In this document: one piece after another, positions 1 through 46,933 of the stretch
How the letters are laid out: every line of letters starts with the position of its first letter
How positions within the stretch are numbered: the stretch's first letter is position 1
Origin: Clostridia bacterium
GTDB lineage: Bacteria > Bacillota > Clostridia > UBA1212 > UBA1255
Length of the DNA: 46,933 nucleotides
Direction: 5' to 3'
Assembly (NCBI GenBank): GCA_016287565.1
Contig: JAEFAM010000011.1
Location: forward strand, 1 to 46,933
Program-made: the position numbers and the translations under genes
The notes under the pieces: model-generated
Told to the model about the DNA's origin: nothing
Databases searched by the model: none
The model's input: only the letters and a program-made list of their open reading frames with translations

Positions 1-38
1 AGCTTTTGCTTTTTGCCATTTTCAGCTCAAAAATGCAA

Positions 39-73
39 TTCTAATGAGTTTTCTAATGAGTTTCTAATTAGTT
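39..73. repeat. Tandem 12-bp repeat, three copies
   Basis: The unit TTCTAATGAGTT occurs twice back to back (39-50 and 51-62). A third copy with one mismatch, TTCTAATTAGTT, overlaps it at 62-73. The repeat lies downstream of the glycerate kinase stop codon. No gene or clear terminator hairpin is visible in bases 1-109. Confidence 0.7.
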
Positions 74-109
74 GCGTATGTTTGCCTTTACGAGCGATCC
101 CGGAGTTTC

Positions 110-1255
110 TTATTTCTTACTATTACTGTTCAAAAGCCTGAACACCTGGTATGCGGTTTCCGTTAAATTGTGCGCTGCATATTCCGGGTCAAGAGCCTCC
201 TCAAGAGAGCAGATATTCCGCAGGATCGGGAAAAATGCATCGATCCCATAATCGTTACATAAGCTGGCGTCATCCGAAACACATCCGGAAAAGGCAATGA
301 CGCGTTTGCCGTATTTCTTTGCAAGGGAAGCGATTCCAACAGGCGCTTTTCCCATAACGGTTTGTCCGTCAAGGCGTCCCTCGCCGGTGACCACGATATC
401 CGCTTCCCGGATATACTCTTCTAAATTGGCCTCATTAATAACGAGCTGCACGCCGGATTCCAGTGTTGCGTTGGTAAAAGTCATGAATGCGAAGCCTGAT
501 CCTCCGGCAGCCCCCGCTCCGGGTGCGTCAGGATCTGCATTTGGATTTATTTTTGATGCAATGGCGGCATAGTTGGACAACCACTTGTCCATTTTGGGGA
601 CGTCTTCCGGCGAGGCTCCTTTTTGGAGACTGAATACTGCACTGCAGCCGTTCTCGCCGCACAATGGATTGCTCACGTCGCAGGCAATGCGAAACTGACA
701 ATTATGCAGCGCGGGCAATGCGTTTTTATTTGATATACTGTGCAGCTTTTGCAAACCTGCAGTTCCAAACGGGATGGATCGTCCTTCCTTGTCTGTAAAA
801 TCAAGCCCCAGTGCCTGCAGCATTCCAGCACCGCCGTCATTGGTGGCGCTTCCGCCAATGCCTATCAGAAAGCGGCGGCAACCGCGGCGAATTGCCTCCA
901 GAATCAGTTCACCAACTCCATAAGTAGTGGTGACCATAGGGTCTCGCTTTTCTGGAGGCACCAAGGTAATTCCTGCGGCTGATGCCATCTCGATCACAGC
1001 CGTAACTTTATCCGGCAAAATGCCGAATCGGGCTGTCACCGGCGCTCCCAACGGCCCGGTAACCTGTGTGACAACAATTTTCCCGCCTGACCCGGAGCAA
1101 AGTGCCTCCACGGTTCCTTCGCCTCCGTCTGCCAGAGGCAGCACGTGTACTGTTGCGTCAGGGTCAACTCTCAATATGGCTTTTCGCACAGCTTCGCCGG
1201 CCTGTACGGAAGACAGACTCCCCTTGAAGGAGTCAATCGCAACTGCTACCTTCAT
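110..1255 (-). CDS. Glycerate kinase
   Basis: This 381-residue protein is a type 1 glycerate kinase, which phosphorylates D-glycerate with ATP to feed lower glycolysis. Full family length and the conserved blocks support the call: IDSFKGSLSS near residues 7-16, LADGGEGT at 41-48, GIGGSATNDGGAGM at 132-145, and VVTGEGRLDGQT near 290. The start codon overlaps the stop of the upstream regulator gene in an ATGA, so translation is probably coupled and both genes share one mRNA. The context suggests that glycerate is an end product of the pathway controlled by the neighbouring regulator, but the source of the glycerate is not visible here. Whether the product is 2- or 3-phosphoglycerate cannot be read from the sequence. 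Confidence 0.93.
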   Translation of the reverse strand: MKVAVAIDSFKGSLSSVQAGEAVRKAILRVDPDATVHVLPLADGGEGTVEALCSGSGGKIVVTQVTGPLGAPVTARFGILPDKVTAVIEMASAAGITLVPPEKRDPMVTTTYGVGELILEAIRRGCRRFLIGIGGSATNDGGAGMLQALGLDFTDKEGRSIPFGTAGLQKLHSISNKNALPALHNCQFRIACDVSNPLCGENGCSAVFSLQKGASPEDVPKMDKWLSNYAAIASKINPNADPDAPGAGAAGGSGFAFMTFTNATLESGVQLVINEANLEEYIREADIVVTGEGRLDGQTVMGKAPVGIASLAKKYGKRVIAFSGCVSDDASLCNDYGIDAFFPILRNICSLEEALDPEYAAHNLTETAYQVFRLLNSNSKK

Positions 1256-2361
1256 TTCAATTCACCGTTTCTTAAAAAAGCAGATACGGTCTGTTCGACA
1301 TCTTCTTTTTTGATCAGCTGATAGGGAACGGTAACATGCGGAATGCTTTCCTTGGGATTATTGATTTGCCGTAAAAGCAGTTCGGCAGCTTTGTAGCCAA
1401 TCGTATATTCATCCTGCAGGATGTGCGTATAAAATGAGCCGTTTAATAATTCAAGCGCGCTGTTGGTCCCGCCGTCAAAACACACGATCTCAAAATTGCT
1501 CAGATCCTTGCCGCACATTTTTAAAGCGAGTTGAATCAGGTTGGCACATTCGTAGTTTTCGGCAACGGCAGCAGTTATTTCGTTATAAGTGGTAAACAGA
1601 TCTGTTAACATGGCAATGTTGTCATACAACTGATTGGTGTCAGAGGAGTTTAATTTTCTGCAAACATACTTTTCGTGATAAGCACGGTCTTCGCTGTGGG
1701 CAAATGCGTACATAAAGCCTTTGATTCGTTCTTCCAGTGCGGTGTTGGAAATGAATGAACCGATAAAAGCGATTTTACTGTGTCCTTTAGCAAACAGATA
1801 GTTCACCAGATCTTTAGAAGCATTGAAATTATCTGTGCATACATAGGTATAAGGCAAACCGGGAAGATAACGGTCGACCATAACAAGAGGCATATTTTGA
1901 AGGCTTTCAGAAGTAAAGGCGGAATTATACAATTCACCGTTCATAGGCATTATGATGATGCCCGAAATACCCAGCGAAAGCATATATTGCAGCTCTTCCG
2001 CTTCTTCAGATTGTGTCTTATAAGTACTGGATATAATAGGAATAAGATTGTTTTCTTTGCAGAAGGACTGGATCCCCTTAGAAATCTTCCTGCCGAAAAA
2101 TTCTGAACTGGTAGGCATTACAAGACCGATTTTTTTCTTTTCAGTTATAATTTGAGAATCTTTTACAAAACTTCCTTTTCCGGCCGTTCTGGTTATTTTG
2201 TTTTCGTTTACGAGCATATCCAATGCGTGTCGAACGGTGGTTATGCTTACGTTATACTTTTCAGCATACTCCTGTTCCGTGGGCAGCAGATCGCCCGGGG
2301 TCAGAATCTTATTGTCAATATCTCTTGAGATAGCCATATATATTTCGTGATATTTTGCCAT
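1252..2361 (-). CDS. GntR/LacI-type transcriptional regulator (AraR-like architecture)
   Basis: The protein (369 residues from the chosen start) has an N-terminal GntR winged helix over about residues 5-68, with the helix-turn-helix in YNVSITTVRHALDML and the wing ending in GKGSFV. A LacI/periplasmic-binding-type effector domain follows (about 75-360). This is the layout of B. subtilis AraR, so it probably binds a sugar ligand and represses. The ATG at 2361 has an AGG 6 bases upstream and gives the normal GntR N-terminus. The longer reading frame from 2463 is rejected because that ATG lies between the -35 and -10 of a perfect promoter. Likely targets are its own promoter and the divergent gene at 2781, where an array of AAACATT/AATGTTT half-sites occurs. 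Confidence 0.9.
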   Translation of the reverse strand: MAKYHEIYMAISRDIDNKILTPGDLLPTEQEYAEKYNVSITTVRHALDMLVNENKITRTAGKGSFVKDSQIITEKKKIGLVMPTSSEFFGRKISKGIQSFCKENNLIPIISSTYKTQSEEAEELQYMLSLGISGIIIMPMNGELYNSAFTSESLQNMPLVMVDRYLPGLPYTYVCTDNFNASKDLVNYLFAKGHSKIAFIGSFISNTALEERIKGFMYAFAHSEDRAYHEKYVCRKLNSSDTNQLYDNIAMLTDLFTTYNEITAAVAENYECANLIQLALKMCGKDLSNFEIVCFDGGTNSALELLNGSFYTHILQDEYTIGYKAAELLLRQINNPKESIPHVTVPYQLIKKEDVEQTVSAFLRNGELK

Positions 2362-2418
2362 AACAACCTCGCATAATAAAAAAATGATTTTGCCCGATTC
2401 CTCGGTATTTGAGTGCTT

Positions 2419-2430
2419 AAACATTTGTTT
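2419..2430. promoter_or_regulatory. Possible autoregulatory operator
   Basis: AAACATTTGTTT is an inverted repeat, AAACA-TT-TGTTT. It resembles the half-sites of the array at 2724-2764. It lies just downstream of the predicted regulator transcription start near 2443, a position that suits autorepression. Confidence 0.5.
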
Positions 2431-2449
2431 TATCAGCATCTCGGTTGTA

Positions 2450-2478
2450 ATTATAAACATCATCCTCCTTTATGTCAA
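2450..2478 (-). promoter_or_regulatory. Sigma-A promoter of the regulator-glycerate kinase operon
   Basis: Read on the minus strand, TTGACA (2478-2473) and TATAAT (2455-2450) are separated by exactly 17 bases, a perfect consensus. Transcription would start near 2443, giving a leader of about 80 nt before the ATG at 2361. The AAAGGAGG between the two boxes therefore cannot be a used ribosome binding site. Confidence 0.85.
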
Positions 2479-2619
2479 CAAATTGGCATATTATCTTATT
2501 ATTACTAACTTATTATCCTATTATTCCTATTTTTTAACCAATTTGAGATTTTCCAGGAGCCAAAAGATGCTTCTACGAGGAGAGACAGACCGGGCAAGGA
2601 ATAAGAAATGCAAAAATAA

Positions 2620-2635
2620 CAATATTACAATGTTT
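2620..2635. promoter_or_regulatory. Upstream auxiliary operator-like site
   Basis: CAATATTACAATGTTT matches the downstream 16-bp sites with few differences, and 2621-2635 is identical to 2732-2746. The two copies are 111 bp apart, so looping between upstream and downstream sites is possible. Confidence 0.45.
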
Positions 2636-2689
2636 AAATTTTCGCCAAAAATCAACCAAATTTATGTAAAAAAAGACGGTTTTGGGCTG

Positions 2690-2718
2690 TTGACATCACT
2701 ACGGCGGTTTGATATAAT
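2690..2718 (+). promoter_or_regulatory. Sigma-A promoter of the surface-protein gene
   Basis: TTGACA at 2690-2695 and TATAAT at 2713-2718 are separated by exactly 17 bases. A TG one base before the -10 makes it an extended -10 as well. The predicted start, near 2725, coincides with the beginning of the operator array. Confidence 0.88.
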
Positions 2719-2723
2719 AGAAT

Positions 2724-2764
2724 AAACATTAAATATTACAATGTTTTGAAACATTGCAATGTTT
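2724..2764. promoter_or_regulatory. Operator array of inverted AAACATT/AATGTTT half-sites
   Basis: Half-sites alternate in orientation: AAACATT (2724-2730), AATGTTT (2740-2746), AAACATT (2749-2755) and AATGTTT (2758-2764). The last two form a perfect 16-bp palindrome, AAACATTGCAATGTTT (2749-2764). A degenerate 16-bp copy occupies 2731-2746, so two similar sites start 18 bp apart. The array covers the predicted transcription start and ends just before the ribosome binding site, which is typical for repression. The divergent GntR/LacI-type regulator is the obvious candidate ligand. Confidence 0.75.
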
Positions 2765-2780
2765 ATGAAGGAGGATAATT

Positions 2781-4265
2781 ATGAAACGCAGCAAACTACT
2801 TGTTACCTTGTTAGCCATATTTGTTATATGTCTAACATTTAGTATTGCCCTGATCGCTTTCGCTGATGAAAGTGAAATCGGCGATGTTTTTTCAAACGGA
2901 AGAGTTACTCAGGAAGTAACCGAAAACAACGATTTAAAGATAACGCTAAAAACCGATACAGATTATAGCAGCACAAGAGCATACTATAAACAACCTATAA
3001 CATTAGATATGGCGAATAATAAGTGGTTCGAGATGAACTTTACAGTCGATGAATTTAATGTTGACGGAGGTTTAAGAATCAGTTTCCTGGCTTCTGCCGA
3101 GGATTTCCCCATGGACTCTTATGGCGATGGCTTTGGAGTATATTTTTGGGATGAAACAGCCTGGGGATATCCTGAATTACAGGCGTTTAGATGCGATTTC
3201 TATAAGTATAGCAGGACTGCCGGTTCTTCGGGTTTAATAGATGCTAAAGCTGTCAGAAGTGATGCATATAAAATCACGGGACAGTCTTTCCATCTCAAGG
3301 TATGGGAATATGACGCGGATAATATAGCAATCCAGGTAGATAGAGATGACAACGGAACCAATATTCAGGCCATAGGTGCTTTCGCCAAATCAAACCTTCC
3401 GGAAGGATTTGACATTAAGAATTGTACCTTAATGATCACGCCTGATATTGATATTAACAGAGCACATTCTTACGAAAAAGATATCGTTTTAACAATAAAA
3501 GATATTAACGGCAAGAAACCAGTAGATCAGGCAGAGCAGCCCGCCACCAGTATCATCAACGAGAGCGAGTACGATGTTTCCTACGTTCTTGACAGCAGCA
3601 ACGCCAAGACCTGGACCAACGGCAACATCGGCAACGCCAGCGTTAAGTACTTTTTCAAAGCCGAAGATGACGGCGTTAAAGTCGCAATTCGCGCGTTGGG
3701 CGTCAGCGCAGGTGAACTGATGCAGCTGAACTTCAACCCCGGCAACAAGCTCGCGGGTTCCACCGGACAATTCCTGTCCTTTGTCACTGGCGATTCCTTC
3801 AAACTGCTGCAGCACAACCACAAGAACGGTGTGCTTGACGATGCAAACCCCAACGGTGCCGACATTTCCGACAAAGTTGACGGCCAGATCGCAGCGATCG
3901 ACGGCGGTTACGAGATCGTTGCTAAACTGCCAAAGGCGCTGTTCACCATCACCGACGTTGACGGTGCTGACTCGTTCGTTTACGGCCAGGATGACATTTA
4001 CTTCGGTATGTTCATTGTTACCGGCGGACATGGCTACACCAACCAGTCTACCGCTCCTGGCACTGACTGGACTGTTGACGGTCTTGGCCTTACTGAGTAT
4101 GTTTTTAAAGGACAGAAGGCTCCCGAGACCCAGCCTGCCACTCAGCCCGATACTCAGCCTGAGACTCAGCCTCAGACTGGGGATGCCACGGTAGCAATGT
4201 TTGCAGTCATTGTAGTTCTCACTCTTGGAGCAGTTATTGTTTTCGCGAAAAAGAGGTCTTTTTGA
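2781..4265 (+). CDS. Secreted surface protein: N-terminal beta module, CBM9-like module, sortase-like tail
   Basis: The 494-residue product has a signal peptide (cleavage near AFA-DES, residue 28). Residues 30-235 form a module shared with the next gene, and residues 255-448 form a CBM9/DOMON-like module closely related to the N-terminal domain of the product of 45245. A short repeat of TQP units follows. The C-terminus has QPQTGD (463-468), then a hydrophobic stretch and KKRSF, which resembles a cell-wall sorting signal with Q in place of L. An AAGGAGG lies 6-8 bases before the ATG. The N-terminal half is AT-rich and the C-terminal half is clearly GC-richer, with the change near 3510-3540. 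No catalytic residues are recognised, so glycan binding is inferred. It is probably controlled by the operator array directly upstream. Confidence 0.82.
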   Translation: MKRSKLLVTLLAIFVICLTFSIALIAFADESEIGDVFSNGRVTQEVTENNDLKITLKTDTDYSSTRAYYKQPITLDMANNKWFEMNFTVDEFNVDGGLRISFLASAEDFPMDSYGDGFGVYFWDETAWGYPELQAFRCDFYKYSRTAGSSGLIDAKAVRSDAYKITGQSFHLKVWEYDADNIAIQVDRDDNGTNIQAIGAFAKSNLPEGFDIKNCTLMITPDIDINRAHSYEKDIVLTIKDINGKKPVDQAEQPATSIINESEYDVSYVLDSSNAKTWTNGNIGNASVKYFFKAEDDGVKVAIRALGVSAGELMQLNFNPGNKLAGSTGQFLSFVTGDSFKLLQHNHKNGVLDDANPNGADISDKVDGQIAAIDGGYEIVAKLPKALFTITDVDGADSFVYGQDDIYFGMFIVTGGHGYTNQSTAPGTDWTVDGLGLTEYVFKGQKAPETQPATQPDTQPETQPQTGDATVAMFAVIVVLTLGAVIVFAKKRSF

Positions 4266-4290
4266 TCTGCAACAATAAACAACAATGAAA

Positions 4291-4313
4291 TAGGGCGCCC
4301 GCGTGGCGCCCTA
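4291..4313 (+). terminator. Hairpin terminator after the first surface-protein gene
   Basis: TAGGGCGCC (4291-4299) pairs perfectly with GGCGCCCTA (4305-4313) around a 5-base loop. The following bases are AT-rich (ATTAATTGAATT) but not a pure T-run, so termination may be partial. Confidence 0.65.
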
Positions 4314-4355
4314 ATTAATTGAATTGATCACAAACCATGATATACCCTAAAAGGG

Positions 4356-4384
4356 TTCCAACAAATCGGCTTTTTCGGTATAAT
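4356..4384 (+). promoter_or_regulatory. Promoter of the second surface-protein gene
   Basis: TATAAT at 4379-4384 is a perfect -10. The best -35 at 17-bp spacing is TTCCAA (4356-4361), a weak match. No copy of the AAACATT/AATGTTT operator is seen here. Confidence 0.55.
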
Positions 4385-4413
4385 ATAGGCTGAAAAGTAT
4401 GGAGGAGATTATT

Positions 4414-6093
4414 ATGAAACGCAGAAAACTTCTTGTTCCATTGTTAGCTATATTAGTTGCATGTCTAACATTATGTAACATCAGAATCGCTTTCGCTGAA
4501 GAGAGCGAATATACTTTTGATGAAGATTCACATTTCGTTCCCGGTAAGTGGGATGCTCAAAAGGGCAGGGTCAACACTACTGTAAATTCATCCGGCGAAG
4601 AAATGATATTTATGGTAAAAGACAGACAGCCACAGCAATCAAGAGCTTATTCTGAACCTATTGATATTACAATAGATACAAAAATCTCATTCCAAATTAT
4701 AGATATGGGAATTGGCGGCGGTTTTAGTTTAAGCTTTATGGCTACAGATGATGACTATCCATTAAGCGGATATGGCGATGGGTTAAGAATCCTTTTTAAA
4801 GATACTCAAACCGCATTGGTTGCTGATACAACTGTACATTCAAGAGCAGGTGATGCTGCAACTATTGGCAATGGCGAATACACAATTGTTGACGGCACCG
4901 ATTATCTTACACATACTTATTCTGTCAGAATATCGGACTATAATGATACGGCTTCAACAGTTAAAGTTTACCTCGATAAAGACGGAACAAATGTTGACTC
5001 TTTCACCGTTAACTTTGATGATCTGTCATCGTCATTTAACCCCGAAGCTTGTTTTCTGCTTTTAACTCCTGAAATCGACCAAAGTGTAGAATCTTCTTGG
5101 GAAAAGCCGTTAAAGGTTTTAATATCTGAATATTTGATCAACGGCGACTCGGGAGACACGGTTCCGACTGAAGCGCCCACGACGGTTCCGACTGAAGCAC
5201 CCACGATGACTCCTGAAGAGGTAATCACCGACATCAGCTACGGAGACAAACAAGTGCAGATCAAGCTGGTAGAGAATTTTAATGATTCCGTTGTCAGTCC
5301 GTGGGACTACGGCATATGCGAGATCATAGACGGTGATGTAATTCTGAGCGAGGAGTATGCTGCGAGCTGCGTTGACCGCTACGGCATTACCGCGCCGATG
5401 CTTAAAGCCGCGGGGAAACTTACCGGGGCGAAGTATGTTGTCCTCTCATTGACCAACAAGAGCGACGGAGAAGTCTGGTTCTGTTTCCAGCCGGATACGC
5501 CTGGCTACGAACATGCCTACATGGGCGGTGAGATGGATTTGGAACTGTATCTGGTCGAGCTTGACGGCACGGTCAGCGTAATCGATGAGCCCGCCGCAGA
5601 GACCTCGCAAAATAACGGCCGCTACGGCTACGGCATACCTGAGGGCTTCGACGGCTACCTGTTCATGCCGTCATCGATCTTCTGCGACCACGGAGATTGG
5701 TCCACACCGATCTTCACTAACGACGACCCGGTTTTCACGGCAGTAGGCTTCGATGTGAACGGCGATGAACCGTCTTTCTTCTTAGTGACTGTCCACGATA
5801 TGTATATATGCACGCAGGAGTTGCCGGAGATAGCTCCGAAATCGACAGAGGCCCCAACTGAGGCTCCCACCGAAGTACCTACAGAAGTTCCCACGGCGGA
5901 ACCTACCGAAGCACCTACGGACGCACCGGTCGTTACCGAGGAGCCGAAGACAACAGATGATTCCAAATCAGAGGAGCCTGCTCCCAAGAAAAACAACGGC
6001 TGGCTGATTCCCGTGATCATCGGCGGCGTGGTTGTTGTGGCGGCAATTATAGTTGCAGTCGCTGCTGCATCAAAGAAAAAGAAGAAAGCATAA
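4414..6093 (+). CDS. Membrane-anchored surface protein: N-terminal beta module plus GFxGY-type module
   Basis: The ATG at 4414 is preceded by GGAGGAG at good spacing. An in-frame ATG at 4399 is part of that ribosome binding site and is rejected. The 559-residue product has a signal peptide (IAFA-EES, near residue 27) and an N-terminal module homologous to that of the product of 2781 (both contain GYGDG or SYGDG). A PTEAPT linker follows, then a second module (about 275-475) that is nearly the same as the C-terminal module of the product of 16947, with PEGFDGYLFMP and VGFDVNGDEPS. Another PTE-rich linker leads to a membrane segment ending in KKKKKA. The first module is coded by AT-rich DNA and the second by GC-richer DNA, with the switch near 5150-5230. 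A carbohydrate-binding or scaffold role is inferred. Confidence 0.82.
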   Translation: MKRRKLLVPLLAILVACLTLCNIRIAFAEESEYTFDEDSHFVPGKWDAQKGRVNTTVNSSGEEMIFMVKDRQPQQSRAYSEPIDITIDTKISFQIIDMGIGGGFSLSFMATDDDYPLSGYGDGLRILFKDTQTALVADTTVHSRAGDAATIGNGEYTIVDGTDYLTHTYSVRISDYNDTASTVKVYLDKDGTNVDSFTVNFDDLSSSFNPEACFLLLTPEIDQSVESSWEKPLKVLISEYLINGDSGDTVPTEAPTTVPTEAPTMTPEEVITDISYGDKQVQIKLVENFNDSVVSPWDYGICEIIDGDVILSEEYAASCVDRYGITAPMLKAAGKLTGAKYVVLSLTNKSDGEVWFCFQPDTPGYEHAYMGGEMDLELYLVELDGTVSVIDEPAAETSQNNGRYGYGIPEGFDGYLFMPSSIFCDHGDWSTPIFTNDDPVFTAVGFDVNGDEPSFFLVTVHDMYICTQELPEIAPKSTEAPTEAPTEVPTEVPTAEPTEAPTDAPVVTEEPKTTDDSKSEEPAPKKNNGWLIPVIIGGVVVVAAIIVAVAAASKKKKKA

Positions 6094-6114
6094 ATAATAG
6101 GACAGAACCGCAAA

Positions 6115-6144
6115 GGTCGCGATCTTTAAAAACGGATCGCGGCC
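6115..6144 (+). terminator. Hairpin after the second surface-protein gene
   Basis: GGTCGCGATC (6115-6124) and GATCGCGGCC (6135-6144) form a 10-bp stem with one G-T pair and a 10-base loop. No T-run follows, so this may be an attenuator or a 3'-end stabiliser rather than a strong terminator. Confidence 0.45.
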
Positions 6145-6212
6145 ATTGCTCTATATCATGGCTTCATGTTGCATTTAGACACTCTGCTGTAATTGTGTAG
6201 GAGGGACCCGGT

Positions 6213-9200
6213 ATGAAGAGATTGGCGAAAGAAAGATGCGTGGAACGAAACAAAACAGGCAGGAGATTGTCTGCTCTGGCGGTGTGCGCGTTGATGATGC
6301 TCACTGCGTTCGGTTGCAAGACGGCTGACAACATCCCGGGGGACATAACCGCACCTCCTACAGAGAGCACGCAGCCTGTTACAGAGAAACTGGAAGTTAT
6401 GGATCTGTATGAAGACGGCTACAATAACAACATGATCGTCGGCTTTGACGAATACGGCCGCACAGTGCCTGCAGCGGCAGGCAAAAAAGATAAGCGTGAC
6501 GTTGGAATTTTCTATTTTCTTTGGTTGGGTCAGCCCCAATCCAGTGACATTTACGACGTCTCGAAGATAATCGCGGAGCAGGGCCAGGACATCGTATTCC
6601 ATGAAGAAGGCGGCAAAATCAGCCCTAACGGTCAGGCTCACTGGTGGGCGGAACCGCTCTACGGCTACTACAACAGCGTTGACAAATGGGTCATCCGGAA
6701 GCACTTGGAAATGCTTACCGAAGCCGGCGTGGACTTTCTGATCTTCGACACCACTAACTGTTTGCTGTACAGTGAAGTGGCTAAGAAAATAATGAAAATG
6801 AGCCAGGAACTCAGGGACGAAGGCTGGGATGCACCGCAGGTGTGTTTTTATACACATTCCCGTTCCATTGACACCATCAAGCAAATTTACAACACTTACT
6901 ACAAGAAAGGCAACTATCCGGATTCCTGGTATAGAATTGACGGCCGTCCTATGATCATCGGCTACACTTCGGCTGAAAAGGACATTCTCGAGGCGGAGAG
7001 CCGCGGCGAAACTACCTACAAGCCATCCGATCTGTCGCAGGAACTTCAGGACTTCTTCTACGTAAAAGAAGCGTGCTGGCCAAACGACGAACACAACGAC
7101 AACTCCTTCCCGTACACCGAATGGGTCTACCCGCAGCCGCTCAACGGCAATACGATGAACGTGTCCGTTGCCACCCATCCGATGGTGCCCTTCAGCTTTT
7201 CATTGACCCATGAGAACTGGTGCAACTGGGGGCGCGGCTACGACATCAACACCGGCGAAAACAAGCACGAAGACATCTACCGCGGCACGTTCTTCCAATC
7301 CGAATGGGAGACCGTGTTTGCCTCCGACCCGCAGCCCGAGATCCTGATGGTCACCGGCTGGAACGAATGGATCGCATATAAGCAGCCCTACGGCGGCGAG
7401 TACATGCTCTGCGACAACGTGGATATGGAATACTCCCGCGACATCGAACCCATGCAAGGTGGCTACGAAGACGCGTATTTCATCCAGATGATCACGAACA
7501 TCCGCAAGTACAAGTACAACGATTCCGACGGCGTGATTGCTGACAATGTATACAAAACTATTGACCTTAACGGCAGCGATGCTCAGTGGGATGAGGTGAA
7601 GGCAGTCTACCGCCATGTGGGCACGGTCAACGACAAACGCGATGCGTACGGCGCCGCAAAGACAGTACACTATTCTTTGCCTGCAGCGGACAACAACATT
7701 CTTTCGGTCAAACTGACCAACGACGCGGAGAACCTGTATTTCCGTATTGAATGTGCGGATCCGGTGAAAGTGACTGACAATGCCAATTGGATGAACCTGT
7801 TCATCGGCACCGGCACGCCGGCGCAAAAAGGCTGGGAGTCTTATGAATACGTGATCGGCCGGAGCCGCGACGCCGCGTCGGGCACTGCCGCCATTGAGCA
7901 GTTAAGCGCTGATTTCACCGGTAAACCCGCGGGCGATGCCACATACGCCGTGAACGACAAAACTGTGATCTACAGCGTGCCAATGGCCGCGATAGGCATT
8001 GATACCAACAGCGTAGCCTCGGCGCTCCGCATCTATTTCAAGGTGGCGGACGGCGTCGATGGCGCGGAAGAGATCATGAACTACTACGTTTCCGGGCGCT
8101 GCCTTCCCATGGGCCGCCTGAGCTACGAGTACAAATTCGTACTGCCTTCAGGGCAATCCGGCAGCAACACAGGAACAGATCCCGTATCAACTAATACCGC
8201 AGAAGTAATCAACACGGCAACGGCTACAGAAAGACCTACTCCGACACCAACGCCTTCGCCGAAACCCACAACGGTACCGGATCCTTCCACGGTCACGCTG
8301 ACGATCGAAGACTTTAACGCGATTTCAGATCCGATCAAAGAACTCCGTCCGTTAGATCTCAGCGGTTTCGGAATCACACATCCGGAGTTCTCTTTTGAGG
8401 AGGAGTACGCCCAGGAAGGGCTTGCGTTGGTCAACACACTTTCTGCGTCCACCTGGTGCCAGGCGTTTGAACTCACGGGCAAGCGGCTGAATGTATTTAA
8501 AGAAGCACAGCCGGAGTACTACCTGCGGATCTGGGTCGTTACACCTGATATCACCAGCGTAGGTCTTTCTTTCTGCCTCGGCACGGGCGGCGGAAGTAAG
8601 CGGAGCTACATCGACGCCTCAAAAGCGATCGTCACAGATGTGAGCGGCGAAGTCATAGAATGCGACACGGGCAACGACACATCAGACGCCGGAGACGATT
8701 CCTCTATCCGTATCCCTGATGGTTTTGAAGGATATGTAGCGTTGCCTCTCAGCGAACTGATACCATGGAACAATTACGAAGGCATCACTGATCTTGCCAA
8801 AGTAAATTACCTGAAGATCGACGCGCGGCCCTCGGTTGCTTGTGACGGTGATCGGTACATACTCGACGCGTTGTGCCTTTCTGACAGCCCCGTGGGAGAA
8901 CTCCGACCGGGCGGTTCCGGCTCGCACGGCGACCAGCCAGATCAGCAGACCTTTGCCACCAAAAATGAGGAGCTCGACTATATGTTTTCCGAATTGTTGA
9001 ACAAAGAAGCCACGTTCCAGTACTGTCCCGAATACGACCCCGCAGGCTATCCGAATGTGAAGGCGATCTGGCTCGACGGTGTCAGCTTCGGCGGCAAGGC
9101 TACTAAGGTATTCGCGTACATCGGTTTCCCCGAAGGCGCGAGCGCGGACAATAAAGTGCCCGCCATCGTGCTGCAGCATGGCGGCGGCGGATACGCGTAT

Positions 9201-10193
9201 CCCAATTGGGTAAAACTTTGGAACGACCGTGGCTACGCGGCCATTGCAGTGGGCAACACGGGCTACTATCCTGCCGCCCAAGGCATCACCGATTTTTACG
9301 GTGCCGCATCCTGGACCCGGAGCGTACCGAAAAACGTATTGTCCTCCGACCCGCGCATAATGCCCCCGGACAACGATGGAATGAATTCATCCACAGGTAG
9401 TGTAGACCGCATGTGGATGTACCACGCCGTAGCGCAGACGATCCTGGCAGACAGCCTGCTGCGGGCGGATCCGCGCGTTGACGCCGAAAATGTCGGATTG
9501 ACCGGCATCTCCTGGGGCGGCGTGATCACGTCTATAGCCATTGGCTACGACTCGCGCTTCGCGTTCGCGATTCCGGTTTACGGCAGCGGCTACCTGAACG
9601 AAGCGCACTCCTGGATGAAGAACAATTTCAATTCTGCCGGCACGCGCGAACTCTGGGAGCCTTCGCTGAAACTGAAAGATGTCAAAACAAAGGTGCTCTG
9701 GTTGTGCTGGGCCAACGATAACTGCTTCTCAATCAACTCCAACAGCAAGTCCTGTCTGGACGTGCAGGGCAGTGTGCTTTCTGTGATCCAGAACTGGAGC
9801 CACGGGCATATAGAAGGCTGGAGCCGGCCGGAGATAAACCGTTTCGCTGACTGGGCCGTCAAGGGCGGCGAGCCCCTTGCAACGTTCAAAACGCTGCCGG
9901 GCGAAGGCCGCGACATTTCGTTCCAGATAACACTGCCTGCCGATGCCGCGGAAGTAAATGCGCGGGTGTGCTACATTGACGCCCCGCTAAGCTACTCGCC
10001 GAACGGCCGCCTGCATCTTAGCGGTCAGGACACCATCGATCAGGAGTGGCACTATGCCAAGTGCGAGATTAATGGCGACACCGTCTCCGTGCACCTGCCC
10101 GATGACGCGGTCAATTACTATATCGAACTGTCCGTACGCTGCAGAGCAACGAGCTATATCACGGCATCACCGCTGATCAGTCTGGTCGATTAA
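6213..10193 (+). CDS. Multimodular lipoprotein: GH99/WbsX-like barrel, CBM9-like, GFxGY-like module, carbohydrate esterase
   Basis: This 1326-residue lipoprotein (lipobox ending at Cys35) starts after AGGAGGG. Residues about 70-440 resemble GH99-like/WbsX barrels, with EPLYGYYN, YRIDGRP and GWNEW (382-386, Glu385 a candidate catalytic residue). Residues 445-650 are CBM9-like. A Thr/Pro linker follows, then a module (690-905) with IPDGFEGYV that distantly resembles the GFxGY modules of the products of 4414 and 16947. The C-terminus (930-1326) is an alpha/beta hydrolase of the acetyl-xylan-esterase type: GISWGG with Ser1100, a probable acid in WANDN (Asp1169), and a histidine at 1197 or 1199. 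The barrel and CBM9 parts are shared with the product of 41051, which lacks the esterase. The protein probably removes acyl groups and cleaves an alpha-linked glycan at the cell surface; the substrate is unknown. Confidence 0.8.
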   Translation: MKRLAKERCVERNKTGRRLSALAVCALMMLTAFGCKTADNIPGDITAPPTESTQPVTEKLEVMDLYEDGYNNNMIVGFDEYGRTVPAAAGKKDKRDVGIFYFLWLGQPQSSDIYDVSKIIAEQGQDIVFHEEGGKISPNGQAHWWAEPLYGYYNSVDKWVIRKHLEMLTEAGVDFLIFDTTNCLLYSEVAKKIMKMSQELRDEGWDAPQVCFYTHSRSIDTIKQIYNTYYKKGNYPDSWYRIDGRPMIIGYTSAEKDILEAESRGETTYKPSDLSQELQDFFYVKEACWPNDEHNDNSFPYTEWVYPQPLNGNTMNVSVATHPMVPFSFSLTHENWCNWGRGYDINTGENKHEDIYRGTFFQSEWETVFASDPQPEILMVTGWNEWIAYKQPYGGEYMLCDNVDMEYSRDIEPMQGGYEDAYFIQMITNIRKYKYNDSDGVIADNVYKTIDLNGSDAQWDEVKAVYRHVGTVNDKRDAYGAAKTVHYSLPAADNNILSVKLTNDAENLYFRIECADPVKVTDNANWMNLFIGTGTPAQKGWESYEYVIGRSRDAASGTAAIEQLSADFTGKPAGDATYAVNDKTVIYSVPMAAIGIDTNSVASALRIYFKVADGVDGAEEIMNYYVSGRCLPMGRLSYEYKFVLPSGQSGSNTGTDPVSTNTAEVINTATATERPTPTPTPSPKPTTVPDPSTVTLTIEDFNAISDPIKELRPLDLSGFGITHPEFSFEEEYAQEGLALVNTLSASTWCQAFELTGKRLNVFKEAQPEYYLRIWVVTPDITSVGLSFCLGTGGGSKRSYIDASKAIVTDVSGEVIECDTGNDTSDAGDDSSIRIPDGFEGYVALPLSELIPWNNYEGITDLAKVNYLKIDARPSVACDGDRYILDALCLSDSPVGELRPGGSGSHGDQPDQQTFATKNEELDYMFSELLNKEATFQYCPEYDPAGYPNVKAIWLDGVSFGGKATKVFAYIGFPEGASADNKVPAIVLQHGGGGYAYPNWVKLWNDRGYAAIAVGNTGYYPAAQGITDFYGAASWTRSVPKNVLSSDPRIMPPDNDGMNSSTGSVDRMWMYHAVAQTILADSLLRADPRVDAENVGLTGISWGGVITSIAIGYDSRFAFAIPVYGSGYLNEAHSWMKNNFNSAGTRELWEPSLKLKDVKTKVLWLCWANDNCFSINSNSKSCLDVQGSVLSVIQNWSHGHIEGWSRPEINRFADWAVKGGEPLATFKTLPGEGRDISFQITLPADAAEVNARVCYIDAPLSYSPNGRLHLSGQDTIDQEWHYAKCEINGDTVSVHLPDDAVNYYIELSVRCRATSYITASPLISLVD

Positions 10194-10252
10194 AACAGAA
10201 ATGTTCATAAAAAAGAAGGTTAAAACCTCCGCCTCTGCATTGGAGAATAGCG

Positions 10253-12814
10253 ATGAATAAAATCACTGGAATATACTTGAATTACAGCCCTTTGAAAAAG
10301 ACCGAGCGATACCGTATTACGGAAAGCCTTCCGGTGTTTTCATGGGCTGTAAAAGCTGATTACAAGTCCGGTTTTCAAAAGGCGTTCGTATTGAAAATCA
10401 AAAACGGCAAGGAAACTGTTTTTGATTCCGGCGTGATCGAATCCGCTAAACAGGAATATAAATTAAAGAACGTCGATCTGCCGTGCGATTGCAAACTGTA
10501 TGTAGAAATATCTGTTTTAGATAACCGGGACGAATGGGGCACTTCAAGAGAAGAATATTTTTATGTTGCCGGCACCGATTTCAAGTCTTTGCGCTGGATC
10601 GCCCCTGAGGCTGCCGAAAAAGAAAAGGCGATATATTTCAGAAAGAAGTTTACGGTCAATAAAAAAATAAGCCTCGCGGTGCTGTATGCCTGCGGCTTAG
10701 GTTATCATAAGCTGTACATCAATGGCGTGGCGGTCAGCAATACAGTTCTTGACCCATTATTTTCCGATTACTCCAAAGACTGCTATTACGTTATGGAACC
10801 GGAGGTTGCCGATAAGATCACCGAAGGGGAAAACTGTATAGGGATCGTGATCGGCGAGGGCTGGAGAAGAAACGGCATAGTCTTTCCAGCGAAAAGCTCC
10901 GGACCGGATCAAATAAAGAAATTTGCGGGAGTTCCGCAGCTTTCGGCGCTGCTCAAGATCTATTACGAAGACGGAACCGTTGACAGGATAGAGACGGATC
11001 CTTCCTGGAAATGGAGCTACGGCGCGATCGTTAAGAACAATATTTTTAACGGCGAAACGTACGACGCCAACTATGCTTTGAATGATTGGAACCGCATCGA
11101 ATGTGATGAAAATACTTTTGAAAACGTAAGTATTGTTCAAAGTCCCGGCGGCGTTCCCCGGGTCATGACAGCCGAACCGGTCATTGAGCAGGAAATATAT
11201 AGACCGGTCACTGCAAATCAGGTGGATGAGAATACGTATGTTGTTGACTTCGGTCAAAATATAGCAGGGGTCACCAGGATCAAGCTTCCTGAAAAGCTGA
11301 AAAAAGGGCAACGGATATCAATTACCCATTCCGAATTTATTAACGAAGACGGATTGCTGTATATGGCTACATATCGTAATGCGGCCAGCACAGATGTTTA
11401 TACTGCATCCGGGGATGAAAGAGACTTAAAAGTCTGGCAGCCGCTCTTTACTTATCACGGTTTCAGATATGCCCAGATCACCGGGTTACCAATGCTTGAA
11501 AAGGATGATATTGTCGCAGTTAGTGTGTATTCGGATATTCAGTCAGAAAGCAAGTTTTCCTGCGGAAACGGTCTTGTCAACAGTATTCATAAACTGGTTA
11601 TTCAAACGGAAAAATCCAATATTCACGGATTGTTTACCGATTGTCCGCAAAGAGATGAGCGCATGGGCTGGATGAACGACGCCACAGTGCGCTTTGAGGA
11701 AACGCCCTATAATTTTGAAATCGGCAGACTGATGCCTAAAATCATTCAAGACGTTATGGATACCCAGGATGAAAACGGCGCTATCACCTGTACGGCGCCT
11801 TATTTGTGGGGAAACAGACCGGCCGATCCGGTATGCGCTTCACCGATCGTAGCCGGACTTCAGTGCTATCTCCATACGGGCAATCTTGAAATATTGCAGC
11901 GTGCGTATGATATGTATGCCGGATGGGTGAAATGTCTCGGAGATCATTCTGAAAACTATCTTGTTAATTATTCTTATTACGGCGACTGGGCAGGCCCCGG
12001 ATATGCCTGTCTCGGCGGTGATGAAGGTGCCGAGTCAATAGTAACGCCCGGTCTGTTTATGTCCAGCGGGTATTACTATTTTGACGCAATGACAATGTCG
12101 AGATTCGCAAAGTTGCTCGGCAAAACAGAGGACGAAATAAAGTACCGCGAGCTCGCGGAACGAATAAAAGCAGCCATTTTGGACAAATGGTGGGACGATA
12201 ATACGGGTAAAATGTGCACCGGTTCTCAGGGGAGTCAAAGCTTTGCGTTATGGCTTGGTATTATTCCGGAGAACAAGAGAAAACTGGCGGCTGCACAGCT
12301 GAGAGATGATCTCATTAAGTTTGATTACCGTATAACGACCGGCAATCTTAACACCCGTTATATGATGGACATGCTCGCCGAATATGGATATATTGACGAT
12401 GCATGGGAGCTTATTACAAGAGAGGAATATCCTTCTTTTGGATATATGCTCCAGCTGGAAGCAACGACTGTCTGGGAAAGGTTTGAATTCAAAAAGACGT
12501 CGTCGATGAATTCCCATAATCATCCGATGTACGGCGCTATAGGGTATTGGTTCTATGCATATATCTGCGGGATCAAACCCACTTCGGCGGCGTATGATAC
12601 GGTTGATATCAAGCCGTATTTCCCCAAAAAACTATTAAGCGCAAACGCTTCATTGCAGACAATAAAAGGGGAGTTGTCAGTCAGATGGGTAAAACGTTTC
12701 GGTAAAACGTATCTGTACGTAAATATTCCTTTCGGTGTCAATGCCAATTTGTATTTTGGGGATATTTGTGAGAAGATAGGCAGCGGTTTCCACGTTTTTG
12801 AAAAGGAATGCTGA
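10253..12814 (+). CDS. GH78 family alpha-L-rhamnosidase
   Basis: The 853-residue protein has the GH78 layout: N-terminal beta-sandwich domains, a central rhamnosidase domain with DFGQNIAG, then an alpha/alpha barrel beginning near the acid-rich motif DCPQRDERMGW (463-473). The conserved Asp476 follows, and TTVWERF lies further on in the barrel. It removes terminal alpha-L-rhamnose from glycans or glycosides. There is no signal peptide, so it acts in the cytoplasm on imported oligosaccharides. GGAG lies 8 bases before the ATG. The alpha-mannosidase gene starts 16 bases after the stop, indicating an operon. Family assignment is secure; the exact linkage is not. Confidence 0.9.
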   Translation: MNKITGIYLNYSPLKKTERYRITESLPVFSWAVKADYKSGFQKAFVLKIKNGKETVFDSGVIESAKQEYKLKNVDLPCDCKLYVEISVLDNRDEWGTSREEYFYVAGTDFKSLRWIAPEAAEKEKAIYFRKKFTVNKKISLAVLYACGLGYHKLYINGVAVSNTVLDPLFSDYSKDCYYVMEPEVADKITEGENCIGIVIGEGWRRNGIVFPAKSSGPDQIKKFAGVPQLSALLKIYYEDGTVDRIETDPSWKWSYGAIVKNNIFNGETYDANYALNDWNRIECDENTFENVSIVQSPGGVPRVMTAEPVIEQEIYRPVTANQVDENTYVVDFGQNIAGVTRIKLPEKLKKGQRISITHSEFINEDGLLYMATYRNAASTDVYTASGDERDLKVWQPLFTYHGFRYAQITGLPMLEKDDIVAVSVYSDIQSESKFSCGNGLVNSIHKLVIQTEKSNIHGLFTDCPQRDERMGWMNDATVRFEETPYNFEIGRLMPKIIQDVMDTQDENGAITCTAPYLWGNRPADPVCASPIVAGLQCYLHTGNLEILQRAYDMYAGWVKCLGDHSENYLVNYSYYGDWAGPGYACLGGDEGAESIVTPGLFMSSGYYYFDAMTMSRFAKLLGKTEDEIKYRELAERIKAAILDKWWDDNTGKMCTGSQGSQSFALWLGIIPENKRKLAAAQLRDDLIKFDYRITTGNLNTRYMMDMLAEYGYIDDAWELITREEYPSFGYMLQLEATTVWERFEFKKTSSMNSHNHPMYGAIGYWFYAYICGIKPTSAAYDTVDIKPYFPKKLLSANASLQTIKGELSVRWVKRFGKTYLYVNIPFGVNANLYFGDICEKIGSGFHVFEKEC

Positions 12815-12830
12815 GCGAGGAGTTTATAAT

Positions 12831-15311
12831 ATGAACAGACTGCATTTAATATGTAATGCGCATATTGACCCGGTGTGGCAATGGAAATGGGACGAAGGAT
12901 TGGCAACGGTTCTTTCTACGTTCAGAGTTGCAGCGGAGTTCTGCGAGGAATTTGACAATTTCGTTTTTAATCACAACGAAGCCATGCTGTATAAGTGGAT
13001 AGAAGAGTACGATCCGCCCTTGTTCAAACGCATTCAAAAGCTCGTTCAGGCAGGCAAATGGCAAATAATGGGTGGATGGTATCTGCAGCCGGATTGTAAT
13101 ATGCCCTGCGGTGAATCCATAGTTCGTCAAATTATATACGGACAGCAATTTTTCAGAGAAAAATTCGGAGTCAGCCCCAACGCGGCAGTCAACGTTGACT
13201 CTTTCGGCCATTCCAGAGGCCTTGTACAGATCTTGGCCAAATGCGGGTATGATGCATATTTATATTTAAGGCCGACGCCGGATACGGGGATCCCTGAAGG
13301 AATTGACGGGCAGAATTTCCTTTGGGTCGGTTATGACGGCAGCAAAATACTAACGCATCATTTTGACTGGGGATACAATACGCTGCTCGGCACTGCGGGC
13401 AAAGCCGTTGAACAGTATGTCAACTCACATACCGAGGATAAAGCGTATCTTATGTGCTGGGGTGTCGGGAACCACGGAGGCGGACCTTCCAGAAGAGACA
13501 TTATTGCGATCAACGAACTGATAGAGCATGTTTCCGATAAGAGCACGGTCATGCATTCTACGCCGGAACAATACGTCAGCGAGGTTGAAAAGTCTGATCT
13601 TCCTTTATGGTATGGAGATTTAAATCCCGTAAACGTCGGAAGTATTACGTCAATGCATTCGATCAAGGCGCTTCATAGAAAACTTGAAGGCAGGCTGGCG
13701 GTTTCGGAAAAGCTTTCAGCGCTTTGCGAAAAAAACGGTTTGATGGCTTATCCGGGCGAAAAGATCCATGAAGCGTATGAAGATCTTATGTTCTCGGAAT
13801 TTCACGATTCTTTGCCGGGGACAATGATCCGCAGCGCGGAAAAAGATACGGTCCAAAAACTGGATCACGGGTTGGAGATATGCGAAAAAATAATAACTAA
13901 GGCATTTTTCGCGCTCAGTGCAGACCAGCCTCGGGCAACCGGCACGGATATCCCGATCATCATTGTCAATCCGCATCCTTATGAGATCACGGATGATTTC
14001 GAGTGTGAATATATGCTTCAAAATCAAAACTGGGACAATAACTTTACGGTTGCCACAGTGTATGACGGGGACAAACCGCTTCCTTCGCAGATGGAAAAAG
14101 AGGGCAGCAATATGCCCCTTGACTGGCGCAAGAAGATCTCGTTCCACGGCACGCTGAAACCGATGTGCGCAAATCGTTTTGATTGCAAACTGCGAATCGT
14201 TGACGACGATCCCCGTACCGTTAAAGCCGTATCGCAGTTTGAACCGTTTGTTTTTGAAAATGATCATATGAAGGTCGTCCTGGATACTTCTACGGGCAGT
14301 ATCTCCGAATACGTTGTAAACGGGCAGAATTATGCTGCTCCCGGCCTGGGCGAACTGCTTGTTTATGAAGATTGTCCGAATCCGTGGCGGCTTAGAGAAA
14401 CGCTTTATCACGGCAAACTTTTAGGAAAGTTTAAACTGCTGAACAGAAGAGAAGCTGCCGTTTTTGCGGGGACAAATGAAGATGAGATCAGTCCGGTAAA
14501 TGTCATCGATTCGGGCGAAGTACGCACTATGGTCGAAGTTTTATTGGGCTACAATACTTCTAGAGCGCGGTTGGTGTACGTTTTTTCAAATCATTCAAAA
14601 GAGTTTGATATTAAACTTACACTATATTGGAACGAGAAAGACACCCTTTTAAAACTGAATGTTCCAAATTCTTTTGACGAGCCTCAGTACGTAGGCGAAG
14701 ATATGTTCGGGGTGAAACCGTTAAAAAAAGATTATGAGCAGGTTGCCCACAAATGGGTCATGGCTTGTGAAAACGACCGGGCATTGGCGGTGGTCAACCA
14801 AACCTGTTACGGCATGGATACGGATAAGGGCGGAGTCCGGTTAAGCCTTTTACGTTCCCCAGCATATTCCTGCCACGATATCGGCGACAGAATACTGATG
14901 GAAGATCCCTGTTTCCACCACCGGATGGATCAAAATGAGAGCGAGTTCAGATTCAGGGTGCTGGCAGGAAACAAAGAAAGTGTTTTGATCGAAACCGATA
15001 AGGCTGCGCAATACATCAACGAGACGCCCGTGGCAATTTCTTATTTCCCCGGGGGTGAAGGGAAGAACGATCTCAAAAGCTTCGAAATCAGGAACGTCCG
15101 TCTCGATGCGTTTAAGAAAGCAGAGGACGGAAACGGTTACGTTATGCATTTATTTAATACACTTGATAAGCCGGTTCGGGCTGAAATCAAGCTGGATGCT
15201 TTTAACGTCAAAACAGAGCTCTATTTCGGCAATTATGAATTGAAAGCGTATCGGGTTAATGATAATATGCTGCAAGAGATCACGTTGATCGATGAAATAA
15301 AACAGGTCTGA
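12831..15311 (+). CDS. GH38 family alpha-mannosidase
   Basis: The product (826 residues) begins at the ATG at 12831, which has GAGGAG 8 bases upstream and gives the canonical GH38 N-terminus. The upstream in-frame ATG at 12798 lies inside the rhamnosidase gene and is rejected. The zinc-binding HID is at residues 11-13 (AHIDPVW), and the nucleophile is Asp123 in NVDSFGHS. The C-terminal beta domains of the family are present. It trims alpha-mannose residues from oligosaccharides and, lacking a signal peptide, is cytoplasmic. It is co-transcribed with the GH78 gene upstream and the ROK-SIS gene 21 bases downstream. The combination of mannosidase and rhamnosidase suggests a mixed glycan substrate. 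Confidence 0.92.
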   Translation: MNRLHLICNAHIDPVWQWKWDEGLATVLSTFRVAAEFCEEFDNFVFNHNEAMLYKWIEEYDPPLFKRIQKLVQAGKWQIMGGWYLQPDCNMPCGESIVRQIIYGQQFFREKFGVSPNAAVNVDSFGHSRGLVQILAKCGYDAYLYLRPTPDTGIPEGIDGQNFLWVGYDGSKILTHHFDWGYNTLLGTAGKAVEQYVNSHTEDKAYLMCWGVGNHGGGPSRRDIIAINELIEHVSDKSTVMHSTPEQYVSEVEKSDLPLWYGDLNPVNVGSITSMHSIKALHRKLEGRLAVSEKLSALCEKNGLMAYPGEKIHEAYEDLMFSEFHDSLPGTMIRSAEKDTVQKLDHGLEICEKIITKAFFALSADQPRATGTDIPIIIVNPHPYEITDDFECEYMLQNQNWDNNFTVATVYDGDKPLPSQMEKEGSNMPLDWRKKISFHGTLKPMCANRFDCKLRIVDDDPRTVKAVSQFEPFVFENDHMKVVLDTSTGSISEYVVNGQNYAAPGLGELLVYEDCPNPWRLRETLYHGKLLGKFKLLNRREAAVFAGTNEDEISPVNVIDSGEVRTMVEVLLGYNTSRARLVYVFSNHSKEFDIKLTLYWNEKDTLLKLNVPNSFDEPQYVGEDMFGVKPLKKDYEQVAHKWVMACENDRALAVVNQTCYGMDTDKGGVRLSLLRSPAYSCHDIGDRILMEDPCFHHRMDQNESEFRFRVLAGNKESVLIETDKAAQYINETPVAISYFPGGEGKNDLKSFEIRNVRLDAFKKAEDGNGYVMHLFNTLDKPVRAEIKLDAFNVKTELYFGNYELKAYRVNDNMLQEITLIDEIKQV

Positions 15312-15332
15312 AAGACGGAATAGGTTTGTGAT

Positions 15333-16895
15333 ATGTTATTAGGTTTCGATATCGGCGGCACAAAATGTGCCGTAGTAACAGCAGAAAAGACCCCGGGCGG
15401 TATTATTATTACCGCCAAGGAAAAAGTACTGACCGATCTAAACGTCAGCCCGGGGGAGATGATAGACCGTCTGATAGCTCTGGCTGATAAGGTCTGCGGC
15501 GGAAAGCAGCCTGAATCTATCGGCATTTCCTGCGGAGGACCGCTGGACTCGAGCAGGGGATTGATCTTAGGACCCCCGAATCTGCCCGGATGGGACTGTG
15601 TGCCGATCATCGAACAGGTCAAAAACCATTTCGGTGTGCCGGTACATCTGCAAAATGATGCGAATGCCTGTGCCCTGGCTGAATGGAAATTCGGCGCCGG
15701 CAAGGGCACAAAAAATATGATCTTTTTGACCTTCGGTACAGGGCTTGGCGCCGGCCTTATTTTGGACGGCCACCTGTATTCCGGCACCAACGACAACGCC
15801 GGTGAAGTCGGGCATATCCGCATTGAAAAAGACGGCCCCGTGGGGTACGGTAAATGCGGCTCGTTTGAGGGCTTTTGCAGCGGCGGCGGTCTGGCGCAAC
15901 TGGGACAACAATATCTGGAACAGGCGCTTGAAAAAGGCCTTGCCCCAATGTATGCAGGGGGTGAAGTCAATGCAAAAACCATTTCGATTGCCGCCGACAA
16001 CGGCGACCCGACAGCGATCGAAGTGTATAAAACCTGTGGCGAAAAACTGGGCCAGGGATTGTCCGTGCTGATCGATATTTTGAACCCCGAATGTATCGTC
16101 ATCGGCAGCATTTTCACCCGCTCGCAAAATCTGCTGTGGCAATATACTAAAGAAGTTATCGACCGTGAAGCGCTGCCGATCTCCGCAGGAGTCTGCCGGG
16201 TAGTGCCGGCAAAGCTCGGAGAATCCCTCGGCGATCATGCCGCGATAGGTGTTGCTTTGCTGGAGGAACAAAACACGGATGATCTGTTTACGCATTATCC
16301 GGTGCTAAACAGCTGCCGGGCCGAGATCGAAACAGCGACAAAAACCATTATTGCCTCCTTTAAAAACGAAGGCAAGTTGCTGCTGTGCGGAAACGGCGGC
16401 AGTTGTGCAGACTGCGAGCATATTGTCGGCGAACTGATGAAAGGCTTTTTGTCGAAAAGAGCTTTGAGCGAAGAGCAAAAGGCGCAGATGAAGAAAAACA
16501 ACCCTGAGCTTACAGCTGAGGTTCTGGCAAGGCTGCAAAGGGCGGTCCCGGCGATCTCTCTGCCGAGTTTCGCGGGACTGAATACCGCTTTTTGCAACGA
16601 CGTTGACTCCGAACTGGTATATGCGCAGTGTTTGATGGGACTCGGGCGAAATAGCGACGTGCTGATGTGCATCAGTACGTCGGGCAATTCGAAAAACTGT
16701 GTTGCCGCAGCTCAGGTGGCAAAGGGACTGGGGCTTACCGTCATTGCCCTTACCGGACAGTCGGGCGGTAAGCTAAAGGGAATAGCTGATATCTGTATTT
16801 GCGCACCCGAAGCTGAAACATATAAGGTGCAGGAGTTGCATTTGCCTATCTACCATTATATTTGCATGGAAATCGAGAGAGCGTTTTTTGGATGA
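15333..16895 (+). CDS. ROK sugar kinase fused to a SIS-domain isomerase
   Basis: The 520-residue protein joins two enzymes. Residues 1-310 are a ROK kinase, with ATP motif LGFDIGGTK and catalytic NDANACALAE. The usual ROK zinc motif CxCGxxGCxE is altered to YGKCGSFEGFC, so zinc binding is doubtful. Residues about 325-520 form a SIS domain of the GmhA/DiaA type, with GNGGSCADCEH, STSGNS and ALTGQSGGKL. The gene directly follows the alpha-mannosidase gene with only a weak ribosome binding site, which suggests coupled expression. The likely role is phosphorylation and then aldose-ketose isomerisation (or the reverse) of a sugar released by GH38 or GH78. The substrate is unknown, and mannose or a heptose-like sugar is only a guess. 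Confidence 0.85.
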   Translation: MLLGFDIGGTKCAVVTAEKTPGGIIITAKEKVLTDLNVSPGEMIDRLIALADKVCGGKQPESIGISCGGPLDSSRGLILGPPNLPGWDCVPIIEQVKNHFGVPVHLQNDANACALAEWKFGAGKGTKNMIFLTFGTGLGAGLILDGHLYSGTNDNAGEVGHIRIEKDGPVGYGKCGSFEGFCSGGGLAQLGQQYLEQALEKGLAPMYAGGEVNAKTISIAADNGDPTAIEVYKTCGEKLGQGLSVLIDILNPECIVIGSIFTRSQNLLWQYTKEVIDREALPISAGVCRVVPAKLGESLGDHAAIGVALLEEQNTDDLFTHYPVLNSCRAEIETATKTIIASFKNEGKLLLCGNGGSCADCEHIVGELMKGFLSKRALSEEQKAQMKKNNPELTAEVLARLQRAVPAISLPSFAGLNTAFCNDVDSELVYAQCLMGLGRNSDVLMCISTSGNSKNCVAAAQVAKGLGLTVIALTGQSGGKLKGIADICICAPEAETYKVQELHLPIYHYICMEIERAFFG

Positions 16896-16946
16896 CCGGG
16901 AAGCGAAGGACGAAACGAAAACGGGGTATGGCGCGGAGATGTTGAA

Positions 16947-18956
16947 ATGGAGCGTATAAAGAGTATAAAAATAATTATAGTTTTTACTGCGTTACTGTTG
17001 TGCACCGCGCTGCTGGCAGGCTGCCTTTCCGGACCGCCCATCACGGAAAGCAAAACGGACGCACCGTTGGAAACGTTGCCTACCGGTGACAGCACGGAAG
17101 CGCCTGGTATTGATACTCCCGCATCGTTTGAGCCAACTTCTATCGAAACGGATAAAGAGGAGAACAAAATGAACCGGAAAGAGATCTCAATATTGCGCGA
17201 CCGGACTTTTTCACAAGGGTTTGTAGTAAGAGGCCTCGGAAGACCGATCTACTCAGATCCGATCGAATCCTTCCCGGAAATGGATATGTACGATCCGATG
17301 GTCATATTTGATCACGGGCGCGAGGGACAGTCCCCGGCCTGGAATCTGTGCCAGTGGGCCTCCCGATATCCGTTCCACGACAAGGAAAATACGACCTATG
17401 AGATCAAAAACGGAGAGAAGACCTTCAACTACCGGTTTACGGATGAAGGAAACGGCGTTTACAAGTATGACAACCAATCCAAAACCGTTGAAGTGAATAC
17501 TGTGGAAGGTGAGATACGGCTCGCCTTGAAGGGCTCCGAATGCTATACACAGCCAAACCGGGAAGAGGGTCAGGAATGGCCGCATCTGCTTCTCGAGCAG
17601 ACTATGGATCTTCCGGTGCCTGAGACGAAGATCTCAGAGCATGATTCAGTCAGGGTCAAGCTCAGCGCCCGGCTCAATGCCTTCGCGGACAATACGAATG
17701 GATTAGCGGACCCTGCGCTTCATTCAGCCATATTTATGTTCTACCTCTTCGTGGCAAATTACGACGAGGCGACCCGGCGCTTTACCGATATGTTGTGGTT
17801 CGGTCTTCCTGTATTCGATAACCGCGAGGCCTTCGTTTCCGAAATGAGTTTCCCAGACGTGGGCAGTAAGGATTCCGCTACCGGAAAGTGGATATTCAAT
17901 ATAGCTTCTTCGAATTATTACAGCGAGGACAACAATTTCTACGACAGCAACGGTCAGATGATATTCAACGAATGGAAAGACATCGACGTGGAACTTCTGC
18001 CGCTCATACGGCGCGCTCTTAGCGAAGCGAAAAACGCCGGCTATATGAAAAACGCCAAGTGGGAGAATCTGTACATAAACGGTATGTACATGGGCATTGA
18101 GCTTCCGGGAAATTACGATCTGGATATGTCGGTCAAAGACGTGGATATTTTGACGGGAAATGCGGAAATCGACTATGAAGACAAAAAGGTACAGCTCAGG
18201 CTGGTAGAAACTTTTGACGAGTCTGTTGTCGATCCGTGGGAATACGGTGAATGCGAGATCATTGACGGCGACATAGTGCTGAGCGAGGAGAATGCCGCGA
18301 GCTGCGTTGACCGCTACGGTATAACAGCACCGATGCTCAAGGAGGAGGGTAAACTGACCGGAGCGAAGTACGTTGTCCTATCCTTGACCAACAAGAGCGA
18401 CGGTGATGTATGGTTCTGTTTCCAGCCTGATACGCCCGGTCACGACCACGCCTACATGGGCAAGATGGGTCTGGATCTGTATCTGGTTGGGACTGACGGT
18501 ACGGTCAGCGTGATCAACGAACCCGCTGCGGAACTTGCACAAAATAACGGCCGCTACAGCTACTGTATCCCCGAGGGTTTCGATGGCTACCTGTTCATGC
18601 CTTCGGCGATCTTCTGCGACCACGGCAAATGGTCAAAATCGATCTTCGTCAACGACGACCCGATTTTCACTGCCGTAGGTTTCGATGTGAACGGCGACGA
18701 ACCATCGTACTTCCTGGTGACAGTCCACGATATGTATATCTGTACGCAGGAATTGCCGGAACTGGCGCCGAAACCGGCTGAGGAACCCACCGGGGCGCCG
18801 GAGATACCGGAGGCAACAGAATCTCACGAATCGGTTGATGCCGCTTCCAAGAAGAAAAACGGCTGGATAATTCCCGCGATCACCGGTGGTGTGCTGGCTG
18901 CGGCAGCAGGTGTTGCTGCCGTGACTGCTGCTTCGAAGAAAAAGAATAAAGCATAG
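16947..18956 (+). CDS. Doubly anchored surface lipoprotein with unknown domain and GFxGY-type module
   Basis: The 669-residue product has a lipobox ending at Cys26 (LLAGC), a Thr/Pro-rich linker, a domain I do not recognise (about 70-395), the GFxGY-type module (about 410-610), and a C-terminal membrane helix ending in KKKNKA. The module is very similar to that of the product of 4414, sharing CVDRYGITAPML, PEGFDGYLFMP and VHDMYICTQELPE. Having both a lipid anchor and a C-terminal helix is unusual. GGAG lies 8 bases before the ATG. The unknown domain contains aromatic-rich stretches such as FMFYLFVANYDEATRRF and may be a lectin-like or enzymatic fold. Position in the glycosidase run suggests a role in glycan capture. 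Confidence 0.8.
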   Translation: MERIKSIKIIIVFTALLLCTALLAGCLSGPPITESKTDAPLETLPTGDSTEAPGIDTPASFEPTSIETDKEENKMNRKEISILRDRTFSQGFVVRGLGRPIYSDPIESFPEMDMYDPMVIFDHGREGQSPAWNLCQWASRYPFHDKENTTYEIKNGEKTFNYRFTDEGNGVYKYDNQSKTVEVNTVEGEIRLALKGSECYTQPNREEGQEWPHLLLEQTMDLPVPETKISEHDSVRVKLSARLNAFADNTNGLADPALHSAIFMFYLFVANYDEATRRFTDMLWFGLPVFDNREAFVSEMSFPDVGSKDSATGKWIFNIASSNYYSEDNNFYDSNGQMIFNEWKDIDVELLPLIRRALSEAKNAGYMKNAKWENLYINGMYMGIELPGNYDLDMSVKDVDILTGNAEIDYEDKKVQLRLVETFDESVVDPWEYGECEIIDGDIVLSEENAASCVDRYGITAPMLKEEGKLTGAKYVVLSLTNKSDGDVWFCFQPDTPGHDHAYMGKMGLDLYLVGTDGTVSVINEPAAELAQNNGRYSYCIPEGFDGYLFMPSAIFCDHGKWSKSIFVNDDPIFTAVGFDVNGDEPSYFLVTVHDMYICTQELPELAPKPAEEPTGAPEIPEATESHESVDAASKKKNGWIIPAITGGVLAAAAGVAAVTAASKKKNKA

Positions 18957-19181
18957 ACCGGAGACGGTTTTGGTTACGTGACGCGCTTTGAAATCGACGA
19001 TGCCTACGGTTCTCGGTTCGAAGTGCATACCGTTGGCGATCACATACATCAGGAACTGTGGGTGCCGGCAGAGTCGTTGACCGATTTTAACGCGCATAAT
19101 GTGGCAGCTTTTAATGCAAAAGGGCCGAACCTCCTTTGTCCTTATATTATCAAAAAAGGAGTGGATACCTTTCTCCATTGA
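18957..19181 (+). pseudogene. Truncated remnant of an ADP-ribosylation/crystallin J1-like protein
   Basis: The reading frame continues directly after the TAG of the preceding gene and encodes about 70 residues. The motifs GFGYVTRFEI, VHTVGDHIHQELWVPAE and LTDFNAHNV match the C-terminal half of small proteins annotated as ADP-ribosylation/crystallin J1. The N-terminal half is missing: the similarity begins a few codons after the stop of the surface lipoprotein gene. This looks like a gene whose 5' part was lost when the upstream sequence was inserted or recombined. A GTG at 18978 could start a 67-residue peptide, but there is no good ribosome binding site. The family assignment rests on memory of the motif. 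Confidence 0.5.
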
Positions 19182-19239
19182 TTCGCGCGGCAAATTTGAA
19201 TATAATTCAAACAGCGATTTCCGAGGGAGGAAAAACAGT

Positions 19240-20493
19240 ATGGACAACTTCCTGATATCGTGCTGGGGAGGCATCCCGAAAAAACACATTCTGAACGAAG
19301 ACGGATCGCTGAACGCAGGCCGGTTCAAAGAAATAAAAGAAGCAGGAATCAATCTTGTCCCGATTTGCGGTTACGGGGTAGAGCAGCAGGACCACAAAAC
19401 GGTCTGCGAGGAGCTTTCCCTGTGCCATGAACTCGGGCTCAAGGCGCAATTGGCCGACAACCGCATTTTAAGAGCACTTAGCGAAAAAGAAAACCGCGAA
19501 CGACTCCTCGCTGACGTTGTCCGCGACTACTCCGCGTACCCGGCGCTGTTTTCGTACTACGTAACAGACGAGCCCCGGTGCGAAGCATTTGAAAACGTTG
19601 CCGACGTATGCCATATCCTGGAACGCCTTGACCCCGCCCACGAAACATACGTGAACATCCTCGGGAATCGCGCATACGAACCGTTCTGGGGCTGCAAAAC
19701 CTATGACGAGCACCTCACCCGTTATATGGAAACTGTAAAGCCTTCCATTATAAGCTACGATAATTACCACTTCAAAAAAGGCGCACCTGCAGATGAGAAC
19801 GACAAATATTTCGTCGAATTCGACGGCATCAGGCGGAAAAAAGTTGATCTGCACGGGTTTATTGACAATATGGAGGAAGTTCTCGCTTATTCAAAACGCT
19901 ACGGCGTGCCTTTTATGACTGTAATACTTGTCCTGGAGCACGTCGATTACAGGAATCTGACAGAAGCGGAACTGCGGTACGAAGTATTCACATCCCTTTG
20001 TTACGGCGTAAAGCGGATCTCGTATTTCACGTACTGGGAACCCTACGGCGACCGTGATCCGAACTGGGAGCATATCATTATGCTGAATATGCGCGGGTCA
20101 ATGATCGAACGCAGCGGTGAAAAGAGCGTTCATTATACTCAGATCAGCCGTATCAACCGTGAACTTCAGGCGCTGGGCGATATCCTGATGCCTTACGAGG
20201 TAAAGGAAGTTTTTCATATCGGGGACGATCCGGTGAACAGCAAATTGAAATATAAGAGTTCAGGCTTCGGCGATATCACGTCGGTCAATGCGGATTTTGC
20301 CGCTCTCGGGTTTTTCGAGGGAGGTTTCGTGCTGGCGGTGAACAAGGATTACGAAAACGGCACTACGGTTACGTTTGCTGCAGCGGAAGGAAAACAGCTA
20401 AAGCATTACAATAAGAAGACAGGCATCTGGGAGGAGTTCGACGGGAAGCTGGAAATTGGCGCCGGCGACGGTGAACTTATCAGGGTGGAATAA
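19240..20493 (+). CDS. Cytoplasmic clan A-like glycoside hydrolase (TIM barrel)
   Basis: GGGAGG lies upstream of the ATG at 19240, giving a 417-residue protein without a signal peptide. An open extension to 19099 crosses the ribosome binding site and has no family-like sequence. The fold looks like a TIM barrel (residues 1-320) with a small C-terminal beta domain. YYVTDEP places Glu111 at the end of a predicted strand 4, and FTYWEPYG places Glu267 near strand 7. That spacing fits the acid/base and nucleophile of clan A enzymes (GH5/GH42-like). I cannot assign a GH family. It follows the surface lipoprotein gene and could finish degradation of imported oligosaccharides. Confidence 0.7.
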   Translation: MDNFLISCWGGIPKKHILNEDGSLNAGRFKEIKEAGINLVPICGYGVEQQDHKTVCEELSLCHELGLKAQLADNRILRALSEKENRERLLADVVRDYSAYPALFSYYVTDEPRCEAFENVADVCHILERLDPAHETYVNILGNRAYEPFWGCKTYDEHLTRYMETVKPSIISYDNYHFKKGAPADENDKYFVEFDGIRRKKVDLHGFIDNMEEVLAYSKRYGVPFMTVILVLEHVDYRNLTEAELRYEVFTSLCYGVKRISYFTYWEPYGDRDPNWEHIIMLNMRGSMIERSGEKSVHYTQISRINRELQALGDILMPYEVKEVFHIGDDPVNSKLKYKSSGFGDITSVNADFAALGFFEGGFVLAVNKDYENGTTVTFAAAEGKQLKHYNKKTGIWEEFDGKLEIGAGDGELIRVE

Positions 20494-20606
20494 ATACAGA
20501 GATTTTTTTACGAGAATCGTTTGTATAGCTGCAACGACAGCGGCGGTCAATGTGGGATATCTGATTCGAGCGGGAAGGATGGCATAGCGACAGATCCCAG
20601 ATTTCA

Positions 20607-20636
20607 TTATCAAAACCCTGCCCGACGTGATATAAT
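20607..20636 (+). promoter_or_regulatory. Promoter of the acetyltransferase gene
   Basis: TGATATAAT gives an extended -10 with TATAAT at 20631-20636. TTATCA (20607-20612) is a moderate -35 with 18-bp spacing. The upstream bases 20494-20606 hold no convincing gene. Confidence 0.55.
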
Positions 20637-20701
20637 CATATCGACAAAAATGATTTGAAACAAAGCGTTAGTCAGATTGGAATTTATTGAGGAACAACCG
20701 T

Positions 20702-21184
20702 ATGAAAGTCGAGCAGGATATAATCAGATTGGCGCCGATGACGCCCGAAATGTACCGCACGTATTTTGCGGAATACGAAAATGATCACGATCTGTTTTTG
20801 CCCGGACAAGCGTATGCTCCCTACGTTTACAGCGAAGAAAAAGTTGCAAAATACGTTCAGCGGCAACGAGATCTGAACCGCGTACCGCTGGCCATCATGT
20901 ACGGCAACGAGATCGTCGGGGAGATCATTATCAAAAATATCGAACCGCACAAATGCGCAACGATGGGGATCGCCCTGAAGAACGCCAAGTATAAGGACCG
21001 GGGCATCGGCACGCAGGCCGAAAAACTGGCGGTTCGATACGTGTTCGAAGAGCTTGACATACCCACTCTTTATGCCGATACCATCAGGACGAATTGCCGC
21101 AGCCAGCACGTTCTGGAAAAAGCCGGATTTACTTTTATCCGGGAAGAGCGGGACTACAAGTATTACCGGATTGAAAGGCAGTAG
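20702..21184 (+). CDS. GNAT family N-acetyltransferase
   Basis: The 160-residue protein has the GNAT fold of the RimJ/RimL type. The acetyl-CoA motif is YKDRGIGTQAEKLAVRYVF, followed by NCRSQHVLEKAGF, a typical motif B. The ATG at 20702 is chosen because GAGGA lies at good spacing; a TTG five codons upstream is part of that ribosome binding site. It acetylates an unknown amine. It appears to be a single-gene unit with its own promoter, unrelated to the glycan genes. Confidence 0.88.
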   Translation: MKVEQDIIRLAPMTPEMYRTYFAEYENDHDLFLPGQAYAPYVYSEEKVAKYVQRQRDLNRVPLAIMYGNEIVGEIIIKNIEPHKCATMGIALKNAKYKDRGIGTQAEKLAVRYVFEELDIPTLYADTIRTNCRSQHVLEKAGFTFIREERDYKYYRIERQ

Positions 21185-21200
21185 AAACGGCGAGCTTGAT

Positions 21201-21215
21201 CTGATATAATTGACC
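21201..21215 (+). promoter_or_regulatory. Extended -10 promoter core CTGATATAATTGACC
   Basis: The -10 TATAAT is at 21205-21210 with TG one base upstream. No good -35 is visible at the right spacing, so recognition probably rests on the extended -10. The same 15 bases recur at 28125-28139 and 43886-43900. Confidence 0.65.
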
Positions 21216-21247
21216 CGGATGAACCGTGACATATGGAGGAAAATATC

Positions 21248-21913
21248 TTGAACAGGAAAAGAACGTCTGCATTACTTATCGCGTTGTGCGTGATCATTAC
21301 GTTTACGGCAGTTTTGCCCGGATGCGGATCAAGGGAAAACGACGATAAACTGATCGAAGCCGGGCTGGAATCTGCTGCCAGAATGAAAGAAGCAGTTTGC
21401 AGCGAGGCGTACAGAAACATAATGAGCGCGTCTGCTATGGTGAACGACCAGGAAATGGTCGATATCGTCAGCAGCGAAAACGTCAATAAATACAAGGCCG
21501 TATACGAAGTTACGTTTGATCCGGAAAAAGTTCTCGGGACAATTTCCGACCGTTTCGAAGGATACGATGAGCTTTCTGAAAACCTTCAGAAAAAGATCAT
21601 CGCGCAGGTCTACGGATCTTTACCGTCTCTGATCAATTCAGGCAGCGGAACTACCGCGATGGCATTTGCGGCTTTGTTTAACGACGGCGGCAGTATAACG
21701 CACAAAGCGATGACAGGCAGAAGGACCTTAGTCTTCGTATTCGAAAGCGGTTGTCCCGTATGGGTAACTTACAGTTCGGGAGATGCCGGAACGGTTTCGT
21801 ACGTTTCAAACTGGATCGTATCCGATTGTACGAAGATCGATTCCGAAGGATCTCTCATTAAAGAATTTCATCTGGACAACGTTCCCACAGTGGAAGTGAA
21901 AAAGATAAGATGA
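21248..21913 (+). CDS. Small lipoprotein of unknown function
   Basis: The likely start is the TTG at 21248, preceded by GGAGG with 8-base spacing. The in-frame ATG at 21233 is part of that ribosome binding site. The 221-residue product has a lipoprotein signal ending in LPGC (Cys26). Residues 35-221 contain an alpha/beta domain with no motif I recognise; it begins with a helix-rich stretch followed by short strands. It is likely exported to the membrane surface. The promoter core at 21201 lies just upstream, and the Sel1-repeat gene follows after 59 bases, so they may be co-transcribed. Confidence 0.7.
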   Translation: MNRKRTSALLIALCVIITFTAVLPGCGSRENDDKLIEAGLESAARMKEAVCSEAYRNIMSASAMVNDQEMVDIVSSENVNKYKAVYEVTFDPEKVLGTISDRFEGYDELSENLQKKIIAQVYGSLPSLINSGSGTTAMAFAALFNDGGSITHKAMTGRRTLVFVFESGCPVWVTYSSGDAGTVSYVSNWIVSDCTKIDSEGSLIKEFHLDNVPTVEVKKIR

Positions 21914-21972
21914 ACGTATCTCGAACCGACTGACAGGTTTCGATCGTAACTATAAAACGGAGGCGCAATACT

Positions 21973-22389
21973 ATGGAACCCACGATGGAAGAGAAACTTA
22001 AAGCCTGTATTGAATTGTGCGAGGAGGGCGACCCGGAAATGTGCGCTTTTCTCGGAAAAGAGTTTTATTACGGCTGGAATATACCGCAGGATCTTGACCG
22101 GGCGCTGCGCTATCTGACGGTTGCCTCGGAGAACGGAGACGCCATTTCGCAGTTTACGTTGGGATTTATGTACTGGTCCGGCAGAGGGACCGAGCCGGAT
22201 ATCGACGAAGCGTACAAATGGTTCCTGAAAGCGGCGGAGCAGGACGTTCCGGAGGCTATGTACAACGTTGCCAAGATCCTTCTTGCAAAAGATTTCGAGA
22301 AGAACAAAGAAGAGGCAAAGAGGTGGCTGAAGCGCTCGGCCAACGCCGGGTACGACACGGCTTACGATATGCTCTCCGACCTGGAATAA
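21973..22389 (+). CDS. Sel1-repeat (TPR-like) protein
   Basis: This 138-residue cytoplasmic protein contains about three Sel1-like repeats, for example AISQFTLGFMYWSGRGTEPD and DEAYKWFLKAAEQDVPEAM, with the typical Ala/Gly pattern of paired helices. Such repeats form protein-binding scaffolds. GGAGG lies 9 bases before the ATG. The partner is unknown. It sits among small lipoprotein and hypothetical genes and may be part of a short operon. Confidence 0.82.
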   Translation: MEPTMEEKLKACIELCEEGDPEMCAFLGKEFYYGWNIPQDLDRALRYLTVASENGDAISQFTLGFMYWSGRGTEPDIDEAYKWFLKAAEQDVPEAMYNVAKILLAKDFEKNKEEAKRWLKRSANAGYDTAYDMLSDLE

Positions 22390-22446
22390 AGGTACGTGGA
22401 GCAACATAATCGACGATCGAAATTCACTTACAGCGGGAGACACGAT

Positions 22447-22769
22447 ATGAAAAACGAAAAAAGGGCAACAACTGGACGGCGTATTTTGACCCAGATACGA
22501 ACCGTTACTTCGCCGAAATAATGTACACCAGCCGCGAAGGTCGCGAACAGTACGATTATGAGATAACGAAGGACGTATACGAACGGCTCGGAACGTTTGG
22601 CGATGACGTTGACAACGAAAGGCTGATCAGGACCGCAAAAATGACATATTCCTACGAGAATACGATGTACGGCACTCTCGGCCCGGAGAGGATGGTCTGG
22701 GACGAGGAGGCCGTGGAGACGATGAACAAGGCGGTGCGGAAACAGCAGAAGAAAAAGGAAAAAAGGTGA
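22447..22769 (+). CDS. Small unknown protein with apparent frameshift at a poly-A run
   Basis: GGGAGA lies upstream of the ATG at 22447, but that frame ends after 24 codons. One frame over, coding-like sequence runs from about 22458 to the stop at 22769, with KKGNNWTAYFDPDTNRYF before the first in-frame ATG at 22521. Adding one A to the six-A run at 22457-22462 would join the two parts into a 107-residue protein beginning MKNEKKGNNW. The cause may be a sequencing or assembly indel, a true mutation, or slippage on the A-run. If translation instead starts at 22521, the product is 82 residues. The C-terminus is very basic (KKKEKR). I do not recognise the family. Confidence 0.6.
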
Positions 22770-22839
22770 AGGCGCCGTATCGGCACTCACTCGTTTCAGC
22801 AATTTTCGGTTTGCGCATCTGTCTGAAAGGAGACCTGAT

Positions 22840-23709
22840 ATGAAAACCCTTACGAAGATCCTGGCTCTCATTCTCGCGGCTCTGCTTGCGATATCTCTTG
22901 GCGCATGCGGCGGCCCGAAAGTACCCAATGGGGGCAAGACCACCGAAAAGCCGGACAGCGGCAAGACGGAAACCACGAACGCCCAAAGCGGTACTGCCGA
23001 AACTCCCGAGCCATCGCAGACCGATCCTGCGGTCCCCACCGAACAGCCTTTTGACCGGCCTTATACGACGGTCTCGCTTAAAGATGCCAAGGCCGGGGAC
23101 GTCATCGTGTTCGGCTCCTATGAGCAGGACGGAGACGCCTCTAACGGAAAAGAGCCGCTTGAATGGCTCGTGCTTGCGAACGACGGAGGATCACTGTTCG
23201 TTATAACTCTTTACGCCATCGAGCATATGCAGTTTCACAGTTCTTTAGCGAAAGTCACCTGGGAAACGAGCGCGGTGCGCGCCTGGCTGAACAACGATTT
23301 TATTGCCGCCGCGTTTTCGCCGTCGGAGAGTTCGAAAATCAAGCTGTCTACCGTTATTGCCGAGAAGAATCCTGATTATCCCAATTCTCCCGCGGGAAAC
23401 GATACGGAGGACAAGGTGTTTCTCCTCAGCGTTCAGGAGGTCGGAACGTACTTCAAGGACGGCGCGTCGAGGAAATGCGCTCCCACCAAGGCGGTTATCG
23501 CCGGATCCAACGTGTTTTCCCGTTCGAACAAGGCCTGGTACGCGGATCACGACTACCTTTGCGGCTGGTGGCTCCGTTCTCCGGGTATGTACAAGGATCT
23601 GTACGTTTCCTACGTCAATCACAGCGGTTCGGCCTCGGCCGGCGGGCAGGTGTATCTGTCCGGCACCGATATTTGCGTCCGTCCGGCAATGTGGATCACC
23701 GTCGAATAA
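22840..23709 (+). CDS. Lipoprotein with DUF6273-type domain
   Basis: The 289-residue product has a lipoprotein signal ending at Cys23 (LGAC) and a Thr/Ser/Glu/Pro-rich spacer to about residue 70. A C-terminal domain typical of DUF6273 follows, with VFGSYEQDG, PLEWLVLAND, VRAWLNNDF, WWLRSPG and VRPAMWI. This domain is common in Clostridia, has a fold reminiscent of formylglycine-generating enzymes and C-type lectins, and is of unknown function. AAAGGAG lies upstream of the ATG. It precedes the GH127-like gene by 56 bases and may be co-transcribed with it. Confidence 0.8.
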   Translation: MKTLTKILALILAALLAISLGACGGPKVPNGGKTTEKPDSGKTETTNAQSGTAETPEPSQTDPAVPTEQPFDRPYTTVSLKDAKAGDVIVFGSYEQDGDASNGKEPLEWLVLANDGGSLFVITLYAIEHMQFHSSLAKVTWETSAVRAWLNNDFIAAAFSPSESSKIKLSTVIAEKNPDYPNSPAGNDTEDKVFLLSVQEVGTYFKDGASRKCAPTKAVIAGSNVFSRSNKAWYADHDYLCGWWLRSPGMYKDLYVSYVNHSGSASAGGQVYLSGTDICVRPAMWITVE

Positions 23710-23765
23710 GTACGGTCAACGTCGGTTTCGTAACGTCAGTTTCGTATAAAGGGAAGTCAAGAGTT

Positions 23766-26579
23766 ATGCAAAAGAAGATCTGGTCTCGCGCAGTTGCCCT
23801 GCTGATGGCAGCGGCGCTGCTCCCTGGCGTTGCCGCGTGCGGCGGCAACGGCGGCGGATACGGCAGCGGCGACAGCACCCTGCCGCCGGTGGAAGTGGGG
23901 GACATGCGAGAAGTTGAAGTGACTGCGGAAGGAGCCGTTGACGGTATGAAATATTCCATGCTGCCTCTGGGGCAGGTCAAGGCCGAAAGCTGGCTTAAGA
24001 ATCAGCTGGTGCTGCAGGCAGAGAACGTCACGAAGCATTTCGAGGAATTGTCGCCGGATTGCGCGTCGGTCGGAGCAGGACGCTCCGGATGGCTGGGCGG
24101 CAGAGGCGAGAACTGGGAGCGCGGCACTTATTACGTGAGGGGCCTCATTGCCACCGCGTACGTGCTGGATGACGACGATCTGAAGACGCAGGCTCAGAAG
24201 TGGATCGAATGGACGCTTTCCAGCCAGACCGAGAGCGGCGTCTTCGGACCGCTGGCCGGGACGCCGGAGGAACTGGATTACTGGCCGCTGATGCCTATGC
24301 TCATAGCGCTGGAGTACTATTGCGACGCCACCGGCGACGAGCGGGTCGTGCCTTTTTTGCAAAACTATTTCGCCTGGGAGGCAAAGGAACTGAAACGCAG
24401 GCCGCTTTCGTCCTGGGCGGAGGCGAGGGGCGGGGACAACATCTTCGCGGTGCTCTGGCTGTACGAGCGCACCGGCGACGAGACGCTTCTGGACCTCTGT
24501 CAGCAGCTTTACAAACAGACGTTCAACTGGGAGGCGGCGTACGACGCGGACGCCTGGTCCAACACTTATCACATCGTCAACGTCCAGCAGAGCTTCAAGC
24601 TGTTTCCGCTAATGTACGCATTGACCGGCGACGAACATTATCTGGACGTGTACTATAAAGGCATCGAAAACATCTATATGGCCGCTGGCAGGCAGGACGG
24701 CATGTCAAACGGCGACGAACTGACGCGGGGCATTGACGCCGTATACGGCAACGAGACCTGCGCCGTGGTGGAGCGTATGCTGTGCGACGAGATCGCCCTG
24801 GGACTCCTGCGAGACGCTTCCATCGCCGATCACCTCGAGCTGATCACCTACAACGCGCTGCCCCAGCAACTGCTCCCCGACGGCAGGGGCCAGGTGTATT
24901 TCACGATGCAGAACCAGGTCAGGGCGGATCTGGGCAACCACGGCTTTACAAGCGACGGCGGCGACCGGTCCGTGTACGGGCTGCCCGGGGGCTACCCCTG
25001 CTGCGTGCACAATTACCAGATGGGCTGGCCGCTTTTCGTGGCGTCCATGTGGCTGAAGACCTCGGACGGCGGGCTTGCTGCCGGCGCCTACGGGCCCAAC
25101 AAAGTCACTGCGACGGTCGGGAACGGTACGCAGCTTACCATTACCCAGACCACCGATTACCCCTACGAAGACCGTGTCACACTCACGCTGGCGGCAGATA
25201 AAACGGACACTTATCCCATATACGTACGCGTGCCGGAATGGTGCGATAACGCGGCGGTGCTGGTCAACGGCCACACTGTCGATGCCGAATTTCGGCCCGG
25301 TCAATACGTACGTCTCCTGGCCGAATGGCGCGACGGCGACGTGATCACGCTGGACTTTCCCGCAAAGCTCACGGCCACGCTAACGGACAACAACAGCGTC
25401 AGCATCCGACGCGGCGCGGTGCTGTTCGCATTGGCGATTGGCGAAAACTGGGAGCAGATAGACTATAACCCCAACGGCTGGAATCTGAGCGGAGACTATC
25501 CTTCCTATAGCATTACACCGACCACCGCCTGGAATTACGCGCTGTGCGATTTCGATTTTGAAAACGTTGCAGCCAATTTCAAATTCACTCGCCAGGCGAT
25601 CAACGACGGTATGCGGTTCGTTGCCGCCGACGCGCCCATCACGCTGGAGGCGAAGGCGAAACGGGTCGAGGACTGGCAGCTCAACACCGAATTGAATATT
25701 GCCGGCGACACGCCTGTGTCACCCGTTGCCGCCAAAAGGCTGAGCCGAAAGAGCGAGACCGTAAAACTGATCCCGTACGCGTTTACCAGGCTGCGCATCA
25801 CCCACATCCCGTGGACCGGCACGCTGCCTGCCCAAACGCCGGATCGCCTCGGTGACCGCACACTGCTGTTCGAATCGATTATCGCGCCTTACGAGAAAGC
25901 CGGACGGTCGACAAGTTCGAAGCAGCTTTCTTATACTCTGGATTTTACGTATGAATCGCCGTGTGACATTACGCTGGCGCTGGAAGTAGACCGGGCTGAC
26001 GCGGGGACCGTCACGCTGAACAAAGGCAAAGGCACGGCCTCGTTGACCACGGACCTGATGCGCACGGACCGCCACAACCGGGTCTGTCTTACCGCAATCG
26101 ACGGCGAACTCCCCGAAGGATTGACGGTATCGTTGTCGGTGACGGTCAATGAGATCGACACGGGCGCGGTCCGCTACGAGGCGGAGGACGCGAAACTTAC
26201 GGGTTCGGCGTACCGGTCAACGCGCCACGTGGCCGGCATTGACGACGTGGGCTCGTCGCTGACTTTCGACGCGCTGGAGATCCCCGAAGACGGCGAATAC
26301 ACGCTGCGCTTCTATTACTCCGCGGCCCTGGGGTTCGCGACTCACACAGTGTTCGTGGACGGCGTCAACTGCGGTACAGTTCGCTATAACGACAACGGCA
26401 GGACGCTGGGCTGGGGCAGTTTCAGCGACGATATCTACGCGGATATCCGCCTGACGCTCACGAAAGGGAATCACACGCTGCGCATCGAGAAGACTAAGGA
26501 CGATACCGGTTTCGCAGAGCTGGACGCCTTCGATCTGATCAGGAACACAGCGACAGGATCTGCGTCAAAACGGCGGTGA
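23766..26579 (+). CDS. GH127-like beta-L-arabinofuranosidase lipoprotein with CBM35
   Basis: The ATG at 23766 begins a proper lipoprotein signal (VAAC, Cys25). The open frame further upstream overlaps the previous gene and is rejected. The 937-residue product has an alpha/alpha barrel of the GH127/DUF1680 type. It retains the zinc-thiolate motif: Glu330 and Cys332 in GNETC, and Cys412-Cys413 in PCCVHN, as in HypBA1. Beta domains follow, and residues about 790-930 are a CBM35-like module starting at YEAEDAKL. The enzyme probably releases beta-linked L-arabinofuranose from plant glycoproteins or arabinans at the cell surface. The ribosome binding site is weak (AAGGGAAG). The gene converges on the GH5-like gene with only 19 bases between them. 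Confidence 0.87.
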   Translation: MQKKIWSRAVALLMAAALLPGVAACGGNGGGYGSGDSTLPPVEVGDMREVEVTAEGAVDGMKYSMLPLGQVKAESWLKNQLVLQAENVTKHFEELSPDCASVGAGRSGWLGGRGENWERGTYYVRGLIATAYVLDDDDLKTQAQKWIEWTLSSQTESGVFGPLAGTPEELDYWPLMPMLIALEYYCDATGDERVVPFLQNYFAWEAKELKRRPLSSWAEARGGDNIFAVLWLYERTGDETLLDLCQQLYKQTFNWEAAYDADAWSNTYHIVNVQQSFKLFPLMYALTGDEHYLDVYYKGIENIYMAAGRQDGMSNGDELTRGIDAVYGNETCAVVERMLCDEIALGLLRDASIADHLELITYNALPQQLLPDGRGQVYFTMQNQVRADLGNHGFTSDGGDRSVYGLPGGYPCCVHNYQMGWPLFVASMWLKTSDGGLAAGAYGPNKVTATVGNGTQLTITQTTDYPYEDRVTLTLAADKTDTYPIYVRVPEWCDNAAVLVNGHTVDAEFRPGQYVRLLAEWRDGDVITLDFPAKLTATLTDNNSVSIRRGAVLFALAIGENWEQIDYNPNGWNLSGDYPSYSITPTTAWNYALCDFDFENVAANFKFTRQAINDGMRFVAADAPITLEAKAKRVEDWQLNTELNIAGDTPVSPVAAKRLSRKSETVKLIPYAFTRLRITHIPWTGTLPAQTPDRLGDRTLLFESIIAPYEKAGRSTSSKQLSYTLDFTYESPCDITLALEVDRADAGTVTLNKGKGTASLTTDLMRTDRHNRVCLTAIDGELPEGLTVSLSVTVNEIDTGAVRYEAEDAKLTGSAYRSTRHVAGIDDVGSSLTFDALEIPEDGEYTLRFYYSAALGFATHTVFVDGVNCGTVRYNDNGRTLGWGSFSDDIYADIRLTLTKGNHTLRIEKTKDDTGFAELDAFDLIRNTATGSASKRR

Positions 26580-26598
26580 CCTTCTTTTTAGGATCTTG

Positions 26599-27996
26599 TC
26601 AATACCTGCTCCAGTAAGCTTCCACGTCCTGCTTCCCCTGAGAGGCCAGTTCGCCGTTGGCCGTCTTGATGAGGTTCAGTTTTTCGCCGTCAACGCCCGC
26701 GTCCGTCACGTATAAGCTGTTCGCCGAAAATTGCCACGAACAGGCGATCTGGATGCCCGCGTCGCTGATCCACGACAACAGTTTCGCGAACTCCTCGGGG
26801 GTGCGTTCGTCGTTGTCCAGCTGCAGATAGTCTCCAAATTCACCGAAAAACACGGCTTTTTTGAGCTGCTTCGCCGTAACGGCGTAAAAGCGGAAATACT
26901 GTACCGGCAGTACGTTCCTGCCGAACCGCGGAAGCGAACTTGTGTAGACAGATTCTCCTTCTTCGTTCTGGGAACACAGCTGGAGGTGGAAGCTGATGCA
27001 GTCGATGGGATTGGGCGCCACCAGCGAGTTCATACGCAGGAAATCGTCCTCGGAGTCCATATCCCACTCAACGGTCCAGACGTGAGTTTTCTTGTCCATT
27101 TTCTGGCCCGCGTCGTGCATGGCCTTGGAGCAGGGCCGAAGCTCGCTGTTGCCGCTGGATATCATCCTTTCCGGGTCAACGGCGCGAATGGCCTTCGCCA
27201 CTTCCGTCAGGAAGGTGCTCATCTCCTCTGAGGTGTAGTAGTCGAAGCCGTCTGCGTTGTCCTCCAGCCCGAATCCGGCGGGAAGCCAGATCTTGGCCTC
27301 CGGGTCGCACAGGTCCGCGTCCAGGTTGTACTCGTTCCCGATCTCCCAGGCCCAGATCGCGGGGCTGTCTTTGAATTCGCGCACCACGGCGGTCACGTAT
27401 TCTTTAGCGTATTTTACGGTCTTGCTGTCCGGATCGCCCATGGCGGAGCGCTTTTCACCTACGTAGGTGGGTATCGCCGCGTCGTGCCACAGAAGGGAAC
27501 AGACCAGCCCCACGTGGACCTCTTCCGCGTATTCCAGGATCTTCCTGATCGTCCCCAGCATAGCCTCCGGGTCTTTATCAAAGGCCTCGTAATATGACGG
27601 CCAGTATCCTCCGAAATTGATCCTGATGAACGGGATACCCTGGTCCTTCAAAAAGTCCAGCTGCTTTTTGTAGTCGGAAGTGCCGCTCTCGACCTCCCGG
27701 GTCACCAGCGTAAAAACGTTCACGCCAAAGCCGTAAAAAGGTTTGCCGTCGAGCAGCACTGTTCCGTTTCCGTCAACTGTAAAGCCCATCGCGTTCTCCT
27801 TCGTTTCGTTCGGTTCTGCGGTCTCAAGCGGGAGCTCCGTCGCCTCAATCGGCGGCTCCGTTTCGATGCCGTCTTCATTGCCGTTTCCGCTTTCATTTCC
27901 TCCCTTACGGCCGCAGGCCGAGGCGGTCAATATGAGCGCGAGAAATGCGGCGAGGACCGTCAAGTATGATCTGTTCGTTTTTTTGCCGTTTTTCAT
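26599..27996 (-). CDS. GH5-like lipoprotein glycosidase
   Basis: The 465-residue product has a lipoprotein signal ending at Cys28 (ASAC) and a short Glu/Thr/Pro linker, then a TIM barrel (about 75-450). Glu222 in WEIGNEYN is the expected acid/base and Glu386 in FFGEFGD the nucleophile, matching GH5 or a related clan A family. Likely substrates are beta-mannans or beta-glucans, but no subfamily can be given. The extracellular lipid-anchored location fits the other enzymes here. AAAGGAAG lies upstream of the ATG, and a promoter lies at 28053-28081. Confidence 0.82.
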   Translation of the reverse strand: MKNGKKTNRSYLTVLAAFLALILTASACGRKGGNESGNGNEDGIETEPPIEATELPLETAEPNETKENAMGFTVDGNGTVLLDGKPFYGFGVNVFTLVTREVESGTSDYKKQLDFLKDQGIPFIRINFGGYWPSYYEAFDKDPEAMLGTIRKILEYAEEVHVGLVCSLLWHDAAIPTYVGEKRSAMGDPDSKTVKYAKEYVTAVVREFKDSPAIWAWEIGNEYNLDADLCDPEAKIWLPAGFGLEDNADGFDYYTSEEMSTFLTEVAKAIRAVDPERMISSGNSELRPCSKAMHDAGQKMDKKTHVWTVEWDMDSEDDFLRMNSLVAPNPIDCISFHLQLCSQNEEGESVYTSSLPRFGRNVLPVQYFRFYAVTAKQLKKAVFFGEFGDYLQLDNDERTPEEFAKLLSWISDAGIQIACSWQFSANSLYVTDAGVDGEKLNLIKTANGELASQGKQDVEAYWSRY

Positions 27997-28052
27997 ATTT
28001 CGATAGTCTTCCTTTGCTCTGCTGATCAGGTCGTTGGCAAGGCTTTTTTTGT

Positions 28053-28081
28053 ATTATACTTTTTTCGGCGCGGCAATGCAA
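28053..28081 (-). promoter_or_regulatory. Promoter of the GH5-like gene
   Basis: On the minus strand, TTGCAT (28081-28076) and TATAAT (28058-28053) are 17 bp apart. It lies back to back with the rightward promoter at 28107. Confidence 0.7.
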
Positions 28082-28106
28082 CGCTGAGCGCAGCGACGCC
28101 CGGAAC

Positions 28107-28139
28107 TTGACTGATCGGGCAAAACTGATATAATTGACC
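28107..28139 (+). promoter_or_regulatory. Promoter of the C39-like peptidase gene
   Basis: TTGACT (28107-28112) and TATAAT (28129-28134) are separated by 16 bp, and TG precedes the -10. CTGATATAATTGACC at 28125-28139 is identical to two other promoters in the window. Confidence 0.75.
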
Positions 28140-28175
28140 TCGAATGACAGCTGTTATGGGCAGGGTGAGAGTAAA

Positions 28176-28868
28176 TTGTCCGGCAATAAGAAAAACAAAA
28201 AAGTCCGCGTAATATTGACCGTTTCCGCCATCGTGATCAGTTTGCTGCTGCTTGCGGCCGTATCCGCCCTGATCGTCCTTCGCGTCCGGACCGGTGCAAT
28301 CCTGGATGATTGTTCAGCCATATTAAGCGATGAAAAGTACAAGACTCCCGTGGCAGTTGAAGGAGTCGACGTGATAAAGCAGGACGTTTCCTGCGGCTAC
28401 GCGGTCATCGAAATGTTTTCGACCTGGTGCGGCGGCAACGTCACGGAGGCGAGCCTGTACGATGAATACGGAAAAGTCGTCACGTCCACCGGCAGCAGCT
28501 TCGCCAAAGAGATGAACAAACGGTTACCGGAGTACGTTACGGAAATGCGAAAGTATTTGAAAAACTCTGAACTGATCGAACTGGTATACGATCAGCTTTC
28601 GAAAGGCGTGCCCGTTCCCTTTGAATGGGCGGCCAAGTACGGCGACGAATGGACGCTGCATTATTCGTTGATCACCGGTATTGACGTTCCCAACGACAAG
28701 GTCACCGTCGCCAATCCTTACGGGTACGTGGAGGAATTGACTATCGACGAGTTTTTGAAAAGGACGAGTTTCGAGGCGTACGACAATATGCCGCTGTTTT
28801 TGAAACTCGGTTTCGCATTCGGGATATTCGAGAAAAATACTGTATTTACGGTGCGTCCGGCGGATTAA
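28176..28868 (+). CDS. Membrane-anchored C39-like (papain-fold) peptidase
   Basis: The best start is TTG at 28176, behind GGGTGAG. The longer frame from 28134 would start inside the -10 box. The 230-residue product has one N-terminal transmembrane helix (about 10-36) after a basic stretch. A C39_2-type papain-like domain follows, with Gln69 and Cys73 (QDVSCGYA), His162 (LHYSLITG) and Asn180 (VANPYG) where Asp is usual. It would face the outside and may cleave peptides or a glycine-containing link. The substrate is unknown, and the Asn variant still fits an active family member. Confidence 0.75.
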   Translation: MSGNKKNKKVRVILTVSAIVISLLLLAAVSALIVLRVRTGAILDDCSAILSDEKYKTPVAVEGVDVIKQDVSCGYAVIEMFSTWCGGNVTEASLYDEYGKVVTSTGSSFAKEMNKRLPEYVTEMRKYLKNSELIELVYDQLSKGVPVPFEWAAKYGDEWTLHYSLITGIDVPNDKVTVANPYGYVEELTIDEFLKRTSFEAYDNMPLFLKLGFAFGIFEKNTVFTVRPAD

Positions 28869-28907
28869 GGACCGATCCCAGCCGTTTTTACGGATCTTTC
28901 CCAACCT

Positions 28908-30185
28908 TTAATCAGCAATTATCTTCCACAACGTCCGCATAAGAGAAGGCGTCGCGTCAGACTGCCATCTTTGGTAATATACGGTGATAAAAGTGCCGTC
29001 GGAATATTGGGCCGTTGCCGGGTAGCCCAGGTCCGCGTCGGTGGAGGAAGAAGGCCGGCTGACGAAAAACTCACTGCTCCAGCTGTCGCCGTTGTCAATG
29101 CTGAACCGCACGCATTGGCCTGTGGGACTGGCACGCCGGGCGTAAGACAGTACTACCACTCCGTTGGCGTCCCGGACAAGCTGCGCCGGAGCTCCGTATG
29201 TGATATCTTTTGCTTCGGACCAGGTATTGCCGTTGTCCTCTGATATCAAAAGCATGGTGTGGAACGAATTCGTACGCACCGTTGCCAGTATCCGGCCGCT
29301 CTCCAGCTGAATCCCGTACGCCTCGCAGGCGCCTAAAGACCCGTCGATCTTCAATTTTGAACGCTGTTCAAAAGATTCGCCGCCGTCGGTGCTGATAAAA
29401 CAATACACGCCGGAACCCAGATTCTTTCCGATGGCAAACCTGGGCGCCTTGGGCACGCCGAGATACATCAGCGAGCCGTCGTTTAAGAGCGTCGGACCGT
29501 GTGGCGCAGTGATGGGCATAAGACGTTTTTCGGACCAGGTCTTGCCGTAGTCGTTGGAGATGATATACGAGGAGCAGCCGGTCAGTTCATCGGAGGTTGC
29601 CGCGTTCCAGCGGTCGAATACTTTTTGCTTCTCTTCGACGCTAACCTGCGACTGCCAGTCGGTATATGACGTGTTGGAATTATTGATATACTGGGAGGCG
29701 TCGTGGGAGAATGATGTGACGAGCAGCCTGCCTCCGCCCATATAAACTATTCCGGCGTCCCGGTCGTCGAGGATCGTGTCGAGTACGCAGGTCCCTTCAT
29801 CCCAGGTGGCGCCTTTATCGTAACTTTTGTACAGCATTACCTTTCCGTAGGGGTCAACGTGGCACAGCCGCTTGGACACCACCACGTAGGTGACGTCGTT
29901 TTCGTCAACGGCCACCGATGGCCACCCGTAATACGAAAGCATCGGAAAATCGCCTTGTTCGCGGCTGATCGGGGCCGCTTCCTTCGTAATGGAGACGTTC
30001 AGGCCTGTGAGTGGAGGCAACGGCGTTGCTGCAGCAGGATTAGGTTCAGGCGCGTCGGTCTCGTTGCCCGCAGGCGCATCTGTGTTATTGCCGGAGTCCT
30101 GTCCCGGTCCAGGGGCCTTTCCGCAGGAGCAGATCAGCCCTGCCATCAGGATCATTGTCAACGCCGCGCAGAATCTTCTGATCAT
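28908..30185 (-). CDS. Sialidase-like BNR beta-propeller lipoprotein
   Basis: The 425-residue product has a lipoprotein signal (Cys21) and a linker rich in Asn, Asp, Ala and Pro, then a six-bladed propeller with Asp boxes SYDKGATW, SNDYGKTW, STDGGESF, SEDNGNTW and SIDNGDSW. This is the BNR/GH33-like fold. The F/Y-R-I-P motif that carries the first catalytic arginine of true sialidases is replaced by YGWP, so the protein may be a lectin or a glycosidase of another specificity. The ATG lies one base after the stop of the GH2 gene (TAAAATG), so the two are translationally coupled. Confidence 0.78.
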   Translation of the reverse strand: MIRRFCAALTMILMAGLICSCGKAPGPGQDSGNNTDAPAGNETDAPEPNPAAATPLPPLTGLNVSITKEAAPISREQGDFPMLSYYGWPSVAVDENDVTYVVVSKRLCHVDPYGKVMLYKSYDKGATWDEGTCVLDTILDDRDAGIVYMGGGRLLVTSFSHDASQYINNSNTSYTDWQSQVSVEEKQKVFDRWNAATSDELTGCSSYIISNDYGKTWSEKRLMPITAPHGPTLLNDGSLMYLGVPKAPRFAIGKNLGSGVYCFISTDGGESFEQRSKLKIDGSLGACEAYGIQLESGRILATVRTNSFHTMLLISEDNGNTWSEAKDITYGAPAQLVRDANGVVVLSYARRASPTGQCVRFSIDNGDSWSSEFFVSRPSSSTDADLGYPATAQYSDGTFITVYYQRWQSDATPSLMRTLWKIIAD

Positions 30186-30186
30186 T

Positions 30187-33100
30187 TTACTTGCCCTCGG
30201 CCTTCTTTTTATGAATAATAACGCCTGCAGCCACGCCGCACGTTACTAGCGCCGTTCCTCCAAGGACCCAGAGCAGCGTTTTCAGCGCGGACCTGCCGGA
30301 AGACTGTTTCACGCTTTCGCTGCCTTTGCCGTTGTCAACGTTCAGATATTCTTCTCTTACGTATTTATGCGGCAGTTCGGAGGCGTCGAGCCAGCTGTAT
30401 TCCGGAACTTTGTCCCCGGTCAACGTCCCGTTCTTCATCTCCCACTTGCGCTGCGAGAACACGGTCTTTCCGTCAAGCGTGTAGTACGCCTGGACCAGCA
30501 ATTCGCTGCCATTCTCGCAATATTTCTTGTACGCGGGCACGGTCAATTCGAAATATTCGGTGGCGGTGCCGTCGTTGTCCGGCGAGAACGCGGCCACGCT
30601 CATCGTGCGCCGCTCGGCCCAGAGCACCTTTCCGTCAGACGAACGGACAACTAACGTGACGGGAAGGTCGTTGACCGCCTCGTTCGTATCGTTGATAAGC
30701 TTGACAGGCACAGAAACGGTCTTGCCGGGAGTGCGCCGTTCAGTATAAGTGTCGATCACGATGCCCAGCGGCGCGTTGGTATTTTCCATCAAATATTTGA
30801 AATAGGGATGGAGGGAGAGGGTGGCGGCGCTCGATACGTCAGGCTCCAGCACGTCGCCCGTGACGCCCAGCGCGGAAGGGGAGGACGAGGTCAATCCGCA
30901 GAAGAACAGCAGTCCGGAGTACGCTCTGCCTGCGCGGAAAGCTTCCAGCTGCGCCACCATAAGGTCGCAATAATACGTGAGCCGCTCTTCGTCGGTCAAT
31001 CCGGGCCGGGCGCCGTTCCACCGTCCCTCCGTGGCGCTCATGGCCTTGCCCTCGCGGTTTATCCAGTATTCGCCGTGCTCGTTCAGTATAAACGCGTGGC
31101 CTTTATAGGTGGATTCCTTCCAGCCCAGATCGATGGTGGTAACGACGGGGCTCGTCCTGGTCATATCTTCGATGCCGGTGATGCCGGAGCCGCCGAGGAT
31201 GTACGGATGGCACTCTATGGGGTCGTTGTCGCCCACGGGAGCGCGCCAGCCGTTGTCCCAGGGACGGTGCTGGATGTCATATTCGCGGCCGGCATTTATC
31301 ATCTTGTCGGTGAGGTTGTACGTGGCTTCGTTCTGCGCGTCGAACACGATGAGAGAAGGGTGGCTGCTCCGGTCGTCGATCCACCGGTATATCTCGGGCG
31401 TGATCGTCTTTATAGTATCGTCACCGGCATTGCCCCAGATCGGATATTCGTCAAATATCATCATTCCCACTTCGTCCGCAATGTCGAACCATTTGCTGTT
31501 GGCGTGGCCGAGATGGGTGCGGAAGCAGGTCCAGTTTATGCTGCGGTATTCAGAGTAGAGTTTGCGGATCCAGGCGTCATCCCAGGGCGTCGTGCCGCAC
31601 AGTTCGTCGTCGAAATAACGCTCGATGGCAACGTTGGTGCCGAACAGGTAGCGCCTTTCTCCGTTGAGCAGCGCCATTCCGGTGCCGGATTCGAAGCTGA
31701 ACGTGCGCATTCCGAAGCGCACAGAGTACGTGTCGCCGGAGGTCATGACCTCGATCCTGTAAAGGTACGGGTTTTCGGGAGTCCAGCATTTGTCCTTCGA
31801 CCAGTTCGATAAAGCGACGTTTTCTGCGGTAAATTCCGCCGAACTCCCTGCGGCAACGGCCAGGCCGCTAAACGTATATTCTCCGACCCTGACCTCCTCC
31901 GACTCCGGCTTTCCGTTGACGTACCGTCCCAGCTCGTACAGGGTCAATGTCACGTCGGTGACGATATCGTTGTCCTTCCGGTTCAGCACCCGCACCTTCG
32001 CCGTGACCGTGCCGTTGTCAATATCCGGCTCCGTCTGTATGGCGTCTATCTCCGCTCCGGCGTTGAATATCAATTCCACCGAGTCGGTGATGCCGGGCTC
32101 GTCGCCGGAAGATTCTCCGTCGGTCAATACGTGAGCGGGCGTGCTCGAATTGTTGTTCTGGTTTGCGTAGGAGCCAAGCATTATTACCAGCTTGTTCTCG
32201 CCCTTGTGCAGAAGCCCGGTAATATCGGTCACGGAAGATGAGTAATTGTACTCGTATCCTCCGGCGTAGGTTCCGTTGACGTAAACGTACCTGCCGTACA
32301 TGGCGCTGCCGATCTTGAGCAGCACCTGCCCCGAAGGCTCTTCTTCAAGCACTATGGTGCGGGAAAGCCACATGCGTGAAGTGCTGTAATTGCCAAGAGA
32401 ATATGCCGCGTCTCCCCACAGTCCGGGCACCGGCACTGCGTCCGCGAAGGACAGCTGAGGCATTGTTTCCGGCACTTCCCACTTTGAATACGATTCGCCG
32501 CACACGTCCCAGATACCGTCCAGCAGTACGGTGAGCCTCTCGCTGCCGGAAGGAAGTTTTCCTATGTTTACTTCGGCGCTTTCGGGCGCGTATGCGGGTG
32601 TTAAGGAGGCTATCCTCAACTCTCCGCCGGAGTGTGCGCCTGCGCTGCCTGTGCCGGTCACTTTAAACGTAAGTGTTTCTCCGCCCTTAAAAGCTCCCAG
32701 CCTGATGCCTGCGGTGGAATAAGAGCGGCGGGGAGTGGAGGGAAGAGTGAAACCGGTGGAATTGCCGTCGGCCGTGGTGACGGTGAGAGAAGCGCCTTCC
32801 GAGGCAGAATAATTGACGGTGATCACGTTGAATTGACCGTTCGTGTCCACTTTCGCAGTGAATTCCTGTCCTTCTGTGAGCCGCACGCATTTGCCGTAGG
32901 GAGCCATGGGGTCTTCTTCGGCTGCTTTGGAGAACGATCCGGTTCCGATAGTGCCTTCGGGGATCTCACCGGCCACGGCAGTTTCAAGCGTGAAATACAG
33001 GTAGTCCAGGTTTACGTCGACGCTGGGCTTGATCATTATATCCGAGCCCTCTGGTATGTACGAAACGGGCGACACGGCGATATAGGACGAAGACATCTCC

Positions 33101-33573
33101 CAGGAGTTCGACGTGGAAAAATCTATCACGCAGAGGGCAATATATTCTTCCGCGTCCGGGTAGCGTATCAGCGCCTGCATCGTGCTGGTATTGTGGGTGG
33201 CGTAGGCAATATGGACGACGTTGGCCTCGGGCGTGTTTTCAAACAGGAAGTATTTGCCTCCGGTAGAACCTGCGGTGGCGCCGCCGGACGCCTTTTTATC
33301 GCTTACACGCACGTTGCCGATCTTCTTTTTGCCCGAGCCGTCGAAGCATTTCGCGTCTTCGCACTCGTACCGGTTCTCCGGGCCCAGGCCTTTTCCCGGA
33401 TCCGCCGCCCGGGCGATCTTTCCGCCCGAGCCGCTCCCCGCGGTCAATATCGCCGCTCCTCCGAGTATGCATACCGCAGAGGACAATATCCCTGCCACAA
33501 GCTTTCTGAGCCTGCTTTCGTATCTGCCATGTTTCGCGCCGTTATCCGCGCTGTATTTCGTGCCGTGTGCCAT
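30187..33573 (-). CDS. Large membrane-anchored GH2 family glycosidase
   Basis: The 1128-residue product has an N-terminal signal sequence (hydrophobic core about 28-50, cleavage near ARA-AD). A CBM35-like module (about 68-185) beginning YECEDAK follows, then another beta module. The GH2 set comes next: sugar-binding jelly roll (about 345-490), Ig-like domain, and TIM barrel (about 650-930). Glu749 in DAQNEA is the likely acid/base and Glu832 in LNEHGE the likely nucleophile. A C-terminal transmembrane helix ends in HKKKAEGK. Substrates of GH2 include beta-galactosides, beta-mannosides and beta-glucuronides; none can be chosen here. AGAGG precedes the ATG by 9 bases. The gene leads an operon with the BNR lipoprotein. 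Confidence 0.85.
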   Translation of the reverse strand: MAHGTKYSADNGAKHGRYESRLRKLVAGILSSAVCILGGAAILTAGSGSGGKIARAADPGKGLGPENRYECEDAKCFDGSGKKKIGNVRVSDKKASGGATAGSTGGKYFLFENTPEANVVHIAYATHNTSTMQALIRYPDAEEYIALCVIDFSTSNSWEMSSSYIAVSPVSYIPEGSDIMIKPSVDVNLDYLYFTLETAVAGEIPEGTIGTGSFSKAAEEDPMAPYGKCVRLTEGQEFTAKVDTNGQFNVITVNYSASEGASLTVTTADGNSTGFTLPSTPRRSYSTAGIRLGAFKGGETLTFKVTGTGSAGAHSGGELRIASLTPAYAPESAEVNIGKLPSGSERLTVLLDGIWDVCGESYSKWEVPETMPQLSFADAVPVPGLWGDAAYSLGNYSTSRMWLSRTIVLEEEPSGQVLLKIGSAMYGRYVYVNGTYAGGYEYNYSSSVTDITGLLHKGENKLVIMLGSYANQNNNSSTPAHVLTDGESSGDEPGITDSVELIFNAGAEIDAIQTEPDIDNGTVTAKVRVLNRKDNDIVTDVTLTLYELGRYVNGKPESEEVRVGEYTFSGLAVAAGSSAEFTAENVALSNWSKDKCWTPENPYLYRIEVMTSGDTYSVRFGMRTFSFESGTGMALLNGERRYLFGTNVAIERYFDDELCGTTPWDDAWIRKLYSEYRSINWTCFRTHLGHANSKWFDIADEVGMMIFDEYPIWGNAGDDTIKTITPEIYRWIDDRSSHPSLIVFDAQNEATYNLTDKMINAGREYDIQHRPWDNGWRAPVGDNDPIECHPYILGGSGITGIEDMTRTSPVVTTIDLGWKESTYKGHAFILNEHGEYWINREGKAMSATEGRWNGARPGLTDEERLTYYCDLMVAQLEAFRAGRAYSGLLFFCGLTSSSPSALGVTGDVLEPDVSSAATLSLHPYFKYLMENTNAPLGIVIDTYTERRTPGKTVSVPVKLINDTNEAVNDLPVTLVVRSSDGKVLWAERRTMSVAAFSPDNDGTATEYFELTVPAYKKYCENGSELLVQAYYTLDGKTVFSQRKWEMKNGTLTGDKVPEYSWLDASELPHKYVREEYLNVDNGKGSESVKQSSGRSALKTLLWVLGGTALVTCGVAAGVIIHKKKAEGK

Positions 33574-33603
33574 TGCCGATGCCTCTTTCGATTTGCTGGG
33601 ACA

Positions 33604-33632
33604 ACTATACCAAAAAAACCCCGGTTTGTAAA
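33604..33632 (-). promoter_or_regulatory. Promoter of the GH2-BNR operon
   Basis: On the minus strand, TTTACA (33632-33627) and TATAGT (33609-33604) are 17 bp apart, with the ATG about 30 bases downstream. It is back to back with the rightward promoter at 33643. Confidence 0.7.
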
Positions 33633-33642
33633 TGGAACTGCC

Positions 33643-33671
33643 TTGATTCAGGCCGGTCCGTCTGCTATAAT
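33643..33671 (+). promoter_or_regulatory. Promoter of the DUF3885-like gene
   Basis: TTGATT (33643-33648) and TATAAT (33666-33671) are separated by 17 bp. The start codon lies at 33717 after GGAGAGG. Confidence 0.72.
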
Positions 33672-33716
33672 TCGGGCGCTAAAATTACAGAAACGAGGCC
33701 GCCGGAGAGGCAGATC

Positions 33717-34385
33717 ATGAAAAGCAAAATAGAGGCACTGATCCTTGACAGATCCTTTGATTATCTTCAGCCCTATTTTTATAATAACCCTTTCGCGCTG
33801 AGGTGCGAACTGGGCATAGGGGAGACAAGGGAAGAATATATGAAACAGGCTCGGGAGCGGGCGGCTGAGATCTATAAAATCCTTTTCTCTAAAAAGGCAG
33901 ACGCGATCGTTTTTAATCAATGGATATACGACTGGTCCGACAGCGGCTGCGCAGAGAGACTCGATCATGACCTGGGCGTATGCGATCTTAACGAATTGAT
34001 AGATCGGCGGGTCAACGCGGAGGCCCGCGCATTGCGTTTTCTCCTGGAGAATATGATGAATTACCGCCACGTCAGCGTCAAGGGGCTGAACACCTACGAG
34101 CCCGATGATCCGGACGTTCGCCGCAACCGCATAGTGTGCTATGCAGACGGGGAAGGGTTCAACGACCTGGAGTTGATAGAAATGCAGATCGCCGACGAGA
34201 ACAATTCCGAAGTCGGTCTTGTGTCCTTCGAGAATGAGTGTATCCTCTCCGTGTACGACGACCGGGGCTGCGATATAGTTTTTGCGACCCGGGAGAAGAT
34301 GCGGGAATTCTACGATCGGCTGAAGCCGTTCTTCCTTAAATACGATCGGGAGGAGATGGCCAGAAGGTTTGAAGAGGCAGAGTAA
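33717..34385 (+). CDS. DUF3885-like cytoplasmic protein
   Basis: The ATG at 33717 has GGAGAGG at 6-base spacing. The open frame upstream crosses the promoter and is rejected. The 222-residue protein has no signal or membrane segment. The stretch ending in SVYDDRGCDIVFATREKM resembles the C-terminal part of DUF3885 proteins, which are of unknown function and common in Bacillota. It has its own promoter and ends at a bidirectional terminator. No link with glycan metabolism is evident. Confidence 0.68.
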   Translation: MKSKIEALILDRSFDYLQPYFYNNPFALRCELGIGETREEYMKQARERAAEIYKILFSKKADAIVFNQWIYDWSDSGCAERLDHDLGVCDLNELIDRRVNAEARALRFLLENMMNYRHVSVKGLNTYEPDDPDVRRNRIVCYADGEGFNDLELIEMQIADENNSEVGLVSFENECILSVYDDRGCDIVFATREKMREFYDRLKPFFLKYDREEMARRFEEAE

Positions 34386-34411
34386 ATAAGGGAAAACGAC
34401 CATAAAACGTT

Positions 34412-34453
34412 AAAAAAGCGGACTTGACCGGATTTGGCCAAGTCCACTTTTTT
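34412..34453. terminator. Bidirectional intrinsic terminator
   Basis: The arm at 34412-34426 (AAAAAAGCGGACTTG) pairs with 34439-34453 (CAAGTCCACTTTTTT) with one mismatch and a 12-base loop. The A-run and T-run give a U-tract on both strands, which suits the two genes converging here. Confidence 0.85.
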
Positions 34454-34493
34454 CATATTCGCGCAATTGACGCGATTCCCGCCCGCGTCAACA

Positions 34494-36047
34494 TTATGGT
34501 GAGATCACCGCCCTGAGCTCGCAGGAGTCCACCTGCACCCAGTCCGAGCCGTTGCCGTTGACGTCGTAGTAGAGCGTCAACGTGGCGCTGTAAGTGCCTG
34601 CGCCCAGCCCTTCCTGCAGGTATACCCAGAAATTGTACTGCGCGTGGGGTTCTGCGTAGTTGGCAGAATTAAGCTCCGTAAAGGAGAAAGCCTCCACGTT
34701 GCCGGAAGTAAGTTCGACTTTTATGTACATATTGGCCGTGGGAAGGGGATAATCGCCCAGGCGGATGCCTATATTGACGTCCGTGTCATTGGTCATGTAG
34801 CTGCCGGCGGAATATTCCCACTGATCCGGGTGAGTACCGAACGAGGGCGGAGCGGGGACCCAGTCGGGATCCTTCTCGAATATCACGTACAGCATCGTTT
34901 CCTTCTCGAGTTTAAACGTGTAATCCTGCGATGTGGACACCACGTTGCCGTCTGCATCCTGCCACTCTTTGAATCTGTAACCGGGTCCCGGCTCTGCTTT
35001 TGCGGTAAACGTCCGGCCCATTTCCTCGTTTCCGCCAACTGCAGTGTCCCAATAGCCGTAGCCTTCGATCGTCACCTTGCCGTAGGGGCTGCGGTCGTTG
35101 TAGGCGCCGAGCCAGCAGTTGCCGAAATACTGTTGGGTGCTCTTCGTGATCACCGCGGTCAGTTCGCAGGTGTCGACGGCGACCCAGTCGGAACCGTTGC
35201 CCGCCGCATCGTAATAAAGCGTCAACGTGGCGCTGTAAGTTCCTTCGGGCAGGCCTGCTTCAAGGTAGACGTAGAAATTGTACACTTCGTGAGGTTCGGC
35301 CCAGTTGGAGCCGGTCAGTTCCACGAAAGAGAACGCGTCAACGTCGCCGGACGTCAACTCGGGTTTTATGTACTTATTTGCGGTGGGAAGCGGACGGTCG
35401 CCCAGGCGGATGCCAACGTTGGCGCTGGTCTGGTGGCCTTCGTAGCTGCCCTCGTCGTATTCCCAGGTGACCTGATGCGTGCCGAAGGAAGGAGGCGTAT
35501 CTGCCGCGTCCGGATCTTCTTCGAATATGGCGAACAGGCGAGTTTCGTGCTTAAGGGTGAACGTGAATTCCTGTGAGACGGAAACGACGCTGCCGCTGTC
35601 GTCCTGCCACTCCTTGAATTTGAAACCGGCGGCCGGTTCGGCCTTGACGGTATAATTTTGGCCCGTCAATTCATTGCCGCCTATAGAGCTTTCCCAGGAG
35701 CTGTATCCGTCGATCGTCACCTGGCCGTAGGGGCTGAGGTCGTTGTAGACGCCGAGCCAGACTCTGGTCTCGGGCGGCTCCGTGGCCGGTTCGTCGGTGG
35801 CGGGCAATTCCGTAGCCGGCACGTCTGTTGCAGGCGCCTCGGTAACGGTCGAATCCGTAGCAGGCGCCTCGGTGGCGGTCGATTCGGTTGCCGTTGCTTC
35901 GGTGGCCGGCAGTTCCGTGGCGGCATTGCCAGGCGTCAGCGTCGCCTCGTTCCCGGAGGGCGCGGCCTCCTTGCCGCACGATGAGAGCATAAACGTTAAC
36001 AACAAAGCAATGATCGCCGTAATAATGAGCAAAGTCTTTCTTTTCAT
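34494..36047 (-). CDS. Beta-rich lipoprotein with two long internal repeats (adhesin-like)
   Basis: The 517-residue product has a lipoprotein signal (LSSC, Cys24) and a Thr/Ala/Pro/Glu-rich stalk (about 35-92), then two homologous repeats of roughly 210 residues starting near 94 and 310. Each repeat begins with WLGxYNDxSPYG, has a segment like the divergent InlB B-repeat (GFKFKEWQD or GYRFKEWQD), then an Ig-like part containing RLGDxPLPTAN and GTYSATLTLYYD. No catalytic motif is visible. It is probably a surface adhesin or binding protein. A promoter lies at 36096-36123; the ribosome binding site is weak (GGTGA). Confidence 0.78.
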   Translation of the reverse strand: MKRKTLLIITAIIALLLTFMLSSCGKEAAPSGNEATLTPGNAATELPATEATATESTATEAPATDSTVTEAPATDVPATELPATDEPATEPPETRVWLGVYNDLSPYGQVTIDGYSSWESSIGGNELTGQNYTVKAEPAAGFKFKEWQDDSGSVVSVSQEFTFTLKHETRLFAIFEEDPDAADTPPSFGTHQVTWEYDEGSYEGHQTSANVGIRLGDRPLPTANKYIKPELTSGDVDAFSFVELTGSNWAEPHEVYNFYVYLEAGLPEGTYSATLTLYYDAAGNGSDWVAVDTCELTAVITKSTQQYFGNCWLGAYNDRSPYGKVTIEGYGYWDTAVGGNEEMGRTFTAKAEPGPGYRFKEWQDADGNVVSTSQDYTFKLEKETMLYVIFEKDPDWVPAPPSFGTHPDQWEYSAGSYMTNDTDVNIGIRLGDYPLPTANMYIKVELTSGNVEAFSFTELNSANYAEPHAQYNFWVYLQEGLGAGTYSATLTLYYDVNGNGSDWVQVDSCELRAVISP

Positions 36048-36095
36048 TGACGCGTCACCCGTTCTTTCGTTTAGTCATAGCATTTAGATACGTAT

Positions 36096-36123
36096 ATTAT
36101 ACCACTTTTCCGCCGTTAATCAA
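36096..36123 (-). promoter_or_regulatory. Promoter of the two-repeat lipoprotein gene
   Basis: On the minus strand, TTGATT (36123-36118) and TATAAT (36101-36096) are 16 bp apart. Confidence 0.7.
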
Positions 36124-36178
36124 ATTGCCCGGTTTTCGATAAAATAAAAAACAGTTTAGAAAATCCGTGGCGGGAAAC

Positions 36179-36207
36179 TTGACAAGCCGCTCCTGTTCGA
36201 ATAAAGT
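36179..36207 (+). promoter_or_regulatory. Promoter of the DUF2804-MFS operon
   Basis: TTGACA (36179-36184) and TAAAGT (36202-36207) are separated by 17 bp, upstream of the AGGAGG at 36225-36230. Confidence 0.6.
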
Positions 36208-36235
36208 ACGGTCAAGACCATATCAGGAGGACGCA

Positions 36236-37258
36236 ATGAGAAACCACGAAGTTACGAGCCCGGGACTGCTGCTGGGCGGCGACGGCAACCTCAGAGAACC
36301 GGGCTGGTCCAGAAGCCAGCTGCAGGAATACCGCCGCAAAATGATCAAGGCTCCCAAATTCCGCATAAAGGAATGGGACTACTACCTCGTCGTGGGTGAC
36401 GGTTTTGCCGCTGCGTTCACGATATCCGACGACGGATACGTAGGGCTCCAGTCGGTATCGCTGCTGGTGTTCGGAGAAAAGCCCTGGGAACATACGGAAA
36501 CCGTATTGAACGCGTTTCCCATGGGCAAGTTGCGCCTGCCCGAAAATTCCTCCTCCGGCGTTACGGAATACAGCGATAAAAGGCTGCAGCTGCGCTTCGA
36601 ACCGAAGGACGGGAAGCGACATATCAGTTGCCGTTTCGATAAATTTATGGACGGAAAAACGCTTGACGCGGAGATCGTTCTTGACCAGCCTCCGATGGAC
36701 TCTATGGTGATCGCCACTCCCTGGCCCAAAAAGCACGCGTTCTATTACAATCAGAAGATCAACTGCATGCGGGCGGAAGGGGAGGTACGCTTCGACGGGA
36801 CAACGTACCGGTTCGATCCGGAGACCGATTTCGGCACGCTGGACTGGGGCAGAGGCGTTTGGACCTACGACAACACCTGGTTCTGGGGCTCCGGCAATAC
36901 GGCCCTTGACGGCCACGTGTTCGGCTGGAACATAGGATACGGTTTCGGAGACACTTCCGCGGCGACCGAAAACGTGCTGTTTTACGACGGCAGGGTGCAT
37001 AAACTGGTTGACGTGACCTTCCACATTCCGGAAAGCGGATATATGGACGACTGGAGATTTTCCTCCTCCGACGGCAGATTCGAAATGACTTTCAAACCGG
37101 TCCTTGACAGAGCCGCGCGCATGGACTTCAAGCTCATAGCCTCAGACCAGCACCAGGTGTTCGGGCGCATGTCCGGAAAAGCCGTGCTTGACGACGGGAC
37201 CGAGGTCAATATCCGTGACGTTATGTGTTTTGCCGAAAAAGTTCGTAACAAATATTGA
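36236..37258 (+). CDS. DUF2804 family protein
   Basis: The ATG at 36236 follows AGGAGG at 5-base spacing; the open frame before it overlaps the promoter. The 340-residue protein matches DUF2804 in length and motifs: an N-terminal LLLGGDGNLREPGWS, and central TDFGTLDWGRGVWTYDNTW and GWNIGYGFGD. The family is predicted to have a lipocalin-like beta fold and has no known function. It lacks a signal peptide. The MFS-kinase gene starts 34 bases after the stop, so the two are probably co-transcribed. Confidence 0.87.
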   Translation: MRNHEVTSPGLLLGGDGNLREPGWSRSQLQEYRRKMIKAPKFRIKEWDYYLVVGDGFAAAFTISDDGYVGLQSVSLLVFGEKPWEHTETVLNAFPMGKLRLPENSSSGVTEYSDKRLQLRFEPKDGKRHISCRFDKFMDGKTLDAEIVLDQPPMDSMVIATPWPKKHAFYYNQKINCMRAEGEVRFDGTTYRFDPETDFGTLDWGRGVWTYDNTWFWGSGNTALDGHVFGWNIGYGFGDTSAATENVLFYDGRVHKLVDVTFHIPESGYMDDWRFSSSDGRFEMTFKPVLDRAARMDFKLIASDQHQVFGRMSGKAVLDDGTEVNIRDVMCFAEKVRNKY

Positions 37259-37292
37259 CCCGCAGACCGGCCGCGGAGCGGTCAACCGTTTT

Positions 37293-39002
37293 ATGGCATC
37301 TTTACTTATCGCAGTAATATATCTCGCTTTCGTCAGCCTCGGCCTCCCGGACTCGCTCCTGGGTTCCGCGTGGCCTACGATGCGCGTGGCTTTCGGAGTC
37401 CCTTCGTCTTATGCGGGATACGTTTCCATGCTGGTCTGCTTTATGACCATCTTTTCGTCGCTGCTGAGCCCGCGGCTCATACGCAGGTTCGAGACGAAAT
37501 GGATCGTGATCGTGTCAACGGCGGTAACGGTGGCGGGACTGATCGGGTTTTCGTTGTCCGGAGCGTACTGGATGCTTTTCATATTTGCCGTACCCTACGG
37601 CCTGGGAGCCGGAGCCGTTGACGCGGCCCTGAACCAGTACGTTGCCAATCATTATTCTTCCCGGGTAATGAACTTTCTGCACTGCTTTTACGGGCTCGGA
37701 GCGGTCATAAGCCCCAATATAATGGCGCTGGCGCTTAAATATGCCAGGTGGAACGAGGGGTACCGCTGGACGGCCTATCTGCAGCTCGGAATACTTTTTA
37801 TCTGCATATTGTCGATACCGCTCTGGAAGGTCAACAGCGAGAAGGACGAGCAGCTGAAGGCGGAGACGGCAACGATAAAAGAGGCGCTGAAAGTCCCGGG
37901 CGTTGTCCTGACGCTGATAGCCTTTTTCTCTTACTGCGCAGGAGAGGCCACCTGTTTTTTGTGGACTTCCAGCTATTTCGCTGGCACCAGATCTGGTATG
38001 AGCGAGGAACTGATCGCCGCCTTTGGGTCGCTGGTGTTCGGAGGGCTCATGCTGGGGAGGCTGATCGCGGGCTTCGTGTCTGACGCTGTCGGGGACCGCA
38101 TAATGATCCGCGTCGGCATAGCCGTGGAGTTTGCGGGAATATTGCTGGTGGCGCTTCCCGTAAAGACTTATATAGTGGCCGCGGTCGGTTTTCTGATCGT
38201 CGGCACCGGTATGGGACCCGTTTACCCCGCGATACAGCATATGGCTCCGGTGAATTTCGGGGCAAGGTACAGCGCACCTGTGATCGGCCTGCAGATGGCT
38301 TCGGCGTATATCGGGGCAACGCTGATGCCTGCGGTGTTCGGATATATCCAGCAATATGCGGGGATCTGGATCATGCCCTTGTATATCGCGCTTTTCGCCG
38401 CGCTCAACATCGCGCTGCTGGAGATCGCGTATAAAAGGCTGGCAATTAAGAAAACCCCGAATCGAGGCCTTCGGAAGCGCCTGGAAAAGGAGGCCGGGCG
38501 GTATATGGATATCGGTCGGAAAATAATCGTTCTGGGAAGTCCTGGAAGCGGCAAAAGCACTTTCTCCCGTAAGCTCCACGCCGTTACAGGCCTTCCGTTG
38601 ATACACCTGGACAATGTCTGGTGGAAGCCGGACCGGACTCATATTTCCAGAGAAGAGTTTGACGCAGAGCTGGCGGAAATTTTGCAAGGGGATGAATGGA
38701 TAATCGACGGTGATTACAGCAGAACGTACGAGGTCAGATTCCGGGCCTGCGATACGGTGATCTTCCTGGATCTCGGCTTAGATCAATGCATGGAAGGGAT
38801 CGCGGAACGGATAGGGAAGGACCGCCCGGACATTCCCTGGACGGAGCGGGAGCCTGATCCGGAACTGATCAGGGACGTAGAAGAGTACCGCGAAAAGAAG
38901 CGGCCCGTCGTTCTGTCGCTGATGGAACAATATCCAGATAAGATACAGTTGAGGTTCACGTCACGGGCAGAAGCGGACGGCTGGCTGGAAACGCTTTTAT
39001 AA
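37293..39002 (+). CDS. MFS transporter fused to a P-loop kinase-like domain
   Basis: The 569-residue frame joins two proteins. Residues 1-390 are a 12-helix major facilitator of the FucP-like group, with a long central loop and GPVYPAIQHMAP in the second half. Residues 405-569 are a P-loop NTPase of the adenylate-kinase/FlaR-like (DNA topology modulation) type, with Walker A GSPGSGKST (415-423), HLDNVWWKP and DGDYSRTY. The ATG at codon 405 (38505) is preceded by AAAAGGAGG (38485-38493) with 11-base spacing, so a free kinase may also be made. The chosen MFS start lacks a strong ribosome binding site, and coupling to the DUF2804 gene is possible. The substrate is unknown, perhaps a sugar. A lost stop codon between two genes is the main alternative to a true fusion. 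Confidence 0.8.
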   Translation: MASLLIAVIYLAFVSLGLPDSLLGSAWPTMRVAFGVPSSYAGYVSMLVCFMTIFSSLLSPRLIRRFETKWIVIVSTAVTVAGLIGFSLSGAYWMLFIFAVPYGLGAGAVDAALNQYVANHYSSRVMNFLHCFYGLGAVISPNIMALALKYARWNEGYRWTAYLQLGILFICILSIPLWKVNSEKDEQLKAETATIKEALKVPGVVLTLIAFFSYCAGEATCFLWTSSYFAGTRSGMSEELIAAFGSLVFGGLMLGRLIAGFVSDAVGDRIMIRVGIAVEFAGILLVALPVKTYIVAAVGFLIVGTGMGPVYPAIQHMAPVNFGARYSAPVIGLQMASAYIGATLMPAVFGYIQQYAGIWIMPLYIALFAALNIALLEIAYKRLAIKKTPNRGLRKRLEKEAGRYMDIGRKIIVLGSPGSGKSTFSRKLHAVTGLPLIHLDNVWWKPDRTHISREEFDAELAEILQGDEWIIDGDYSRTYEVRFRACDTVIFLDLGLDQCMEGIAERIGKDRPDIPWTEREPDPELIRDVEEYREKKRPVVLSLMEQYPDKIQLRFTSRAEADGWLETLL

Positions 39003-39012
39003 AAACGATTGA

Positions 39013-39037
39013 CCCGGCCGCAACGAGCCGGACCGGG
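39013..39037. terminator. Weak GC-rich hairpin between convergent genes
   Basis: CCCGGCC (39013-39019) can pair with 39030-39037 around a 10-base loop with one bulged A. On the minus strand a T-run follows after six bases, so it may end the BspA-like transcript. Termination for the rightward gene is uncertain. Confidence 0.35.
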
Positions 39038-39058
39038 CCAAACGAGTCAACACATTTT

Positions 39059-39098
39059 AAAACGAATCAAAACGAATCAAAACGAATCAAAACGGATC
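39059..39098. repeat. Tandem 10-bp repeat, four copies
   Basis: The unit AAAACGAATC occurs three times in a row, and a fourth copy has one change (AAAACGGATC). It overlaps the last codons and stop of the BspA-like gene (stop at 39087-39089), so repeat expansion could shift that C-terminus. Confidence 0.85.
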
Positions 39099-41027
39099 AA
39101 ACCCGGGAAATTTGACTGAGTAACCGATCTTTGCGCCGGTCAATGCGGAATTGCCCGTACCGATGGAGACTGCGGCCCAGTCGCTCTCGCTGCCTGCGTA
39201 ATTGACTTCCGCCAGCGCGTAGCATTCCTGGAAAGCCGATTCTCCGATGGACTTAAGGCCTTTGCCGATATTGACGGTGGTAAGCGCCGAGCAGCGCAAA
39301 AACGCGGTCTCGCCGATGGTCTCCACGCTGTCGGGAATGGTGATCGACGTCAGCGCCGCTGCGGATCTGAAAAGATTGTCCGGGATCGATTTGACGTTTT
39401 CGCCTATCACGACGGTGGTCAGGCTTATACAGGGGTAGAAGACCGGATAAAACGTTTCCCCGTCATCGCTGTAGAATCCGGCTTTGAGGCAGTTTTCGGC
39501 GTTCCAGTACACCGTGGCAAGGTCGTCGCAATACCTGAAAACGTTGTTGCCGAGTTCCGTCACGTTCCTGGGGATCGTGACGCTGGTCAGACCCGCGTTG
39601 CCGAAACAGTTGTGGCCGATAGTGGTCAGACTGTCGGGAAATACGATAGACTTAAGGCTTTCACAGTGGTCGAATGCCCAGCCTTCGATGACCGTTAGGC
39701 CGCTTCCCAGGGTAACGTCGGAAAGCGCCTTGCATCCGCTGAAAGCGCTTCCCTCGATGGTTTTTACGCCGTCAGGCAGCGCGATGCTTTTAAGCTTTTC
39801 GCAATTGCCGAAGGCCCATTCTTCGATGGCTGTGACGGTCCCGGGGAGCGTTACGCTCTCAAGAGAAAAACATTCGTAGAACTCTGAATACCGGACTGCA
39901 GTGACACCTTCGGGGATCGTGATGCTTTTGAGCGATCCACATTTTGCGAAGGCCCATCCTTCGATGTCCGTGAGTTTCTGGGGCAGAGTGACGCTGACAA
40001 GGTTTTTGCACTCGTAGGCCATGGCTATCGGGATGACGTCGACGCCTTCGGGTATGACCAGGCTTTTGAGGCTGTCGCAATTGCCGAAGGCCCATTCTTC
40101 TATGGTCTTGACTGTGCCGGGGAGGGTGACGTTTTCAAGGGCGCCGCATTTGAAAAACAAGGAAGCGGGGATGACTTCCACGCCTTCCGGAACGTCGATG
40201 CTCTTAAGCGCGCCGCATTCAGCGAATGCCCATGTTTCTATGCTGTCGACGCTTTTTGGAAGCGTCACTTCGGCCAGCGCGGAGCATTGGTAAAACGAAT
40301 ACTTGCCGATGGTCTTAACGCCCTCGGGGACGTTGACGCGGGTCAACGTCTGGTTGAACGCAAATATGTAATCCGGTATTTTCTGAACGTCTTTGCCGAA
40401 GATGATCTCGGTCACTCCGGTGGACGACGTGAACAGGGGAGAGATGATAGCCTCTTCTGCGTTGCGGTATCCGGCGGTGTCGCAGTTTGCGGCGTTCCAG
40501 TAGACGGTCTTGAGGTTGGCGCATTCGCTGAAAGCATACGATCTCGCGATCTTTATGTTTTTACCTACGGTGACGCTCTTTAGTTGACTGCAGCCCGTGA
40601 AGGCATCCATGGCGATCACGGTCACAGGCTTGCCCTCGTGGGTATCCGGGATGATCAGATCGGCGCCGGTAAAAGTTCCGATGCCCGTCACTATGTAAGA
40701 ATCTCCGTCTTCGGTCAATTCGAACGTCAGGCCTTCGCTTTCGGCCGCTCCGCACAACGTACACACGCCTCCGCTGAAGTCGTGGCCCAGGGCGGCAACC
40801 GTTTCAGACTCCTTCTCGCCGCATTGACAGACACGCTCCCGAAGACCCTCTTCGGTACAGGAGGCTTCTTTTACGGTGGTCCATTCTCCGAAGGCGTGGA
40901 CGTGGACGTCAGGTTCGCCGCTCTCTTTCCCGCTCTTTCCACAGGAGGCCAGGAGCCAGAGGCAGGAGAGGCACAGCGCGGCCAGCGCCGCGGCAAACAG
41001 TTTCGACTTGTTTCGCTTTTTTTGCAT
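39087..41027 (-). CDS. BspA-type leucine-rich-repeat lipoprotein
   Basis: The 646-residue product has a lipoprotein signal (LASC, Cys29). A cysteine-rich region follows (about 40-92) of the HAFGEWTTVKEASC / GHDFSGGVCTLCG type common in Clostridial surface proteins, then about twenty LRR_5 (BspA-like) repeats, for example AFxxCxxLKSIxIPEGV. Such proteins mediate adhesion to host or matrix components. Unlike many relatives it has no membrane helix. AGGTG lies 7 bases upstream of the ATG. The gene begins 23 bases after the stop of the GH99-like gene, forming an operon. Confidence 0.87.
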   Translation of the reverse strand: MQKKRNKSKLFAAALAALCLSCLWLLASCGKSGKESGEPDVHVHAFGEWTTVKEASCTEEGLRERVCQCGEKESETVAALGHDFSGGVCTLCGAAESEGLTFELTEDGDSYIVTGIGTFTGADLIIPDTHEGKPVTVIAMDAFTGCSQLKSVTVGKNIKIARSYAFSECANLKTVYWNAANCDTAGYRNAEEAIISPLFTSSTGVTEIIFGKDVQKIPDYIFAFNQTLTRVNVPEGVKTIGKYSFYQCSALAEVTLPKSVDSIETWAFAECGALKSIDVPEGVEVIPASLFFKCGALENVTLPGTVKTIEEWAFGNCDSLKSLVIPEGVDVIPIAMAYECKNLVSVTLPQKLTDIEGWAFAKCGSLKSITIPEGVTAVRYSEFYECFSLESVTLPGTVTAIEEWAFGNCEKLKSIALPDGVKTIEGSAFSGCKALSDVTLGSGLTVIEGWAFDHCESLKSIVFPDSLTTIGHNCFGNAGLTSVTIPRNVTELGNNVFRYCDDLATVYWNAENCLKAGFYSDDGETFYPVFYPCISLTTVVIGENVKSIPDNLFRSAAALTSITIPDSVETIGETAFLRCSALTTVNIGKGLKSIGESAFQECYALAEVNYAGSESDWAAVSIGTGNSALTGAKIGYSVKFPGFDPF

Positions 41028-41050
41028 AATAAAACACCTGAACTTAGTTC

Positions 41051-43654
41051 TTAGTTGTTGTCTGTGCCGGTATCGATGACTGGAACTTCCGCCTGTTTGC
41101 GGGAGCGTTTGCGAAGCAGCACGATCACCGCAGCGGCCACGGCGGCAACGGCCACTCCCGCGACGATGGCCAATACGACCGGCAATACGTTTTTACCGGG
41201 TGCCACGGTGGTGAAGTGGAAGCAGAAGCGGCCTCCCGGAGCCGCGTCTCCGTCGGTGTACAGCGTCAATATGTCTCCGTCCGCCAGGTTGTTGTCGCAC
41301 CACTTGAAATTGAACTCGATGGATTTGCTATCGAGCCCCAGCAGCTTCCTGGGAACGGACAACTGCAAAACGTTGCCGCTTACGGAATAATCCGCGTATC
41401 CGACGATCTCCCAGTTCCAGCCTCCCGTGCTGCGCTCTATGACGAGCCCCTCGGTTCCCGGCGCCGTACGGTTCACGATAAACTCGAAATTCTCCCAGTC
41501 CACGGAGTCTTTGGTGGCCACTGCAGTGTCAAGCAGGAGCCGCATCCAGTTCTCGTCAGACGGGTCAGTGAGCGGGTCGACGGTCTCCACATAGAAATAT
41601 ATATTGTCCGCGTCGTAGGAGACCTTGGCTGTCTTAAAATCGTTCCGGACGCCGCTGTTCACGTAATGGTATCCCACCCAGCCGTCGTGATCACGGTCGT
41701 AGCGGTTGTTGACGTAATGGTTGTACGTGACGATGGAAGGATCGTCCCAGGCGTCCGCACCGGCGTGGACGTCGATGCTCTTCGCCTTGGGCTGCACCTC
41801 GTATGCCGAAGCGCCCTTGAAACGCCGCACGTTGGCAACCAGCTGGTAATAGTAGTGGTCTTTCAGATCGCCGGTGGAAGGTTCGATGTCCCTGGAGTTT
41901 TCATCGTCGCACTCGTCCGGGAAGCCGTTGGGAACGTTGCCCCATTCTTCGTTCCTGCCCGCGATCCATTCGTTCCAGCCGGTCACGAAGATTATCTCGG
42001 GATCCACGGAAATGGCGTAATCCCACTGCTCCTGGAAGTTGATGCCGTAAAGCTTGGAGTCCTCCATACCGGACCAGCACTTTACCGTGTTTCCGCGGTA
42101 ATCGTAGGTGTAGAAGAAATCCTCCTGGCGCGAATAGCTGCGGCCCATATTGTACGGACCGTTCATCGCGGAGCAGTAAAGGTCTACGTAGTTGGCGTTC
42201 ATGGCGATGCCTACGGTGGTCATCTCCACGGTGCCGTCCTCGTTTTTATAAAGGGCCTGGGGATACATATGCAGCCAGCCCCAGGTGCTGTCGTTATTGT
42301 CGCCGCCGAAGTAGGAAGGGTCTCCGGCCCGGAACGTGAAGAAGTTGTAGAGCTCCAGCTGGTACTGGTCGTCAAGGTCGAAACCGGAGCTGTGAGCCAT
42401 GACCAGGGGCTTGCCTTCCCAGTAGAACCAGAGGTCCTGATATTTGCCTTCTTTGTATATGGCCTCGTAGATCTGGGACACGGAGGAACGGGTGTTGCCG
42501 GTCCAGCCAAACTGCATCATGAACGCGATCTGAGGCGTTTTTATGCCGTCGGCCCTGGCCTGGGACCAGACTTTGAGCAGGTTCAAATAGGCGGGCTCCC
42601 AGGTGTAGTTGCCGTTGGTGCAGTCGAAGAGCACGAAGTCTATGCCGGCGTCGGCCAGCAGTTCCGCGTGGTTCCGGAGCACGTAATCGTCCATTTCGGT
42701 GTAGTAACCGTATATGGGCTCGTTCCAGAAATAGGCTCCGGACTGGTTCGTTTTCCAGATCTTGTGGTAATAATCGTTCTTGGCTTCGGGGTACTCGGTG
42801 AGGATGCTGTTGACGTTGCAGACCTTGTTGTTAACGAAATTGTAGTGCCAGGTCCAGTAGAAAATGCCTACTTTCTTTTCTTTCTGTTTATCTGTCTGTC
42901 CGACCTGGGAATTGTCCGGAAGCGTCCTGCCCAGGCCGTCCACTGCGGTCCACTGAGAGGGGTCAACGCCCATCTGCGCTATGGCGCTGTCTTCCGGCAC
43001 GGTCCATTCGGGAGGCGCCGTGTTCAGGGGCACGTCAACGGGCTCTGATATGAAGTCGAACAGTTTTTCTACGGGGGACGCGGCAACCACTTTTCCTCTG
43101 TAGGACCCGTACACATGGTACATATTATCGTATACGTTGACGCCTCTCAATGCCGGCTTGTAGCGGTCGACGACAACTTTTTTTCCTTTGGTGAGCGTGT
43201 ATTCCAGCAGGTACTCTCCCGCGGGCAGGGAACCTCCGGACAGGCCCGTGAAGTCGAGGCCGATGATCTCATTGACCTCCCAATCCGCGGCGGTCCCGGA
43301 AGCCAGTTTCTCTCCCTGCACGGAATAGACCGCGTTCCTGTCCCAGCGGTATATGGCCATATCCATTTCCTTGCCGCTGCCGCCGCTCATCATCTCGATG
43401 CCTGCGAACACGATGGGAGCGATCACCTTGATCTGCATCTCTATCTTGTCGCCTTCGTTCATCTCTAATGATATGAGCATGGTGGATTCGGCGTAGGTGG
43501 GGAATTCGGTTTTCAGTTCCGCCGCGGAGGAACCCGGGGCGCCCGGAAACAGATAAGCCGCAATCAATACGGCCGCCAGGAGCAGCGCTCCTATCTTGTG
43601 TCTGAAGGAGCCTGATCTGCTGCCTTTTTGCTCTGATCCACTGAAAACGGTCAT
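41051..43654 (-). CDS. Membrane-anchored GH99/WbsX-like protein with CBM9-like module
   Basis: The 867-residue product has a signal peptide (cleavage near SAA-EL, about residue 46), an N-terminal beta domain (50-215), and a GH99-like/WbsX barrel (about 230-620) with EPIYGYYTEMDDYVLRNH and GWNEWIAG (Glu562). A CBM9-like module follows (about 635-820), then a C-terminal transmembrane helix and a basic tail (RKRSRKQ). Barrel and CBM9 parts are homologous to residues 66-650 of the product of 6213, but the esterase is absent. It probably acts on an alpha-linked glycan at the surface; no substrate is known. GGAGGG precedes the ATG. It is the first gene of a two-gene operon with the BspA-like lipoprotein. 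Confidence 0.8.
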   Translation of the reverse strand: MTVFSGSEQKGSRSGSFRHKIGALLLAAVLIAAYLFPGAPGSSAAELKTEFPTYAESTMLISLEMNEGDKIEMQIKVIAPIVFAGIEMMSGGSGKEMDMAIYRWDRNAVYSVQGEKLASGTAADWEVNEIIGLDFTGLSGGSLPAGEYLLEYTLTKGKKVVVDRYKPALRGVNVYDNMYHVYGSYRGKVVAASPVEKLFDFISEPVDVPLNTAPPEWTVPEDSAIAQMGVDPSQWTAVDGLGRTLPDNSQVGQTDKQKEKKVGIFYWTWHYNFVNNKVCNVNSILTEYPEAKNDYYHKIWKTNQSGAYFWNEPIYGYYTEMDDYVLRNHAELLADAGIDFVLFDCTNGNYTWEPAYLNLLKVWSQARADGIKTPQIAFMMQFGWTGNTRSSVSQIYEAIYKEGKYQDLWFYWEGKPLVMAHSSGFDLDDQYQLELYNFFTFRAGDPSYFGGDNNDSTWGWLHMYPQALYKNEDGTVEMTTVGIAMNANYVDLYCSAMNGPYNMGRSYSRQEDFFYTYDYRGNTVKCWSGMEDSKLYGINFQEQWDYAISVDPEIIFVTGWNEWIAGRNEEWGNVPNGFPDECDDENSRDIEPSTGDLKDHYYYQLVANVRRFKGASAYEVQPKAKSIDVHAGADAWDDPSIVTYNHYVNNRYDRDHDGWVGYHYVNSGVRNDFKTAKVSYDADNIYFYVETVDPLTDPSDENWMRLLLDTAVATKDSVDWENFEFIVNRTAPGTEGLVIERSTGGWNWEIVGYADYSVSGNVLQLSVPRKLLGLDSKSIEFNFKWCDNNLADGDILTLYTDGDAAPGGRFCFHFTTVAPGKNVLPVVLAIVAGVAVAAVAAAVIVLLRKRSRKQAEVPVIDTGTDNN

Positions 43655-43715
43655 AACGATACCCTCCGGAATATGTGCTTGCGCCGCGGTATTTCCGCTG
43701 TTTTTATCCGCTTGA

Positions 43716-43744
43716 ATTATACCACGGCAACGGAGCTTTGAAAA
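43716..43744 (-). promoter_or_regulatory. Promoter of the GH99-like/BspA-like operon
   Basis: On the minus strand, TATAAT (43721-43716) is a perfect -10, with TTTTCA (43744-43739) as a moderate -35 at 17-bp spacing. Confidence 0.6.
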
Positions 43745-43866
43745 GGTCTGTCCGTTTTTGTCCCTTTACGTTGCTTTGCGTCCGTTTGCGTCCGTTTCCG
43801 CGCGCCTGCGTCCCTTTGCCGGAGCGGAGGGGCAGGGCCGTTTCGCGGGAAAATAAAGAGTTCCGA

Positions 43867-43900
43867 TTGTTAAGGCCGCGCAAATCTGATATAATTGACC
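43867..43900 (+). promoter_or_regulatory. Promoter of the Gfo/Idh/MocA gene
   Basis: TTGTTA (43867-43872) and TATAAT (43890-43895) are separated by 17 bp, with TG before the -10. CTGATATAATTGACC at 43886-43900 is identical to the promoters at 21201 and 28125. Confidence 0.78.
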
Positions 43901-43929
43901 ACGGCAGAAAAAACTTTTTGGAGGATATT

Positions 43930-45147
43930 ATGGGTTACACGATCAAGATCGGAATGTTCGGCGCGTGGCGAGGAAGCAGCTACATCGACCTTATTGCCGC
44001 GGAGGATCCGTCGGTGATAAAGATCGTTGCCGTGTGCGACAAGCAGGCGTCGAAACTCGACAACGTAAAAGGCCTTGAAGGCGCGAAACTGTTCGCGGAC
44101 TTCGACGAGTTCATCGAATACGGCAAGGAAGCCGGTATGAACGCGGTGTTCCTGGCCAATTATTTCAACCAGCACGCTCCCTTCGCCATAAAAGCCATGG
44201 AAGCAGGCATGGACGTGATCAGCGAATGCACATCCGCGTCAACGATGAAAGAGTGCGTCGACCTGGTGCGCGCTGTGGAACGGACGGGCCGCAAATATAT
44301 GATCGCCGAGAATTATCCCTTCTCCACCGCGAACCTGGAAATGAAGCACCAGATAGACGGCGGAACGCTTGGCACGCTGCTGTACGCAGAAGGGGAGTAC
44401 AACCACTCCGGAAACATCGACGAACTGCGCTATTTGACTCCTTCGAAATACCACTGGAGAGCATGGATGCCGCGCACCTATTACGTGACCCACGCCATGG
44501 GGCCGCTTATGTATATGGCAAACTGCATGCCAAAATACGTTTCCGCCCGGGCCGCCCATTCGGACCTGCTGGAACAGATAAAAGATTTCCGTCACAACGA
44601 CGACGGCATGGCCAGGCTGTTCTGCGAGATGGACAACGGCATGGTCGCCTCCTTTACGGGCTGCACCGCCCAGGCCTCGGATTACAGCCGCTACCGCGTA
44701 TGCGGCGACAGAGGGTCCGTGGAGCAGGGAGGATACACCAACGGCCAGGTCAGGCGGTTCTATTTCTCCCATACTAGGCCCGAGGGCGTGGAAGAGATCT
44801 CCACTATGATCACTCCGGATCCCGCCTCCTGGGGCGAAAAGGGCCTCAAGGCGGTGAAGGCCGGGCACGGAGGAGGAGACTACTGGATCATCCAGAACGC
44901 CATCGATTATTTCGCCAACGGCAGCGTGCCTTTCTTTGACGTTTACAAGGGCGTGGCAATGTCTGCCACCGCCATCCTGGGCTGGCGCAGCTGCCTGAAC
45001 CACGGTGAGAATTTCAGGATCCCCGACTTCTCGAAAGAGGAGGAGCGTATCCCTTACGAGAACGACGACGCCACGCCTTTCCCGGACGAAAACGGCCTGG
45101 GAGCCACGGTTCCGCCGTCGCTCATGTATGGAAAATACGAAAATTGA
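43930..45147 (+). CDS. Gfo/Idh/MocA family oxidoreductase
   Basis: The ATG at 43930 follows TGGAGGA; the open frame upstream crosses the promoter. The 405-residue protein has an N-terminal Rossmann domain (IGMFGAWRGSSY, then IVAVCD about 30 residues later) and the family's alpha/beta C-terminal domain. The usual EKP motif is ECT (VISECTSA), which is not rare in sugar-acting members. It probably oxidises or epimerises a sugar or inositol derivative with NAD(P). There is no signal peptide, so it is cytoplasmic. It sits between surface glycan genes and has its own promoter. Confidence 0.88.
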   Translation: MGYTIKIGMFGAWRGSSYIDLIAAEDPSVIKIVAVCDKQASKLDNVKGLEGAKLFADFDEFIEYGKEAGMNAVFLANYFNQHAPFAIKAMEAGMDVISECTSASTMKECVDLVRAVERTGRKYMIAENYPFSTANLEMKHQIDGGTLGTLLYAEGEYNHSGNIDELRYLTPSKYHWRAWMPRTYYVTHAMGPLMYMANCMPKYVSARAAHSDLLEQIKDFRHNDDGMARLFCEMDNGMVASFTGCTAQASDYSRYRVCGDRGSVEQGGYTNGQVRRFYFSHTRPEGVEEISTMITPDPASWGEKGLKAVKAGHGGGDYWIIQNAIDYFANGSVPFFDVYKGVAMSATAILGWRSCLNHGENFRIPDFSKEEERIPYENDDATPFPDENGLGATVPPSLMYGKYEN

Positions 45148-45176
45148 CGCGGATCCAAAAAAGTGGCGGGGACCAC

Positions 45177-45206
45177 TTGCCCGAACGTGCATTAAACTGA
45201 TATAAT
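45177..45206 (+). promoter_or_regulatory. Promoter of the CBM9-like surface gene
   Basis: TTGCCC (45177-45182) and TATAAT (45201-45206) are 18 bp apart. The ten bases CTGATATAAT match the core seen at three other promoters. Confidence 0.65.
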
Positions 45207-45244
45207 ACGTACAACGTAAACAAAACCGAAACAAGGAGGCATTT

Positions 45245-46732
45245 ATGAAAAAAGTATTTGCGATCATTGTCGCCGCTATCATGGTGATCTCGCTTTTCCC
45301 GCTGGTGGGAAGCGCAGCGAGCTCGAATCCCGCAGTAGACGGCGTTATTTCTGAAGGCGAGTATGCCGCAACGTTCGAGATGAAGCCCGACAACGTCCAG
45401 ACCTGGACCGGCGGCACTCTCGACACCAACATCACCTACTACATAAACGCCGAGAGAGACGCGCTGCTGTTCCAGGTGCTGTTCGTAGGTATCGTGACCC
45501 CGAAGGCCGGATTCCACGAAGGCGACACTTACCAGCTGGCGTTCAACCCGGGCAATATTGCCGACGACCAGGCGCCCCTGTTCATCTCCTTCGTAGTAAG
45601 GAACCATCAGCTTACGATCCTCCAGCACAACTGGGAGACCGCGCTCCTTGACGATGCCAATCCTGCCGGAGCGGACATCACCGAACTGGTCCCCGAGGCG
45701 ATCCTGGATGACGAAGGCGACAACATCATTATCGAAGTCAGGATCCCGCAGGCTTTCTTCACCATCGGATCCGATTACGAAGAGGGCACCGGCTATAAAT
45801 TCAGCGAGACTATGAAACTGGGCCTGTTCGCCGTCATCGCCGGACAGGGCTACACCACGCTTCCTACCGCTCCCACCACCTGGACCGTTTCCGCTCTGGG
45901 CATCAACGACAATGAAGTCAAGATCATGAAAGACGTTGAGCAAGGCGGCGAAGGCACCGTGGTCCAGGGCGTGGAGATACTGGACTTCTACGATGCGGAA
46001 GGACGCAACATGAGCTTCGATACCTTCTTCGTCAACAGAGTTCAGCTGGACAACATCATCATGGAAAATTCTGACGGCGGCGCCAGCGGAAAACTGGAAG
46101 CCTACGGCAGAGAGATCGACGGCAGGGAAGACACCTACGAGAACTTCACGTTCCGCGGCTGGGCAGGCTTTAACGCTCCTATGATCGGAGCAGGATACCA
46201 GATCGACGAAGAAGATCCCGTTCTTCTCGACAGCCCGTTCAAGGCTACCGAAGCGGCCGTACAGGGCGCAGGCGGCGAGTACGCTTCCCGTCTCGAAATC
46301 GAAGTGGACGTTACCGGCCTTCAGGACGGCAGGCTTCACGAGATCAGAGCGGTCGTACAGCTCCAGGATGAAGACGGAGAGATCTATTATTCCTACCTGA
46401 ATATGGATGAAGCCAACAACAACATGCAGTTCTACTACCAGGCTCCCGGCGATCCGCCTCCGCCGACCGCTACTCCCGAGCCCACTGCCACTCCCGAGCC
46501 TACCGAGGCTCCTGTAGTTACGGATGCTCCCGTAGTTACCGAGGCTCCCAAGACGACTGAAGAGAACCATGGCGAAGAGGCCACTGCGGCTCCTGCCACC
46601 CAGCCTAAAGATGATACCAAGGACGCTACGAAAGGCGGACTTCCCACCGGAGCCATCATCGGAATCGTCGTAGGCGTCGTTGTCGTTGCGGCAATCGTCG
46701 CGGGCATCCTGATCGCCAAGAAGAAGAAATAA
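45245..46732 (+). CDS. Membrane-anchored CBM9-like surface protein
   Basis: The 495-residue product has a signal peptide (cleavage near SAA-SS, about residue 25). A CBM9/DOMON-like module spans about 30-230, and a second beta domain about 235-405. A Thr/Pro/Glu linker (410-460) leads to a transmembrane helix ending in KKKK. The first module closely resembles residues 255-448 of the product of 2781; both carry LLDDANPAGADI or LDDANPNGADI and an LAFNPGN or LNFNPGN motif. A perfect AAGGAGG lies 5 bases before the ATG. It likely binds carbohydrate at the cell surface; no catalytic residues are recognised. Confidence 0.83.
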   Translation: MKKVFAIIVAAIMVISLFPLVGSAASSNPAVDGVISEGEYAATFEMKPDNVQTWTGGTLDTNITYYINAERDALLFQVLFVGIVTPKAGFHEGDTYQLAFNPGNIADDQAPLFISFVVRNHQLTILQHNWETALLDDANPAGADITELVPEAILDDEGDNIIIEVRIPQAFFTIGSDYEEGTGYKFSETMKLGLFAVIAGQGYTTLPTAPTTWTVSALGINDNEVKIMKDVEQGGEGTVVQGVEILDFYDAEGRNMSFDTFFVNRVQLDNIIMENSDGGASGKLEAYGREIDGREDTYENFTFRGWAGFNAPMIGAGYQIDEEDPVLLDSPFKATEAAVQGAGGEYASRLEIEVDVTGLQDGRLHEIRAVVQLQDEDGEIYYSYLNMDEANNNMQFYYQAPGDPPPPTATPEPTATPEPTEAPVVTDAPVVTEAPKTTEENHGEEATAAPATQPKDDTKDATKGGLPTGAIIGIVVGVVVVAAIVAGILIAKKKK

Positions 46733-46802
46733 TAATACCGGTTAAGCGGCCCGGCGGGAGCGTTGACTGTTGCCGGACGGAAATAACATGGTAAGTAGAA
46801 GG

Positions 46803-46831
46803 GGACAGGCGGCGTGCCTGTCCTTTTCTTT
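46803..46831 (+). terminator. Intrinsic terminator after the CBM9-like gene
   Basis: GGACAGGC (46803-46810) pairs with GCCTGTCC (46816-46823) around GGCGT, and TTTTCTTT follows. Nothing gene-like is visible in the rest of the window to 46933. Confidence 0.88.
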
Positions 46832-46933
46832 GCGCTGCCGGTTTATTTTTTGGCCGAAATGTGGTATCGTTGTACGCGGAAGGATAAAGGCCGGAACGGC
46901 GCGTTTTGCGCGTAAGATCGCGATAGGCGGGAT

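Follow-up and report, generated by a model that had tools for sequence, protein, structure and literature searches.

Organization of the locus

The window analyzed here, a stretch of 46,933 nucleotides, originates from an uncultured rumen bacterium (genome G000), and two neighboring surface-protein genes in it, 2781 and 4414, are patchworks of modules. All features below are on the plus strand unless otherwise stated. Gene 2781 (2781..4265) encodes a protein of 494 residues with a signal peptide, module N1, module C1, a linker and a TG-type anchor, and gene 4414 (4414..6093) encodes a signal peptide, module N2, a PT-rich linker, module C2, a further linker and a transmembrane KKKKKA anchor. 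Judged from the sequence, the second gene probably starts at 4414; an in-frame ATG at 4399 overlaps its ribosome-binding site.

The linker and sorting-signal-like anchor of 2781 (PQTGD...KKRSF, 4107..4265) scored 15.7 bits with TIGR01167 (TG motif, hydrophobic stretch and basic tail) against a cut-off of 15.9, and a paralogue in genome G002, from a sister species, scored 19.4 (G002:C81). A sortase is encoded in the same genome as 2781 (one PF04203 match, 50.9 bits, G000:C71). A terminator-like inverted repeat (4283..4321), which is missing in G002, separates the two genes. Divergent from 2781 lies an AT-rich gene (1255..2463, minus strand; third-position GC content, GC3, 0.44) for a regulator of the GntR type whose effector domain is periplasmic-binding-protein-like. 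Between this regulator and 2781, AAACATTNNAATGTTT is present in three operator-like copies (2620-2635, 2731-2746 and 2749-2764); three copies with at most two mismatches occur within 2620..2764, and none of 100 shuffled sequences reached three or more.

N-terminal modules and composition breaks

N1 (2859..3530) and N2 (4492..5151) are AT-rich relatives with 29% amino acid identity in an alignment of 2781 residues 27-250 with 4414 residues 27-246 (BLAST E about 1e-21 over residues 1-246). The shared N-terminal module proposed in an earlier note on this DNA is thus real, albeit distant, and the C-terminal modules C1 (3531..4106) and C2 (5230..5820) are unrelated; that note had described them as different. 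The change from AT-rich to GC-richer DNA that it placed at the module junctions was recovered as well: GC3 rises from 0.36 in N1 to 0.67 in C1, and from 0.31 in N2 to 0.66 in the linker plus C2. The best single GC3 change-points, 3528 in 2781 and 5134 in 4414, match the module junctions at 3531 and 5151, and for each of them none of 1000 permutations did as well. As controls, genes 16947 and 45245 exhibited no change-point (84/1000 and 73/1000 permutations).

N1 is predicted to adopt an L-type-lectin/ConA-like fold. Its model resembles L-type lectins and lectin-like adhesins, such as the Entamoeba legume-lectin-like protein (5zbt), YwfG (7yl4) and the Staphylococcus SasG A-domain (8tb2), with VIA Z values of 10.8-11.8 over 169-189 residues, and these matches cover mostly residues 13-219 of the modeled protein and little of C1. 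However, the identity is only about 10%, the model has a pLDDT of 63, and a Pfam search with N1 returned no lectin match. Toxin receptor-binding domains, the top Foldseek rows for the first model, were rejected, the hits (TM 0.24, rmsd 20 over both modules) reflecting a generic jelly-roll likeness without meaning.

The N-modules are also rare. N1 was seen in only two members of the genus and in one distant metagenome-assembled genome (MAG). At the level of the order, two of 31 genomes carried an N-module; for the class it was two of 391, and these were the same pair of genomes; genome_contigs contained 2 loci. In a search for donors N2 had no match in plasmids and N1 none in phages, the 2781-4414 pair had no match among the viral contigs searched, and plasmids and phages contained no near match to the leftmost 19.5 kb of the window. 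On the basis of their composition and rarity, N1 and N2 look foreign and were probably imported.

C1 is shared by proteins with dissimilar N-terminal parts

A close relative of C1 is found in G002:C81, a gene with an unrelated N-terminal part, at 89.3% DNA identity over 609 bp. The homology begins abruptly at 3531, with identity of about 35% before this position and mostly 80-97% after it. The C1 modules of 2781 and G002:C81 differ with a dS of 0.42 and a dN of 0.027, and this dS value indicates that the swap was not very recent. Further relatives, in G000:C78 and in other genomes, are closer to C1 than is gene 45245, which the earlier note had named as the match. The C1-like module of 45245 (45344..45904, directly after the signal peptide) is indeed related to C1 at the protein level (35% over 190 residues, E 2e-28), but a DNA comparison gave no match at E 1e-3, and the relationship was therefore overstated. 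With PF06452 (CBM9) C1 scored below the cut-off and 1 of 12 members matched weakly (E 0.031), so that its resemblance to CBM9/DOMON-like carbohydrate-binding domains is not significant, and no solved structural relative of C1 was found by sequence.

Six clusters of N-terminal parts precede C1 among 27 C1-bearing proteins. One G006 match extends 67 residues into N1, suggesting that some of the seemingly unrelated N-parts may be very remote relatives. All four congeneric genomes that were found to have at least two TG-anchored C1 genes contain one near-identical C1 pair with dissimilar N-parts: G001 (97.4% over 623 bp, dS 0.12), G004 (94.1% over 723 bp, dS 0.11), G006 (96.6% over 326 bp, dS 0.20) and G000 (95.5% over 268 bp, dS 0.17). 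Other C1 comparisons, leaving out 2781/C81, gave dS values of 0.66 to 1.2. In all four pairs the shared stretch begins no more than about 50 nt from the start of the module. Only one of the three C1 pairs in G000 is homogenized, and the C1 of 2781 is not. Near-identical modules thus occur in otherwise unrelated proteins and have sharp junctions, and it is clear that the C1 module is mobile.

The C1 phylogeny conflicts with the rest of the protein. The tree joins the pair members by genome, and grouping by N-type was rejected (p-AU 2.6e-99, 2.7e-5 and 1.4e-46), the N-types for these tests having been named after the C1 tree had been inspected. This bears on the possibility that the proteins are old, vertically inherited domain fusions with C-modules kept alike by strong purifying selection. 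C1 can indeed be aligned throughout the order, many positions being conserved, and dN in the 2781/C81 comparison is low. However, selection on the protein leaves synonymous sites free, and yet dS is 0.11-0.20 within genomes and at least 0.66 between species; moreover, C1 clusters by genome and not by N-type, and the final 40 bases of two contigs are found exactly within the paired contig. Vertical fusion would also need equally little-diverged N-parts in the within-genome pairs, which is not what was observed, and we regard it as quite improbable.

All genomes in the comparison are MAGs, and several contigs end within the shared module, so that some pairs are only partially visible and a single bin might contain two strains. 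The mosaics might then be chimeric contigs joined at repeated modules during assembly or binning, in line with contigs that break inside repeats and with the 70-96% completeness of the genus members. Against this, 2781 and 4414 are arranged in the same way in another assembly, apparently of a distant lineage, with 99.87% identity over 6367 bp, the sharp GC3 breaks fall within open reading frames, and the paired modules are 94-97% rather than 100% identical and hence distinct sequences. Such an artifact is very unlikely. Genome L104 is not counted as a further representative of this species, as the comparisons pointed to a distant lineage.

C2 and the edges of the modules

The reported match between the C-module of 4414 and that of 16947 was confirmed by nucleotide alignment, with 80.9% identity over 639 bp between 5230-5867 and 18165-18799. 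In 16947 the C2 module and its anchor (18165..18956) are attached to another N-part, and C2 also exists on its own in short anchored proteins of G002, G023, G019 and G021. The structure model of C2 is poor (pLDDT 46 overall).

Reuse of the same module edge by the junctions could point to a dedicated shuffling device, i.e. a site-specific recombinase, a retroelement or a phase-variation system. The edges are nevertheless spread over about 50 nt, unlike a fixed recombination site, and a Pfam scan of 25 distinct open reading frames from the window gave no match to a recombinase, a transposase or a reverse transcriptase; we consider a device of this kind very unlikely.

A leader fusion and a recently exchanged block in the sister species

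The two genes begin with similar leader repeats comprising the ribosome-binding site and signal-peptide codons (2764..2876 and 4398..4509, 79.6% identical DNA). The syntenic locus of G002 lacks gene 2781 but has its promoter and first codons, which are joined there to the body of 4414. Of 11 informative sites in the 26 bases preceding the G002 ATG, 10 are 2781-like; between +11 and +41 this holds for 3 of 6, and all later sites listed are 4414-like, placing the crossover near +36 to +40. This fusion of two leaders demonstrates that the shared leaders recombine too. The N2-C2 architecture of 4414 is identical in G002 (97%), and the fusion that created 4414 therefore predates the exchange between the two species.

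The locus is part of a block common to both genomes (66..18955, unstranded, 92-97% DNA identity), with its left end at 66 and its right end at the stop codon of gene 16947. The core genes of the two species have 87-88% DNA identity, and less at the RapZ locus. As dS is 0.12-0.25 in the block and 0.57-0.93 in most core genes compared, the whole 18.9-kb block has itself recently been exchanged between the species. MurB was left out of the dS comparison owing to a frame problem. Being less diverged than the core, it was unsuitable as a baseline for species divergence. Within the block, the stretch 6163..8142, which encodes the N-terminal domain of protein 6213, is missing in the G002 copy (1326 versus 732 residues), which constitutes a second module-sized difference.

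Interpretation

The earlier note had interpreted the two genes as products of module swapping by recombination, a reading that would have failed with uniform composition or with identical architectures in all relatives. Neither was found, and with C1 behind an unrelated N-module in G002:C81 (89% DNA identity, abrupt edge), the 2781 leader on the 4414 body in a G002 locus that lacks 2781, and the four within-genome C1 pairs, the recombination reading is largely supported, for a process wider than the 2781/4414 pair. We consider it highly probable that 2781 and 4414 are real mosaics and that their N-modules are shuffled by ordinary homologous recombination and gene conversion via the shared leaders and C-cassettes. 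According to this model, the AT-rich, lectin-like N1 and N2 follow signal-peptide leaders that resemble each other and would have been linked to native cassettes at the C-terminal end, namely C1 with the TG-type anchor and C2 with the transmembrane anchor. The leaders at the 5' end and the cassettes at the 3' end would serve as homology arms, so that gaining, losing or exchanging an N-module would leave secretion and anchoring unaffected. The enzymology, RecA-type recombination, and each event's direction are inferred. The proteins, encoded beside a glycan-utilization locus, may bind plant or host glycans, and the exchange may be adaptive and act as the diversification mechanism that the note had proposed.

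More tentatively, the surface of the genus may be a repertoire with constant C-parts and variable N-parts, in which conversion-homogenized C-cassettes and shared leaders act as arms for continual exchange of lectin-like N-modules within and between species. Pieces of this repertoire might ride on mobile glycan-utilization blocks and reach even a distant Bacillota lineage.

Module shuffling was reportedly described by de Chateau and Bjorck in 1994 for protein PAB of Finegoldia magna, and to our knowledge the organisms and modules studied here are unrelated to PAB. Both cases concern anchored, mosaic surface proteins of Gram-positive anaerobes with a module moved between otherwise unrelated surface proteins, but the moving or converted unit here is the C-terminal cassette, near-identical in each genome, while the N-modules vary. 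A passage of PMC2628433 mentions the module shuffling of protein PAB. A literature search found nothing on the phenomenon reported here, which is a variation on the module shuffling already known in bacteria.

In these uncultured rumen bacteria module exchange has been caught while junctions, composition scars and synonymous clocks are still readable. If the model of cassettes as arms is true, it offers gut Firmicutes a simple, machinery-free route to rearrange the set of glycans to which they attach, and would explain why metagenome assemblies break at surface genes. A second cassette, D with its anchor, is present on three G000 contigs at 92-93% identity and in G002:C88 at 88.5%.

Architecture and composition of the mosaic genes

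The window makes up contig C67 of the source MAG (G000, 2.65 Mb) in full. The product of gene 2781 consists of a signal peptide, an N-module (N1, residues 27-250), a C-module (C1, 251-442), a linker and a PQTGD-hydrophobic-KKRSF tail, and that of the adjacent gene 4414 of a signal peptide, N2, a PT-rich linker, C2, a further linker and a transmembrane KKKKKA tail. N1 and N2 are 29% identical; the leader DNA of the two genes (ribosome-binding site and signal peptide) is far closer, with 79.6% identity over 113 bp. One sortase match was found in the genome. The 2781 tail scores marginally below the LPXTG cut-off (15.7 versus 15.9), and the tail of a paralogue scores above it. In the gap separating gene 2781 from its divergent regulator (2620-2764) are three operator-like palindromic sites, the only ones in the window. 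A gene with InlB-B-repeat-like domains carries an internal tandem duplication (34503-35760, 71.6% over 616 bp).

The GC3 is 0.36 in N1, 0.67 in C1, 0.31 in N2 and 0.66 in the linker plus C2. With a single change-point model and 1000 permutations per gene, the break was located at 3528 in 2781 and at 5134 in 4414, neither being reached by any permutation, and the 2781 homology break was independently located at 3531; the composition change at the module boundary claimed in the earlier note is thus borne out. The change-points of genes 16947 and 45245 were reached by 84 and 73 of the 1000 permutations, respectively. The AT-richness is local and includes the regulator next door (GC3 0.44); listed genes from 15.3 kb on have GC3 values of 0.58-0.76. 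The description of both genes as chimeras is confirmed by their modules and composition breaks, except that the C-module of 2781 is only remotely related to gene 45245.

C1 and C2 in other genes

At 3531, DNA identity between 2781 and a gene on contig C81 of the sister species (G002) climbs from roughly 35% to values mostly of 80-97%; it drops again at about 4106, the anchor being only about 73% identical. The N-part of the G002 gene has no similarity to N1 and 60% amino acid identity to the N-part on G000 contig C78. The C81 piece lacks a syntenic counterpart in G000, and its flanks match at 67-71% only. The retrieved loci contained 40 distinct C1-bearing rows, 33 of which were used (one fragment and six distant rows, 25-34%, were left out); 27 of the 33 have an N-part, and the N-parts form six single-linkage clusters. 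These sequences show that C1 moves between genes. C2 forms a short stand-alone anchored protein in G002 (contig C85), G023, G021 and G019; in 4414 (G000 and G002) and in 16947 it is part of a fusion. This distribution suggests that the fusions are derived.

Homogenised C-cassettes within genomes

In four genomes C1 is common to two genes with dissimilar N-parts, with DNA identities of 97.4% (G001), 94.1% (G004), 96.6% (G006) and 95.5% (G000). No other genome was found to carry at least two TG-anchored C1 genes: a single one is present in G002 and in G003, and G005 gave anchor-level or partial matches only. Of the three in G000, 2781 stands apart, not being homogenised with the remaining pair. 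The sliding identity of the pairs rises sharply at the module start, and in the G004 pair homology stops 7 nt past the stop codon. The dS within pairs was 0.12 (G001), 0.11 (G004), 0.20 (G006) and 0.17 (G000), as compared with 0.66 between G001 and G004 and above 1 in most other comparisons. Pair members group by genome in the C1 tree, which was built from 33 rows and has good support for 18 of its 30 inner branches. AU tests on this tree, with N-types named after the tree was known, rejected the joining of the C1 modules of N-type B (G004, G006, G003; p-AU 2.6e-99), of N-type A (G002, G000, G004; p-AU 2.7e-5) and of the pair L060/L078 (p-AU 1.4e-46). The 40-mer ends of two contigs occur exactly inside the paired contig, as is to be expected when a repeat interrupts assembly.

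The same holds for a second cassette, D plus anchor: three G000 contigs carry it with 92-93% identity over about 500 bp, and in G002 (contig C88) it follows a different N-part at 88.5%. A 170-bp C1 patch (L061:6535-6703) is 92% identical between G000 contig C78 and a G006 gene, the rest of C1 being about 74% identical.

The proposal that recombination swaps modules between surface proteins is supported and widened, since recombination is evident in the C-cassettes, in the leaders and across a whole block. The agent would be ordinary homologous recombination or gene conversion, and no dedicated shuffling device was found among the 25 window ORFs scanned. Module shuffling in surface proteins has long been known, PAB being an example. 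We rate a C-cassette homogenised within a genome behind differing N-modules as a variant on this known shuffling; searches of a paper library turned up nothing on such cassettes.

G001 has dispersed tandem intergenic repeats with a unit of about 70 bp (88-97% alike); most lie upstream of surface genes, and others at contig ends (L082:3244-3483, L083:2672-2889, L114:76-309 and 5682-5830, L123:1-98).

Sister locus and leader fusion

Contig C28 of G002 matches the window at 66-2876 (95.4%), 4398-6163 (96.1%) and 8142-18955 (92.6%), and gene 2781 is absent from it. Of the 11 sites within 26 bases before the ATG at which the two G000 leaders differ, 10 are 2781-like in G002; the six differing sites from +11 to +41 are split evenly (three 2781-like, three 4414-like), and every listed site past +41 is 4414-like. 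The whole pattern is explained by a single crossover between +35 and +41 if the 2781 leader has acquired changes of its own at -24, +11 and +24. The G002 promoter is of the 2781 type, including the stretch of operator-like repeats, so that in G002 it drives the 4414 body. Judged from the two species compared, the simpler direction would be a deletion in G002. Also missing in G002 is 6163-8142, which encodes the N-terminal domain of the 6213 product (1326 aa versus 732 aa in G002); the G002 copy has a lipoprotein signal peptide joined straight to the linker.

A block with low divergence

Between G000 and G002, the dS of core genes is 0.64 (IleRS), 0.58 (transketolase-like), 0.57 (lipoamide-dehydrogenase-like; both names were read off the sequences) and 0.93 (another gene), and that of the fast RluD-like gene is 1.4. 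In contrast, seven genes or modules compared in 66-18955 gave 0.12-0.25. Because this 18.9-kb glycan-utilisation block is far less diverged from G002 than the core genes and has sharp ends (left at 66, right at the stop of 16947), we regard it as mobile and recently transferred. A surface gene at the RapZ locus (L119:5122-6303 and L116:6306-7487) shows 99% identity between G003 and G002 in a 6.4-kb stretch averaging 85%, which would represent whole-gene exchange at a fixed locus.

Positions 1-6367 of the window recur at 99.87% in locus L104 of a distant MAG (Tb.RUG.388, G406). G406 gave no match to the transketolase-like operon, and in the portion of it examined (751 kb, about 28% of the genome) the NusA-like and TruB-like proteins were 47% and 34% identical in amino acids to those of the genus. 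A tetranucleotide classifier was trained on 44 and 266 fragments of 2.5 kb, with the window excluded, and reached a balanced accuracy of 0.94-1.0 in cross-validation. It classed the first 5 kb of the L104 contig with the genus and all sequence from 7.5 kb onward with G406. The junction on this contig (C90; L104/L149-L150) is near window position 66, and the remaining 20 kb resembles the distant Bacillota MAG in composition. The left end of the window is 65 bp past the edge of the G002 match, in sequence also present on the L104 contig. The G406 contig represents either a recent jump of the block to a distant lineage or a chimera.

Predicted function

The closest structures to the N1 model (pLDDT 63) were L-type lectins and lectin-like adhesins (Z up to 11.8), one of 12 C1 members gave a weak match to CBM9, and the window encodes GH78, GH38, GH127, GH5 and GH2 enzymes. 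The mosaic surface proteins are therefore likely to bind glycans at the cell surface.

Follow-up and report, generated by a model that had tools for sequence, protein, structure and literature searches.

The window analyzed here, a stretch of 46,933 nucleotides, comes from an uncultured Clostridia bacterium, probably of the rumen; those of its relatives that carry a name are MAGs from the rumen or other MAGs of clostridia. The gene of interest is a complete ORF of 1326 amino acids on the plus strand (6213-10193) that begins with ATG and is open in frame throughout. Its ribosome-binding site, GGAGGG (6200..6205, +), is evident from the sequence and from the alignment of the leader with that of a barrel gene in the nearest congener, G002 (RGIG8055), and the two leaders are identical at 165 of 224 positions. 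The leader (6213..6317, +) is thus of the barrel type and encodes a predicted lipoprotein signal peptide with a lipobox at residues 30-35, LTAFGC, in which Cys35 is the last residue; this is the signal expected of a bacterial lipoprotein and agrees with the surface lipoprotein that had been proposed from the sequence alone. After the signal peptide comes a GH99-like barrel with a CBM9-like sandwich, followed by a GFxGY module and then the esterase. The sequence-only reading had placed these four parts in 1326 residues, with GWNEW at 382-386 (Glu385) and GISWGG at 1098-1103 (Ser1100), and the ORF, the motifs with their numbering and the predicted folds all bear this out. Scans of the whole protein against Pfam and NCBIfam found no family above cut-off, and neither scan gave a direct family for any of four parts, namely the barrel, the CBM9-like sandwich, the GFxGY module and the sandwich at the C-terminus; PADLOC, in a scan that covered two neighbor ORFs only, yielded no direct family either.

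Downstream of this gene, Pfam identifies a GH78 gene (10253-12814, +), a GH38 gene (12798-15311, +) and a ROK+SIS gene (15333-16895, +), which form an operon-like run (10253..16895, +) with a 59-base spacing, an overlap and a gap of 21 bases, and which is colinear in G002. Because these neighbors specify a rhamnosidase (GH78), an alpha-mannosidase (GH38) and a ROK+SIS protein, they suggest that the substrate is an acylated glycan of mannose, rhamnose and amino sugars. The window also carries, on the minus strand (41051..43654), the paralogue that had been put forward as a barrel with a CBM9-like module and no esterase. Indeed, this protein of 867 amino acids consists of an N-terminal extension, the barrel, the CBM9-like part and a C-terminal membrane anchor, and it aligns by BLASTP with residues 46-645 of the fused protein at 29% identity (E 9e-66).

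The first domain (residues ~61-437; 6393..7523, +) is a (beta/alpha)8 barrel of the GH99 superfamily, based on AlphaFold2, VIA and profile matches. The sequence-only reading had named structure prediction as a check on the barrel, and an AlphaFold2 model of residues 46-646, built with 36 relatives (alignment A1; pLDDT 91.9 for the barrel and the CBM9-like part), is GH99-like: the best fold is GH99, with a VIA Z of 19.0 and an rmsd of 4.0 over 266 residues aligned to 4acz, and Foldseek relates the modeled barrel to GH99 at an E of 1e-7. GH71 is the second-best fold for the model (VIA Z 14-16, 15.6), while unrelated barrels score below 12. Similarly, the sequence profile of the family matches solved GH99 structures (4acy/4ad1/5lyr) at E 5e-6, the HMM alignment pairs WNEWIA of the family with FNEWHEG of GH99, and hhalign relates the barrel profile to WbsX (Prob 96.6, E 7e-10), a distant similarity that lies in the N-terminal half. 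The fold ranking of GH99 and GH71, the GH99 profile matches and the WbsX profile comparison together place the barrel in the GH99/GH71/WbsX superfamily. The proposal of a GH99/WbsX-like barrel is therefore upheld at the level of the superfamily, but a direct assignment to GH99 or to WbsX is not supported. The window barrel scores 26.6 bits against Pfam Glyco_hydro_99, for which the curated cut-off is 33, and this model matches 12 of 37 barrel-family members at E ≤ 0.1. WbsX (PF14307) has no hmmscan match to the window protein up to E 1, and in a family search of the genome PF14307 matches a single protein, C140, which is a true WbsX protein encoded elsewhere. The barrel family is without a Pfam or NCBIfam model of its own.

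The active site explains why the barrel should be kept out of GH99, even though its framework is that of GH99. The two catalytic Glu residues of GH99, in EW[H/G]E, are kept across domains of life (PMC11025385). Glu385 of GWNEW is equivalent to the first of these and is kept in 49 of 49 family members, a set that extends to distant members in further taxonomic families of the same class; the second is replaced by Ala388 (7365..7376 for both, +, based on the HMM alignment), and this position is acidic in none of the 49, with A, M, V, F or S found there. The broken dyad also separates the barrel from the other two families. WbsX also has WNEW, with an E-P further along that loop, but keeps WNEW-x-E (E341, invariant in alignment A3), while GH71 alpha-1,3-glucanases have a D-x-x-E dyad (PMC12394665), which is absent in the window barrel (E385, A388).

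A rival reading is that the barrel is an ordinary GH99 endo-alpha-1,2-mannanase. The likeness to BtGH99, BxGH99 and human MANEA does extend from the fold to the WNEW/FNEW motif, in which the first catalytic Glu lies, and to the P-x-x-G-Y-Y/S-S-x-D region, and the Pfam GH99 matches in part of the family point the same way. However, the second Glu of E-x-x-E is missing, the HMM alignment shows no conservation in the region of the HLEPY motif, where the window protein has FYTHSRS, and the Pfam score falls below the cut-off. Moreover, the window barrel differs from GH99 in the extra residues after NEW, the invariant FDxTN and SRDxE motifs and the attached CBM9-like sandwich. An ordinary GH99 mannanase is thus very improbable, and the barrel is best read as an unclassified family of the GH99/GH71 superfamily with an altered active site.

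The loss of the second Glu also raises the question of whether the barrel is an active hydrolase, or is instead a binding or repurposed barrel that holds the glycan for the esterase. The absence of an acid at position 388 in every member, against its retention in GH99, would fit such a role, and in GH71 replacing either acid of the dyad lowers activity 200-15,000-fold (PMC12394665). On the other hand, WNE is intact, and D174, D179, E385, D401, D410, E412 and D420 are invariant together with R341 (49/49), a pattern that a dead enzyme would not usually show; N182, S408, R409 and R476 are also invariant. We consider such a binding or repurposed barrel unlikely, although without the E-x-x-E dyad catalysis by the barrel is not secure. 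Among the invariant acids, three are candidates for replacing the one that was lost: Asp179 of FDTTN (codon 6747..6749, +), which lies at the end of a core strand (model strand 130-135), and Asp410 and Glu412, which lie in the same loop as Glu385, in Ser408-Arg409-Asp410-Ile-Glu412-Pro (SRDIEP; 7434..7451, +).

The barrel is followed by three beta-rich parts that flank or precede the esterase. The CBM9-like sandwich (residues ~441-645; 7533..8147, +) has no Pfam match, and its model resembles the CBM9 structure 1i82 by Foldseek, with an E of 4e-4 and a TM of target of 0.40, although 2ivf chain C scores alike. A Thr/Pro-rich linker (TGTDPVSTNTAEVINTATAT...PTPTPTP; 8169..8282, +) then leads to the GFxGY module (residues ~695-891; 8295..8885, +), which is beta-rich in a model of moderate confidence (m6a5fb5166a13), is present in secreted relatives of the esterase and bears its motif, GFEGYVALP, at residues 837-841. 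A relationship of this module to the surface proteins encoded at 4399 and 16947 was considered and rejected, as BLAST and phmmer showed none. At the far end of the protein, the secondary structure of the model indicates a C-terminal beta-sandwich (residues ~1231-1326; 9903..10190, +).

The Ser1100-type esterase that had been proposed is a predicted CE7-type alpha/beta-hydrolase (residues ~914-1221; 8952..9875, +). The C-terminal half was modeled with 18 relatives (alignment A2; pLDDT 80.8), and the model has the CE7 fold of 1l7a, with a VIA Z of 26.0 and an rmsd of 3.1 over 266 aligned residues. The putative triad of Ser1100 (codon 9510-9512, +), Asp1169 (9717-9719) and His1197 or His1199 (9801-9809) is conserved in the close relatives of A2, is missing in the degenerate relative L092, and has its Ser, Asp and His in the same order as in CE7 acetyl xylan esterases and cephalosporin C deacetylases. 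CE7 enzymes have GxSQG, and the window protein has GISWGG instead. The protein further differs from CE7 enzymes in its added GFxGY module and C-terminal sandwich, and it scores 11.7 bits against Pfam AXE1, below the cut-off of 21.

Comparison with G002 suggests how the two halves came to be joined. The two genomes are colinear on both sides of the gene by blastn (window 66-2876 at 95%, 4398-6163 at 96% and 8142-18955 at 93%), but the window carries an inserted 2 kb where G002 has only the esterase, which there begins with a leader and lipoprotein signal of its own; the barrel orthologue of G002 lies on another contig and is 84% identical in nucleotides. The blastn breakpoints against these two G002 loci (8146/8142) and the codon alignment place the fusion point at the codons for Leu644-Pro645 (8142..8147, +), and Leu-Pro codons are common to the old C-terminus of the barrel (KFKLPDTAD-stop in G002) and to the old signal peptide of the esterase. 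Directly after the fusion point, the window protein reads LP-SGQSGSN-TGTDPV in exact register with LP-AALFGCS-TGIDPV of the G002 esterase, and the sequence of the Thr/Pro-rich linker follows the lipobox in that esterase. We read SGQSGSN (8148..8168, +), in place of AALFGCS, as a relic of the signal peptide of the esterase, in which Leu, Phe and the lipobox Cys appear to have become Gln, Ser and Ser. The 11 codons before DPV (residues 645-655) are identical to those of the G002 esterase at 20 of 33 nucleotides in register, a match reached by none of 100,000 codon shuffles; elsewhere in the gene, in-frame segments score 17 of 33 at most. The match is moderate, in that 4 of 93,800 33-mers on both strands of the window reach 20 of 33.

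Such a junction could in principle be an assembly artifact, in which the assembly wrongly set a barrel gene from elsewhere inside the esterase locus. This would be compatible with a single MAG in which the gene pair is repeated, and with the frequency with which contigs end near such genes. However, among the reported matches, exact matches of both junction regions elsewhere in the genome are at most 16 bases long, and there are otherwise few short diverged matches (for example to C114, 86% over 36 bases); both flanks match a single G002 locus, the frame is open through the junction, and a chimera would not create a mutated signal relic in exact register. Furthermore, both halves are conserved, with dN/dS against the G002 counterparts of 0.12 and 0.13, although these values mostly reflect the time before the fusion. 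An artifact is therefore highly unlikely, and the evidence from the sequences points to a real, recent, lineage-specific fusion in frame.

Alternatively, the fusion might be ancestral, with the barrel lost from the esterase gene in relatives, and the leaders of the barrel and the esterase in G002, identical at 111 of 159 positions, look as though one of them had taken the place of the other. Yet the esterases of other congeners keep the hydrophobic end of the signal with its lipobox (LMLPAALFGC, IMLPAGLFGC), an end that the G002 esterase also keeps, and for this reason we take the fusion to be the derived state. In addition, all congeners and G000:C2 are unfused and have their barrels elsewhere, with no fused copy in six congeners. 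An ancestral fusion is accordingly extremely improbable.

The distribution of the two halves agrees with a recent fusion. The halves are separate genes on separate contigs in 6 of the 6 congeners examined, and the genome of the window itself has separate barrel and esterase genes that are 74% identical to the two halves. A search for the same architecture, which had been suggested as a further check, found the halves apart in the relatives examined and no other fused copy in ∼450 genomes, that is, among 58 relatives or 391 genomes of the class, with the best few matches per genome scored. This layout, as judged from the sequences compared, is a recent fusion of one lineage and not a conserved design. 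Two sets of candidates for independent fusions were set aside: the long barrel ORFs L140-L149 from distant genomes carry Cu_amine_oxidN1, CBM6 or unknown parts and no esterase, and an ORF of 1185 amino acids from G294, although it includes an esterase-like domain, does not match the barrel and encodes a different protein. The barrel family is itself strongly expanded, with ∼27 near-complete copies in the 2.65-Mb genome of the window, but is narrow in range: it is common in this order and in some further families of the class, whereas a strict threshold leaves just one more genome with it among the 398 sampled from the phylum.

We consider it probable that the gene is a fusion of two secreted lipoprotein enzymes, in which the barrel likely cuts a glycan and the esterase likely deacylates it, both held jointly at the cell surface; the view draws on one MAG contig. 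A crossover at the Leu-Pro codons would have brought the barrel gene, complete with leader and lipobox, to a position ahead of the mature esterase. The signal peptide of the esterase would thereby have been shortened to a relic, and a later change of its lipobox Cys to Ser would have turned what remained into a soluble linker. The fused protein would be exported and then anchored at Cys35. The barrel would most likely cleave alpha-glycosidic bonds inside the glycan, or at least bind an alpha-linked glycan; Glu385 would supply one catalytic carboxylate, and Asp179, Asp410 or Glu412 would stand in for the missing Glu. The GFxGY domain is carbohydrate-module-like, and the CE7-like serine esterase (Ser1100-Asp1169-His1197/1199) would most likely strip acetyl or other acyl groups. 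With both activities on the surface, an acylated and probably mannose- and rhamnose-containing glycan could lose its acyl groups and be cleaved in one place. A shared acylated polysaccharide as the target of both halves, as the sequence-only reading had suggested, is a plausible candidate role. Relatives do secrete the two halves as individual proteins, which means that their function does not depend on being joined.

Fusions of a glycosidase with an esterase are known as a kind. Carbohydrate esterases fused to other catalytic domains, such as CE6-CE1 enzymes, can assist one another (PMC7110780), and they resemble the window protein in having complementary carbohydrate-acting catalytic domains on one secreted chain. 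They belong to other families, and a just-formed fusion with a signal-peptide relic is not known from that work (PMC7110780). The novelty here lies in the combination of these two enzymes, in how young the fusion is and how plainly its scar can be seen, and in a barrel family that is both unclassified and strongly expanded. The gene provides a readable case of the birth of a bifunctional carbohydrate enzyme, in which the relatives of the parents are unfused, the codons of the crossover can be recognized and the lipobox that had become internal was apparently silenced after the fusion. The unfused parents in sister species could serve as controls for whether a glycan is broken down better when glycosidase and esterase are joined.

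A broader proposal, which may well be right but which we stop short of favoring, is that the barrel is a new GH family of the GH99/GH71 superfamily in which the second Glu has been swapped for another invariant acid (Asp179, Asp410 or Glu412), giving a different mechanism or linkage specificity. In the same proposal, the copies of the barrel multiplied in the genome of this rumen clostridial lineage belong to a setting in which lipoprotein genes swap leaders and fuse through crossovers in signal-peptide codons. Because the family is large, highly conserved and lacking a Pfam or NCBIfam model, a single characterized member would give a function to many rumen and gut clostridial genes, and it would also test how the unusual chemistry of GH99 can be rebuilt on another acid.

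Across positions 66-18955, the window is 93-96% identical to its nearest congener (RGIG8055; G002) in sequence comparison, but window genes beyond this stretch are just 75-84% alike. In the fused gene, synonymous divergence from G002 is 0.20 for the esterase half and 0.68 for the barrel. Based on these differences, the sequences suggest that 66-18955 was recently transferred between the window species and the G002 species, and that the barrel was added from the resident genome.

The genes for a barrel and an esterase in G002 (loci L047 and L048) are unrelated, although their leaders, comprising the ribosome site and signal start, are alike, with 70% identity (111/159). Leader exchange between these lipoprotein genes is possible. 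A further esterase copy in G002, 86-87% identical, appears to be divided between two contig ends (L049 on C29 and L050 on C116). Another esterase relative (L092, G026:C19) has a GIGWGG motif and lacks HGH; because both the catalytic Ser and the catalytic His are lost, it is likely a pseudoenzyme.

Two surface proteins, encoded at 4399-6093 and 16947-18956, both end in a similar membrane segment followed by a lysine-rich tail. In sequence comparison, each also aligns with a portion of the G002 counterpart of the other, at about 81% over some 640 bases; this looks as though a C-terminal cassette had been copied. A 494-residue LPXTG-like surface protein (2781-4265), which shows weak EF0750/LPXTG matches, is absent from the colinear G002 locus in sequence comparison. 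The window holds another glycan-degrading cluster, in which a gene for a BNR/sialidase-like repeat protein (28911-30185) is neighboured by GH127, GH5-like and GH2 genes.
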